Shown here piece by piece: positions 1 to 64,000 of a stretch of 64,000 nucleotides of DNA. A model generated the notes under the pieces. That model was not told the DNA's origin, searched no databases, and worked only from the letters and a program-made list of their open reading frames with translations. Numbering within the stretch: the first letter of the stretch is position 1; each line of letters starts with the position of its first letter. Both the position numbers and the translations under genes were made by a program. The stretch covers positions 6,805,134-6,869,133 of the forward strand of contig NC_049997.1 in NCBI RefSeq assembly GCF_000003815.2. The letters are read 5' to 3'. This DNA comes from Branchiostoma floridae (lineage: Eukaryota > Chordata > Leptocardii > Amphioxiformes > Branchiostomatidae).

Positions 1-489
1 CAGTAGATAGTCATGGAATCCTGTTGGGAAATTTCTTTGCATTCTGTCATGATTGATTGAAGAGCAAACATCAGGAACATTCGACAAAAATCAGTTACTT
101 AACCCACTGGATATGATTTTGGAAATGGTCAGACATGTTGATAAACTGTCAAATACCTTAGTTTGTTGCTCAACTTGTATCCACTTGTTTGTGTGTATGT
201 AAGTTTTAGACCTTATGTAAGGTGCTGTCCTTTTGTTGGGTCAATAAAGATTGTATTCTGTAAAATCATCTAATATTGCGGTTGGTAATTTTAGCTGTTG
301 GCAGGAAAGGGAGTAGCTCATGACATTTTACTTTAGCATTGAGAACTTTATTTTCTTGCTGGCCTCAGAATGATCAAATACATTGTAATTGCAATGATGA
401 AATCTTAGACAGCAAAAGTAGTTAATAATAAAAAAATTAAGTTACCATTAACAAATCAAGAATTACAGTATTCTAAGTACATTCATCTC
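1..489. other. non-coding flank or intron upstream of the visible PTP exons
   Basis: No exon is supported here. Around 100-150 lies a fragment of a dispersed repeat recognised by the phrase GGATATGATTTTGGAAAT, found again near 23.35, 46.8, 49.03, 54.7, 60.3 and 63.1 kb. An AATAAA at about 244 in a T-rich context could be an old polyadenylation signal or a repeat tail. Since the phosphatase exon at 848 begins mid-motif, this stretch is probably intron. Confidence 0.5.
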
Positions 490-545
490 CATTGTCCTTC
501 CCACTGCCGGTGTTGGCCAGACCATTGTCATTTAGAATACATTTT
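490..545 (+). pseudogene. decayed copy of the start of the PTP signature exon
   Basis: The segment resembles the intron/exon border at 835-885 (polypyrimidine-like lead, then the GGTGTTGGC..G.CC block coding Gly-Val-Gly-Arg-Thr). Several substitutions remove the catalytic-loop reading, and it ends after about 50 bases. It looks like an eroded tandem copy of the acceptor side of the exon at 848. I saw this by eye; the similarity is short. Confidence 0.45.
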
Positions 546-824
546 TTGTGTCACAAGAAATTTGTTAGCTGTAGCACCGGTAGCAAAACAATCGGATAGA
601 ATTATAGTCATGTCAAGGTTTCTGCAATTTTGAAGCAAGCAACAGACAGACATATCTTTAAGTAGTTCTTTGGTGGGGAAATAAAGAGATGTTGTCTTAC
701 TGACCTGCACATGTAATGGGTTCAACTTGTTGAATAGATAAATCAGACAACAGTCGTTTGTTGTAATATTTTTGGTCCTGAATGCACTCGTTTTATTATG
801 GATGTTGTCTAAAAAATGTTATAA

Positions 825-1610
<786 letters not shown>

Positions 1611-1689
1611 ATGTTGATGTTGGTGCAGAAAGAAGATTAAAACACTTCTTTTCAAACTTGGCAAGATAGCTACTACATGGTGAAGAGGG

Positions 1690-2290
1690 CCAGAGTCCAG
1701 TTTGCAGAAGATGGGGATGAGGAGATAGACCTTGATGACATTCACTTCTCGGAGTCTACAGAGCATCTGGTCTCTCCTGATGCAAGCTTTGTAAATGTTG
1801 ATTTTAGTCTTCCCTGACTTTGATAACCTTTTTGTACTTAGTATTTTCTGGTAAAGTAGCAAAAAGAAGGTTAAAGCACTTCTTTCTAGACTTAGTAAGA
1901 CAGCTACCGGGTGCTACACTGTAAAAAGGGCAAAGTTTGCAGGAGACGCACCATCAGGAGATTGACCTAGATGACATCCACTTCTCTGAGTCTCTGAGTA
2001 TTTGGTCTTGCCCGATTCAAACTCAGCTTCGTAAATGTTAATGTTAGTCTTCCCTGACTTAAACCTTCCTGGGTGGCCTTTTGATATTGAGTATTTTGTA
2101 GCAAAGCAGCAGAAAAAAAAGGTTCTTTTCAAACTGGTAAAACAGTTGCCGGGTATACTACACCTATAAAAGGGCAAAGTTTGCAGGAGATGCGGATATT
2201 AGGAGATAGACCTGGATGACATGTACTTCTCTGAGTGTACAGAGTATCTGGTATCTCCTGATGCAAAATCAGCTTAAGTTTATAAATGTT
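1690..2290 (+). repeat. three extra tandem copies of the PTP C-terminal coding segment
   Basis: The coding stretch at about 1503-1615 (Val-Gln-Phe-Ala-Glu-Asp to the stop, plus the first UTR bases) recurs at about 1693-1800, 1930-2040 and 2172-2285, spaced roughly 190-245 bases. Each copy keeps AGTTTGCAG, a GATGACAT..ACTTCTC block and the TCTCCTGATGCAA-like end. All lie after the real stop codon, so they are UTR unless skipped into by splicing. Copies 3 and 4 share a lead (AAAGGGCAAAGTTTGCAG) and are closest to each other. Confidence 0.8.
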
Positions 2291-3262
2291 GATATCAGTC
2301 TTCCTTAGGTAGCCTTTAGGTTTAGGTATCTGGTATCTAGTTTTATCCTAGAACACTTTCACTGATGATGATGATTTACAGTAGGTTCACTGGAAAGGTG
2401 GTTCCAACTTTGTACATTGTATCTTTTTTTTATTGTTAAGTACCATCAGAACATGACTTCATGAGAGATTATGCGTTTTTATTGTGTTCTTTGATCATCA
2501 TGGTATATATTGCTTCAGTAAAATGTACATTTTATTGGGTAGTCTAGGCTCTATAGAAAGTCCTAAAGGACAAATGTAAACCTAGATCATAGATAAGGTA
2601 AATAGTGACAGACATGGCAGTTAACAGTTCAGCTAATATAGCTGTTAAGGGTAACGGCCAATCAATGGTATTGACATTTTTTAATATTAATGACAACTGG
2701 ATATTCCCCAGATAGACTATTTTCCTACTTGTAATGACTTGGCAGCTCATTAAGAAAATTGTGATATTCAACTTGTGCATCTTAAAATTTGTATAAAGCT
2801 AGTGTGTGCCAGTTTAAATTATTGTGTGTTGATGTTTTGAGTTTTATTTCTGCCAATGAACTTTTATTTTATATTGATTGGTAACAAAACTGTGGTATCT
2901 GGTTACCACAATATGGTCTGTACTTGCCTTTTTACTATGTAACGTTATCATAGTTGTTGTTTAGTGTTTTTATTCACAACTGTCCTACATTATTTGCAAC
3001 ATTTGTAACCATGACAAACCTATAAGAATAAAAGTTGTGATTTGCATATTTTTATTATAGCCAACCAAAGTCTTTGTTTACACATGTATATTATAAACAG
3101 TATGAGGGTTCATTTTCTTTTTTCATTTCTAAATTGTTAGTGCAAAAAGTTTGGTCTTGTTTACCGCTTTGTAGTTATGAATGTCCTTTGATCATCTGTT
3201 TTTCTGTGACAAATGCTCTACTTTGATTTTGAAGAGCAATAAAATGAATGGTGCTGAAAAAC
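2291..3262 (+). other. probable PTP 3' UTR with polyadenylation signals
   Basis: AT-rich, no coding potential. AATAAA hexamers at 3027-3032 and 3238-3243 are candidate polyadenylation signals; the second is followed by a GT-rich stretch, as expected of a cleavage region. Confidence 0.5.
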
Positions 3263-6063
3263 AAGCTGGTGTCATTTTAAGTGGAATTCAGTAATAGTGC
3301 TTAACGTTACCAGTTTTGTGGTCTTTTAGGATACACTGACCAGTTGGGATAGCCTAGAATTGATCTTATTCTAGCTCCAATTCTTTTCTCTTATCACATC
3401 AAAGACGTGTACAACTTTTCCAGGTTTAAAGTTCATAGCCGTCTTGCGCAGACAACTTTTCAAGCCGATTCCCAACCACAGATGACCTTGCTCACAAGTG
3501 AATTTCTTGTTGGACCAGTCTAGAAAAAACGGACTTGAAAAAAATCAGTAGACCGAATGCAGGAACGATTTGAAAATGAACAGATTATACAAGTAGCTGG
3601 CGTTGGAGGGTTTTGGGGGCTTAACAATCCAAGAAAAGAACAAGAGTGAAGTAGAGGAGAGTTGATGGACTTTTTTACCTTTTTTCTACAGTCAAACTTG
3701 GTCTAAAACTGAGGCAGTTTACATGTTGTTTACATGACTGGGATAGGAATTTCAAACGTCAATGGTCGTCGGATACTCCACCAAACTGAATCCTTAGTTG
3801 GGAATGGACCATTGTTTTGAGGATCGCCCTTTCACAAGTTTTCACAGATGGACCTGGACCGCAACTGGACCTGGAGTTTCTGTTCTTGTTCTTGTTATGG
3901 TACTGGGCAACACCCCTAATTTGTTGGGGCAAACCACCCAGGGCGTAGTGCTGTTGTTTTATTGGCTGCTCCTCAGATGTTGTAATACCTCTTCCTTAAA
4001 CTTAACGGGGTTAGCTTGAAGGGTGGTAGAGTATGGTAAAGAATTCCAATCGATAGTAGTTCTTGGGAAAAATGAATATTTGAGGCAGTCTTTATTCTGT
4101 ACCGGTAACGTTACCCACCCATACTCAATTCCATGGTTAGTGTAGTCAGCACCAAGGACAGTTACCGTCCCGCCAAAAAATGAGTTTCATAGAGCAAACT
4201 CGTTTATATTTATGTATTTGACACTACATATTCCATAAGTTGATTGTATCAGTTAAGATATATTCCTTTTAACGAACTGCTTTGTTTTATTTGTTGAATT
4301 ACTCATTTTCCGGTGACAATCTAAACCCCCCTCTACGTTGTTAGTTTAGTACGGCCCAGGGGTCATAGGTCACCGTGTCTGGGGGCTACGGAACATTTTG
4401 GATTGGATTTTGTATCAACAAATTAGTAGCTACGCGACAGACTCAGGTCTAACTATCACCAAATTTGTAAGAAATGAACTAGTTTATACCGACATATTGC
4501 AAATCTATCAACTTTTTTCTCCTGAAATTGTCCGAACCTGTATTTAAGAATTATGTAATAATTTGGGTTAGATCGCCCTGATGCCGGCCGTAGTGCTCAT
4601 CCTGTCGACTTGACCCCTCGTAACCTCGCGGCGTTTTTCCCTAAACTGCCATGGTTTTAGGGCTTGATGTTTTCCACGTCTTTAAATATCCTGCTGATAA
4701 AGTCATCAAAACACATCTGTCCAAGGTAGGGGCCACAAATCGCAACGAACCGCCAGAAATTTTGTTGTTTCGAGCGTGCTCTGCAGCTGCATGCTGTTGA
4801 CCTATTTTGTAACAGTTCTTTGTTTTGGTTACGTAACGTTAACGTGAATCAGAATGGACTTTTTTCATGGTTTCAGGCATACCTTGGTGTTATCATAAAC
4901 ACGTATTTTAGATAAGGATTGTTTTGTTGTTTTACCATTGTTTGAAATCAAGTTATGATATTTGTAGTATTATTCTAAATGCTGACAATTTGATTTTCTT
5001 TTGGGGCATACTGTTTAATATTATTATGATCAGAAGCTTGATTTCCTTGCAATTGACATGTTTTATATTGTATTTGATAATCGGGGGTGCCTAAGCATTT
5101 GCAAGAACCTTAAAAGATTCGTACGAATATGGGTTCGTGCAAATCACATAAAGTTCAGCAAATCACCTTGATTTGTGAGATTTTCATAAGGTTCGTGCGA
5201 TTTCGCATAGTGATTCGTGTGTATCACATAAGATTGGTACAAATCTCATAGGGTCCGACCTGTCTTGCATGTAGCTATGCCCCCTGGCAGGAAATAACAG
5301 AATTGCAGTTGGTATGGTGTGTTCCCGTAGATCACAACATGGAGCGCACTGATTGGATATGTGGGGGCCTGCATGCTAATGTCACTGTTCACGTCAGATC
5401 GATGTTCACGTCAGCTCAAAAAAGAACAAGAAACAGTCACACCTTCAAGTACTAGTACCAGAGTTACCAACCTAGGATCGATGTGTTCAAAAATTTGTAC
5501 TTTCCCAGAACTAGAACGCTTGCTGATAGATGTGAAAAAGTTAGGTGTGACGGGTTGTCCAGTGTAATTTAACCAGCTGCTGCGGCGCCACGTGCCTACG
5601 AAGCTGGTGTGTTATGCCAAAGGGCAGTTATACCAGCTATATGGATACAGATACAGATTTGTGACATGCCATGAGGGAGAGTTTGCTGTCTAGCTTGTCT
5701 AGTGTCTGGTGATGTGTCATCTCTCCCAAGACTCTCAAACTCTCCATCTGACAACATACTAGACTAGTATTGTAAATGCAGAAATGTTCTTGGTGTAATT
5801 TTATGTTGGCAGTTTTTACGGTGCCCACTTCACCATGATGTTAAAACCAGTCTGCAAACATTTATCCATTATAGTATGTGACTACTAATGTACAGTCTCG
5901 CTCACCTCACCTGTCCCAATTAGCCGGCTCACTGGCCATAGGGGCAGCAGTGCCATCAACATAAGTTTTCCACCTTCGTCTGTCTATGACGCTACCGCAA
6001 ACTTAAAACCACTGCAAACACTCCATTTTCCCGCTACTGCGAAAGAAAATCCCCGCGAACTTA
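3263..6063. other. intergenic DNA rich in dispersed repeats
   Basis: No exon is supported. About 3700-3900 holds a fragment of the GGTACCGG-type repeat also seen near 9.9, 33.3, 37.2 and 46.4 kb. At 5100-5260 short imperfect repeats of GATTCGTGC.AATCACATA-like phrases occur. At 5400-5660 lies a repeat whose other copies are near 28.75-28.95 and 35.17-35.43 kb (GTTAGGTGT.ACGG...AGTGTAAT..AACCAGCTGC). Confidence 0.5.
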
Positions 6064-6262
6064 AATGCATTTACAGTATACAGTCAAACCTGGATTAGCG
6101 GTCACCTTTGCAAAGCAACCACCTGGCCTTTGCGGCCACTTTTTGTCGGTCCCTTGGATTTTTTCCATTGACCTACAGGTAAGCATTACGGAAATAATCT
6201 ATAGCGGCCACCTGTCAAACACGGCCACGGCCACACAATTTCCGGTCCCGTAGATACAGAAA
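6064..6262. mobile_element. small MITE-like element (CAGTCAAACCTGG type)
   Basis: Begins with ACAGTCAAACCTGGATTAG and contains repeated GCGGCCAC/GCGGTCAC blocks. The low-complexity GGCCAC phrases match a common form of short non-autonomous DNA transposon. Both ends could not be fixed by eye. Confidence 0.4.
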
Positions 6263-6667
6263 CACCGGCATAGATTCAACAGATAAAAAAATCCATGCTC
6301 TGAGGTGTATAAAAGGTTCTATGGATAGGTGAGGATGTACAGGTGGTTAATGACAGCACATGGACTTCTGCATCCAGACCAGGTGTCGCCTCTTAATGGC
6401 GCAAAACACGGTCAGTGCGCACGTGCCTCACTCAGAATAGTGTCAGCCTGGCAGTAATTGCTTGAACCTCTAACCCAGCACAGCAGCATGCCAGGCATTG
6501 ATATACATGTAGGGCAAATTACACAATTTACAACAAAAAAATAGTCGACATGTGGAAATTACAAGTGCTGGATGCTAGGGAAATGATCATAAACAAAAAA
6601 CAATGTATATATAGAATTGTACAAATCATCATCAATTTACATGTACATTCACTTGACAACACAGTAA

Positions 6668-7400
6668 GACCCCATTCACACTCAGAAAAACGATTCGGAT
6701 AAAACATTTATCCGAATAAAAAAAATTCTATCCGATCCAAAATTGCGTTCACACTCGTCTTCGGCAATCCGATTAGTGCGCCCTCGGTCTTATCCGAATG
6801 AAACATTAGGTTGAGGTCTAAGGGTAGCGTCATTTCTTACAGCTCAAAATGGCGGGAATCCACCAACTTTTGATGCTGTTGTTCTCTCTCTGGAGAATGT
6901 TCTGTAGTCGTAGAAGGGACCGGGAACGCAATCGACGGTCTTTGATCGCGAGAAGGTTTCACCGACAAAGTCTTCTGCATGTTGGGATAGCTGTAGTACA
7001 GCTCAGATGTACGCCACCAGAGAGGCAGACAGAACGAGCGGGAGCGAAGCCATGATTGGTGGAACAACATTGTGCTTTGAACATTTTCAGACTCGGACTG
7101 GCAGAAAAACTTCTAATTGAGCAAACTCACCTTTGATAAGTTGCATCCTATCCACTTAAAGTGAATCCTATCCACTTGCGCGTTCACACTGCCGAATCGT
7201 ACGAATCGAGACTCCCCACGGCGCAGTTTTATCCACTTCCCGGAGTTCTATCTACCTCCCCGAGGAGGATCGCGAGGGATTCGAATCGATGAAATCAAAG
7301 TGATTTGGGAGCGTTCATACTGCTAAGTTTTATTCGGATCGGGTAGTTTTATTCGGATAACATGTTTTATTCGATCGCTTTTCTGAGTGTGAATGGGGTC
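6668..7400. mobile_element. PIF/Harbinger-like non-autonomous element
   Basis: Terminal inverted repeats GACCCCATTCACACTCAGAA (left) and TTCTGAGTGTGAATGGGGTC (right) are flanked by TAA on both sides (6665-6667 and 7401-7403), the 3-bp target duplication typical of PIF/Harbinger. Subterminal TTATTCGGAT blocks are repeated near both ends. A 68-codon ORF (6849-7055, plus) with a run of Arg residues lies inside. It vaguely recalls basic N-termini of Harbinger proteins, but no DDE motif is visible, so I do not call it a gene. Confidence 0.75.
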
Positions 7401-7827
7401 TAAGTTAATGGGAAATATTTTTGCTTTAATTAGGTCCAGATGGCTTCAAAATTGAGGTGAAATTGTTTCATGTTGAGTTTGGTTCATTTAGCCATTAACG
7501 GTGGTGAGTGGCATGCTGGGCGACTGCGTCAGATAGCGTCATTAGTCTCAGCACTGACCAGCCCCTCTTGGACACTATATCTGGCAGGAGACTGATGATT
7601 TAAAGGCCAAGGAGCTTTTTAGGTCAAATTGTCCCTGCATGACTACTTCCCCGGAGTGCTCTGAGATCCTGGGGAAGACTTGCCTTGGCTGTAGCCTGAG
7701 TACCATCCACAGTTACAGTAGTGAGTTAGTAAAGTAAGGAGAAGAGGGAGCCTGGAGCCATGAATTGAGGTCAGTGAGAATGAAAAAAAAAACATGCGGC
7801 CTAGCTCAATACTTTCGCTTGCTAATA
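7401..7827. other. no gene seen
   Basis: Unremarkable AT-rich DNA between two transposons; no splice-bounded ORF or repeat structure noted. Confidence 0.4.
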
Positions 7828-8147
7828 CCCCCTTTCCACTAGCCTGGTATCCAGCCGTAATATAGCTCCCGAGTCTCTTATCTCCGAGTGTCTTCTCTCC
7901 TCTTCGCAATTGCAATTGCAATTGCAAAGAGGAGAGAAGAGACTCGGGAGCTATATTACGGCTGGATACCAGCTGCAGGCTACCTTTCCACTAGGACGGT
8001 GCTTTTACTGCGCTCTCTCTGCAACCTCTCTCAGTCACACTTTTACGTTTTGATGATATACACAGTGTGAAAGCAAAGGTTACACATATAGTATTTAGGT
8101 TGCTGTGACAGCTTGAAGTGTGATCGCCGTCTAGTGGTAATGGGGCC
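7828..8147. mobile_element. MITE containing a nested foldback element (7841-7983)
   Basis: Outer ends read CCCCTTTCCACTAG..ACGG and CCGTCTAGTGGTAATGGGG, inverted copies of each other. Inside, AGCCTGGTATCCAGCC to GGCTGGATACCAGC...CAGGCTAC forms a long hairpin (7841-7983) whose centre is a short AATTGC repeat. CTTTCCACT occurs directly on both sides of the hairpin (7832-7840 and 7984-7992), a 9-bp target duplication that splits the outer element. The 9-bp size suggests a Mutator-like mechanism; that family call is inference. Confidence 0.65.
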
Positions 8148-8991
8148 TTATATTAAAATGACCACAGTTAGCAAGCAAAAATATTGAGCCAACGGTCACT
8201 TTCGAGGATGATCAGGCTACTTTGGCTGCCCTTCCCTGCCTTGGTTACTGAATAGATCCTTATATAGCAGCTCATTGCTGTCCCTGGCTGAAAGTCTGGT
8301 TTCTTAGGGTACTTAAAATCTTAAGGTTAAAGATTCTTCACTTCTGTGCATATAACTTTTAGATCATTACACTTGAATTTGTTATTCTCAAAGATATCAT
8401 TGTGAAATTTGCTGAGGAACATGCTTTGGGGTCCACTCAGCCAATTAAGATCATTTTTTGAGTACATGTAATGAATGTAATTAATCAACTTAATTGGTGC
8501 ATGTTGCCATCAGATAAAAGAGGATAATATAGAGTTAGCAATCAGAGTAAACAAACCAGGTCCTTTTGTAGCAATGAATAAGTTCAGCTATTGCTATTTA
8601 AATTTAAATTAAAAACCAAAAAATACTTTCCCTTTTCTACTGTGAAAACAACTGACATTATAGTATATTGTCTACCGCAAAATCTAGTGTATAACGAAAG
8701 CAAACTGAGAGTCTGATTGGTTGCCTTGGGAATTAATTACACAAACCGTAAATTGGCTCCTCTGTGGTTTACAAAGTCTCTACAGGTAGCGAAGTCTTTC
8801 CCTGATTCATTCTGGTACTAGTAATTGAGTACAAGCCTGAACAAAGTGTCCCACACAACATTATTTTAACTTATTGGCCAAAGCATAACAAGACTTATTT
8901 ATTATACTATAGGGAAGAGAGAAGCTTAATTGACACTACAAAAAGTCCAGTGACTTTCATGTGGCTGAAGCATAACAAGAGTTGTTTATTA
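8148..8991. other. no gene seen
   Basis: AT-rich, no supported exon or clear repeat boundary. It would be intron of the downstream unrecognised gene if that gene starts this far upstream. Confidence 0.35.
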
Positions 8992-9189
8992 CTGTAAATG
9001 CATTTATGTTCGCGGAGATTTAATTTTGTGGTAGCGGGAAATGGACTGTTTGCGGTGGTTTTAATTTCGTGGTAGCACCATGCACTGTAGTCTCTTTATG
9101 TTCGCGATGGTTTAAATTCGCGGTGAAGCGGCCGCAGCGAAAACCACGAACATTAAACCACCACAAAAGTTTCTGCATTAATTTTACAG
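8992..9189. mobile_element. TA-flanked MITE with CTGTAAATGCATTTA ends
   Basis: The element starts CTGTAAATGCATTTATGTTC and ends GCATTAATTTTACAG, with TA on both sides (8990-8991 and 9190-9191), as expected of Tc1/mariner-type insertion. Its interior repeats TTCGCGG..TTTAATTTCG phrases in both orientations. Relatives lie at 39898-39994, about 5970-6080 and about 55590-55940. Confidence 0.75.
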
Positions 9190-9313
9190 TATACTATAGA
9201 GAATAGAGAAGATTTATTGCGCCAGAACACGACAAATAGAACAGTGATTTCCTTATGGCCAACTGAAATATTTGACCATTCAGTGACCTACTTTTTGTGT
9301 GTTTAATTCTCAG

Positions 9314-12300
9314 TACCCGACTCCCAAGGAGAAATTTGTGGAAAGCATCACAACTGTAGAGGAATCAGTGGGTAAGTGAATTGCAGTTACCTATTTATAT
9401 ACTATAGGAGATGGGATTATAATGGAGCCCATGAGCTACCAGGAAATATCATTGACTTCTGAGGCTTTATATTTACTAGCATGTTCTTATATCGAATCTA
9501 ATTACTTTACATACTATTAGATGTAATATAGGAGATGAGGTTTTAAAAGCTAGTAAGAGATCTCTTTGACTTCTATTTGAGACTGTATGTTCTTTGAACT
9601 TTGGACTTTGAACTTTATTAAAATCACCACTTTGCAGGCGATTTAGCCTGAATTGTGTTGGTGCTTACAAGCTTCGTTGTTAAACATTGTCTCAAAAGTT
9701 AATACAATTTTAAAAGCATACTTTACACTGACTGATAATTTTGCTTAAAATCACAAATTACAGACGTTTACTATACAATATTTGTAACGATGATTTCTTA
9801 CATAAGCATTAACACGAACATGTTAAATCTCATAATTAGAAGTTAGTGAGATTTCCTAATAGCTTTAAATCTCATCAACTTTGCTCTTTTTACCCGTGGA
9901 CCAAAGCTCTGAAACACATGAATGCCTGGCAGTATAGCCTGTACATTTTCATATCGGTCCAATGTCCGGTCCACTGATTTTTTTCAGGCTTGGTTTTTCT
10001 GGACCAGTCCAACAAGAAAATAAACGGTTTTGTACCGGTACACCGTACGGGTCCCCACATCTAGTTCCACGGGACATCTCTTTGTACAGAATATGTTTTT
10101 CTGATAAGCTTTAACTAGGGCAACCTTCAAAATTAAGCAAGTGGACTTTAGTTAAATGAAAGAATGTGTAGCATGCGTACATGTAGTCCTGTGGTCATAG
10201 GCCCTTTCTCTGAAACTAGAACTAGAAACTGTGAATTCAATGCCAACTGTGATGGTCACCCAACGTGCATGCTACCGGAAAGAGTTGCAGTCCCTGTATT
10301 AGGATAAGATGTTAAGCACGTTAAAGAACCCGCCACATGTGCGAACATGAGCGGATCAAACCATTCCGGCCAAAATGGGGTAGGGAATCTCCAGAGCAGC
10401 CCTCGTAACCCCATAGGCGGTAGGCCAAGGAATTGTCTTTGATTCGCCCGTACACCGTATCGCTGAGCATTGCTGGGGTTGGGGATTACCCGAAGGTCGG
10501 GGAAGTCGGCGAAGCCGACCAATCGGCGCAGGAGTTTTTCCACCCGAAGGTCGGCTAAGCCGACCAATCGGCGTAGCCGATTTAGAGCGCGGCGAAGCCG
10601 CGCGGCGAGCGAAGCGAGCTAGGTGGGAAAGGCCTTTTCTACTATCGCCGTTTTCTGCAAAATTCTAATATCTAAGTCAAAACTTTCAAGTGAATTATGT
10701 TCGTCGAGTTATTTGGAGGCCATTTAACGTACAAAGAGCACATATTAGTCATTTCAAATTAAAATAAACGCCATTGAATTTTAGCCGATTTCCGGGTCAC
10801 TGCGTTACCAGCAGTACGGCGGCGGCCACACCACGTCGTCGTAAAAAAAAACGCATCGGTAGCTAGTATATTTACCAAAACGCTGGCACTAACCACATGT
10901 AATCGTTATAATCATTGATGCATTATTCTTGTAGAACGGTCCACACTTAAATAATCGCTAAAATGCCATCTGTTTCACGAGATCTGTATTCCTAAGGAAG
11001 TTGGTATTCCTATCTCAGTTCTTACTTTCGGGTTGGCGACGTTACCGATCACGAAAATCAGACGAAAGCAGTGGAAAAAACACGGTCAAAACGTATCTGC
11101 AGTGCAGCGTAGCTTTTGTCAGCGTGTTGAAACCCTCAAACTTCTCAAATAGTACCACGAAAACCGACAAGGCGCCTAAACGGGCCCGCCGTACGATCCC
11201 ACACCACAACACAGATGATCGAAAACACCGGAAGTGGTAACGCACATCAGGGAGATCGGTTGCTTACCCATCCAACATTTAAAGTTAGGGGAAAGGCGGC
11301 GCAAAGGATGACGGGAAATACTCGCACTAAGAAGATAGTAATCTTTGACGGGAGCATCTGAGGAGGCATTTCCGGATTGGCGGTACACGGCGGACTACCG
11401 TGGCAGACAGCGCGCGGCGGGGTTCCTGTTACTCAACAAAAAACACAATTCCGAGGCCTATTGCCCATGGTAACCCCTGCTTTGCCTACTGGGTCAGTTA
11501 GTCCTCACTCATAGAGAGCAATTGGGCTGGTCTCAATCATGATGTTTCTGACCTAGGGCGAAGAGATGCTGTTACAGTTACAATCGTGTAACCCGTAACC
11601 TTGGAATGGCCTTCAGGTCTTGTTACATGGTTAACTGATTAAGTAAAAAAAAAAAGGTCTTGTTGAGTGGTGACCATTAAGTAATAAAAAAGCTCCCTCA
11701 TGCACAGCTTGCAGGGCTGCCAGTTTTACGTACTTACGTCAACATCCAAAATGTTAATCCTCACACGTCCAAACTGGGTATTAACATGGATGTAATATTC
11801 TCTATATAACCACCTTGACCACCTTGGTATTTATGACTACCCTCGGATTGAAGACATTTGAAACATATGGCTCAAGCATTAGCATTACCATCCAACTAGG
11901 TCACGATAATCAGGCTTGTGCTAATCATATGTTACTTTTTTTTTTTTCCCAACTGTTTACAGATTCTGTGTCGGGGGTTGAGTACAGAAAAAAGTTGGCA
12001 ACATGCACCAACGTTGTGCCAAAGTTTTTAAGAAGGGTGAGTGTCTAAATCTTTCTTAGACTACCACATTGTAACCTATCAAAATCAGGCCTCTGTCTGT
12101 ATTTGCATCTTTTGTCTATCTGCCCTTTGGTAGTCTGATAACCATGCGGATAGTAGTTCAGGGCTCAAAATACTGGGTGTTTGTGCACCCAGGTGCACCC
12201 AAAATTGAAACTGCGCACCCAATATTTTTCAGTGGGTGCACAGGGTGCACCCAAATATTTTCTTAGGTTTATCTATGGAAAGATATCAAGTATACTAGTA

Positions 12301-15300
12301 TACATCATATTCTTGATATCTACTTCAAGTGTTAGAAAGATAATGAAAATGTCTGTCATGTTACTTGTTTAAGAATTCGATAGCTTGTAACTAAGTTTTG
12401 TTATTAGTTTTTTATTACATTCTACTTAAATTTAAGTGGTGCACCCAAAAAATTTTTGGTGCACCCAATTTTTTCAGCTGGGTGCACCTAATCCAAAAAA
12501 TTAATTTCGTGCCCTGTAGTTCGTTCATGCACTATACACAGTCGCTTCTCTGCTATTCCGTCTAGGAACTTGAGCATCTCTGATGCCTGGAATATTCAAT
12601 TTTTATCCAAATTTTGGATGAGGGCGCTGACTGGTCCCATCTGGGTTACGTACTAGTAGTTCACTACTATGTTCACTTCTGCTACCCAAGAAACTTTAAA
12701 TGGTTAACTGATGATCACTGTATTCAGGTGTTGGAATGCCTATTTCGAACAAGCGGCCTAGAACCCATTCCTTATTAATTCCTCAAACCACTGAAATATT
12801 TGCTTGTACAGTTCCCCAGACGAGTAGCAGAAGCGAACATAAAAGTGAACTACTACCGGATGGCGCCCAGGCTAGCCCTTTGGCACATCATTTGGCACAT
12901 CAGCTACACATTAGAGTAGCACTTCTAACGCTAAGCCTAATCTGATTCAAAACTTTGGTGCAATTTAGTTAATTAAGATAGGCCTCTGTTCTTGCGATAG
13001 TGTCTGCCAACGTTGAGGCACTTCGTATCAGCTTCACAGTAGAATGCCACGGGTTATATTTAATAAGTTCCCACTTCTAACTCTAGATCTATTAGCCTTA
13101 ACCTTTGAATATCTGATTCAAAGATTTGGTCTTAAATTGAATAGTCCTTGGCAGGAATGTGCTCTTTTAAGATTCTCTGCAGTATTAGTACTATTACGAG
13201 AAACATAGTGAACACAGAAACAAAATTACAACACGTTTAAAAACAACACGTTAAAAAACATGTTGTAGTTTTGTTTCTGTGTTGACTATGTTTCTTGCTG
13301 CAAATTTTGAAACATTTGTTTTTATTATCCATGGTTTTAGATTTTACAGTGTCCTTTTCACTGCAAATTTACTGTATTACTAACTGTATAAAACAGTTCC
13401 ACAATATTTTTTTCAACTACAGTGTATATGACCAAAACTTTCATTTCACTTGATCCTGCTACAAAATGAAACAGTTACAAATGTAATATTTTCTCTTCTA
13501 TAAGCGCTGGTTTTTCTAGTTCAATATAACGTTGGACTCCTTTTTTTGGTTTAACAATGAACTGAGCGGAAGAAATGGACAAAATTTTGACTGTTGTTAG
13601 GGTATTGGACATAAAAGTGCAGTTGTCAAGATAGAGCCCACTGAAAGAAACAAAGTCGTCTTTAAAGCAAATCGGATTACTAGTACATGGCTAAGAAATT
13701 GGCAATTTAACAGTTCTCAACTCAAGCTTTGATTTTGGCCCTTTGATTTTGAACACTTGAAGTGGCTATTCTAGTAAGGCCACAGCAAGTAAATTTTATG
13801 GATGACATCAGCACGCGGCCGCACGCATTAATTTTCGTCTGATTTCAGGAAAAAAAACAAGATTTTTTTTCCTCTTCGGGGATGGTCAGATAGACCAAAA
13901 TACGCAAACATATGTGTTGTAGCCTAATAATTATACTTGTAGAAGTGACACTAGGGAGGTACTGTAGCCATAGCTATAATTGCAGAAGTGAAACTTGTTG
14001 GATAGTTCTAAAAGTGTCACCAATATGGAAGCCAATGAATGTAGTTGCCAGCTTTGCAAGTGTACCATGACTAGTATCACTTTTACTACACTGGTGCACT
14101 TCTTTAATACAGGAATTAATGCCTTGTTAGTTGCGATGCCACGTTTTGTCACTTCAAATCTTGTTTTTTTTTACCCATCTTGTTTTTTTTCGCGCTATCT
14201 CATTATTTTTGCAATCTACGAGGGGCGTTCAATAAGTAATAACTCTTACCCACTTCCAGTTGTCTGATCTAAATGAAATTTTGCATGTGTAATGATTCAT
14301 ATCTCTATAGTTTATATTGCAAGAAAAAGCTCTGGACTAATTGTGGTTTTTGATTTACTGATGTTTGAACTGAGTTAGGTGTGAAATGGACCAGTTGAGT
14401 GTCGCGCAGTGATCCGGTTTTTGTATTTGATAGGACGCACACCAAAGGAGACTTTTGATGAAATGAAAGAAACTTATGGTGGTGATGCCCCATCATATGA
14501 CCTTGTAAAACGCTGGCATCCTGAATTCAAACATGGCCGGAAGTCTGTGGAAACAGCTCCCAGACCTGGTCGTCCCTCTTCTGCCATTGATGAGACATCT
14601 GTTGGAGGACCAACCTGGGGTGTCCTACAAAAACGGTGTACAGAGCTGCATCAAACAATGGGAGAGATGCATAACTCTGGGTGGTTCCTATGGAGAGAAA
14701 AACTAATAATTGTGCCAAGTTTCATTAATCTCCTGCTATGGGAAATGGATCAGGGGCATTACTTATTGAACGCCCCTTATACATATGATGTCATCCATAA
14801 AATTTCCTTGCTGTGGCCTACTGAATGGACTACTGAGAGCTGCAGTCTAATTAGAATGTAGAAGACTTTTTTCTCATGTTAAAAATCAAAGGCCCAAAAT
14901 CAAAGCTTGAGTTAAATTGCCAATTTCTCAGCCATGTAATCCAATTTGCTTGAAGGCCCACTTGTTTTCACTTGTTATCCATACCAAAGTCTTATATTTT
15001 CTGTATGTTTACTATGTATTCTGTATGTCCCATGTTGCAATTAGCCGTCAGGCAAGAACTTGCAAATAAACTTCTTACTGTTTGTTAACCCTTAAACTGC
15101 CAGAGTTTCAGCCCTATAAAATGCTATCAATGCCAGGGTTGACCTTCAGAAAGAAACCCTCGAACAAGGCTGACGTCCGTAACTTCCGGGGTTTGTGCGC
15201 TACACGCGCGCAAAGCTGCTACTTTGGGGGAATACGCTATCCCAAATATATCCGGGCATGGCACACAGGACATGTATATGTATGCCGGATATATCCAGGC

Positions 15301-18069
15301 TTGGCAGTTTATTATTTATACTTCCAGAAAAGAAGTCAAACCCCAAATGCGTAGATTGTAGCTCTCAGCAGTCAATATCATTGATAGAATAGTCACTTGT
15401 TTACACTTGTCACCATTGTTATCTACACCAAATTACTTTATTTTATGTATGTTTACTATATCTTCTGTATGCTTCATGTTGCAATTAGCCCTCGGGCAAG
15501 AACTTGCAAATAAACTTCAAATTACATTTTTGTATTAAGGATTAATACAAATTTATGAAAGCCAGTGAACCTAATTCTTTGTTCTGTCTGCAAACCTACA
15601 GCTTGGACTTCTGAACGTCCCAGCTATCATCCTGGAGGAAGAATCATGGTACTATAGAAGACAGAGCACGGCCAAACTGTCGAGCAGGATGCTGACGTGG
15701 GAAAACCTGGCACAACTCAGGGAGGAATCTGAATTCAGACCAAGTCCAGAAAACCCGAACTGGTAAAAACAACATGCAAACTTAAGTGTATAATGTGTAA
15801 GTTATTGTTTTCAAAGCCGTAATTTAGACCAAGCCTAGAAAACCTGAACTGGTAAAAACAACATGACATGAATTTTAGTGTACATGCGTATATATTGAAG
15901 TCCATATGAGGTACGTTTGGAGTTTTTAGCCTCTACCAGGCTCCACAGTTCACTGGAAAAATAGTAGAAATTGGACAAATATAGATGCATGACATGCCAA
16001 AGAAGTTAGCTGGGTGAGGAGTATGGTTTGCGACCAAGCTAACTCGTTTGGTATATTATCTGTCTAGTATATTTGTCCACTTTCTATAATTTTTCCAGCA
16101 ACATAAAGAGTCTGGTAGAGGCTATGATTTCCATACGGACCTCATATGGACTTTGATAATGATATATGCACGTGTGAACCTACCTTTAAGTCCTTCCAGA
16201 CACACTCCAACTAAGATTTCTTGGGTCTACATTTTGTACCACGACCTCCATTGGACACTAGATCACTACTTAAGAGTGGTCATATATTTTTATTACTTGT
16301 AATGTTTTCACTTTCATGGAAAAATACAGAAACTGTCTGCTAATGACCATGTGTGGGTGGGTATGTTGATACAGGACAGAGTTTCGAATGTGTGGTCTTA
16401 TATTTTTATTACTTGTGATGTTTCAACTTTCATGGAAAAATACAGAAACTGTCTGCTAATGACCGTGTGTGGGTATGTTGAAACAGGACAGAGTTTCGCA
16501 TGCGTGGAACCATTTCCATCACTGGTGTGGGACCGTTCGGCGCTATACTGGAATATTACGCACAAGTCTTCCTTAGGGGAGGGGGCAAAAAGGTAAGAAC
16601 ATCTTTTGAGCATATCAAGCTATTAAATTTTGATTAACCATTATTGTACATGTAGATGGCTCTATGATGAAATAACGACAAAAAACGAGATTGACATTGG
16701 GAAAACCGTGTGCAAGACCTGAGAACATCTTCCTGTTTGTAAGACAACTATCCTAGAAGTTAGTTTTCCTCTTTCAAGATACCCTTGAGAAAGACAGTGT
16801 ACATTAGAAACACTTTTTTCTCAATTTTTCTCAATTAAAGTTCGCATTTTTTAAACTTTTTGAAATCCCAAAGGTGCGTCAAGCTGCCAAAGTTGGTGTG
16901 CATTACTTAAACCAAGAAAATTCAGTTCATCCTTGAGAACTAACAAGATCTAAGACTTTTAAGTTTCTTCTTCCTGTTTATTAGGTTGCAAGTCATGATC
17001 CACGTCTCTATCTATTACACTTCCTTGAAACAATTTTCACACCCTCAGAGACAGTTGATCTTTTAAAATTTCCGCAGTCGGGTAATTCAAACCCGACCTT
17101 ACTTAGGCACTGTCTTATTTTTCCTGTTCTTGAGATTATTCTCACAACGCAGTCCATTATGCGTTCTTTACTCCTTGGCAACTAAGTGCAGGAAGGTGTG
17201 GAATAGTTTTTAAAATGTCACAGAGACGTTATAGAGAAGTATGCATAATCTTGGACGCCAAAGCAGGTTAATTTTTTGTATGACATCATCTTGCACATTG
17301 ACTTTTGCCTGATTTGAAACATTTAACAAAATATAATAAAATTTGTTCCCCTACCGAGATATTGGAAAATATGTCATGTGGTAGTCTGGATTGCAGTCAG
17401 AAGAGGTACTAGTGAGTTAGCCATGAGTGTTAGTTGCCAACTTGGTATATTACTGCCACACTATAGTGTCACTTTGTGTATTTCTTGGATACATGAATCA
17501 AACTCTTGTCGGTTGTGATACCATGATCTCAATTTTTCCGCTCTCTCGCAAATTAGATCTTAAGTTTTTTCACCCATAACATTTACTTGCGGTGGGCTAA
17601 GATATCTAACTTAACTCTCAGACTACAAATAAGATGTCAATCGACATTAGGATTTGGCTAGTACTGTAACAGTTAGCTAAACATACATTACAAAAGTATG
17701 ATTGTGAAAATACAATAATTAATTTTCGCCTGATTTCAAAATGAAATTTTGGAAAATGCAGCCATGTTGTTGTTTTTTTTTTTTTGCCCTATCGCACTAT
17801 TTTTGCAGTCTGCAGAGGATGTCATCCATAAAATTTACTTGCTGTGGCCTAAAGGTATATTATGACCAGACTTAGTTTAGGCTAGGGTGGTACAATGAAA
17901 TGTTATACTGTCTGAACATGTGACTTTTATGGTATTTCAGAGTATTCGGATAATGGAAGAACTTCTGCGCGAAAGATACGGCGAGGGAGCCAGCCGCTCA
18001 AGTAAACCATCGTCCAATAAGTGTATTCTCCCTAACACCACTGGCCAATCACATCATTCTGTGTCCTGA
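9314..18069 (+). CDS. unrecognised gene, 3' five coding exons
   Basis: Exons 9314-9371, 11963-12036, 15602-15762, 16487-16592 and 17941-18069 (TGA at 18067-18069) join without a frame break into 175 codons plus stop; every junction is GT/AG and phases agree (1, 0, 2, 0). The protein runs from YPTPKEKFVESITTVEES through a basic region (EYRKKLATCTNVVPKFLRR), a charged helix with WYYRR, a conserved-looking TEFRMRGTISITGVGPFG block, EYYAQVFLRGGGKK and a Ser-rich tail. No transmembrane segment, zinc ligands or enzyme motif is evident, and I do not recognise the family. Start exon(s) were not found; they should lie upstream of 9314. Phase agreement over five exons makes a real gene very likely. A partial duplicate of the fourth exon's acceptor lies at 16262-16400. 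Confidence 0.75.
9895..10065. repeat. GGTACCGG-type dispersed repeat fragment
   Basis: Contains TTTTTCTGGACC.GTCCAACAAGAAAA-like and TTTTGTACCGGTAC phrases shared with copies near 3.8, 33.3-33.67, 37.19-37.51 and 46.37-46.51 kb. Intronic to the unrecognised gene. Confidence 0.5.
10411..11470. mobile_element. DNA transposon of about 1.06 kb with imperfect TIRs
   Basis: Ends read CCATAGGCGGTAGGCC.AGG and, reversed, CCATGGGCAATAGGCCTCGG, followed on both arms by a shared GGAATTGT block. TAACC flanks both sides (10406-10410, 11471-11475), and removing one copy restores the sequence found uninterrupted at 32.15-32.42 kb. A plus-strand ORF at 11001-11240 (79 codons, basic) and antisense ORFs are present, but none shows transposase motifs I recognise. 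It is probably non-autonomous; superfamily unknown. Confidence 0.65.
10491..10625. repeat. GC-rich cluster of short interlocking palindromes
   Basis: CGAAGGTCGG, GTCGGCGAAGCCGACCAATC and GCGCGGCGAAGCCGCGC followed by GCGAGCGAAGCGAGC form a run of stem-loops with GAA-type loops. Composition is sharply more GC-rich than its surroundings. It lies inside the transposon at 10411-11470 and is probably subterminal repeat structure of it. Confidence 0.7.
12159..12516. mobile_element. hAT-like MITE, 358 bp, 5-bp target duplication
   Basis: Starts CAGGGCTCAAAATACTGGG and ends TTTCGTGCCCTG; the direct repeat TAGTT flanks both ends (12154-12158, 12517-12521). The interior repeats GGTGCACCCA several times in both orientations. 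CAGGG...CCCTG termini fit hAT elements, some lineages of which make 5- to 6-bp duplications. Confidence 0.75.
12522..13198. other. intronic DNA, no exon supported
   Basis: A 69-codon ORF at 12736 follows an AG, but it has no in-frame donor partner compatible with the neighbouring exons and reads as low-complexity repeat. Treated as non-coding. Confidence 0.4.
13199..13295. repeat. near-perfect inverted repeat
   Basis: AGAAACATAGTGAACACAGA with AAACAAAA.TACAACA on the left is mirrored as TGTTGTAGTTTTGTTTCTGT and TGACTATGTTTCT on the right. The loop contains two AACACGTT-like blocks. Likely a small foldback transposon. Confidence 0.7.
13777..14819. mobile_element. MITE interrupted by the mariner insertion
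   Basis: Left end AGGCCACAGCAAGTAAATTT and right end AAATTTCCTTGCTGTGGCCT are inverted, each joined to TATGGATGACATC or its reverse. Without the mariner at 14219-14779 the element is about 480 bp. A related copy with no mariner lies at about 17250-17855 (its right end GATGTCATCCATAAAATTTA is near 17818-17837). Confidence 0.65.
14219..14779 (+). mobile_element. internally deleted mariner-like element
   Basis: Left terminus CGAGGGGCGTTCAATAAGTA, right terminus TTACTTATTGAACGCCCC, flanked by TA (14217-14218 and about 14780-14781). An ORF starting at 14409 encodes the N-terminal DNA-binding part of a mariner transposase (FLYLIGRTPKETFDEMKETY, the KRWHPEFKHGR helix and the PRPGRPSS linker). It then jumps straight into the 3' terminal region: the DD34D catalytic part is absent. 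It cannot transpose alone. A second copy with the same organisation is at 24719-25296 and a fragment at 32673-32976. Confidence 0.9.
16262..16400 (+). repeat. duplicate of intron end plus start of the fourth visible exon
   Basis: About 135 bases ending GATACAGGACAGAGTTTCG repeat the sequence just before and into the exon at 16487 (AAACAGGACAGAGTTTCGC). The copy therefore contains a second AG acceptor and the first codons, then breaks off into the next unit without a donor. Confidence 0.8.
16593..17940. other. last intron of the unrecognised gene
   Basis: Holds a copy of the AGGCCACAGC-type MITE at about 17250-17855, uninterrupted by mariner. No further exon is supported. Confidence 0.5.
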
Positions 18070-19489
18070 AATATGTAAATAATGTGCCAAAAGTATTGAC
18101 CAATCAGAGGACGGATGTCAGTAATGTGTGCTAATTATCAAAGACCTGATCATGATTAAGTTAGATGGTTGTGATTGGTCAGATCTAGCGGAAAGTTAAG
18201 TTTTAAAATGTGTTGTCAATGTGAAAAATGCTAACTGTAAGTGAACTATGTGAAACAAATCAAGATACAAAAGTCTCAATTATTACAAGAATGTGTTATT
18301 TAATAATACAACATCTTCTCAGGTATATTTAGAAAAGTATTACAGAATGTGAGAAAGTTGTGCAACAATTCTTCTTTGATTTTTTTGCTTCATTTACATT
18401 TTTTTTACCACGTAAATACATAGCTAGACACAAAGTTTACTTCAAGATGAGACCAAAAGGCAATACATAAAGAAAAGCCAGGGGCCTTGACCTTTGACAT
18501 ATTACACTGTGCATGCACATTTCAAACCAGGAACTAACTTATTGCACTGCTGAATATTAATAGCATGGATTTCTTTTCTATTCACTCCACTAATCTTACC
18601 ACAACAGTTGGTGACAGAAAAACACAACAAAACATTTTTTTCAAACCTTCTCTTACGGAAAAAGACAACGAAACCATTTTTAAACCTTCCCTTACAATTC
18701 ACCAATAAAGTACACAATACTAAAAGATACTTGGGCAACTGGATAGCATTTGTGAGCGGTTCGGGTGTTGCAGATAGCATGTGTTATCTTTTGTCAGTGA
18801 CATTAATAGTGAAACATCAAGGAATGCTTGTCTTCAGTCGTCTTCATCTCACTTTGATATAAGTACATGTATGGCTTACAATCAATAGATCCTTTCAAAA
18901 ATAATTTCATCAAGTTTGATATAGAATATACATGTAGGAGAATTCTTTTGCACAACCAATTTATGTTCAGTTTGCTTGCAAACTTACCTAGACTCTATCA
19001 GGCTTCAAAGGTCGCTGTAAAAATAGTAGAAATTGGCCAAATAAGATAGAAAACATGGCCGGGGAGTACAGTTTGCAACTCAAAGCCAGGGTGGCCAACA
19101 CTCCTAGGCCAAGTAACTCCTTCTAGGGCTAAGGCTTCCATTTGTAACTTGGCCTCAGTCCCCTATTCGGTCACGTGGGAGTCTGGTAGAGACTAATCGC
19201 CACCAACGGACTGCTTTAAGCAGTAAGCAGACCACGTTTTGGATTTTGTTCTGCCGCAAAAGTACCAATTAGATCAGCTACCCATAGCAGCAAGGAGCAA
19301 CACTCAAGTCAGAAGCTCCCTGAAGTGAAGAGGATGTCTGAGAGACATCGAAACATAGACAAAGTTTGTTGTGTCAAAGAATTTTCCTATATTCCTATCA
19401 ATCAATCGGTTACTGGCATCACTACTCAGTCTATTCATGGCGGCTACAGACGCCGACAACCTATATAGGTTGATAGCTTTATTAAGACT
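18070..19489. other. 3' flank of the unrecognised gene
   Basis: Probable 3' UTR for several hundred bases; an AATAAA occurs near 18705. No coding exon seen. Fragments near 19.0-19.2 kb (AAATAGTAGAAATTGG, TCTGGTAGAG) match phrases at 15.95-16.1 kb and belong to a dispersed repeat. Confidence 0.4.
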
Positions 19490-19605
19490 CAATGTAATCT
19501 GTATCTCTGTTATATTTTTTTCTGACTCTTACCTTCCTCTTTACCTCAATCAATGAAAAGCGGCCTGCTAGCCGATTTCAGCTCCTTATGTATAAATAAA
19601 AGTTC
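19490..19605 (+). mobile_element. LINE 3' tail
   Basis: ATCTCTGTTATA, the CCTCAAT.AATGAAAAGCGG block and the CCTGC.GGCCGATTT-like block followed by ATAAATAAAAG match the tail after the LINE ORF at 38.2 kb (38745-38925). No ORF remains here. Confidence 0.65.
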
Positions 19606-20880
19606 AAACATAACAAACAAACATTCAAACAAACAGTTCTTGCAATATTTCTCACAATACAGAGTAATAAATCATTTTTCCATGCTCAAAACATTTACTT
19701 CTGGCTTACAAGTAGGACATGAGCTACATGTGAAATATTACATCTCCATCCATTGATAACAACAGATATAGGTTACCCTGCACGGACAAAGGTGAACTTA
19801 CGTTACTGGAGTGTTTTTTATTTTGTTTTGGTATGTCTGTCTGTGTTCCTAAATACTTCAAATTGGCTAGTATAACTCGGGAAGGATTGTGACCATATTT
19901 ATTGTGTACTAGACATGTTTTGTTACGTATTAGGTTCTGAGTTGTTGTTAGACACTTAAAATTCCTCGATGAAACATGTAAAAACGTGAAACACATTTGT
20001 TGAAGAGCTAGGCAACACGTGACCACAACCACTTGTACACTTGAGTGTCGACATTATTTACATCTGTATATCAAACCACTATCACAAAATATATCTCTTT
20101 TCAATATATTACAATATCTGACAAAAAATTACGGACATTATACAAATTTTTAAAGGAGATTCTGATTTCCATGTCTCATCTTGTTGTGACTGATGGCACA
20201 TAGAGTAGTAGGTCCGTTCCTTTCGATGTTTTCACGGGTTGGTGACGTCGTCAATTTTGATTTAGATGCCAGTTAAGAAAAATCCAGGGCCCGGCCGTGC
20301 TTAAAAAGAGCCGGTAGCCTATTGTATCTAGGAAAGCTCGAAAGTGTAGAAAAATAGCCCATAAAATACCCATAGGGGCATCTTTTTTCCAAGTAGGCCG
20401 AAGCATAACGGGGTCAAAATTCCGAAACCCTGTTTGCACGCTATTTTATTGCTGCTCCGTTTATTGCTTTCGTACTAGAATTATCGTTTTATGTAGCTAC
20501 TTATGCGAACATCGCATGAGCGTTCAGAGGTGTCATATTCTTCCTAATTCAAAAAAATAGGTTTCCACAAGGACATTGTGCGTTTAAGGGTGAAGGTAGC
20601 AGTCTCACATGATTGACAATATTGAATTTGTAAGGATCAAGCACCCCCTCATATACTAAGATTGGAGAACAGCTAACATCGTTCCAGTCCTCAAAGAGCA
20701 GTGTTGGTATCAACTTAAGACCGGAGTCTCTTGCCCTAATTTGTGGGGTGGGTGTGGGTATCACTTAAAACTATTTTTAAAATTTCATTGCGTCTTTCCA
20801 ATATTACTGTGAGAGTGATGACCCTAATTGGTGGGGTGGGTGTCGGATAAACAAATTGATATCTAAAATGGTTAGTTTGT
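19606..20880. other. intergenic DNA, no gene seen
   Basis: Candidate minus-strand polyadenylation signals (TTTATT on the plus strand near 20444 and 20459) could end the GPCR transcript. No supported ORF. Confidence 0.35.
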
Positions 20881-21460
20881 GCGAGTTCATTATGGCTAAT
20901 AATCCACCGCAAGAGTAGAACCCCTGCTTGAATCGTTCATGAGCCCGTAGCTAGATAAGGCTAAGTTGATCCACAATGTATTTGCCTAATCATCTAATCT
21001 CCAAGCAGATCTTATGATGCCATGAGATAGTATCAAAGCTGGCCAAAGGGAGTCAAACGGGCACCTACGGGAAGTTTGATACTACTAGTATACATTACGT
21101 ACCGTGGATCTGGTTGGAGATTACCACATCTCTCTGTATCCCTGCTTGAACCTTGTGTTCATTAGCCCATATATTGATCATCCACATATAAGTTCATCCA
21201 CATTGTATTTGGCTAATCATCTACTGCAATTATCTCGTGAATCTGCTCCAGATTTCTCTGTATCCCTGATTGAATCGTGTGTTCATGATGCCTTAGATGA
21301 GGCTAAATAAGTAAGTTCATCCACAGTACGTGTATCTGGCTAATAATCTACCGCAAGAGTCTCGTGCATTTGTTCAAGATCTCTCTGTATCCTCGCTTGA
21401 ACCTTGTGTTCATTAGCCCATATATGATGGTTAAGTTCATTCACTGTGTATTTGGCTAAT
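20881..21460 (-). repeat. tandem copies of the GPCR C-terminal coding end in its 3' UTR
   Basis: The last coding bases of the GPCR (21464-21545) recur downstream in transcript direction at about 21348-21425, 21221-21300, 21100-21180 and, more diverged, 20900-20960. The best copies keep a CTAC.GCAA stop-region block, TTTCTCTGTATCC-like or CTCTCTGTATCC blocks, and a GTGTTCAT block followed by GCC.TA, which codes part of the TM7 NPVIYG region in the real exon. Spacing is about 116-128 bases. Confidence 0.8.
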
Positions 21461-21463
21461 CAT

Positions 21464-22968
21464 CTACTGCAAGAGTCTTGTGAATCTGTTCCAGATCTCT
21501 CTGTATCCTTGCTTGAATCTCGTGTTCATGAGGCCATAGATGACCGGGTTTAAGGCGGCGTTTCCGGCCCACAGCAGCATCCCCACCAGGAAGGCCTCCT
21601 CGGGAACGCGGTCGCCGTTCTCTGCGATGACCATCACCGTCATTGGCAGATTGCAGATGACGTAGCTCATGAAGACAGCCACCAGCATCTTCAACATCTC
21701 CTTTTCGGCTGCGGAGAGACGAAGTCGTTGCTTCGGTTTCTTCTTCAGTGGAATCCTGCCAAGTACTCTTGTGTTGGAGCTTCCTCTTCTCGACATATCG
21801 CCGGAAGTGAAGTCGTGGACCGTGGGTTTGGTGTGAATGGTCGTGCTGAAGTTGCTGTCGTGGTCTTCGCGGATGTACGCTTTCCCTCGGCGCAGCTGCC
21901 GCCTCTTGTTCCCACTGCTTGCCCCATCGGGTTCAATCATCAGTTGCCGTTCGGATTGGGGCGACATCTCCTTGGGTGTCTCTTTCCCTCCTCTCGATGA
22001 TGATGATGACACTGATGGTGTTATCTTGTCGCTGATGGTAGATGTCGTCAGGCTGATGGGACTCATGGTGTCGTCTTCAGTAGAAGACGTATGACTCGCC
22101 TGTGGCGGCCCCTCTTTGTCCAGATGTTCAGGCTTCAGGTTGTCCTGTTGACTCTTGCTCCAGGTGCACTTCGTCATGACCGTGGTGGAGTGTACGGTTT
22201 CTGGCACCCCCGGTAGACAGTCTGTGTTATCTTCCACCAGATTTATGTTTAAGGTAATCTTCACGTTGTTTCCTCTTCCCAGGCTGCCTTCTTGTATCTC
22301 CAGGGCGATGGAGGACCGCTTTTGACTCGTGCTTGCTGTCGGGGTGTCGAGCGAAGGTGGCGGGAGCTTGATTTTCGGAGTCGCCGCGCGTCGATTGTGC
22401 TCCAGCATGGTGTTCTTGCTCTTGCGCAGCGCCAGGCAAATCGCAATGTAAGATGCCAGACCGACGAAGTACGGGAGGATCATCGCCACCAGCGCAGCTA
22501 TGATCTTGCCCAGCATACTGTTGGTCTGCACGGCCGCGCAGCGCTTCAGCTTGTCGTCGTACAAGACGTCTCGTTCCGGATGCAGGTGGAGTGGGATGAA
22601 GGCGAGAAGAGGCACCAGCCAGGCGATGGCGACAAGGATGCAGACGGCCTTGGTGGAGCTCATGGCGGGAAAGCGGTAGCGATAGAGAACCCGGAAGAAC
22701 CGGTACACGGCGATGCACCCCATGTGGCAGAGTGACACGCCCCACAGGGCCGGAGTGGTGTAGGATTGGAGCACACACAAACCCCAGGGGAGCCGGAACT
22801 CAGGGTTCAGCAGGGCGAGGATCCACATGGGGGGATGCAGGGCGGTGAAGAGGACGTCCGAGACGCTGAGGCTCGCCAGGGGTATGTTGTCCCGCCTGCG
22901 GAGACTGGGGCACAGCACCACCGCCAGGATGACCAGAAGATTCCCGACGATACCAAAGGCAATGACAG
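21464..22968 (-). CDS. rhodopsin-class GPCR, main coding exon (mid-TM1 to stop)
   Basis: This exon opens after a polypyrimidine tract and CTGCAG acceptor; a 49-nt upstream exon supplies Met and half of TM1. The joined protein is 517 aa. Visible marks: FGIVGNLLVI (TM1), SLSVSDVLF (TM2, the usual Leu-Ala-Asp altered), Cys81 at the top of TM3 and Cys160 in loop 2, a TM5 with LPYFVGLASY, a third intracellular loop of about 240 residues rich in Ser/Thr and basic runs, a TM6 with CNLP instead of CWxP, and NPVIY in TM7. The DRY motif is replaced by VYR (about 104-106). It looks like the melatonin/GPR84-like side of class A, but I cannot assign a ligand. An ORF reading through the acceptor to 23041 exists but loses the TM1 start. 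Confidence 0.88.
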
Positions 22969-23293
22969 CTGCAGGACAAAACAAAAAAACAGATTTACAT
23001 TTTAAAAATAAATTAAGGTTTTGCTGCAGTGCCAATTGCAAGGTAACATTCTAGGGGGCTCAACATCAACAGTGACCTTTGTCTTCCCAAAATCTACGCA
23101 CATAGCAAATATCATCGTGATCCCTGATATCAAGAGGTTCTTGAGTTATGCTGACCACAAAATTTCATATACAAAGACACACACACACGCAGACAGACAG
23201 ACACACCCCAACAATATGTACATTTTCATCGAGATAAAAACCTATGCTTTAGGTTCCACTGCAGCGCCATAGGAAGCAGCTACGTTGTCAATG

Positions 23294-23465
23294 AAGGTTA
23301 GACATCCAGGTAATAAGATACACAAAAAAACAGTTACTCAAGCAACTGGATATGATTTTGGAAACGGTCAGACGTTTCAACTAGCAAAATCAAAACCATT
23401 TCCAAAATCATATCCAGTTGCTTGAGTATCTGCTTTTTGGCGGTGAGTATCTGCTTTTTGGCGTA
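23294..23465. repeat. foldback repeat with GGATATGATTTTGGAAA arms
   Basis: CAGTTACTCAAGCAACTGGA and its reverse complement TCCAGTTGCTTGAGTATCTG face each other, each followed inward by the ATATGATTTTGGAAA block or its reverse. The same family occurs at 54640-54812 and in single-arm fragments near 46.8, 49.03, 60.3 and 63.1 kb. Confidence 0.7.
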
Positions 23466-24359
23466 GCTACGTTGTCTATTATATAACTTGACCGAAACAT
23501 AACCTTCTTGGCAAAGGTGAAGACAGAAAGGTAATTGTAGCCCAGAGTCTTTTCAGACGGCAAGGACAGTGAGTTCTTAAGTTAAAAGTCACTGTTTCTA
23601 GGGCATAGTGTTGGAAAACGGAGTCCAGATATCCCTCTCTAGCCAATGTCTTTTACTTCCCTACGCGAAGTCAAGAGGGGAGTTTGGATGGAGAGACGAG
23701 AATCGTGCACAGTACCCGAACTTCGTGCATGCAGCAAATGACAAAAAATAGCCAATTTTTGCAATTACGAACAAGAAAGCCGTGGTATACATAAAGTCCC
23801 TTGAAATTTGATTACGGTCATTTTTGTGAAATAAAAACACCATTATTTGTAGGGAAGAAAGTAAATACGTGGTTAACACTACTGGTTAACACTACTAATT
23901 ACAAGACTTAGACATAAAGTAATCGTGGTTGCGACGTAGAAATCATTTTATAATATTGGATCAAAGAGGATAATCTTATTGGGGTTGATATTGGTGTTAA
24001 TTGTTGTCCGTTTCGTAAGCGGTCGTTGACATTTCAAATGGTCGTCGCAATAACGCTGAAACCAGTAGCACGTCCGAGCGTTTCATAACTTGGGGGTGGG
24101 GGGTGTTGGGGAAGAAGAAAACATGTATTTACAGCAACATTTCAATTACAAGCGTACGATAGTATCGCAATAAGTTAAAAATTTAATGTCCTTCCTGCAC
24201 CAGATGGTACATGGAAATCTCCGTTTCAGTTGCCCTTGGGCCACACAATGTTTGAGCAATCACTACAGCTGGGTGCAAGCCCAATGTTGGATGTTCAACT
24301 TCTGTACTCTTTCCAGAATGCTGAGTGCTACGCAGAGACAGCAGAATGTACCAAGTCTT

Positions 24360-24440
24360 TTTTTGACTCGGCCGGAATAGAACTCACGACCTACCGAATG
24401 CAAATACTTTAACCACTCGGCCATTGCACCGGTTAGTATC
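24360..24440 (-). mobile_element. tRNA-derived SINE head
   Basis: On the minus strand AATGGCCGAGTGGTTAAAG is a good pol III A box of the Leu/Ser tRNA type, and about 35 bases on GTGAGTTCTATTCC is a degraded B box (GGTTCGAATCC expected). The anticodon arm does not fold well, so it is a SINE or pseudo-tRNA rather than a working tRNA gene. Confidence 0.6.
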
Positions 24441-24718
24441 GTTATGAATGATAAAAATAATATTGAAAAAAAAACGAAAATGCACCAGTTTGTGTTGGAA
24501 CCCGACTCAAAAGGTCCAAACCGTAATCTCTGGTCAACTATGCACAAAATATCACGTTGTGGACCGAGCGTGCTAATACAGTTGAAGTGATAAAGGGTGC
24601 TTATATCATAGATATTAATTACGAGACGGAAATGAGAGACGCTGAAGACATTGTGAAGAATGTCAGATCAAGGTGGGATGATTCCTGTGTAACAGCATGT
24701 ATGTAATAGTGATACTTA

Positions 24719-25296
24719 CGAGGGGCGTTCAATAAGTAATGCCCCTGACCCATTTCCAATCGCAGGAGATTAATGAAACTTGGCACAGTTATTAGTCTTT
24801 CTCTTCATAGGAACCACTCAGAGTTATGCATTTCTCCCATCGTTTGATGCAGCTCTGGACACCGTTTTTGTAGAACACCCCAGGTTTGTCCTCCAACAGA
24901 TGCCTCACTAATGGTAGAAGAGGGACGACCAGGTCTGGGAGCTGTTTCCACAGACTTCCGGCCATGTTTGAATTCAGGATGCCCGCGTTTTACAAGGTCA
25001 TATGATGAGGCATCATCACCATAAGTTTCTTTCATTTCATCAAAAGTCTCCTTTGGTGTGCGTCCTTTCAAATACAAAAACCGAATCACTGCACGACACT
25101 TAACTGGCTCTTTTTCACACCTGGTCCATTTCACACCTGACTCAGTTCAAACACCAGTAAATCAAAAACCACAATTAGTTTAGAGCTGTTTTTTGCAACA
25201 TGATCTATAGAGATATGAATCATTACACATACAAAATTTCATCTAGATCAGACAGCTGGAAGTGGGTCAGGGGCATTACATATTGAACGCCCCTCG
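24719..25296 (-). mobile_element. internally deleted mariner-like element, second copy
   Basis: Both ends carry CGAGGGGCGTTCAATA or its reverse, flanked by TA (24717-24718, 25297-25298). The minus-strand ORF (25134 to 24805) has the same N-terminal transposase helices as the 14.2-kb copy, including KRGHPEFKHGRKSVETAPRP, and the same loss of the catalytic half. That points to one deletion ancestor that was then amplified by a full-length mariner elsewhere. Confidence 0.9.
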
Positions 25297-25978
25297 TATA
25301 TACACCACTTCATTCCTAGTCATACCTAGCCTGTACCAAACTTGGCTCCCACACAGAAGATCGCCAGAGGCGAAGTTACGTTGAGGGTAATTATAACTAG
25401 ACAAACAAAACGAAAATCGACCTCAAACAAGAACGCAACCGGTACAAACCAGTGCACCAACAGCCTGCATTGTCCAACTCGTGAACAGCAGTGTATAGGT
25501 TTTATTTAGCATTAATCATCTTTTTTGTTGTTGTAAATTGGGGATACACTCGTATAATTGGATTGGCAAGTTTTACCTTGTAGCGTATATACATGTCTGC
25601 ATTCAGTTATATATTTGTTTGCTTAATAAAAAAAGATCCCCAGCTCGGTCTGGAGAGGATCGACGGAAGACCGTGGTTGGCTATTTGGAACAAGGTCTTC
25701 AGCTGCACCTTATAGTTACGTCACAGGAGGCACACCGCCTCCACTCTCATGACGTCAGAAGGAAACTCTAGAAATGCTCAAGAGATCTGCAGGATCTTGT
25801 AAGCTCAACCCTTGATTTGAAAACTATGTCTGACCTAACTCAACTTTTACTTAGAGGTTCACCCTCTTTATCAAAGGAAACAAATACCAACATTATGCAT
25901 CATATTTAAAAAAAAACAGTCACATACACTCCAGACCAAACGTTTCCAAATTGATTGAACATTGTCCTTTAAAATATT

Positions 25979-25980
25979 GG

Positions 25981-26011
<31 letters not shown>

Positions 26012-26030
26012 TGTTGGATCCCCCCCCCCA
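25979..26030. repeat. (AT)n microsatellite followed by a C run
   Basis: AT dinucleotides from about 25980 to 26008, then a nine-C tract near 26021. Confidence 0.9.
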
Positions 26031-26204
26031 CTGCTGTACTTTGTTTTGTCCTTTGTTTATCTTATTTTCGAATGTCCCAGTGGTGATATTAGCTCTGCTA
26101 GAGTGCATTCACCCTGTGTCTTGTCTGATACGTAAGAACCGATCTCGGGTTTCCCTTTTCTGCTCCCGATCTTACAAAGTGCGTACACAATTATGTAGGA
26201 ATTT

Positions 26205-27290
26205 GATATTCAAAGCTGTGATTGAAGCAGTTCTTAATTTCACAAAGCCATTGAAATGAGATCTACAAATATTCTTCATGATTGATGTCATCAAAACCAA
26301 GCAGAATTGACCCTTTGGTTATATGAATAAAGCCTTAACCAGCAGGATAAAGAATTCGATCCTTGCTGACCTGTTCGAAATGACATGAAGAAAAGAGAAA
26401 ATCGAGCTTAGTTGATATTTGATTCATTTGACATTTAAAACCACGAATGACCTTAATAAGCGAAATAGAGCTTTCCTGATAAATTAGTTCTGATATGTAA
26501 GAAATGATTAAAGGACATGGCATGAACAATCGGGCAAAATGAGCATTCTACTAGTTAGGTGATTCGTGTGAAGCAAGAATGGTACCTCGTTGAGTTTAGC
26601 ATTGAAGATATGGTTGAAGCAGTCCTTAATTTTACAAAGCCATTGAAATATGGTATAGAAATATTTTTACGGTTGATGTCAGCAAAACCAAGCAGAATTG
26701 ACTCTTTCATTATATGAATGAAGCCTTAACTAGCAGGATAAAGTATCGTTAGTTTCTGACCTAATTGAAATGACATGAAGAATAGGGAAAATCGAGCTTA
26801 GTTCTAGCCTTTATTAATTTGATATTTAAAACCATGAATGACGTTGTTCTTAAGAAGTTAAGGATGAAGCCTTATTAATAAGTGAATTAGAGCTTTCCTT
26901 AGTTCTGAGATGTAAGAAATGATTAAAGGACATGTTATGAACAATCGGGAGAAATGAGCTTAGGGCTAGTTTTGGTCCGTGTGAAGCAAGAATGGTACCT
27001 TGTTGAACAGGATTTGACATTTAAGGTATGGTTGATCGGGAGCAGTCCTTAACTTAACAAAGCCACTGAAATATGGTATAGAAACATTTTTTTACGGTTG
27101 ATGTCAGCAAAATCAAACAGACTTGACTCTCTCATGGTATGAATGAAGCCTTAACAAGCAGGATGAAGCATTCGTTAGTTGCTTTCGAATTAATTCTAAA
27201 ATGTTTGAAAAGACATGACGAATAGGGAAAATGAGCTTAGTTCTAGTGACATTTGAAACCATGAATGACGCTGCCCTTAAGACTTTAAGG
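26205..27290. repeat. three-unit tandem repeat of about 0.4 kb
   Basis: Units beginning near 26208, 26605 and 27024 each carry AAGC..TCCTTAA.TT..ACAAAGCCA, then GAT.TCA.CAAAAC.AA.CAGA.TTGAC.CT, ATGAA..AAGCCTTAAC.AGCAGGAT and AAATGACATGAAGAA-like blocks. A fourth, shorter relative is near 29840-29990. No coding potential. Confidence 0.75.
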
Positions 27291-27628
27291 AACACATCAT
27301 CAAGGAAGTACGGACACCTAGAAAGAGTCCTTTTTTCCTAGAACTATTCCAGAGCGGAATGCCCTGCCTGGCCCGGTGTAACAGGACCGTGGCGTGGTCA
27401 CCCTGGTCGGTAGACCTACGTTTTGCCATTTTGTGACACAGTTTCCGTTTTGGTAATGTGTCCCTAAAATGTTCCTGACTCAGAAAAAGTTACCGAATGT
27501 TTTATTACCAAAATAAGAACTGAATGCCCTGCCTGACACGGTAGTAATTGCTCCCACCGTGGAGTCTTTCCGTGCAGGAGGACTGCCACCCTAACACGGG
27601 ACCTCACCACCCCCCCCTCAACGGTAAT

Positions 27629-27701
27629 ACTACGCTTCAAGCATAGCTTATTGATGAAATCTTAATGAGATTTCATCAATAAGCTATGCTTGAAGCGTAG
27701 T
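27629..27701. repeat. perfect 34-bp inverted repeat with 5-base loop
   Basis: ACTACGCTTCAAGCATAGCT and onward to AATCT is exactly mirrored as AGATT... to ...GCGTAGT around a TAATG loop. The lack of any mismatch suggests a recent origin or ongoing homogenisation. Confidence 0.85.
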
Positions 27702-28555
27702 AATTATTTATCAATCTTAGATACCAGATACAAGCATGGTAGAAAAACATCATTCACTGGTGACGTCCTAAATACCGAAATAGAAATGATAGAAATTATT
27801 GAAATGATTGTGTGCATGGTTCAATGACGTCGTGTAATAATGAGCAGCATTTTTGTGTGGATTCTCCTGTCGATTTGACAGATGAGGAGGCAGACAGGCA
27901 TTTGCCTGTTCGACTGACCTGCACATGACTTTTTACGGTAAAGAAGAAGTGTGCAATTCATTCTCCACCCTCTCGTCTATTGGAGCACCAAGTCTCACAG
28001 GGGCAACTGTATGCAACGTGTGAGGCGGCTCCAGCAGATGCAGCTTTGTTGTTCGGAGTATCCGTCTCCTAGGAGGACTTCCAACCAAGGATGTAAGGGG
28101 TTCCTCCTACCCCGACTTTTGTACCATGGCCACCAAAACACAGAATAGATCCTAAAATCCTACTAATTAAACAATATAGGATAGTAAAATGCAACTAATT
28201 CAACTAACAATTATATAGGATGATAAGAATCCTCCTGTCACAATCTTTTCTAATTACAAATCAATCTTTTATGTATCTACTTATCATAGCATTATGATAG
28301 CTGTCGGATCTAAAGATAGTCAAATCTACTTCTGGTATCTAGTATCTTGAAAGTCAACGTACGGTGTCGTAGGATTTTGAATCAGATTGTAATGGACCCA
28401 AACGCTGACAAGGATGTAAGATTGCGCTTCGGGGATCAAGACAGCTAGCTGAGGCTCAAGTTATTACCATAGGGATACAGGGATACAGATGCTGTTGCGT
28501 AGGCAAGCTTTGAGTTCGGCATGATGTTAATCCACCTCTGACCAAGGACGTTATA

Positions 28556-29184
28556 TAGTCCTTGCTCTGACTGAATGCGTGAGCTAGGCAAAATATAACA
28601 TTGACGTTTTTTCTTTAAGCTAGAGGTACAACGCGGCTACGTACGCCGAGCACACTAGTACTGGGTCACCCCTAACTTCCTCCATAGTTCGGTTACGTGC
28701 AGCTGTAGAGGCTAGCTAGTATCTGTATCTGTATCTGTATCTATATAGCCGGTATAACCGCCCTTCGGCGTAACACACCAGCTTCGCAGGCACGCGGTGC
28801 AGCAGCAGCTGGTTATATTACACTGAACGATCCGTCACACCTAACTTTTGCACATCTATCTGCAAGCGTTCTTTAAAACTATCCAGAGAAGATGCCCCTA
28901 ATGTGCTTGGTGATAACAAGTTCCACTCTACGATAATTCTGGGAAAATATGAATTTTTGAACACATCAATCCTAGGTTGGTAACTCTTGTATTTGAAGTC
29001 ATGGCTTAGTAAGTACAGTCCTTGCTCTCACTGAGTTCGTGAGCTAGGCAAAATATAACATTGACGTTTTCAAGTTCTTTAAGCTAGAGGTGCAACGCGG
29101 CTACGTACGCCGAGCACACTAGTACTGGGTCACCCCTAACTTCCTCCATAGTTCGGTTACGTGCAGCTATAGAGGCTAGCTAGT
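28556..29184. repeat. duplicated 165-bp flanks around a CTGTATCTGTAT-type repeat
   Basis: 28556-28717 and 29019-29184 are near-identical (AGTCCTTGCTCT.ACTGA... to ...AGAGGCTAGCTAGTA). Between them lies a repeat with GTATCTGTATCTGTATC, GCCGGTATAACCGCCCTTCG and CACACCTAACTTTTGCACAT, related to 5.4-5.66 and 35.17-35.43 kb. Confidence 0.7.
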
Positions 29185-29267
29185 ACGTTCAGTGCAGTAA
29201 GTCACAAGAAAGGTACAGCACAAGCAACCTGCCTCTAACACTAGTAATGGCACACGGTTTACAATTT

Positions 29268-29347
29268 CGAGGAGAAGGTTTGCCGAGGAGAAGGTTTGCC
29301 GAGGAGAAGGTTTGCCGAGGAGAAGGTTTGCCGAGGAGAAGGTTTGC
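29268..29347. repeat. five tandem 16-bp units
   Basis: CGAGGAGAAGGTTTGC is repeated five times without a mismatch. The homologous segment upstream of first exon C (about 31615-31630) has a single, slightly different unit, so the expansion is local and recent. Confidence 0.9.
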
Positions 29348-29497
29348 TTCCTCTTACAATGCAAGCTGTGACTATGGATAAACAGCCAAGAGTCTTAACC
29401 TTAGCTTACTCCGCTTGGTACCGACAATTGTATAGAGATCATGGTTTTAGGCAGCAACTACGGAAGCAGATTTTTGTCGATCTGCTCGAGTACTCAC

Positions 29498-29546
29498 CGA
29501 CTATGATGACTAGAAAGGTGTAGAAGAGCGCGGTAGAGACGGCCAT
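29498..29546 (-). CDS. GPCR alternative first exon A
   Basis: Minus-strand ATG at 29546; the 16 codons read MAVSTALFYTFLVIIV, then one base and the donor G|GTGAGTA. Joined to 22968 the split codon is GCT (Ala) and TM1 becomes continuous. It is the copy nearest the main exon, 6.5 kb away. The codons for MAVS and YTFL are shared with B-D. Confidence 0.75.
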
Positions 29547-30015
29547 CCTATCGGGGATTCGCGGTGTAAGTCTTGCCTTACATAATGTATACTATATATA
29601 AAAATCGGTCAGAAATCGTATTATGAGAGATGGGATTTTAATAGAGGCCCCGAGGTTTTAGAAAATCGTATTGACTTCAAAGGTTTTGTTTTATTGAATG
29701 TTACTTAGCATGTAAGATTTTATGGAAAAGCATGCTAATCGCTGGTTCAATCTTTTCGCAGGCTATAGAACAATCGGAAAAAACAAGCTTACTTGTGGTC
29801 GTTAATTCTGTACAGTAGGAATAGCCTCTCAAAGAGAAGATTTCGGTCTTCAAAGGTATGGTTAAAGTCGTCTTTGATATTGCAAAGTCATTGAAATATT
29901 GTATAGAAATATTATTTACAGTTGATTTTTGCACAAATCAAACAGACGTGACTCTCTTATGGTATGGAGCAAGAAAGAAGCCTTGATGATCAAAATTCAA
30001 TGAGTCGATTCTATA

Positions 30016-31098
30016 TAACGGGGGCCGCCCTAAGATGCCCCCTGCCCTAAGATGCCCAGATTTTTTGCTGATCTTATTATGCATAAGTACGCCGTGTTTG
30101 TTGCCACTGACTATGATGATTAGAAAGGTAAATAAACCAAGTCCAAACAAACAGCTTTTTTCTATTAAAATTTTGTTTACACATGTTCACTTCCCCTTTT
30201 TTTAAGACAGAATTTTCACAATAATGTTGGTACTGCCGGATCACCGTGGTCACCTGTTACTAGGTATTGGTGGCTCGTGGCCATAAATAAACAACCAATA
30301 AAAACAGCCGCACAACTGTCATACACATAAGAAACAAAGCTTCACAAAACACTACAAATATTGGTCTCCAAATGTTTCTTGAGTAGAAGACCGGCCATAG
30401 AAAAAAAACAACATAAGCATCACCGCCGTTGTTTTCCCCAGGGAGCGTGGCCCCGCAGGTGGCAGACGAGCGAACGCCCAAAAGATTTGTTACTTTAAAA
30501 ATGATTCGTACCGTCTATAAAAATGAAACTTCACAGAGTGATGTCGAATATGTTTCCCAATACGTACACAGAGAGTGTTTGTGATTTTGGTGTTGTAGTT
30601 TTTCTTAATGATTTTGTTAGTCGGGCCGCCGCATTCAGTGCATTTCGCCCATTTCCCATGAAAATACGACCTGGATTGTGAATGATTTAGCCCTCCTCGC
30701 GGGAGACAAGAAGCACGCACAATCACAATTCTACTGTCAAAAGAAAGCTTATATATCATAAAATTAGAATTTTTATTTATGTTTGTCTAAATTGGTCACC
30801 AGCCTCCGAAGAGAGCAAATTCCAAAAGCAGGGCAAGTTAGGGCGCAATGTTTAACGCGGCTCAAAATCGGAATTTATATTCACGATAACGTCCTCGGTG
30901 TTTGCCAGTTGTAACGCGGAGGGTGAAGAGTTCATGAACAGTATTGATGCCTTCCTTATTCAAGTATGGTCTTTAGATATGAATGTGTTAAAAATTCATT
31001 GATCAAAACTTGACCACTCTTTGGCAACTAGTGATGGAGCGCCGTGAGTTCGAGCGCGTAAAAAGGGGGGGGGGGGCATCTAAGGGCGGTCCCCGTTA
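30016..31098. mobile_element. TIR element of about 1.08 kb
   Basis: Left end TAACGGGGGCCGCCCTAAGA and right end TCTAAGGGCGGTCCCCGTTA are inverted repeats, each continued by ATGCCCCC or GGGGGGCAT. No clean target duplication is seen and no transposase recognised. Minus-strand ORFs at 30260-30481 and 30490-30759 have no motif. A fragment of GPCR first-exon sequence lies inside at about 30106-30130. Confidence 0.6.
30106..30130 (-). pseudogene. fragment of a GPCR first exon
   Basis: GACTATGATGATTAGAAAGG matches first exon A with one difference, but the donor GGTGAGT has become a non-donor and the ATG half is missing. Too broken to function. Confidence 0.55.
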
Positions 31099-31417
31099 CA
31101 TATACCATTCATAAATCAAAATATCATACGGCTGTTCCAAACTCTGTGAATTATACTGTTGAATAAAAAGAGATGTAACGTTTGGTTTCATGTGCGGGCA
31201 TGTGTTTGATTCCCAAGATGTACATGTTCTAAAGAGAGTGAACTGGCTTAACGATGCACACCCCAGTTCTTCCGAGGTAGTGCGCGACAAAAAAGTGACG
31301 AAAGGCTTCCGAGGGTCAATGTTTGAGTTGAGATTTCTCAGGCTATTCGGTACCGACATTTGTATAGATCATGGTTTTAGGTAGCAAGAGGAATTAAGGT
31401 TATGTGGAGCTACTCAC

Positions 31418-31466
31418 CGATCATTATGACCAGGAAAGTGTAGAGAAGCGCCGGAGAGACGGCCAT
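31418..31466 (-). CDS. GPCR alternative first exon B
   Basis: Minus-strand ATG at 31466, 16 codons (MAVSPALLYTFLVIMI) plus one base, donor G|GTGAGTAG. The peptide is identical to that of exon C. The flanking 80 bases (GGTTATGTGGAGCTACTCAC and the TCATGGTTTTAG block) also match C, so B and C are the most recent duplicates. Confidence 0.75.
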
Positions 31467-31728
31467 CGTGGCCGGGTAGCGGTCTCAGCAACATAGTTCG
31501 TTTACGGGCAGAGGGTAGGTACTACTTCGTTCAGCGCAGTAAGTCTCAATAAATCATTTTCAGGAAAGGTACAAGCAACCTGCATATGACACTGGCACAC
31601 GGTTTACAATTTCGAGGAAAAGGATTGCTTCCTCTTACAAGTTGTAACTATGTCTGCAGTCTGGGCACCGACATTTGCATAGATCATGGTTTTAGATAGC
31701 AAGAGGAAGGTTATGTGGAGCTACTCAC

Positions 31729-31777
31729 CGATCATTATGACCAGGAAGGTGTAGAGAAGCGCGGGAGAGACGGCCAT
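31729..31777 (-). CDS. GPCR alternative first exon C
   Basis: Minus-strand ATG at 31777, same peptide as exon B, donor G|GTGAGTAG. Its upstream region (31790-31920) resembles that of exon D, including CTGCCGAATCGAAT and AGCCAATCAAAA, the reverse of a CCAAT box, so it may have its own promoter. Confidence 0.75.
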
Positions 31778-31916
31778 CGTGGCCGGGCAGCGGTCTCCAC
31801 CACACACACAGAGAGAATCTTCTGTAGGGTTCTGAACCCGACTCTCTCACTGCCGAATCGAATGACGAACGCAGTACGGTAGCCAATCAAAACCCTCCTA
31901 GCGTGAGGCTATAGGT

Positions 31917-32120
31917 GGACTCTCACTGCACTTGGGGCACCGGTGCGGCACTGCGGGGTTCGTAGATGACTCAACGAATTTCAATTTACGTTTTGTGTAT
32001 TTTGTTGTTTTCTATGTCATATTGTTGCGTATAACGCAATATCTAGATTATTAAAAGTCGCGAAAATATCCAAACAGTGCCGCAGTGAACGAACCCCGCA
32101 ATGCCGCACCGGTGCCATTT
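31917..32120. mobile_element. TIR element with GGGGCACCGGTGCGGCA ends
   Basis: CTTGGGGCACCGGTGCGGCA then CTGCGGGGTTC at the left is mirrored by GAACCCCGCA..TGCCGCACCGGTGCC at the right. A second copy is at about 42490-42712. Confidence 0.6.
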
Positions 32121-32149
32121 ACATCCAAATATTAAAGTTCTTTTTTTTT

Positions 32150-32420
32150 TTGGTCACCACGTAACTGGACCTGAAGGCCACTCAAGGTTACGGGTTACAC
32201 GATTGTAACTGTAACAGCATCTCTTTGCCCTAGGTCAGAAACATCATGATTGAGACCAGCCCAATTGCTCACTATGAGTGAGGACTAACTGACCCAATAG
32301 GCGAAGCAGGGGTTACGAGGACTGTTCGGGAGATTCCCTACCCCATTTCGGCCGGAATGGTTTGATCCGCTCATGTTCGCACATGTGACGGGCTCTTTAA
32401 CGTTTTAATTCTTGTGTAAC
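32150..32420. repeat. uninterrupted copy of the 10.27-kb dispersed repeat
   Basis: Reverse-complement match to 10270-10410 joined to 11471-11640, with CGTAACCCCTGCTTCGCC (read on the minus strand) spanning the insertion point. This is the empty site for the 10411-11470 transposon. Confidence 0.7.
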
Positions 32421-32672
32421 GTTTCTAGTTTTCCTTCCTTTACTACTTTATTACTTCGAGGTCTTTGAAAACGCTTTTTGCCTAGAAGCGCTCACGTCAG
32501 ACCCGTACATCTGATAAGCTGCCATGATGACAAGCCAATTAATCTATTCTTTCTAACAATCAATGGAAAGGCGACGTTACGCCCCAGGGTTTACGTAGGC
32601 GTAAAACCGCCAGCCGCCCCAGGCCTACGTCACATTTCCTTAATATGCAAGCAGATCCAACAGAGAAACTCA

Positions 32673-32976
32673 CGATGCCAGCGTTTTGCAAGGTCATATG
32701 ATGGGGCATCATCATCATAAGTTTCTTTCATTTCATCAAAAGTCTCCTTTGGTGTGCATCCTTTCAAATACAAAAACCGGATCACTGCGCGACACTCAAC
32801 TGGCTCCATTTCACAACTGACTCAGTTCAAACACCAGTAAATCAGACACCACAATTAGTTCAGAGCTGTGTTTTGCAACATGATTCATAGAGATATAAAT
32901 CATTACACATGCAAAGTTTCATCTAGATCAGACAACTGGAAGTGGGTTAGGGGCATTACGTATTGAACGCCCCTCG
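32673..32976 (-). mobile_element. truncated mariner-like fragment
   Basis: Matches the start-side half of the mariner copies, from the KRW..F region to the terminus, ending ACGTATTGAACGCCCCTCG followed by TA at 32977. The other end has been lost. Confidence 0.85.
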
Positions 32977-33257
32977 TAGTATGAAAATCAGGCAAATGAG
33001 TGAAGCCGGCCTAGTAGTCTCAATTGGCTAGACCGGCTACACTCCTTTGCCTGCTTTTCATACTCTTTTATGGCATCGTAGGATCTGCTTGGAGATGAAG
33101 AACTAGAAATTGAAATTTATGCCAATAGATATATGCACAAGGCATGCTGTTAAATTATTTTTTGTCCGTTTAGTGTTTTTGTTGTCTTTAATGTCGTACT
33201 TTTTGTTCCCCCAAACTGCTCGACCGGGCACCTTTGTGGAAATGTGACGTTAGTAGG

Positions 33258-33670
33258 GGTGGGTACCGGTACAGAAAATTAAGGTCCAGGTCCGGTTCAG
33301 GTCCAGAGGACCAGATCCGGACTTGAACCTGGACCTGATTCAGTATGTGAAAACTTGTGAATGGACAATACAGAAAACAATGGTCCATTTCACTACATTA
33401 AATATGTTTCGTGGAGTATTTGACTCCCACTAGCTTTTTAAAATTCTACAGGGTTGACTGCCTCTGTACTATTGACTGTAAAACTTGGTAGAAATGACTA
33501 TAGACACTACTCTACTTCGCTCTTGTTATCTTCCTCGACCGGTAAGCCCCCAAACATGTGAATGCCTGAACATATAATATGTTCATTTTCTAATATGTCC
33601 AACATCTGGTCCACCGGTTTTTTTCAGGTCCGGTTTTTCTGGACCGGTACAATAAGAAACAAGAGTCTGA
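33258..33670. repeat. GGTACCGG-type dispersed repeat
   Basis: GGGTGGGTACCGGTACAGAA, then GGTCCAGGTCCGG-type runs, and a distal TTTTTCTGGACCGGTAC block. The same layout is at 37185-37510. Confidence 0.65.
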
Positions 33671-33699
33671 AAACTCAAACCTGCTTGAAATATTTTGTT

Positions 33700-35170
33700 T
33701 TGTGATGGTGCGTATGGTGTGTTGTGGGGGTTGATATGGTTTGACGTTTGGCAAAATTATTCCATCATTGTTCTTAAGTTATATATCTACCTATGGTAAA
33801 CAGTGAGATCCAAAACTACACCTTTCTGGTGTCCTCACCATTTCATTTTTATTTCCTATTGTTACACCTGCACCTGGCACATACATTGTATCTCAATGTG
33901 TATATAATGGTTCACACCATACAGAGGTGACAGCGATGGTCACAGTTGCTCTTTTTTGCTCCTTGGAAGATTTTGACCAGAATGCCCCAGCAGTTCTAGA
34001 GCAAGCTGCTAGAGGGCCCAAACATACAACACTTCTTCCTTACACCACAAGCTATGTGCCACCAAAAATCAAGACCATAGCATATCCATGTCAAAAGATA
34101 CAAAAATCCAAGTTCTGTTGCAGTACCAAGGTCACACACCAGGGGATCCAAAATTGACTTTGACCTTCGTCTTCCAAACACCTACCCAAATACCAAATAT
34201 CATTACAATCCATCAACAGGTTCTAAAGTTATGCTGACCACAAATATGTGGAAACACAAACAGACACACACACAGACACACCAAAAACTATACCTCCATT
34301 TTTCATGGAGGTAAATCACACGTTCTGTTCTGGAGATATAGCACTGGAAACGACCCTTCCACACACTCCCATGCTACTGAAAACTCAAAACACATGTTAC
34401 ACCTGCTAGCTGTCCCCAAGGAGGTTGAGACAGAGGGAATGAGGCCAGATCACTCCATATCAGGAAAAGGGGTGTAAATATTTTTTTTTAAACGAACCAC
34501 AAAACAACAGCAAACTTCTGATCTACTTAATAGCACAATAGGTCACACACTCTATCCCCATAGCAAAGGAAATCGCAATCCATCCAGAGGTTCTAGAGAT
34601 ATCGGTCCGGAATCACAAAGATCCCTACCAGAAACAGTACATGCTTTTTTCAAGCATGTAAAAACGGTTTTGTACGGGTATGATCCAAGCTTTTTAAATA
34701 GGACTTTTTAATGTGTAACATATTAGTAACAGCAAGATTAAGGCTCTATGGCCAGAATTCATGACAGAAATATTCGAACTACAGGTACCCATTTGTACAC
34801 CTAGGTTCAGTGAGGAAAGTCGTGTTAAGTGTCTTTTCCACGCTTAAGGGCAAACGATCGGTAGCATGACTGGGTTTGAACCCAAAAAGCCAACTCTGCC
34901 TTTTCGCCAGACGACACGACCCACACAAGACACATTAGAAATAAAAGTTTATCAACACCACACAGGTCAAGGTGCAAAGATATAATACAAAACGTGCTGC
35001 TGCAGTACCAAGGTCAACTAACAGGGTGCCCAAAACCACCTGCACCATCGCCATACCCCCACCTACCTACCTACCAAAAATCATTGCAAACCTTTCAGGA
35101 CGAGGTTTTTGAGATATGAGCGGTTCTTATCAACAAGCACAGTATGGGCATCTTTAAATTTTCTGGATAG
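33700..35170. other. GPCR upstream intron DNA with SINE-like and fragment repeats
   Basis: Between first exons C and D. No further MAVS-type exon is visible. TACCTCCATTTTTCATGGAGG (34290s) and a similar phrase at 35477-35496 are short repeat fragments. A 76-codon ORF at 33927 is unsupported. Confidence 0.4.
34780..34922 (-). mobile_element. SINE with tRNA-like head and conserved tail
   Basis: On the minus strand TTTGGGTTCAAACCC is a B-box-like block, followed by GACACTTAACACGACTTTCC and a GGTGTACAAATGGGTACC tail. A plus-strand relative lies at 41806-41945. Confidence 0.65.
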
Positions 35171-35263
35171 TTTCAAAGAACGCTTGCAGATAGATGTGCA
35201 AAAGTTAGGTGTAACGGATCGTTCAGTGTAATATAACCAGCTGCTGCCGCGCCGCGTGCCTGC

Positions 35264-35433
35264 GAAGCTGGAATGTTACGCCGAAGGGCGGTTATACCGG
35301 CTATATCGATACAGATACAGAAGCTGGTGTGTTACGCCGAAGGGCGGTTATACCGGCTATATCGATACAGATACAGAAGCTGGTGTGTTACGCCGAAGGG
35401 CGGTTATACCGGCTATATAGATAAAGATACAGA
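35264..35433. repeat. three 56-bp tandem units
   Basis: GAAGCTGG followed by TGTTACGCCGAAGGGCGGTT and ATACCGGCTATAT..ATA recurs at 35264, 35320 and 35376. Single copies of the unit occur near 5.6 and 28.75 kb. Confidence 0.9.
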
Positions 35434-35519
35434 TATACCCCACATACGTTCCAAAGTGAAAACGGTATAGCAACAATACCTCCATCTTCATGGAGGTAAA
35501 AAAATACAAATCTACTCAC

Positions 35520-35568
35520 CAACCAAGACGAGCAGAAACGTGTAGAGAAGCGGAGTTGAAACCGCCAT
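35520..35568 (-). CDS. GPCR alternative first exon D
   Basis: Minus-strand ATG at 35568, codons MAVSTPLLYTFLLVLV plus one base, donor G|GTGAGTAG; most diverged of the four but in the same phase. It lies next to the repeated CCAAT-bearing block at 35620-36215 and is 12.6 kb from the main exon, so it may be the ancestral first exon. Confidence 0.75.
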
Positions 35569-35619
35569 GGTGACGGGATAGCGGTCTCCACAGCACGCAG
35601 AGAAAAGCTTCTGTATGGT

Positions 35620-36215
35620 TCTGAGCCCAACTCACTCACTGTCGAATCGAATGCTAAACACCTTGGTACCTGCCAATCAAACGCTTCCAATGTTGCCATG
35701 GAAATGTTACGAAACTGACTAACACAGAAAGAAGCTACCGAACCCTGGCTCACTTACTGCCGAATCGTATGATAATCACCTGGTACCAGCCAATCAAAAC
35801 GCTTCCAATGTGAGGTAACGTTAGGTAACCAATTGCCATGGAAACGTTACGAAACCCACTCCTTTAGTCATTGCATTGCTTTGATTCATTACTTCGTGCC
35901 TTTTGAAAACGTTTTTTTCTACCGAACCCAGCTCACTTACATAACCGAATCGTATGATAATCACCATGGTGCCAGCTAATAAAAACGCTTCCAAAGCAAT
36001 GAGAGGCAGGTGATGTATTGTTGCCATGGAAACGTTACAAAACCGCCTCCTTTATTCATTGCATTGCTTTGATTCATTGATTAGTGTCTTTTGAAAACGT
36101 TTTTTATCACACACTTTGAAAGAAGCTACCGAACCCAGCTCACTTACTGCCGAATCGTATGACAATCACCATGGTGCCAGCCAATCACTACGCTCCAAAT
36201 GTGATATTCAAATAC
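35620..36215 (-). promoter_or_regulatory. repeated putative promoter module of the GPCR
   Basis: A block holding ACTGCCGAATCGTATGA, TCACC.TGGTGCCAGCCAAT and GCTTCCAA.GTGA, then GTTGCCATGGAAACGTTACG, occurs about four times (near 35640, 35755, 35935 and 36135), and again upstream of first exon C near 31850-31905. AGCCAAT read on the minus strand is a CCAAT box in reverse. GTTGCCATGGAAAC matches the palindromic RFX X-box consensus. Promoter function is inferred from position and repetition. Confidence 0.5.
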
Positions 36216-36425
36216 TGGCAATTCAATCTCTACAACTGGATAAAAAACGGATATTTACTTCCGGACGTTTCGAGTGACATCCATCACTCTTCTTCAGTGT
36301 CACTAGACTGAACTAGCAGAACAAATTCAATACAAGTACAGCTTACTAGAAAAATCCAGTTGTAGAGATTGAATTGTATTTGAATATTGTTTACCTGGAT
36401 GTCTAAACCTTCATAAACGTGTCTT
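36216..36425. repeat. foldback element splitting the GPCR upstream repeat
   Basis: GATATTCAAATACTGGCAAT.. CTCTACAACTGGAT is mirrored by ATCCAGTTGTAGAGATTGAA.. TTTGAATATT. After it the GPCR upstream module resumes (36425-36545: CTTCCAATGTGAGGTA). Confidence 0.7.
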
Positions 36426-36549
36426 CCAATGTGAGGTATCGTTAGGTAACCATGCAATGGAAACCTTACGAAACTGCCTCCTTTATTCATTGCATTGCTT
36501 TGATTCATTATTATTATTATTTCGTCCCTTTGAAAACATTTTCCCATAG

Positions 36550-37184
36550 AAGCGCCTACGATATGCCTGGACGTCAGATGCTTTCACCACTTAAACAATA
36601 AAGACATTAACTAATAGCAGAAGGTATGCTCCAAGGCATGAGTACAATGCAGTGCTCGGCATAAATGTGATGTAACTGTGAAGGGTTTCCAGGTTTATTC
36701 GAGTTCACATTTCTGATAATCTGCTGCGAAATGACATTTAGTAGTCTATTAAACATGGCTAAAAGGTGTACTAGTGAGTAAGACGTGATGTGTATTTACT
36801 GGAAATTTATTTCAGGCCAGAGCCTCACTTATTTCCGTGTATGCATCCCCCGAAATGATATTTAGCAGAAACATGACTGGAAAGCGTAAGAAGTGATTTT
36901 TTTTACTGAAATTGATTCCAGGCCAGTGCCTTATTTACCGTGTATGCATCCCCCATTGAACCACCGTCCATGCGTTCTATTGGCCCAGTTGCTATGGCTC
37001 TCTCGTCGGGGTAATGTGAAAATCGCAGTGTTAGGATTTATCGGTTTCTACGTTCATTATTATCTTACAGTATTCTCTTTCTGACAAAATCAGCCATTTT
37101 CGTGTCCAAATTGTATATTTAATTTCAAAAGAGGCACTTTCACCGGGGCAAAGTCGGAGATGCGGTCCAAGAACACGTACGTTT
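36550..37184. other. no gene seen
   Basis: AT-rich DNA upstream of the GPCR modules. Two short direct repeats (AAATGATATTTAGCAG and AAATGACATTTAGTAG) are present; no exon supported. Confidence 0.35.
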
Positions 37185-37510
37185 GGGGGTGGGTACCGGT
37201 ACAGAAAATTCAGGTCCAGGTACGGTCCAGGTCCAGAGGATCAGGTCCAGGTCCAGACCTAAATTTGGACCTAATTACATTTGTATCTGTGAAAACTTAT
37301 GGATGGGCAATACTCAAAACAATGGTCCATTTCGCTACAAAGGAATCTGTTTGGTGGAGTATCCGACGTCCATTGACGTAATAAAATTCTATCCTCATGT
37401 AAACAACACTAACTGCCTCGAATAGGTTCAACATCCGGCCCGCTGATTTTTTCAGGTCCGGTTTTTCCGGACCTGTCCAACAAGAAAAAACTGTTTTGTA
37501 CCACCCCATT
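37185..37510. repeat. GGTACCGG-type dispersed repeat, fuller copy
   Basis: GGTGGGTACCGGTACAGAAA at one end, GTCCAGGTCCAG runs, and GGACCTGTCCAACAAGAAAA then TGTTTTGTACCACCCC at the other. The ends are loosely inverted. Confidence 0.6.
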
Positions 37511-37659
37511 TTATCATCTCTAACAACCACCCCATTGAAACCCAAACTTAATATTACAAAACAGTGTCCTCCGCAGTGAGTGATGTAACTGTTACATATA
37601 CACAGAAATCTAAAACTGATCTGAAAAATAATTCCTCCACACGTATGCCTTGAATCTAG

Positions 37660-38150
37660 CCACTTAAGGTGTAATTGTACGCCCAAGATATGTTTTAGGT
37701 GAACTTTAGATAATTCGCTTGCCCTAAACGTTAAGCCATCATATTGCGGTTAGTGTACGTTTTTAGGTCAATGTAAGTTACATCACGTTTCTTAGAATTA
37801 GGTATAGCCATCGCGGTTTTAGGTATGTTTTAAGGTCAACTTAAGTTACATCTCTTACCTTGAATATAGCCATAGCGGTTTAAGGTATGTTTTACGTCAA
37901 CTCAAGTTACTACGCTTGCCTTAACATTAAGCCATTGCAGTAAGTGTGCGTTTTTAGGTCAACTGAAGTTACATCACTTCCCAACGCTAAAGGAAAAAAA
38001 AAGCAGGGGAACTTTACAAAAGAAGAAAGAAGGTTACAAAACCACATTTCACGCCAGTCGTTCGGAGTTTTTTTGTTGACAATCTTAACTTGATTGGGAT
38101 ATATTTTGCGGTATAAGGTATGTTCTAGGTCAACTTAAGTGACATCGTTT
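37660..38150. repeat. minisatellite of about 65-70 bp units
   Basis: Five to six degenerate units containing AAGCCAT..GCGGTT, TA.G..TTTTAGGTCAA and TAAGTTACATC, at 37660-37985 and again at 38095-38150. Confidence 0.75.
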
Positions 38151-38201
38151 CCAACACACAATCAAGCTTGCTGTCCCAAAACCCCACCGAGCTAGCGATA
38201 A

Positions 38202-38309
38202 ACCTTCAGAAGAGCCATCGCCTACCGTGGACCCACCATCTGGAACAGTCTACCACCGGACATACGCACAGCCCCAACTCTGGCTTCCTTCGAGAGACTC
38301 TTAAATTAA
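38202..38309 (+). pseudogene. C-terminal remnant of a LINE reverse transcriptase ORF
   Basis: RRAIAYRGPTIWNSLPPDIR, then TAPTLASFERLLN and a stop, is the signature C-terminal end of many non-LTR retrotransposon polymerases. An in-frame stop at 38199-38201 precedes it, so only the end of the ORF survives. The 3' UTR follows, interrupted by the MITE at 38363-38744. Confidence 0.85.
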
Positions 38310-38362
38310 TGGGAACGACCAAATGAACGGACTGGAATCATGTAGCAGTTTCTCTCTGTCAT

Positions 38363-38744
38363 CAGAGTCCTCCCCAGAGGATGGAATAACGGAGGCCCTC
38401 CACTATACTCCTAGCCAAGCTCCACTATACTCCGTTTGAAATTTAGTATGTTTCTTCCCTATTTTCTTGGTTAGTTTTGCTAAAATTAATGAAAATTCAC
38501 AGATTTTTGTGTCAAGTGGCATCACTTTTCCGACCTGCATTGTCTGCAAAAACTTGTGAATGGGGGACGATCAAAACATTTTGCCACTTCACAACAAAGG
38601 AATCACAATAATATATCATACTTGTAGTATTTGACACCCTCTGTCGTTGAAAAATAAATCCATTTTCATGAAAGCGCAGCGCGTTGGTTCAGGTTATTTT
38701 TGCCAGCCCCTCCACTATACTAAAAAATTCTGGGGAGAACCCTG
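38363..38744. mobile_element. hAT-like MITE inserted in the LINE tail
   Basis: Ends CAGAGTCCTCCCCAGA and TCTGGGGAGAACCCTG, direct repeat TGTCAT on both sides (38357-38362, 38745-38750). The same element occurs in reverse complement at 62002-62383. Confidence 0.8.
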
Positions 38745-38925
38745 TGTCATGTATTTTGTATGTATGTAAAAATTGTGTATATAGACTTATAGGACTTTTA
38801 AGGACTCTAAACGATGTAACTGTATCTCTGTTATATACTTTGTCTGACCCTTGCCTCTTCCCTCATGACCTCAATGAAAAGCGGCCTGCAGGCCGATTTA
38901 AGCTTTCATGAATGTAGTGTTGAAC
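38745..38925 (+). mobile_element. LINE 3' tail, continuation
   Basis: ATCTCTGTTATATACTTTGT, the CTCAATGAAAAGCGG block and GCAGGCCGATTTAAGC match the tail at 19490-19605. Together with 38202-38362 it forms one LINE 3' end. Confidence 0.75.
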
Positions 38926-39216
38926 TGACAAACCAAGGGAACGAGATTAGGTTACAAAGCCACACTCTACATCAATCATTCGGTGTTTTCCCTTGACAAC
39001 CTTAACGTAATTGGGACATCCTTCCCTTTATCTAAGACCCATGCTAGATTAGGTTAGTTCTTCCATCAATCTATCGCTGGCAATAAACTGTTGGTCCTCT
39101 CTATTAGCCACAGGCGACAAACCGCCGAGTTTTCTCTAAATCTCTCTCACGGGGACTACCTCGCATCTCTTGCTAACGGAAACAAGTGAGAACAGTCTGC
39201 CAGAGCATATGGATGT

Positions 39217-39382
39217 AGTCTCCAAGCAGACCCTACGGTGCCTTAGAAATAGTATCAAAGCTGGCCAGGGACTTAGTATAGCCCGTTTGACTCCCTTAGC
39301 CGGCTATCTCCCTTTGGCCGGCTATTCTCCTTTGCCAGCTTTGATACTATCTCTAAGGCACCGTTGGGTCTGCTTGGAGACT
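39217..39382. mobile_element. foldback MITE with GTCTCCAAGCAGACCC ends
   Basis: AGTCTCCAAGCAGACCCTAC and GTTGGGTCTGCTTGGAGACT are inverted, each continued by GTATCAAAGCTGGC or its reverse; TA flanks it. Others at 42799-42951, and partial ends near 21.0 and 33.07 kb. Confidence 0.8.
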
Positions 39383-39719
39383 ATATGGATGTTGGAAATT
39401 CTCTTTCAGTCGAACGAGTACACATTCGGCTTGTTTTGCGCTAGTTCACTTTTATCTGCGGGGCAACGTATATCCGTTGTTATATCAAACTGAGATATTT
39501 CAAAAATATTGCATTCTGAAACCACCATCCGTTGACTTGATACCCCTTAAGCCTTTTAAGGCTTAAAATAAAAATACCCTTTCCCCCTAAACAACGGATA
39601 TAGGTTACCCCCACGGATAAAAGTGAAGAAGCAACAAGAACTTGATGACCTACCACCCATGACCAAATCTCTCTCTTTCTTATAATCTCTGTATGCATGA
39701 AGCAAGACGATTTCCACTT

Positions 39720-40520
39720 TACGTAACATATTGCAATTTATTGCTGCTGGGGCATGGTGAGACGCAAACAAATTTTTCAGGCAGGAGAGTTCAAAACATT
39801 ACTCAATGTTCGTTGCAGGTATGGAAAATGTATTTTCCAAACAGAGGTTGATGAGTTGCGGAGATCGCGAACATTTTTCCAAAGCAGTTAGAGACTACAG
39901 TGCATGGTGCTACCGCGAACTTAAAACCACCGCGAAAAGTCCCTTTTCCCGCTACCGCGAAATTAAATCCCCGCGAAATTAAACGCATTTACAGTAGTTG
40001 GAGTCGGAACTTTCACCGGTTCGCTCCCCTCACCTCTGCTTGGAGAACATGGAAAACGACCACCGTTACGAAACTCTTTGCCTAAGGGCTCAATGATATG
40101 CTTTCGTGTGTACAGATGCAGATGAAGTCTTATATATATATGCAGCAGTCACTTGTGAATTTTTTCCGTACTATCCATTACTGACCTTCCCATTAAAAGG
40201 CAACCTGTGGCCTTGGGTAATCTCCGTTGGCAATTTCCGAATATTGCAATTTCTTGCTGCAGTGTCATGGTGGGGCGTAAAGAATATTTTCAGGCGGGAG
40301 AGTTCAAAACGTTACTCAATGTTCGTTGCAGGTATGGAAAACGTATTTTCCAAGAAGAGGTTGCAATTGAGTTGCGGAGATATAGTAGTAGTCGGAATTT
40401 TTACCGGCTCGCTCCTCTCACCTCTGCATGGGGAATATGGAAAACGAAAAAATTCTTGTCCTAAGGGCTCAATGATATGCTTTCGTGTGTACAGATGCAG
40501 ATGAAGACTAAATATAAGTT
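39720..40520. repeat. tandem duplication of about 0.4 kb, first copy holding a MITE
   Basis: ATTGCAATTT.TTGCTGC..., GGAGAGTTCAAAAC.TTACTC, AATGTTCGTTGCAGGTATGG and GGGCTCAATGATATGC occur in both 39725-40135 and 40240-40510. The first copy alone contains the TA-flanked element at 39898-39994. A third partial unit (CCCATTAAAAGG.AACCTGTGG) is at about 40575-40640. ORFs here are incidental. Confidence 0.75.
39898..39994. mobile_element. short TA-flanked MITE
   Basis: Internally deleted relative of 8992-9189, ending AAATTAAACGCATTTACAG, TA on both sides (39896-39897, 39995-39996). Confidence 0.75.
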
Positions 40521-40639
40521 TTAGAAAAAACGTCTTGTAGTCACTTGGGAATTTTTGTCCGCTTTGTCCATTAAGACCTTCCCATTAAAAGGTAACCTGT
40601 GGCCTTGGGTAGCCTCCGTTGTAGTCTTCGAACGGGACC

Positions 40640-41243
40640 GGCTTTTATTTAAGGGGTGGAGGCAAAGTCACGATGGGGCAAAGTCCTTTCCACGGCAAAC
40701 TGCCTTCCTCTGCAAAGTCCCTTTCTCCGGCATAAGATAACCTAGTCAACGTTGAAAATCGCGAACCAACCCCCCAACCTCAAACACACCCGTAAATATA
40801 AAACCAACGCCGTTCGAACACTGCAGCGAAGGCTAGGCCTTGGGTAGGTGTTTCGTTACCCCTAAATTGGCTTACAGCATGCACACTCCTAAATTGTGCC
40901 CACATATAGCGATAATAGAGAAGGACTGAGCCCAAACACGATTATAGCGTTTCCTGTCGACTCAGCCGGGCCACAAATTAAAGAGGATGGTTAGATCAAT
41001 AAAGTAGGCGTGAAACTGCAAGAGCGGGGATGATCAATGAACTCACGCGTCCTCAAGAAGTGACAAAACATCCTTATTACTCATCTAGTGTTGTAACTGT
41101 TGTGTGATTTGGTCTGAATGTTTCGTAACTAGATCTATATATAAGTTGTTTATTTGCAAAATCATGCCCCATGGCTAATTGCACTATACAATCTCAAAGC
41201 AATAAACGGTGCATAACACTAGTTTTTAATGAACTATAAGGTA
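40640..41243. other. no gene seen
   Basis: No supported exon or clear repeat; AT-rich intergenic DNA. Confidence 0.35.
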
Positions 41244-41520
41244 CTATTTTAGTATTTTTAGGGTTTGTCTTGTTTGAAGGCAGTGGTTATGAACTGCCCC
41301 ACGTTCTGGAAAATAAGACTTGTGTGATTTTAATAAAAACGTCGACTTTTGGCGATCTTCTAAATGGTAAAAGCTCCGCGAAATAGTGGCAACAGTTTGG
41401 AATAATCTGCTTCTTTCGGTCTCGTAGTGAGGACATTGACTGATTAGATGTATTTCATTTTCCACTGCGTTCATTGGGCAATATTTACACAGTCTCTGAC
41501 GTTTTTTGATATTTTTTACA
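41244..41520 (-). pseudogene. LINE remnant with a CCHC-type C-terminal finger
   Basis: On the minus strand RLCKYCPMNAVENEIHLISQ then CPHYETER fits the Cys-x2-Cys...His...Cys finger that ends many LINE ORF2 proteins, where a glutamate-rich stretch precedes the His. The ORF ends at 41244, and upstream frames are broken beyond about 41520. Confidence 0.65.
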
Positions 41521-41805
41521 CACGGGACCGCGAAGTGATTTGAACGCCGGTGAAGGAGGCTAAACTTACTAAAGGTGACCCAATGTCAACAGATACAGGA
41601 AACTTTGGCATATCAAAAAGAATAAGAAAGAAATTTTCAAATTTGCGCCCAAACCCCTAACCTCTGAGCACCGAACTACGCTCACTGTGGCAAGTCAGAA
41701 ACATCGAGCTGCGGCAAGTTCAACTAATTGGCTCAATAAGCAAAACAGGGGTTACGAGGCTGCTCGGGAAATCGCGTGACATCCTGAAAAATAGTGAGAT
41801 CGCGT

Positions 41806-41945
41806 GGCGTGATTGACAGCGCTTTGGGCTCAGGCCCAAGAGGTCCCAAGTTCAAAACCTGCCATGTAACTGATGTTGTGACCCTGGGAAAGGCGCTTTA
41901 TACGACTTTCCTCACTTCACTCAGGTGGAAAATGAGTACTTAGCT
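41806..41945 (+). mobile_element. SINE with tRNA-like head
   Basis: TGGCGTGATTGACAGCGC as A-box region, GGTCCCAAGTTCAAAACC as B-box region, then GGGAAAGGCGCTTTATACGA and CTTTCCTCACTTCACTCAGG. The tail is shared with 34780-34922 in reverse. Confidence 0.65.
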
Positions 41946-42229
41946 ATGGATTCCGACTTACTTCTATAAGATTTGTAAATTTTGTTTTTTAATTACAATT
42001 TCATTTGATCATTTATAATATAAGTTCTATTCCATTAGTATACTTCACATTATGATTTCAACTTATATTGTTTTTTTTTGTTCACTTTAATTATGTATAA
42101 TTCAATTATTTCTGCGACTTAGTTCTGCAGGAGGCCCAAGAAAAGCCACATAGGCTTCTGCCCACCCCCGCATGTATTTCAATTATGTATTTGTTTTTAA
42201 GCCATGTTGTTATATGTGTTGTTATAAAT

Positions 42230-42715
42230 AAAGAAAGAAATGATGAAGGAACAAAGGATAGGACCGTACCTCGGATAGGACGTTAAATGGAGCTCCTGTG
42301 TTTTAGGAGAGCCACGCCTTGATGATGTTAATGAACCCACCACACTCAAAAAGTGGGTGATACCCGGTGTGAGTGGATCCAACCATTACGGCTAATAAAT
42401 GGGGTAGGGAGTTTGCCGAGCAGCCCTCGTTAGCCACTGCTACGCCTATTGGGTCTTTAGTCCTCACTCTTAAGGTGGTATCTCATTCCACTTGGGGAAC
42501 CGGTGCGGCACTGCGGGGTTCAAAAGAACGAATACGAAGATAAAGAACGAATTTTCTTATGTTTTGTTGTCTTCTAAGTCATACATTTACATACCATGCA
42601 ACATCTAAGTCATAAAAAATTCGGGGGGGGGGGTAAATAACACAAGTGTCACAGTGAATGAACCCTGTGGTGCCGCACCGGTGCCCCAAGTGCAATGAGA
42701 GTTCACCTTTAGTCA
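42230..42715. repeat. composite of two dispersed repeats
   Basis: 42230-42475 is a diverged copy of the 10.27-kb repeat (AACCATTACGGCTAATAAAT, GGGTAGGGAGTTTGCCGAGC). It is followed by a GGGGAACCGGTGCGGCA-ended element to 42712, related to 31917-32120. Confidence 0.55.
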
Positions 42716-42798
42716 GAAACATTGAGCTTTGGCAATTTCGACTTGCTCAATAGGCATAACAGGGGTTACAAGGCAGTCCCTGAGCAGGCTTGTAATTA

Positions 42799-42951
42799 GT
42801 CTCCAAGCAGACCCTACGATGCCTTAGAGATAGTATCAAAGCTGGCAAGGGACTTAGTATATCCGGTGCCCGTTCGACTCCCTTTGGCCGGCTATACTCC
42901 TTTGCCAGCTTTGATACTATCTCTAAGGAATCGTAGGGTCTGCTTGGAGAC
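42799..42951. mobile_element. foldback MITE, second copy
   Basis: Same GTCTCCAAGCAGACCC arms as 39217-39382. TTA flanks both ends. The central arms carry TTGATACTATCTCTAAGG. Confidence 0.8.
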
Positions 42952-43489
42952 TTACAAGGCTGCTCAGGAAATTCCACACAAGAAAATACGACCTGTAATG
43001 AGTAAATCCGAGTCATCGCAAAGGTTTTTACCAGCTTTATTTCATCAATAAACTTTTGGATTACCCGGTCAGAGTTTCATGTGCTTTGCACTTTTTTTCC
43101 AGTTCAACAGTTGTCGGAATACAGCATGACTCTTAAAAATGCTCTACACAAAGTACTTATATAATTACTACAAATATACACAGTGCTTAAATCAAAGAAT
43201 AGCTTCATCATAACTGGTATCAACTTGACATGGCAAAGGAAACCTTTTAGACTTACTCAATAAAAAGATCTTACTTTAAGTATTACATGATACATTCTTG
43301 CACCATCCCATATCTTCTATTACATCGGCAGAATAAAATAAAATAAATTCAAAGCACATTTGTACTTGTAAATAAGGTAGATATAAAGTCGGTGTTAGCT
43401 TAGATAGGCAGTTATTTGCCCTTGACGACATTGGCTACAATGGGAGGCAAATACAACCCCAAAACCTAGGGCTGACAACTAGGACAAGT

Positions 43490-43875
43490 ATTGGCTAACC
43501 CAGGATGGGTAGGTGCTCACCCAGGACAGAGTAATTAACCCAGGTCAAATACTGGCTATCCCAATACAGATATTGACTAACCCAGGACAGGTAGTAGCTA
43601 ACCCAGGACAGAGCAACTAACCCAGTTCGAATACTGGCTATCCCAATACAGACATTGACTAACCCTGATCAGACAGTAGCTAACCCAAGGTCAAAGTATG
43701 GCTAACCCAAAACAGATATTGGTTCACCCAGGTCAGAAAGTAGCTAAGCCAGGACAGATATCAAATGGCTACCCAGATCAGGCAGTGTCTACATTGTATA
43801 CATATGGAACAGGTTTGGCTGGACAGATTTTAACCCAGGACAAATATTGGCTAACCCAGGTCAGTTTGCTAACCA
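43490..43875. repeat. GGCTAACCCAGGACAG minisatellite with higher-order units
   Basis: About 16-18 degenerate 22-24-bp units of the form CTAACCCAGGACAGATATTG. At 43490-43660 the units repeat as blocks of about 90 bases. Lies downstream of the ArfGAP2/3 stop in transcript direction and may be part of its 3' UTR or intergenic. Confidence 0.85.
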
Positions 43876-45166
43876 AGGACACTCTACTATTGACATGGCA
43901 TTCTATGGAAGATGAACACAGTGTACAATCATGTATTACCAAAATAAATGTTAATGTGCATGTATTACTACAACTTTTCCTCAGTATTTTGTTTTCCTTT
44001 GTATCAAACTGGCAAAAATGATCTCTTACAGCATAATAAGCTAATACCTTCAATCTCCATTGATTTTAACTCTTTCAACAACACAATAATTGCAGAAAAC
44101 GCTTTGCCTGTACAACTCTTCAAGTATTCCTGTACAAATTTCATTAAATCACGAATTTAAACTACTCCACATATTTTGGCATATGCACCAAGGCCCCTTC
44201 CTTCCAAATTAACATAAAATAAACACCAAGGATTCACTTTTTTGTGTGTTCTAGTGGTAATTTTCCTACCCCAGATGAAATGGTATCCCCCAAGCTGATA
44301 CAAGTGAACATGACAAAATGGACTGTGCCATGCAGTAAGTAGGTAGGTTTTAAGTTTTGCAAAAATTTGGGACACCTATTGCTTGGATTTTAAATAGTCT
44401 AAATTCTGTTCAACATTTATGCTTTCTACAAGCAGTTTCTAGAAATGCTTTCCGTACCATTTTTTTCTTCATTTTTCCACATAGCAGAATACCTTGAGAT
44501 GATGAAACTGTTTTTGTTTTTTCCTTTTTAGTTATGTTGACAATGAGAGCAGAAATATCTTTACTGCAAATCTTGAAACATTTGGGGTGGTTTTGTTTTA
44601 CTGTTTTCACAACAATCTGTAAACCACATTGGCCTGAGTACCATCAGGATAGTAGTTTGGTCCTATGTTTGCTTCTTCTATCCGTCTTGGGAACTGTATA
44701 TTGAATGAATGAAGACCTTTATTGTACATACATACCCACTGGGTATATTTTCAAATTGTTTGGTGGTGACATTAATGCGTTAATGAGCCAATTAAGGAGT
44801 GGGTGCTAGAGCACTCGTTTGATACAGCAATCAGTAAACCATTTCAAGTTTCTTGGGTAGTAGAATCAAACATAGGAGCAAACTACTACCCAAATAGGAC
44901 CAATCAGTGTCCAAATTTGTCCAAATTCCAAAGTACCACAAAAAACGTGTTTTCCCTCCTACCAGGAAATAAAACCACCTCAAAAGAAATCAGATTTACA
45001 TCTATTTCTCTCTATTTCTGTGCCCTGCCAATCAAATAAACTGAATCTAAAGTTGATTTAGTAGAAGTGTACAGGAAGTTGATTGAATGAGTGATTCAAT
45101 AAACAGCAGATAAATAGAAAGGCTGCATGGTGTTGGGTAGATCTTCTTGCCATGGCGACGCTGGTC
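43876..45166. other. 3' flank or UTR of ArfGAP2/3
   Basis: No gene supported. A minus-strand AATAAA (TTTATT at about 44717) could end the ArfGAP2/3 transcript; another is near 43035. Confidence 0.4.
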
Positions 45167-48100
45167 TCAAGAACCGTACTTGTCCTGAAGAAAAACGGAT
45201 ACAAAACAGTCAGACATGAACAACACAAACTGGTGTCATACTTAGGCTCGAAATACTTATTTCTGCATACTCTGGCGCAGGTAGCGTTGAAAATTACCTG
45301 CACCAGAAAAATTTTACCTGCACCACTCTGAATTTAGGAACCATTGCTATTTTTTTTCTTTCACATGATCATAGCCTGCTCATCACATGATCATCACGTG
45401 ATCAGAACCTGCTTGTCTCATGATCATCACATGACTATCACATGATCAGAGCCTGTTTCCCACCTGTATGGTATTAACAACACCGTTGACTAGGGTGGCA
45501 ATTCTGGCCGAATAATGTTACTATCACATGATCATCACAATTAATCACATGATCAGAGCCTGCTTGTCACATGATCATCACATGATCAGATCCTGTTCAT
45601 CACATGATGATCACATGATCAGAGCCTTCTCATCTCATGATCATCACGCGATCCTAGCCTGTTCCTCACCTGTATGGTATTAACGACACCATTGACTAGA
45701 GTGGCAATTCTGGCAGCAGTTGACTTCACCCCCTCCTTGAGTTGGGATCATAATATTACTATCACATGATCATCACATGATCAGAGCCTTCTCATCACAT
45801 GATCATCACATGACTATCCCATGATCAGAGCCTGTTTGTCTCATGATCAGTCCTCACCTGTATGGTATTAACGACACCGTTGACTAGAGTGGCCATTCTG
45901 GCGGCAGTTGACTTCACCCCTCGAGTTGGGATCACAATGTTACTACATGTATCACATGATCAGAGCCTGCCATCACATGATCATCACATGACCAGACCAT
46001 GTTCCTCACCTGTATGGTATTAACGACACCGTTGACTAGAGTGGCCATTCTGGCGGCGGTGGATTTCACCCCCTCCTTGAGTTGGGACAGGTCTGGGCCG
46101 GCCATGTCTGCGGCGCTCCGTGACGACTGTCGTGGCCTGTCCTCACCAAACAGGTCTGCGCTGGAGATGGACTGATTCCCGCTGAACCGGTCCAATCGCT
46201 GCTGAACCTCAAACTGAAATGAGGAAAAGCATGAATCACTACAGGCCAGTAGAAACAGTCTCCTGGCTCCCGGGATTTGATTCCAAACCCGACAGCTTAC
46301 TAACCCAACCCCAACACCGCGACGCTATGTTTGACTGTAGACTATAAACTCTTCTCTACTTTGCTCTTGTTATTTTCTTCAGCCGGTAAGCGCCTACCCA
46401 TATAAATTGTTCATTGTCTAATCGGTCCAAGATCTGGTCCACTAATTCTTTTCAGGTTTTTTCTTTTGTACCGGTCAGACAAGAAAAAACGGTTTTGTAC
46501 CAGTACAGCCCTAAGTCAATTGCTCTATCACATTACAAATAATCGGCACTTTTTGACAACAAAGAGACAAGAGCCTACCTCTGGTTTCTCCCTCCCGAAG
46601 AACTGGTCTGAAGAGATGCTCTTGGCATTGGCAAACTTGGTCTGTGCCGCGTCAGTCTCGGAGTAGGACATTCCGACTGGCTCCTTCCTTCGGCTGGTCC
46701 TGGGAGGAAAATTTTTAAAATCAGAATAAGTAATCAATTCACAGGATACATCAATGAAGCTTAGACATCCAGGTGACAAGATATGTCAAATAGCGGTTAC
46801 TGAAGCAACTGGATATGATTTAGGAAATGGTCAGACAAAAACAATATTCAGATCCCAAATGGTTCAACTGTGTATTTCTTTGCAATATACATAATGCAAA
46901 ATGCTTCAGCATTTGATATCCAATATAATAGGCACTTGTGAGGCCCACTTTCCACAGAAGCAAATTAAAAAGGCACAATAAGCATGCAATATCTCTGTTC
47001 CTTTACAATGCATGTACATGTCTATCTGTGTATTGCTCAGCTCAATGTGCAAATCTTGGTGTGCACACCCCTACAGCCTGTCTTGTACACACCTCCCTCC
47101 ACCACTACATGCAGTGCATTACTTAAGCCCTTGTCACACAGTATTTGTGGATTGCCAGAACGTTGCCTGGCTGACAGAGGGTCACTCAGATTTTTTTTCT
47201 GAGAATCTACCACATACAATGTATGTAGACATTGACTGTTCCCTAAAAATTGCGCAAGAGAACACCAGGTCACCATGTATTACTTCCAGAAACATCATTA
47301 AGACCTGGCAAACTCGTCAGCTGATCAATTTTGCACTGTGTGACAGGGGCTTTATACCCAGCACCTCTGCGTTTTTGCAGGCTTTTTTGTGTATGGAGTG
47401 GTACCTTTCATCCAGTTCGGATTGCCACTCTTCTTGTGTCATGTCTTCTCTAGAATAGGTGGGTGATTGGTAGATGTAAGTCTTACAACTTGTATGTAGT
47501 TGTAGAACAGGGCTGTCTCAAGGTGAAAATTATTTTCTGCCCCACTGTTTTGGCAGCACACATGATCATTTTTGTTTGTAAATCTGACATTATTTCGTTA
47601 CACCAGTCATGAAGCTCAGATTTTTTGAGGATCAATTGTTTTCTGTTCCAACCAGCAATTTATTAGCCCCAAAATGGACGGAGGGGTCCTAGAGACAGCT
47701 CTGGTGTAGTATCTTATTTCTAAGAGTACTAGATTTACTCTACATGTGTTTTGTGTACGGTTTTGCATTACTCTCTAGCTGTAAGTGCAAGTCTAATTTT
47801 TTTTTCACAATCACATGGTTATCACATAATTTTTACAGTTATCACAATGATTTTCACATTGTTGGTATTACATGGTTATTACATGATTTTCAATTATCAC
47901 ATGATTTTTACATGGTTATCGATATCAATGGGAACTTTCAAAAGGTCTAAGGTCATAATTAGGCTTTTCTGTCAAGTTGAATCATTAACTTTATGCAGTC
48001 CTTCATAGAAAGAACCAAGGAAAAAAAATTCTAAGCTGTTTGTATCTAATGGTTTATCATAAGACAATAAGACTTAAGACATCATGAATGGAAAAATTAT

Positions 48101-51100
48101 ACCAACCTTTCCCTGGATGGGGCAAAGTCATCTTCCCTCTTCCTGTCTATCTTCTCCCACTTCAAATCACCCAGTCCGTCATCGCCATAGTTACCTCTGT
48201 CCCGGCCGCGGTCTCGGAACGGGTTGTCATTATATCTGTGGTGTTGAAGAAACTCTGGTGAGATACCATTCTAGTCGTTCTGGCCACTTTGTCAAAAACG
48301 TACTTGTCTAAGTAAGAAATAGCTGCTAAGCTAGACAGGGAAATTTCGAAAAAGCCATCATAACCCCTTCTCTACCCCTTTTTGGCGCTGTTTATGTTTA
48401 ATGATGCTTTTCTTACATACAAATGAATGAAATAAGACTCTTTGAATGAAAATTGCACACTATGAAAGAAAGAAAGATTTTATTGTTACTCACTTAGGGG
48501 GTCCGGAAGTGTAGCTGGATGCAAAGTCGTCGAAACTGTCAAAGTCGTCACGATCACGTTCCTTTCGTGAGGACGACACGGGCGTGACCTGGTCAATCAC
48601 CTTCATCTCTTGGACCGAGTGGGACACGCCACTGGAGGAAATCACATGATCATCACATGATCAGGGCATGAGCATCACATGGTCAGGGCATGAGCATCAC
48701 ATGGTCAGGGCATGTATGAGCATAATGCCATCACATTACATTCTGTTCTTTTCAGAGCCTGACTCACAGCCACTATATATACCTTGAGGAGGATTTGCTA
48801 AACCAGCCTGAGGTTTCTACTTTTGTGGGTGTGGCCAATAACCAGCGGTCAGCCAATCAGAGAACTGTCTAAATGATTTCTTTAGGTAAAACTGATTATC
48901 TGATTGGGTAACAGCTGGATAGAGTTCACAATCACAAAAAAGTTCCTTTATTTACTTCAGAGCAATTTGTTACAAACAATCACTGCATGGCTAATATTTG
49001 GGACAATTACACCAAAAAGCAGTTCCTCAAACAACTGGATATGATTATGGAAATGGTCAGACATTTCGTCAGTGACACTGAATTTGGGACAATTGTTTTT
49101 GGAACTGCAAACTGTTTCTACTCTACAAAATACTAAGGAATGACATAATCATCACAAGTTTTATATCATAATCTAATCAGGCACTCACCTCCTGGTCCCA
49201 GCTATCCCCATCCCTAGTCTCCGGCCTTCAGGTATAAGATGGCATATCTACACTAACACCTAGAGTAGACCCTCAATTTCAACAGACAACCTGCACTAGA
49301 AATAAGTGTGGTTTATCCATCACCTATCACAAAGAAGAAGAAGAAGAGTGCTCACCTCCTGGTCCCAGCCATCCCCATCCCTAGTCTCTCGGCCTTCAGG
49401 GATAAGGTGGCATACCAGGTATCTACACCAACACTTACAGTAGACCCCCAATTTCAACAGACAACCTTCTGTACCAGCAATACTAATAAGTGTGGCAGAT
49501 CCATCAACTGACACAAGGAAGAAGAAGAAGAGGGCTCACCTCCTAGTCCCAGCTATCCCCATCCCTAGTCTCTCGGCCTGCTTTGCCTTGCGGGGGTCCG
49601 ATGCCTTCAGCTTTTCCTCCTGCTGTTTCATGTTCTTACTCATGTTCATGTCTTGGTAGGCTAGGCGCATGGACTGGACCCTAATGTCATAGAAGAAGCA
49701 GAAATAGTGTTAAAGTTAGAATATTAGACACCAAGCAAGATTCAGAACTTAAACAGTGTCTCCTTCTGCTGTTTCATGTTCTTACTCATGTTCATGTCAG
49801 GGTTCTAGCTAGTGCATTTTAGCGTAGTGGGCCACTACGCTAAAATTTTTGACCACTACGCTAAAATAAGGGCCACTACGCTAATTTTTAACTAGTGTAG
49901 TGGTGCTTTGCTATCATTTGCTTGTTCAACAATGTCTAATCAATGTCTGAACAATGAAAAATGATGATATGCCACTCACAACTGACCCCAAAATCCTTCA
50001 AATTACATGTGATGTTAACAGAGTGCCAACTTTTAACTCTACATTTTCAAAATGACCCCCTTCCACACCAATCTCCTGATTGGTCGCTTCACTACCATGC
50101 CATTCCCACTACGCTAAAATAAAATCCTGGCTAGAACCCTGCATGTCTTGGTAGGCCAGGCGCATGGACTGGACCCTAAAATCACAGGAGAAGCAGTTAG
50201 ATAAACTCTACCTTTCAGAAATCGTCTTTAAATACAACACAGGGTATTTGGTATCACCCGAGGTATGGCCTGACCGCGGGTAGCATCGCTAGAGTTCCAA
50301 CCTACAGGAGGTCATGTCAGGCCAACTCGAGGAAACTTAACTTTATTGCAAAGAAGAGCATAAGACGCGACATCAATGCACATGGCTTCAACAACTTATT
50401 TCGTTGAATCAAACAAAAGTTAAACAGCTGTTTCAATTTTCAACAGCAGCGCACGCAAGCAGGTTACAATCATTTGAATTGAAGTATGGAGCCCTGGGTC
50501 ATACTGTAAAATATAGACTGTTTGAAACACCGATATTGGGATTTTATAGATATGGTTTATCCCACAATAGAAAATATCAAAGATTTGATACTTACATGGG
50601 GGTCTCTTTGCTCTCTTCTTTCTTGACCTGAGCATCCATCTCAGCTTTGAGCTTGTCCTGCTCCAAGGCTTGTTTCTCGATCGACTTGAAGTCCTTCTTG
50701 ACTTTCTGTGCACCCAGTCCTCCCTTCTTAGCTCCCAACTGGATAAAAACAACATCATCTTTGTTATCTATGAAAAGTACACAACACAACTAGTACTATG
50801 CTTTTTTAAAGAGTAACCAACTGTCCATATCATAACATCAAAAAGAATCCAGCTGGTCCACTGGTGCACTACTCTTCCATAGACCATTCATTATTGATTC
50901 ATTATGCTATTTATTGATTCCAATTGATTTTGCATTGTGCCAAGTCTCGCAGTCTTTAAGGTAGCAGAACACAGTATTAGTGGGCGAACCCCGGGGTGTA
51001 TGACGCGGGTACATAAAATAGTACGGATAAACTTGTTGAAGGAGAGGTAAAAAGCCTTATTTGAGGGGCAGCCAGATATAACCTGTGCTACGTGGTCACG

Positions 51101-54100
51101 GAAGGTGTCGACTCTGAGACTGCATGGTTTGGATTGTGAAAGTTTTCTATTTTGTGTATAAATGCGCCCCATTACGCAACTGCCTTTCTAGCGTGAGCCG
51201 GCTGCAGTTCTGTGATCTCCGCAGAGGGGCATTTCAAAGAGGGCGTGAGAAGACGATACGCCGACAGTATTTTTTTGTTTTTTAATATATTGTGGCTTGT
51301 ACCTTCAACTCAAACATATCCAATTTTGGTATTCCAAAAGTGCTCCCTACTATATTTTTCATTGCGTCGAAGCTAGTCACCTTGAGGCCCTTAACTATAG
51401 AAATCCCCATAGGCCGAAAACTGTGTTCTGCTACCTTCAATGTGTATTGTACACAACATCAGCAGGGTGCTGCCTTAATCATAAAAGATTTTACATACCC
51501 CAGATTTTGTTTTCTTGGCACTGGCTGGTTTCCTGGTGCCTATAGTGGGCTTGTGACTTTCTGAAGAGGGGAGAAAATAAAGGACTTAGTAAAGTATTTT
51601 CAAAACTAAATCATTGTAAAACATTTCTTTTGCAAAGCCATTCAGATGCTTGACAGAGCAAAGCTCATGAGGAGATTTGCAGCTCTATAGTGCACATTTT
51701 CTCATCAAGGGTAGTTAGAGCTACATGCAAGCAAGAATGATAGCATGGAAAAAGCACAAACTTAGTGTCTGAAAAAGAGAAAAACTGATCAGCAAATACT
51801 TCAAACCACTGGAACAAGAAAAATTTTAATCAGGCTTGCAATTGTTGGCACAAACCAATGCGAATAACGTTCTGAAAGAAACAGATTTGGCAAGCCAATA
51901 AAACAGTGGTTTATTTCAGCTCTCCAAATGCACTAGTACTGGGTTGTCCCTTAAAAGTACAGGGACAGTACATTTTTAATAGCAGGGATGGAGAGCAGTG
52001 TTAGTAAAGTATGATGCTGAAACTGCAAAACGAAATGTGAAAGGTGGATAGAAGCTAGAACAACAGTATCAATAGGCCAACATGAACACAAAAACAGATG
52101 CATACTGAGCAAAAAGTGTATACAATACTACAAACATTCTTTGGCTACATCCAGAACAGGTGGAGAAAAAATAAACAAAATAATCAGTTCCACCAGCAAG
52201 CAATACTTAAACATCTACAAACCACCCGACCCCCTCCAATGAAACCATTGCTTTGAAATATGATCACAAAGGAATCAAAACACGTTCTATCTCAACATCT
52301 GTGGTCCCATCTGATATATACTTGAGAGAAGCAAAAACAGTTTCTTTCCATAATTTGCATCAAACTGCATATAGACAGTTCCTTTTCGGTTTAAGTCTTT
52401 TGAAACTTTCTGCTTCTCCAACTCAAAGTTTAAGAGTTGAGATATGTAAAGGATTTTTAGACATCAAGGTAATCAAATACAGAATACACAGTCACTGACA
52501 AAAGATAGCGCTGAATCGTTTGACCATGTACAAAATGTATCCAGTTTCTTGCACATAAAAGCAAAGACGGGAACAATAGGGGGGAGGGTAGGTAGGGGGG
52601 TTTGCAGACATGCACTATTCAGGGTTCTAGCCAGGATTCTATTTTAGCGTAGGGGTAATGGTAAGGTAGCCAACAACCAATTAGACGGATGGTGTGGAAG
52701 GGGGGTCTTGGCCCTTCCACGGTGAGATTTTGAAAATGTAGAGTAAAAGTTTAAAACGTTGGCATGATAAGGGTACCAGTGAGGGGACTTACTGTAACTC
52801 TGTTGACATCACATGCAATTTGAAGGACTTTTGGTCAGTTTGGAGGGGCATATCATCATTTTTCATACATTATACTTGATTAGACATTTCAACAAGTAAA
52901 TGATAGCAAAGTACAACTACGCTAGTTGAAAATTAGCGCAGTGGTCCTCATTTAAGCATGGTGGTTGCAAATTATAGCGTAGTGGCCCGTTACGCTAAAA
53001 TGCACTAGCAAGAACCCTGCTATTCACACGGCTCACGGTGCGACCTGAGGCTAGCCTGTGTCCTGACAGCAGGGCTGCCTCTGGAGTTGGTGTCAGAGCT
53101 GCTAGAGGGCGCACATAAATGGTAACAGTGAGTGGAGGACTGAACCAAAAGCACAAACCTGCTGCAAAGCAATTCAGACTTGTAAGCAGGGCTGTATCCA
53201 GCTTTTAATTTTTTTTCTGTCCCACATATTGTAAAGGATGTTGTTGCTTTTTGTTGTTAATCTGTCATTTAAGCTTCGAAAATACATTTTAATCAATTTC
53301 GTGTCATATTTTTGGACAGACAGGATAAATTTTTTCTATTCCAACATGCAAATTTCCATTCCAGGTTGGAGGAATAGGTCTCAAAGACAACCCTGTAGGA
53401 TGCAGGGCTGTATCCAGCTTTTAATTTGAATTTTCCTGTCCCACTCTTTGCTAGGGAAGATGTGGAGTTTCTCTATAGCATGCCTTGGAAGGCAATAACC
53501 ATGAATAAATGTGTGGAGCATTGCAAAGGAAAGGGACATATGATTGGAATTTGGAAGCCTGTTAATTTTCAACACTAAATCAGTTACTTATGAAATATAC
53601 TTTCTGTTGTGAAGTCAAGATTATTGGACGAATGAGGTGAACTTTCTCATCCCAAGAAGCAAATTTCTAGTGTCCCGGCATGTCCTGGAGACAGCCCTGT
53701 CTGCATGTAAGACGACAGTAATTCACAGACACAAATGTGCAAAAAGAAGCAAATCTTCACACTGACACAGTTTCTATCAGTCTGTAAAAAAATACATTGT
53801 ATTCCTTTAAAACATAACACAGCTGTTTGTAACTAACCTGCAGTCAGCTTGGCTGCTGTAGGGGACATGCTCAGGGCTGCATGGACATCTGGTGCCCGTC
53901 CGTCCGCATCTTCTGCTTGTCCAAGAAAGACTATGGTTAGTGTGTTAATATACTAATTTCAAGTGTTGTAACAAATGATTGCTGAAGTTACATTTCTTGG
54001 CACAGTGAAAGATTATGCGCTCATCACAAAATGAATCGTCTTTCATTATGTTACTGCAGTTGTTTCATCCATGAACTCAAAAACAACGCGAACCCTCGAC

Positions 54101-57100
54101 TTAACTTGGGTGCCATCCTCTGCAGTAACCATTGGCTCAATCTTTTTGCCGACAAACATGGCTCCAAGACCATGTTTAGCCAGGGAAAAGATTTAGCCAG
54201 TGGTTACTACAGAGGATGGTAGCCAGCAGGGTTGTTATAAATCCACTAGCCCGATTGTCCTGGGCAAATGAAAGTAGTTCAGGCAAGTGAATTTTCTATG
54301 TACTTGCCTGATAGGACAAGTGAATTTTAGAAAACTTGTCCATCCCTGCCCAGGCTAACCATGAAAACATTTGGACAAGTGAGCAGTCATTACCTGATTC
54401 TTCTGCCTTCTTCCCATTGGTTGGCATCTGTATCGGAGTGGACAGGGCCGACCCAACCAGACTGGGGGCGGCGGGCGAGACGGGCGCCACTTTTGTCCCG
54501 TTCACGTGCTCGTCAAAAAAGTCGACCTCCTTGTGTTCAGGCGAGGTGGGCTCGTGCATGTGCCCGTGTGTGTCAATGTGGAGCTGTGGGGGACAGTTTG
54601 GTCAGACAAACAATGATTATTTTATGTCGATGTAGGTTAGACAAAACACATCCAGGTAATAAGATACACCAAAAAGTAGTAACTCAAGCAACTGGATATG
54701 GTTTTGGAAATGGTCAGACATTTCGGATAGAATCCACTATCCTTCGTCAGTGACATTGAAACGTCTGACCGTTTCCAAAACCATATCCAGTTGCTTGAGT
54801 AACTACTTTTTGGTGAATGATTATTGTACGTAATTATTGTCATTTCAATAAACATTTTGTGATAAAATGTAGTTTAGATGGGAAAGAGGTTGATCCTTGT
54901 GTTCAGGCGAAGTGCCCTGTGTCAATGTGGAGCTGTGGGGGACAGTTTGGTTGATCAATACGTAAATATTATAATTTCTACTCCTCTCGCCAATCTACCG
55001 AGTGACTGTCCAGTAGGTTCATGCTGGTTAAGTCACACGCCTTTATTCTTCCTGACACAAGATTTCTTTGGTCTACCATGGCCTGACTGCAATTTATCAG
55101 AATTAGGATTGTGCCAGTATTACAAGTATATCTATAAAATTTCTTACGACAAAAAAAAATCAAGGTATCACAACTTACATAATGTAGGTGTTGAGTCATT
55201 TCAACTTGAGAAGGATCAGAGTACTGATCGAAAGCTTGTTGGTAAGCACTTTATTTTGTGCATGGATATCTTAAAACTGTAACATAAGGTATCACACCTG
55301 TGTTCCATATTTCCTCATGGCGGCAGAAGCCAAGCCGTGTAACTTGTCCTTGTACAAGGTCGCGGCACGACTGTTGTACTTCATCTTGGCGTCGTTAGTC
55401 GTGCAGCCGTGTTGGCGAAAAAACTGCTCCTGTAAGTGTAAACATGATGTAAGAACGGTGAGGAAAGAACACTGTTACAGTAGATCTTTATTCTCGTACA
55501 GATACAAAAAACTTTGGAAACAAGAAAGACTTGCTAGAGTCTTAGAGAAACAAGAATAAGAGGAAGTACTGTAAATAGAACAAATAAAGATGTAATGTTC
55601 GCAATGGTTTTATTTTCACAGTGACTGCTTCACTGCAAACTTAAAACCGCCACCAAAATTTTTGGTCTATAGTCTACTGGCCTTCCCCCTTGTCTAAGCA
55701 CTACTGTACATCAGTATTGTCATGTATGTATTAGAGCACTATGTACCTAGCTTTTCAAACTGGCTGTCCTAAATAATGGCATCATCATTATCATTGGTTG
55801 GCATCGGTATTACAATCATGTGACTTAGTTGTATTGTTTTATATACAAACTTAAAACTGCTGCATACACTCCATTTTCCCACTACTGCAGATTTTAATCC
55901 CTGCAAACTTAAAGCCTTTTAGTTTACACTTATACATATAGCCGGCTGTACTTACAGCATGGGCATTCCCGCCCGCCTGCATACAGCGCAGCTGGTGCCA
56001 TGTCCAGTTTGTGTCCAGCTGAGTGGACCTGTGTGGGAGATAACACTGTCAATTACAAATGTAGTGATACAAGTATATACTTAACTAGCAGAACTTAAGT
56101 CTTAAAATTCATGATTGCAATGAAATGGACAATACTTTGGCAAGTAGACTCAAATTACTGCTGATGTAAAGTAGTCTTTACTTGTCGTTTGGCAATTGTT
56201 TGACAAAAGTCCAAGGAGGTAGTGTAATCCATATTACTTCAAAGTATTAGCAGTTACATTTTACAAGCTATCACATGTTATGATTATTGGTTGTACTTTT
56301 ATTAAGTTGATTTTTAAAACAAACAAAAAGTGAAAATGAAAATGTTTAGTTTCAAACTTTTTGACAAAGACATTTGCCATATGAATCACTGTTGGAAGGG
56401 TGTGGTCTGACTGATGAAGTGTTACAGTCAGCATTTGACCTTTGCAGAAAGACTACATGTACATTGTTTCTCCTCTACATAAACATGAATTTTCTTTTTC
56501 TTAGACTAATAGTTTTGGGCATACAGTTCATATGTGAGAACTGTGCAGTCATTAATTGAAGTAAATTGAACTTAATTTGTTTCTTATGTTCTTGAAAAAA
56601 GCCCCATCCACTCCAGGAAACCACACCATTCTGTTAGACATTCTGTCAATACTAGACTTATGCCTGTGTCAATGGGAAAAATTATCTAAGCAGCCACCAC
56701 AATGTGGTCATATTCTGTGGCCCGGGGTCCTTATGTACAGGTGGTGACTTGTATGTTTGACAGTCATGCTGTGTATTTAGCATGACTTTTGTACCATCAA
56801 ATTGGACAACAAATCCTGAACACTCTTTGTATAATTGGATTACAAGATGACGTCAAATGACTAACAACACAACCAGACTATGTTAACCCACCTGACAAAG
56901 GACAGATGCACACCCAGCGAGCGGTGAGTCGCTGAGCAGTCAATGCACAGGAAGACCCCATAGGTCACGGAACTCCATGTCGGGTTATTGGCTTGACAAT
57001 CAAAACATATCTGGACAACAACAAAAAATACACAGCCATGTGGATTACCTCTTAATAAAGTTCACATATACATGTAGAATGGACATGTACATTCATGATG

Positions 57101-57938
57101 TATCATTATATGAAATACTATTATTACTATTATTTATCTATTTAGATAGGACTTCTCTTCACATTTGCACAAAAGAGCAACAACTTCAGAAGTCAGCATA
57201 TACCCTACCTATGATTCTATTAAACAAAGATTGTAAAGATATGAACTGGCATTTGTGGTTGTATTGTCCTGAAATGGACTTCGAACTTCGAAATGGACTG
57301 ACTACAAAAACATATGTTTGTAAATAGTACTTTGAAACTGATTTTAAACACTAGAACTTTTAAAGCAAAACAGAACAATATAACTAATACTAATAGTTTG
57401 TGAGATAATTCAAATGAGATCAAGAAAGAAGCTATACATATGTACGAGCGCTTGAATGGATGGATAATGTAGACAGCCATTCATATTGTATAAGGTGCGA
57501 AATTTCGCAACTCGAACTAGACCTCATTATAATAATAAAGTCCATTGTACGCTCTTTGGCTTCTGTGACTTCAACGACAGCTATTTTTGGCTTGTTTCGA
57601 CCAATATCATGTGTTCTACCTTTTGAGTAAATTCAGGGAAATCTTCAGACAAAAGAACAGGACTAGGATAAAAGATTTACCTAAACTACGTCACGAATTT
57701 TGTCTATCAAACCCGGACCATACCGGCTTTTTTCTCATCCCTCGACCAGGTATCTGTGAAAAATGGCGTATATACGCCATTGCTCTGCGACTGACCAAAT
57801 AACAAGCACGTTGTTTGTATCCCCAAGTCTTCCTCAAATTTACGGACGGTAGAGTCAAACAAATCTTACCTTATTTGTCGGGATAGACCGAAGTTTCTTG
57901 AAGATTGCGGCGATGTCTTGCTTGGTAGGGTCGGCCAT
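45167..57938 (-). CDS. ARFGAP2/3: ArfGAP2/3-type ADP-ribosylation factor GTPase-activating protein
   Basis: Fourteen exons: 57870-57938, 56892-57010, 55956-56028, 55298-55429, 54394-54583, 53838-53912, 51499-51560, 50596-50738, 49540-49680, 48494-48631, 48107-48235, 46579-46699, 46010-46213, 45167-45184. They total 1614 nt (537 aa plus stop), every junction GT/AG and in phase, close to the ~520 aa of vertebrate members. Exons 1-4 encode the ArfGAP domain: a C4 zinc finger (Cys25, 28, 45, 48; CFDC-x16-CIDC) and the arginine finger Arg53 in [10 protein letters not shown]. Exons 7-9 carry the basic [13 protein letters not shown] region that in this family binds coatomer and cargo, then a coiled-coil-like [10 protein letters not shown] stretch. 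Exons 12 and 13 each hold a Glo3 motif ([22 protein letters not shown]). The C-terminus IQDKYGS matches the family. It triggers GTP hydrolysis on Arf1 on COPI vesicles at the Golgi. Confidence 0.96.
45370..45990. repeat. ATCACATGATCA-rich array in the last ArfGAP2/3 intron
   Basis: Dozens of overlapping TCACATGATCATCACATGAT-type phrases, many containing the palindromes CATG and TGATCA, alternate with partial copies of exon 13. Similar phrases recur at 48650-48722, 62950 and 63820. Confidence 0.85.
45464..45930 (-). repeat. three tandem copies of the donor end of ArfGAP2/3 exon 13
   Basis: The last 40-85 coding bases and the 5' splice site of exon 13 (ends at 46010) recur with ends at 45858, 45670 and 45464. 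The first two keep CAG|GTGAG, the third CAG|GTGGG. Coding phrases such as CACCGTTGACTAGAGTGGC (plus strand) are retained. Spacing is 152, 188 and 206 bases. No acceptor accompanies the copies. Confidence 0.9.
46365..46515. repeat. GGTACCGG-type repeat fragment in intron 12
   Basis: CTTGTTATTTTCTTCAGCCG, GGTCCACTAATTC and ACAAGAAAAAACGGTTTTGT match copies at 9.9 and 33.5 kb. Confidence 0.55.
46700..48106. other. ArfGAP2/3 intron 11
   Basis: Holds a GGATATGATTTAGGAAAT repeat fragment near 46810, a CAGGGCTGTCTCAAGG-type repeat at about 47507-47700 and short CACATGGTTAT runs at 47810-47920. Plus-strand ORFs here have no support. Confidence 0.5.
48650..48722. repeat. 22-bp minisatellite
   Basis: GGTCAGGGCATGAGCATCAC-type units, about three, directly upstream (in transcript sense) of exon 10's acceptor. 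Confidence 0.8.
49184..49535 (-). repeat. two tandem copies of the donor end of ArfGAP2/3 exon 9
   Basis: The end of exon 9 (49540) recurs with copy ends at 49356 and 49189, units about 167-184 bases. Each keeps the coding CTAGGGATGGGGATAGCTGG-like block (minus strand) and a GAG|GTGAG donor. The intervening intron sequence (CAATTTCAACAGACAACCT and a GAAGAAGAAGAAG run) is also repeated. Confidence 0.9.
49745..50176 (-). pseudogene. duplicate of the acceptor side of exon 9, split by a MITE
   Basis: 50147-50176 and 49760-49797 together repeat the first 60 or so bases of exon 9 (codons for [20 protein letters not shown]). The duplicate has its own AG at the expected place but is cut in two by the element at 49798-50141 and lacks a donor. 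Confidence 0.88.
49798..50141. mobile_element. hAT-like MITE, 344 bp, 5-bp target duplication
   Basis: CAGGGTTCTAGC and GCTAGAACCCTG ends, CATGT repeated on both sides (49793-49797, 50142-50146). Internal GGCCACTACGCTAAAAT phrases are tandemly repeated near the ends. Real exon 9 supplies the uninterrupted target sequence. Confidence 0.88.
50958..51437. mobile_element. TIR element with AAGGTAGCAGAACACAG ends
   Basis: Perfect 17-bp inverted ends AAGGTAGCAGAACACAG / CTGTGTTCTGCTACCTT, 480 bp. If the outer AA belongs to the target, the flanks are TTAA (left) and TTCA (right), which would suit a Kolobok or piggyBac-type TTAA target; that is tentative. Lies in ArfGAP2/3 intron 7. Confidence 0.75.
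51561..52619. other. ArfGAP2/3 intron 6, first part
   Basis: No exon or clear repeat seen; A-rich non-coding DNA. Confidence 0.45.
52620..53019. mobile_element. hAT-like MITE, 400 bp, 5-bp target duplication
   Basis: CAGGGTTCTAGCCAGGATTC at one end, GCAAGAACCCTG at the other, CTATT on both sides (52615-52619, 53020-53024). Same family as 49798-50141. Confidence 0.85.
53182..53700. repeat. two CAGGGCTGTATCCAGC repeats in tandem
   Basis: CAGGGCTGTATCCAGCTTTT begins at about 53187 and 53402. The right ends CAACCCTG (53392) and CCTGGAGACAGCCCTG (53685-53700) are inverted relatives. Similar ends occur near 47.5 and 61.8 kb. Confidence 0.6.
54640..54812. repeat. foldback repeat with CAACTGGATATGGTTTTGG arms
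   Basis: Left arm GTAACTCAAGCAACTGGATA, right arm TATCCAGTTGCTTGAGTAAC, loop with TTCGTCAGTGACATTGAAAC. Same family as 23294-23465. Confidence 0.8.
54893..54955 (-). pseudogene. partial copy of the acceptor end of ArfGAP2/3 exon 5
   Basis: The sequence from the CCCCCACAG acceptor into the first 40 coding bases of exon 5 (CTCCACATTGACACA, then CCTGAACACAAGGA) is repeated upstream in transcript sense. A deletion inside it breaks the frame, and no donor follows. Confidence 0.8.
55430..55955. other. ArfGAP2/3 intron 3, with remnants of TA-flanked MITEs
   Basis: AATGTTCGCAATGGTTTTAT and CAAACTTAAAACCGCC (55600s), and ACTCCATTTTCCCACTACTG (55870s), match the 8992-9189 family. Confidence 0.55.
56029..56891. 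other. ArfGAP2/3 intron 2
   Basis: No exon or repeat structure recognised. Confidence 0.5.
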
Positions 57939-58434
57939 CTTGGAACTATGCTACGTCACCAAATTTACAGGAAGTGACCAGACGGTCAAAGTTTTCCACC
58001 CCTTCGACAAAAGAAGTCAACACTGTAGGTAACTCGTAACGCAATTATACGATTAAACTGCCTTACGGTAACATTTTCGCTGGTTTTACCGCGTTTTTCA
58101 GTATTTTTGGGCTGTCTTCTTGAGGTCAATGACCTGATATTACGTACGGTGTGCGCTCATTGGCTACTTTTTGCCGCAAATGAAATACAGGAAATGGATA
58201 GATTTTACGACAGTGATAACTTGCGGCTCAGATTTTGCGATGGAATTTCTTCAGTAGTTGCGTCACTTCCGTAAACAAAGTAGCGTCCCCACAAAAGACG
58301 CTGCAACACTAGTAGGCTCAAAGGTCGGGGTTTTGTTTTCCTTCCAGATCATTCTAGCACCTTCGCCGTGTTTTTCCCTCCCACGTTCGAAACGGTTAGG
58401 TGTATTTGTGCCTCAGCAACCGTCTTGACAAGAG
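57939..58434. promoter_or_regulatory. bidirectional promoter region, ArfGAP2/3 and TCP11-like
   Basis: Divergent genes are separated by about 0.5 kb. CTACGTCACC (57951) resembles a CRE, AGGAAGTG (57969) and CACTTCCG (58264) are ETS-type sites. The ArfGAP start codon itself sits in CCAAGATGGCC, a YY1-type element. A donor AG|GTGAGC at 58434 would end a non-coding first exon of the TCP11-like gene. No TATA box is evident. Motif calls are by eye. Confidence 0.5.
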
Positions 58435-59743
58435 GTGAGCGTCGTTTTTTTCTCAATTTCTTGTCGTTTTGTGATGTTTTTAAGTGCCCGCAGCTGAACA
58501 GCTGATCTGTAAGCGTACCCCCACTGGTGGGGAAATTCCTGGGCGTAGAAATGTTTTGATCGGTCCAAAAATAACATCAGGGTTCGCCTTTCTGGTAGCA
58601 TGACGTTCTATTTTGGACAGGGAATCCTTTCATTCAGTTGCCAAGGCGGATTTAAAGACAAGATATGCAGAACGACAGATTTATTTTGAGGTTTTTGAAG
58701 CTGACAGACGCTTTTAATTACATAACCAGACTACAACATATAATTACCGACACTGGTAATTTTCCACCCCTTGTCACTTCAAGAAATTGCAGTCAGTGTG
58801 TCCATCTGTATTATTGTTTGAAACCGAGTTCCTTGTCATATCTATTTATGGCTTTAATGATTGATAATAATTTCCTGTTTTCCTTGACATTTTTGTAGTC
58901 CAGCTGTTCTATGTAATCTGAATCCACTTATGGAAAATAGGCGGAACTAACTGATTGATTGATTAGTGTTTACACAGATTAACTAATTAGTAATGCCTTA
59001 TCATTGGGCCAACCTCTTTTGTTTTTCCAATTATGAAGAAACCTATGCAATATAATTTATAATAAAGCTGATAGGCAGAGAGAGAGGTGAATAGGCAGAT
59101 GGGTATAGGGTAACCCTTAACTGAGTCACTTGTGCAAATATTGTGTGTGACTCATCTATTCAGTATTAGAAGGTGATTCCATCTTTTTAACATTGGCTAT
59201 TCAGGTAATGTTGAACAGAAATGCTACATAAAAAAGGTACAGCAGTGCTTCCAAAAATGACAAAGCTTGACAAAACTGATACGTGATAGAATTTTTTCCA
59301 AGGTTTGGCTTAAATGACTAGTATTTATGTTGATAGGTGATAGCTATATCCTATCTAGTTGTAGAATGAATGGTCTCTTGATGATTTAGTATCTAGTTCA
59401 AGGTTTTATTTTTATTACAACTCAAAAGCTCAATCCCGATGTGTCAGGCAAAGAAAAAAATGTTTACTTGAATGATTTGGAGTTGAATTCAATTCTCTAC
59501 AGCTTTACAAAGCCACTGGTTATGAAAAATACTATTTCTGTACTCCTACAGTCCCAGTAACTCTGCTGCGTCACATTGTTTTGGTCACGTCCGCTCCCGT
59601 CATTACGTCACCTTGACTTCAGCAGGGAAAATCAATGAGGTAATGGAGCCTGTTTCCTCTGCATGCTGCGCACATGGCACAGACGGCCAGTAGCCTGTGT
59701 TTACACAATCTCTTGCTGGCTGGGGTTAATGACCCCCTCCCTG

Positions 59744-59821
59744 AGCCTGACTAAAATCGCGCTCCTAGGGCGGCGGCAATACTATAGGGCTGGCCGCCAG
59801 GAGCGCGATTATAGTCAGGCT
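59744..59821. repeat. foldback element with AGCCTGACTA ends
   Basis: AGCCTGACTAAAATCGCGCT and AGCGCGATTATAGTCAGGCT-like arms (AGGAGCGCGATTATAGTC, then AGGCT) enclose a 30-base GC-rich loop. The AGCCTG end is shared with the hairpin at 7841. Confidence 0.8.
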
Positions 59822-62001
59822 AAGACGGCCAGCTGTGTTGATAAACATTGGCAGGTGAAGGTCCTTTCAGAAGGGATCATCTCATCATTATGCCAAAAAG
59901 CTCAGTTAGGCCTAGGAAAAAAAATGTTGTGTTTCCTGTTTCAGTCCTGAAAAAATTAGGGTCGGTAGGTAGGTATTATCTTTTTTTTTGTGTTTTTTTT
60001 AGGCTGGCCAAAACTCTAGTGATACATATCACAATACTGTTGAACAAAGTAAACTGAAATGCATGATGACACTTGTCTTTCAATGTCAAACTTTAATTTT
60101 GTGCATGATAGATACGTTTATCCTTCATTAGATGGGACAAGCAGTGTCTCTACTTGAATAGGAAGCAGGCTAAATAAAAATTCTATCTGGAAGCTATGTG
60201 ACTCCACTGCCCAACCCAAAAAAAAGTCTAGGGTTGGCAGGTTTTTTTAGGGTAGGTAGGGAAACAGGAAACACAACATTTTTTTCCTAGGCCTTACTCA
60301 AGCAACTGGATATGATTTTGGAAACTGTATGATTTTCCAAAGTAATATCCAGTAGCTTATAATGAGTAACTGCTTTTGAGCATATCTTATTACCTGGATG
60401 TGTAACCTTCATCGAGGTATCACTTTGTGATACTAGAAAGATATTTTTGTTCTTGGGCAGCCAGCATTAAATTCTTCTCTGTTTGTCATTCGCTTTGATG
60501 GAGACAGTCCTACAAAGAAATTTACAATATGTCATTGTTTACAAATTTTCATCATTTTGTTTAAATTTTGACTTTCTTATATCTTAATTTTGACTTTCTT
60601 ATATCTTAATTCACACATTTTTGTCTGTGTTGCTATCAAGGTTGAGGAAATTATCTTCAAGTTTCATAAAAAGAAAAATTCTGTCAAATGATGGAATGAC
60701 AGGTGCTGGCTTGAGCCCTGTTGGGTGAAACTTTATCAATTTGAATCACAGACTGTGTAATAACTACAGTGAAGTTATTACAGTTTTATGACCCAATGTT
60801 ATGATGTATGAGTGTCACTGAAACTGGAACTGCTCTGCCAATAGGTCAGGTATGTCCCTGTTTGAGGTCAGGGCCAATGGCATTCACAGATACGTGCCGT
60901 GCACTCAAATACTGTTGATTGTATTGGCAAGATTTGATTTTGAAGTCCTCCTTGTCAGGTTTATTCTAGTTATAATTGCTGTTATAATAAATCATACTTT
61001 AAGTGATTGTACAGTAATTGTTTCTGGGGAATGCTGAATTTGTTGATGAGTTTGATTTTTCCTACTGCAGCTATTTTAATGGGAATTAGAGAGGTATATG
61101 AATGGGGTAGAAAATTTAGTTTTCCCTTCCATAAATTCAAAACCACACTTACTGTCCTTACCAATCTAACATCTTGTCTATTTGACTTTTATCAGTCTTT
61201 ACTTGGAAAGCTGTGATAAAATCTGTCTGTTTGAAGCAATTTGTTATCATCAAGATTTTAAATGAAACCAGCCATTCCCTTTTGATACGACTTAATCAGA
61301 TTTGCTGACAAGCATTTACACTTTGATAGATTTCTTAACCATGTTCCCTTATCAAATGGATTGCAAAAAGAGAAATCAAACATTGTCAACAAAAATGAGT
61401 CCATCTTTTTTCACCATGGATACTTGAGTATTTCTAAAGCCCTCTAGTCTTCACTATTATTGTTCAGCACTGTACTGTTGTATAGAAACTACAGCAGCAG
61501 TGATCTCTATATTTAGCTCTCACCATGGCAACAGTGGGGTGTGCGGTGTACTTAACATTACTGTGTCGTCAGGTCCGTTATCATCAGTTCATCGCTGCCA
61601 GGGTTGTTTAACCTCTACATTAGCTCTAGCAAAAATCAATACACTCAAGGTTGTCTGACCTAGCTTTCAGCCCAGTGTTGGTGCCTGTTGGGAGAACATA
61701 AAAATTCTACTTAGCACTTACTGTCAAGAAAATGTGAAGGCAAATTTAGTAGGCTGTTCATTTATTTTCTTTCTGAATCTTTTTCTTTTTGACAGGGTCG
61801 TCTCCAGGACATGTCCCTTTGTACCAGGATGAAAATTTTACCCCATCTTTCAAAATATCTTTAAACGACACGAAACTGGTGATAGAAGTATTTTTTAACT
61901 TACTGGTAAAAAGAAGAATGAGAGGTTTAACAATGAAGGGTTCGCAGACAATGTCAATGAGGATGTAGAAATTATAGCTGGAGACAGTCTATTAACCTAA
62001 T

Positions 62002-62383
62002 CAGGGTTCTCAGAATGTTTTAGTATAGTGGAGGGGCTGGCAAAGATAACCCGAAGCGACGCGCTGTTTCATGAAAATGGGTTCATTTTGCAATGACAGA
62101 GGGTGTCAAATACTACAAGTATAATATATTATAGCGATTCCTTTGCTGTGAAGTGGCTAAACGACTATTGTTTTGATCATCGCCCATTCACAAGTTTTTG
62201 CAGACAATGCCGACTGGAAAAGTGACGCCACTTGGCACAAAAACTATGAATTTTCATGAATTTTAGCAAAACTAACCAGGAAAATAGGGAAGAAACACAT
62301 TGAATTTCAAAAGTAGTATAGTGGTGCTGGGCTAGGAGTATAATGGAGGGCCGCCGTTATTCCATCCTCTGGGGAGGACTCTG
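62002..62383. mobile_element. hAT-like MITE, 382 bp
   Basis: Reverse-complement copy of 38363-38744, the same length. CAGGGTTCTCAGAAT and CTGGGGAGGACTCTG ends; TAAT directly repeated on both sides. Confidence 0.8.
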
Positions 62384-62547
62384 TAATTTATCTAGTCTAT
62401 CGAGTCTTAGCCAGGCTCTCTTTGGGGCAGCATGAAGCTCTCTGCCGCTGGGGAAGTTGTTTATTTTGCATTCAATAGAAACTAGCAAACTGCAGGGCAC
62501 AGCAAACTAGAACAACTCAATATAATAGTAATCTTTTGTTTTTTCAG

Positions 62548-63992
62548 AGGTGGTTTTGACTCGCCCACATCTTAAGTGTTCATCAAGGTAACCAATCACA
62601 GATTCCATGATGCCCAACAACAACCAATCGGATGAGAGCAAGAACTCATCCAAGGATGTGGACATGCCGCCTATTGGAGATGGTCAGAATTGAACTTACT
62701 GCTTTTTTCTGGAAGTCTATTTACAGCATTGGAAATATACAAAAGTATATGTTGATGTGAATCTAGCTATAGTATAGTACATGTTTAATACAAGTTTATA
62801 AAGTGTAGCAACCTATAGGCTGATTTGAGCTTCTCATGAGTAGATAAAGGTTCAAATACAAACAAAAAAGTAAAGCTCTAGCCAACAAGCTTTTGATTGG
62901 TCCTCTGGTCCTTCTCAAGTTGGAATGACCCAACGTCTACATTTTGTATGTCACATGATGATGATGATGTCACATGACCTGCATGGTTAATTATTAAAGG
63001 ATCAGAGGATTGATCGAAAGCTTGTTGGTAAGAGTTTTACTTTGTATACAGAAGAAGCACATACAATCTCCACAACACGCCAAAAAGCAGTTCCTCAAGG
63101 AACTGGATATGATTTTGCTTGAGTAACTACTTCTTGGTGTATCTTATTACCTGGATGTCTAACCTTCATCGACAAATCTCTACAACAGTATTGTTGTTAA
63201 TTAATAATTTACAGGCCCTGAGTCCCCAGAGTCTAGTGAAAGTGACGAGCTGGCGTCTTCATCCGAGGGAGAACTGTTTGGGAAGCGTCGCCGCATGGGC
63301 ATCCCTGTCAGCAGCCCCTTCAAAACTCCCCCGGGAAGCCCCTTCAAGATGCCCATGACCATCCCTTCTCGTAAGTCGATCTTATTTCGAGTTGGAAGTT
63401 TTGAAGATAAAGGTAACTGAGGAAGCCCAATAGCATTCTTTAAGCCGTAGGGGCAGTAGATTTTTATCCTCTGTGTCCAGGCCTCCAGGGCATGGTATTG
63501 GACCAACTCTTTCCTTCCACCACATTTTATAACACAATACATCCCCAACGTCAGGTACCCGTTTTTACACCTGGAGGAAAACTGCGTCCAAAGAACACAA
63601 CAAAAAGACAAGAATGTTGCTTCTGCTAGACCAGCCACTTAGCCATTTATAATCAATGAATAAGGAGTCTAATGTTTTACAAGGATGAAACTGATCTAAC
63701 TCTGTGAGAAAATAGACACCCAAGTATTGCTGACAATTGTCAAATCTTATTCATATGTATACAGTCATCTGTAAATTTCTGTATTTCCACTCAATTCTCA
63801 TGTGCAATGCATCTTTTAATCACATGATGATAATCACATGACAATCACCTGTTCCCCAGCCTCCCCTCCCCAGTGGATCTCCCTGGAGGAACTGATGACT
63901 GTGTCCAACGGGGTGACTAACATGGCGCTGGCTCATGAGATCGCTGTTGACAATGACTTCCGACTACAGAAGTACATGCCACCTGAGAACAG
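62548..63992 (+). CDS. TCP11L1: TCP11-like protein, 5' coding exons
   Basis: Coding starts at the first of two adjacent ATGs (62607) in exon 62548-62682, and continues in 63215-63370 and 63860-63992; the gene runs off the window. The 121 codons join in phase. The N-terminal 75 or so residues are Ser/Pro-rich and acidic (PESPESSESDELASSSEGEL) with a basic KRRR stretch. The last exon matches the start of the TCP11 domain: SPPQWISLEELMTVSNGVTN, then MALAHEIAVDNDF and PPEN, as in vertebrate TCP11L1. TCP11 itself acts in sperm; TCP11L1 is widely expressed with poorly defined function. The donor after exon 2 (G|GTCAGA) is weak but the phase fits. A single pre-duplication TCP11 family gene is equally possible. 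Confidence 0.88.
63075..63185. repeat. GGATATGATTTTG-type repeat fragment in the TCP11-like intron
   Basis: CAAAAAGCAGTTCCTCAAGG, AACTGGATATGATTTTG and TTACCTGGATGTCTAACC match the foldback family at 23.3 and 54.7 kb. Confidence 0.7.
63371..63859. other. TCP11-like intron 3
   Basis: A SINE tail fragment (GGTACCCGTTTTTACACCTG) is near 63556 and TCACATGATGATAATCACAT near the 3' end. A long antisense ORF through the previous exon has no support. Confidence 0.5.
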
Positions 63993-64000
63993 GTAACAGT

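Follow-up and report, generated by a model that had tools for sequence, protein, structure and literature searches.

Does a single receptor gene have a choice of several first exons? The question is raised by a 64,000-nt stretch of the amphioxus genome (the window), in which four homologous 49-nt exons (A-D, Table 1) lie in tandem on the same strand, 6.6-12.6 kb upstream of one constant exon encoding the body of a receptor. This body exon consists of two bases that finish an Ala codon, 500 codons and a TAG stop, and extends from the second half of the first transmembrane helix (TM1) to the C-terminus, with a long third intracellular loop. It follows a good acceptor (TTTTTTTGTTTTGTCCTGCAG followed by CT, with pyrimidines at 15 of the 19 upstream positions). 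Its open frame (21467-23050) has no Met ahead of TM1, and an upstream first exon is therefore required.

Class A G protein-coupled receptors (GPCRs) carry a GN motif in TM1, NPxxY in TM7 and DRY after TM3. The translation contains VGN and NPVIY, while the DRY position reads YRF, unlike the consensus. The Pfam 7tm_1 match covers residues 8-477 and the entire profile (1-260 of 260), placing the receptor in class A, and in the PDB it matches, with scores of 61-62 bits, GPR84, the melatonin-related receptor (GPR50) and MT1. By tblastn (E up to 10) the body occurs once in the window, the other listed matches having E values of at least 2.7, apart from three short pieces at 21124-21428 that resemble its last codons. 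These tail copies were considered as alternative last exons and dropped, since by eye the nearest has no AG directly before it.

Table 1. Features of the receptor locus (positions in the window).
Feature	Position	Strand	Remarks
Receptor body exon	21464-22968	-	7tm_1, E 5.1e-31; 100% copy present once in own genome
Intron stretch after exon A	29147-29497	-	homologous piecewise to 31492-31728 after C
First exon A	29498-29546	-	MAVSTALFYTFLVIIV + G; donor GTGAGT
Putative TATA-type promoter of A	29547-29610	-	TATATATA at -54; consensus match only
Possible decayed copy of exon A 3' half	30105-30132	-	without ATG; 25-nt match 92%, E 0.005
First exon B	31418-31466	-	MAVSPALLYTFLVIMI + G; protein same as C, two synonymous differences
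First exon C	31729-31777	-	MAVSPALLYTFLVIMI + G
Putative promoter block of C	31778-31900	-	inverted CCAAT (ATTGG) at -110; homologous to D block
First exon D	35520-35568	-	MAVSTPLLYTFLLVLV + G; most diverged of the four
Putative promoter block of D	35569-35691	-	inverted CCAAT (ATTGG) at -109, another ATTGG at -123

Each first exon holds an ATG, 16 codons plus one base and then a GTGAGT donor, and thus ends in phase 1, halfway through TM1 and ten residues ahead of the Asn in the GN motif; its 16 residues make up a short N-terminus and half of TM1. When A, B, C or D is joined computationally to 22968-21464, all four joins yield a 517-aa open frame with a common stop. The exon boundaries and body acceptor proposed in the first-pass annotation thus hold, as does its observation that no second body is visible between the exons, where tblastn finds none. 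It was also right in counting three TM1 variants, but the changes are conservative. A scan of both strands of the whole window for an ATG, 15 sense codons, one base and GTGAGT returned exactly four matches, A-D, compared with 0.32 on average, and never more than 3, in 100 first-order Markov sequences of equal length. An AG precedes B, C and D at -17 and A at -1, with pyrimidines at 9-14 of 19 positions versus 15 of 19 at the body; at D the -17 AG has 14 of 19, so that by its sequence D could still be an internal exon. A non-homologous candidate exon, MKMYILLGCVCLSA with a GTGTGT donor, is found 261 nt upstream of the body and was set aside solely because it lacks the family features. The window has no match to Rfam at the gathering threshold and none in a tRNA scan, and among 10 further open frames in the window Pfam found a Mos1-type transposase helix-turn-helix domain in two and nothing in eight.

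Whether these exons belong to this body or to others was addressed across the genome. The first-exon pattern, allowing at most two mismatches, matched four times in 513 Mb, always within the window, while the reversed control matched nowhere; more diverged relics of the module elsewhere would escape this pattern. In genome coordinates the locus spans C19:6826597-6840701. The nearest paralog of the body is 47% identical and lies 5.5 Mb away. No alternative body for A-D came to light in the genome at the sensitivity of the exon pattern and the body search.

The family offers a direct comparison. Its 24 members found in this genome all have a split TM1, with an acceptor AG at the identical point in 24 of 24. 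For 17 of the 23 paralogs (13 measured, four by pattern alone; the other six are without a located exon) we located one short first exon each, 0.4-5.3 kb upstream and thus closer to the body than the four in the window. Where measured, these exons are 43-49 nt long and end in phase 1 in mid-TM1, the usual form of a first exon in this receptor family. The nearest paralog has a single first exon of 49 nt, lying 1.3 kb upstream, and a second was not found within 27 kb. A similarity-independent motif scan, which among paralogs covered 11 upstream regions, called candidates of 40-55 nt that were hydrophobic, ended in phase 1 and fitted a donor, and then required a Tyr eighth from the end, a criterion picked after the exons had been seen. 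It returned four exons in the window and exactly one in 10 of the 11 paralog regions (none in C5), compared with 0.4 per 130,573 bases of letter-shuffled sequence (5 shuffles). Without the Tyr there were 12 further candidates, of which seven fell in a single TG/CA-repeat stretch ahead of the nearest paralog and one in the window; shuffled sequence gave a total of 6.4 candidates per set. The first exon of the C1 paralog has a GTACGT donor and was missed by a stricter scan. A search with the sister-type exon pattern, which might overlook duplicates with the divergence seen between D and C, gave 15 matches (control 0) and never two for one body. The gene thus differs from the paralogs examined in having four first-exon copies instead of one. 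Together, the paralog comparison and the genome search support the first-pass reading, in which one receptor would have four start exons.

The sequences flanking the exons indicate how the copies are related. The upstream blocks of C and D are identical at 90 of 121 aligned bases (74%), and about 350 nt of intron is common, piecewise, to A and C (blastn pieces of 72-80%). Exon B is part of a 145-nt duplicate of C with 91% identity (blastn); its upstream sequence has only about 27 nt in common with C and no further promoter homology with C or D, and B has neither the C/D-type block nor a TATA-like element. The piece between A and B is possibly a degenerate fifth copy, although it may be a chance match. 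Promoter-like repeats without an exon occur at 35740-36204. Another repeat is found both before the body (23039-23198) and in the array (34127-34281); it recurs at 34544 and 35009 and near the paralogs on C3, C5 and C6, and its copies lie in both orientations. The 34127 copy is 85% identical to a C5 copy versus 73% to the 23039 copy. Being dispersed, it was dismissed as evidence that the body acceptor had been duplicated.

These relationships are also compatible with just one exon, probably one of the two with the common upstream block (C or D), being in present use while the rest are tandem duplicates that have yet to decay. A single exon suffices for the paralogs, the least diverged copy (B) is the one without promoter homology, and the possible fifth copy and the exonless repeats suggest that such modules break down. 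The divergence among the exons argues against this explanation. Pairwise, the copies are identical at 35-47 of 49 bases, with pS of 0.16-0.65 and pN of 0-0.17, and variable columns number 7, 0 and 11 of 15 at codon positions 1, 2 and 3 (p = 5e-5, a test resting on 48 nt). Relative to C, 32% of synonymous sites are changed in A and 62% in D, without a single second-position change, and ATG, frame and GTGAGT donor are intact in all four exons. In a neutral simulation without indels, the probability that three lineages kept ATG, GT and frame and acquired no second-position change was ~5e-5 at a pairwise divergence of p = 0.25 and 0.006 at p = 0.15. This codon pattern suggests that, once duplicated, the first-exon copies went on being maintained as coding sequence, a constraint that may be past; a recently disused exon would show the identical pattern. 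We consider the use of only one exon unlikely, though well within consideration.

Two further explanations deny that the exons arose as an array for this body. One, raised in the first-pass annotation, holds that the extra exons once belonged to tandem receptor copies and outlived their bodies, and the family does form tandem arrays (eight bodies on contig C201) and includes damaged members. However, two first exons at other loci, where no intact body is left, retain recognisable body pieces within 2 kb, whereas tblastn detects no body fragment between or beside A-D, the 311-nt gap between B and C now has no space for a body, and the repeat common to the pre-body stretch and the array is a dispersed one. 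This weakens the lost-copy explanation to the point where we consider it very improbable. The other, that alleles of a very heterozygous animal were placed in tandem during assembly, draws on the 91% likeness of B and C, but the repeats are short modules with differing lengths and flanks, and A and D differ from the other exons at 8-14 of 49 bases, above what is expected for alleles; we give it hardly any credence.

We therefore favour one class A receptor gene whose alternative first exons form a small UGT1-like array, a reading to which we assign a probability of about 0.72 on the sequence evidence. Local duplications of a module of promoter and 49-nt exon, after the split from the nearest paralog, would have produced the four start exons upstream of the single constant exon. 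Each would supply a start codon of its own, the 16 N-terminal residues and a phase-1 donor for the one acceptor of the body, and the transcription start site would decide which exon enters the mRNA. Because the copies look like working code, several starts are probably available to the gene; we infer promoter activity and the use of at least two exons. As the TM1 changes are conservative, promoter choice is a likelier payoff than protein change, and the gain would be separate expression control, A through its TATA-like element and C and D through their common CCAAT-type block. B is the doubtful one and probably contributes little. Only tentatively do we extend this to a promoter for every first exon, with cell types or stages choosing the start and the TM1 halves altering signalling or membrane insertion.

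The first exons of UGT1 extend over a large acceptor-binding N-terminal domain, and insect gustatory receptors are seven-helix proteins that are not class A GPCRs. UGT1 and GCNT2 are vertebrate variable-first-exon clusters with reported promoters and with exon birth and death, the N-terminal domain of UGT1 being acceptor-binding (PMC1885805). The amphioxus gene resembles them in its tandem homologous first exons ahead of a common part; unlike in UGT1, its variable part is 16 residues, mostly half of TM1, its constant part is one exon and its promoters are putative. The Drosophila gustatory receptor locus Gr39a likewise joins duplicated alternative exons to a shared part, with exon gain, loss and purifying selection (PMC2204066), but there the alternative exons are large and the shared exons small, the reverse of the amphioxus gene. 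An amphioxus expansion of 19 melatonin-receptor-like sequences is described in PMC2246102. The vertebrate MTNR first exon, according to PMC7541902, codes for the N-terminus through the first intracellular loop; the amphioxus gene shares with MTNR class A membership and a two-exon coding structure, but its intron in mid-TM1 and multiplied first exon set its gene structure apart. Literature searches on amphioxus alternative first exons in GPCRs, and on multiple first exons with an alternative promoter in a G protein-coupled receptor, found nothing; by title, none of the matches listed for duplicated or variable first exons, or for amphioxus, concerned a GPCR.

Whole-gene copying is a common way for receptor families to diversify, and this family has done so elsewhere in the same genome, where it occupies 24 places. 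In one member the start module alone has apparently been copied instead. If this is true, the locus would be a variable-first-exon cluster in which half a transmembrane helix is what varies, and the array would have arisen after the gene diverged from relatives that as a rule have a single first exon. The single-exon paralogs would then serve as built-in controls in deciding whether it is new promoters or new protein that keeps alternative first exons in place, and the locus would be a small, clean case in which to follow the speed of module birth and loss.

Four 49-nt minus-strand exons that begin with ATG and end at a GTGAGT donor, here A to D, had been proposed by the first-pass annotation as interchangeable starts of one receptor gene, and both the exons and their in-frame fit to the body exon were borne out. 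Splicing A, B, C or D to the body at 22968, where the acceptor reads TTTTTTTGTTTTGTCCTGCAG, would give an in-frame product of 517 residues with an identical stop in all four cases. The ATG context is good in each (A at -3, G at +4), and no Met was found ahead of TM1 in the body reading frame. The pattern of ATG, 15 sense codons, one base and GTGAGT has four matches on both strands of the window, namely A to D, against 0.32 on average, and never more than 3, in first-order Markov sequences (100 runs). Throughout the genome (513,431,437 bases, 431 contigs; the window is C19:6805134-6869133), the window-type exon pattern with at most two mismatches matches only A to D. Because an AG precedes each exon, some may possibly be used internally. 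A further, non-homologous candidate was seen 261 nt ahead of the body, and one stretch between A and B is perhaps a dead fifth exon.

Features of the receptor gene and of the repeats around it
Feature	Position	Strand	Remark
Body	21464-22968	minus	second half of TM1 to C-terminus
Exon A	29498-29546	minus	49 nt, ATG to one base, then GTGAGT
Exon B	31418-31466	minus	49 nt, ATG to one base, then GTGAGT
Exon C	31729-31777	minus	49 nt, ATG to one base, then GTGAGT
Exon D	35520-35568	minus	49 nt, ATG to one base, then GTGAGT
Exon-like stretch	30105-30132	minus	resembles 3' half of exon A, without ATG
Tail copies	21124-21428	minus	three tandem copies of last codons and 3' flank, spaced about 116-127 nt
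Promoter-like block copies	35740-35815, 35924-35994, 36131-36204		three further copies of distal C/D block, upstream of D, exonless
Mos1-type transposase remnant (HTH_48)	14385-14858	plus	
Mos1-type transposase remnant (HTH_48)	24808-25146	minus	between body and exon A
Direct repeat, 93%	25125-25298 / 32805-32978		between body and A, and between C and D
Inverted repeat, 163 nt, 95%	28728-28890 / 35159-35321		arms flank A, B and C
Tandem satellite, 56 nt	35264-35431		adjoins exon D
Partial repeat copy	5600-5658		listed with the inverted repeat and the satellite
Dispersed repeat	23039-23198, 34127-34281, 34544-34602, 35009-35118		also near family members on contigs C3, C5 and C6

The body matches Pfam 7tm_1 (E 5.1e-31) and is assigned by sequence to the class A receptors. 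Among solved structures its top sequence matches are GPR84, GPR50 (the melatonin-related receptor) and the melatonin receptor MT1, each scoring 61-62 bits; with part of a paralog (304 aa) as query GPR84 comes top, followed by alpha-2A adrenergic and MT1. We class the receptor, on these sequence grounds, as an orphan of the GPR84/melatonin-like group; a vertebrate-type melatonin receptor was rejected on gene structure. The first exon codes for the opening half of TM1 and the very short N-terminus before it, and if the N of the GN motif is N1.50, as we assume, it supplies residues 1.25 to 1.40. A 19-member amphioxus expansion within the melatonin cluster is described in PMC2246102, in the main text of which no word starts with intron or exon.

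A body DNA query of the genome returned the body itself and one further stretch, and the protein query returned at least 24 places including the window's own (E up to 1e-20), a lower bound as 86 of 269 candidates were scored. The nearest of the 23 paralogs (C19:12335783-12337312) is 47% identical to the body (66% over TM1-TM5, pS 0.58); its TM1 is split in the same way, and a single first exon of 49 nt (MTISPVLQYVVVVIMI + A) lies 1.3 kb before it. The acceptor AG stands at the identical TM1 point in all 24 places. First exons were found for 17 paralogs, ten of them by a scan of the sequence ahead of the bodies (27 kb in one case, 9-10 kb in eight and 2.8 kb in one) and seven, at first, only through a sister-type pattern with 15 matches in the genome and none in a reversed control. 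None was found in an eleventh scanned region, that of the C5 member, and those of six of the 23 were sought and not located. The 13 measured exons are 43, 46 or 49 nt long, with 43 nt for the three measured among the pattern-found seven. All ten scan-called exons have Tyr as the eighth residue from the end, which was itself a calling criterion (12 candidates without Tyr were left out). In the 17 paralogs the exon lies 0.4-5.3 kb upstream of the body, ATG to body, closer than A to D lie to theirs, and a second first exon was found for none. Two pattern matches without a counted body adjoin damaged ones, truncated in L044 (C19:15598500-15605600, near 15605415) and internally deleted in L045 (C3:6395500-6402600, near 6402422).

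The stretches shared around the four exons are unequal. Upstream, C and D align over 121 bases at 74% identity, with ATTGG at -110 and -109, respectively; exon A is preceded by TATATATA at -54, and its upstream sequence showed no clear homology. Downstream, A and C have about 350 nt of intron in common, in pieces (72-80%). The stretch common to B and C is 145 nt long (91%), and only about 27 nt of it lie upstream of the ATG. This argues that modules, each a putative promoter and first exon, were copied at different times, rather than whole genes. A promoter of its own is doubtful for B, since the stretch upstream of it is the very one that follows C, and that stretch matches the intron after A. 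As A to D agree with one another at 35-47 of 49 positions and with the nearest paralog's exon at 22-32, the array probably arose after this gene and that paralog had separated. At the 3' end of the gene, the nearest tail copy retains an open frame (IIYGLMNTRFKRGYREILNKCTRLLR) up to its stop; at the locus of the nearest paralog, a motif scan found that gene's own tail only.

Among the exons, pS is 0.16 (B/C), 0.32 (A/C), 0.48 (A/B), 0.62 (B/D, C/D) and 0.65 (A/D), and pN ranges from 0 to 0.17. Variable columns in codons 2-16 number 7, 0 and 11 of 15 at codon positions 1, 2 and 3; in this test, which spans 48 nt, the absence of variable second positions has P = 5e-5 under random placement. In neutral simulations (three lineages, substitutions only, 20,000 runs) at pairwise p of 0.15, 0.20, 0.25 and 0.28, ATG, GT and frame are retained together with P of 0.23, 0.13, 0.07 and 0.05, and with second positions also unchanged P is 0.006, 0.001, 5e-5 and 0 of 20,000. 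Mere survival of ATG, GT and frame is thus unremarkable, and it is the codon pattern that gives the argument its weight. Together, pattern and simulation indicate that the copies were kept as coding sequence through most of their separate history, present use and recently ended use looking alike.

On the simplest reading, the transcription start site would choose the start exon: whichever module is active would contribute the start codon together with half of TM1, and from its donor splicing would go to the next good acceptor, that of the body. This proposed mode of working is like that of the UGT1 and GCNT2 variable-first-exon clusters, as outlined in PMC1885805, and among chemosensory receptors the gene resembles Gr39a, as outlined in PMC2204066; however, its variable part is far smaller than in these systems, and its receptor class differs from that of Gr39a. 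No report of a first-exon array in an amphioxus GPCR was found among open-access titles. The amino-acid differences among A to D (positions 5, 6, 8 and 13-16) are conservative, the Tyr and the MAVS start are invariant, and the stretch before TM1 appears too short to be a ligand-binding N-terminus. An effect of exon choice on the protein is possible, though not suggested by these data, and separate regulation would therefore be the likelier reason for the retention of the copies.
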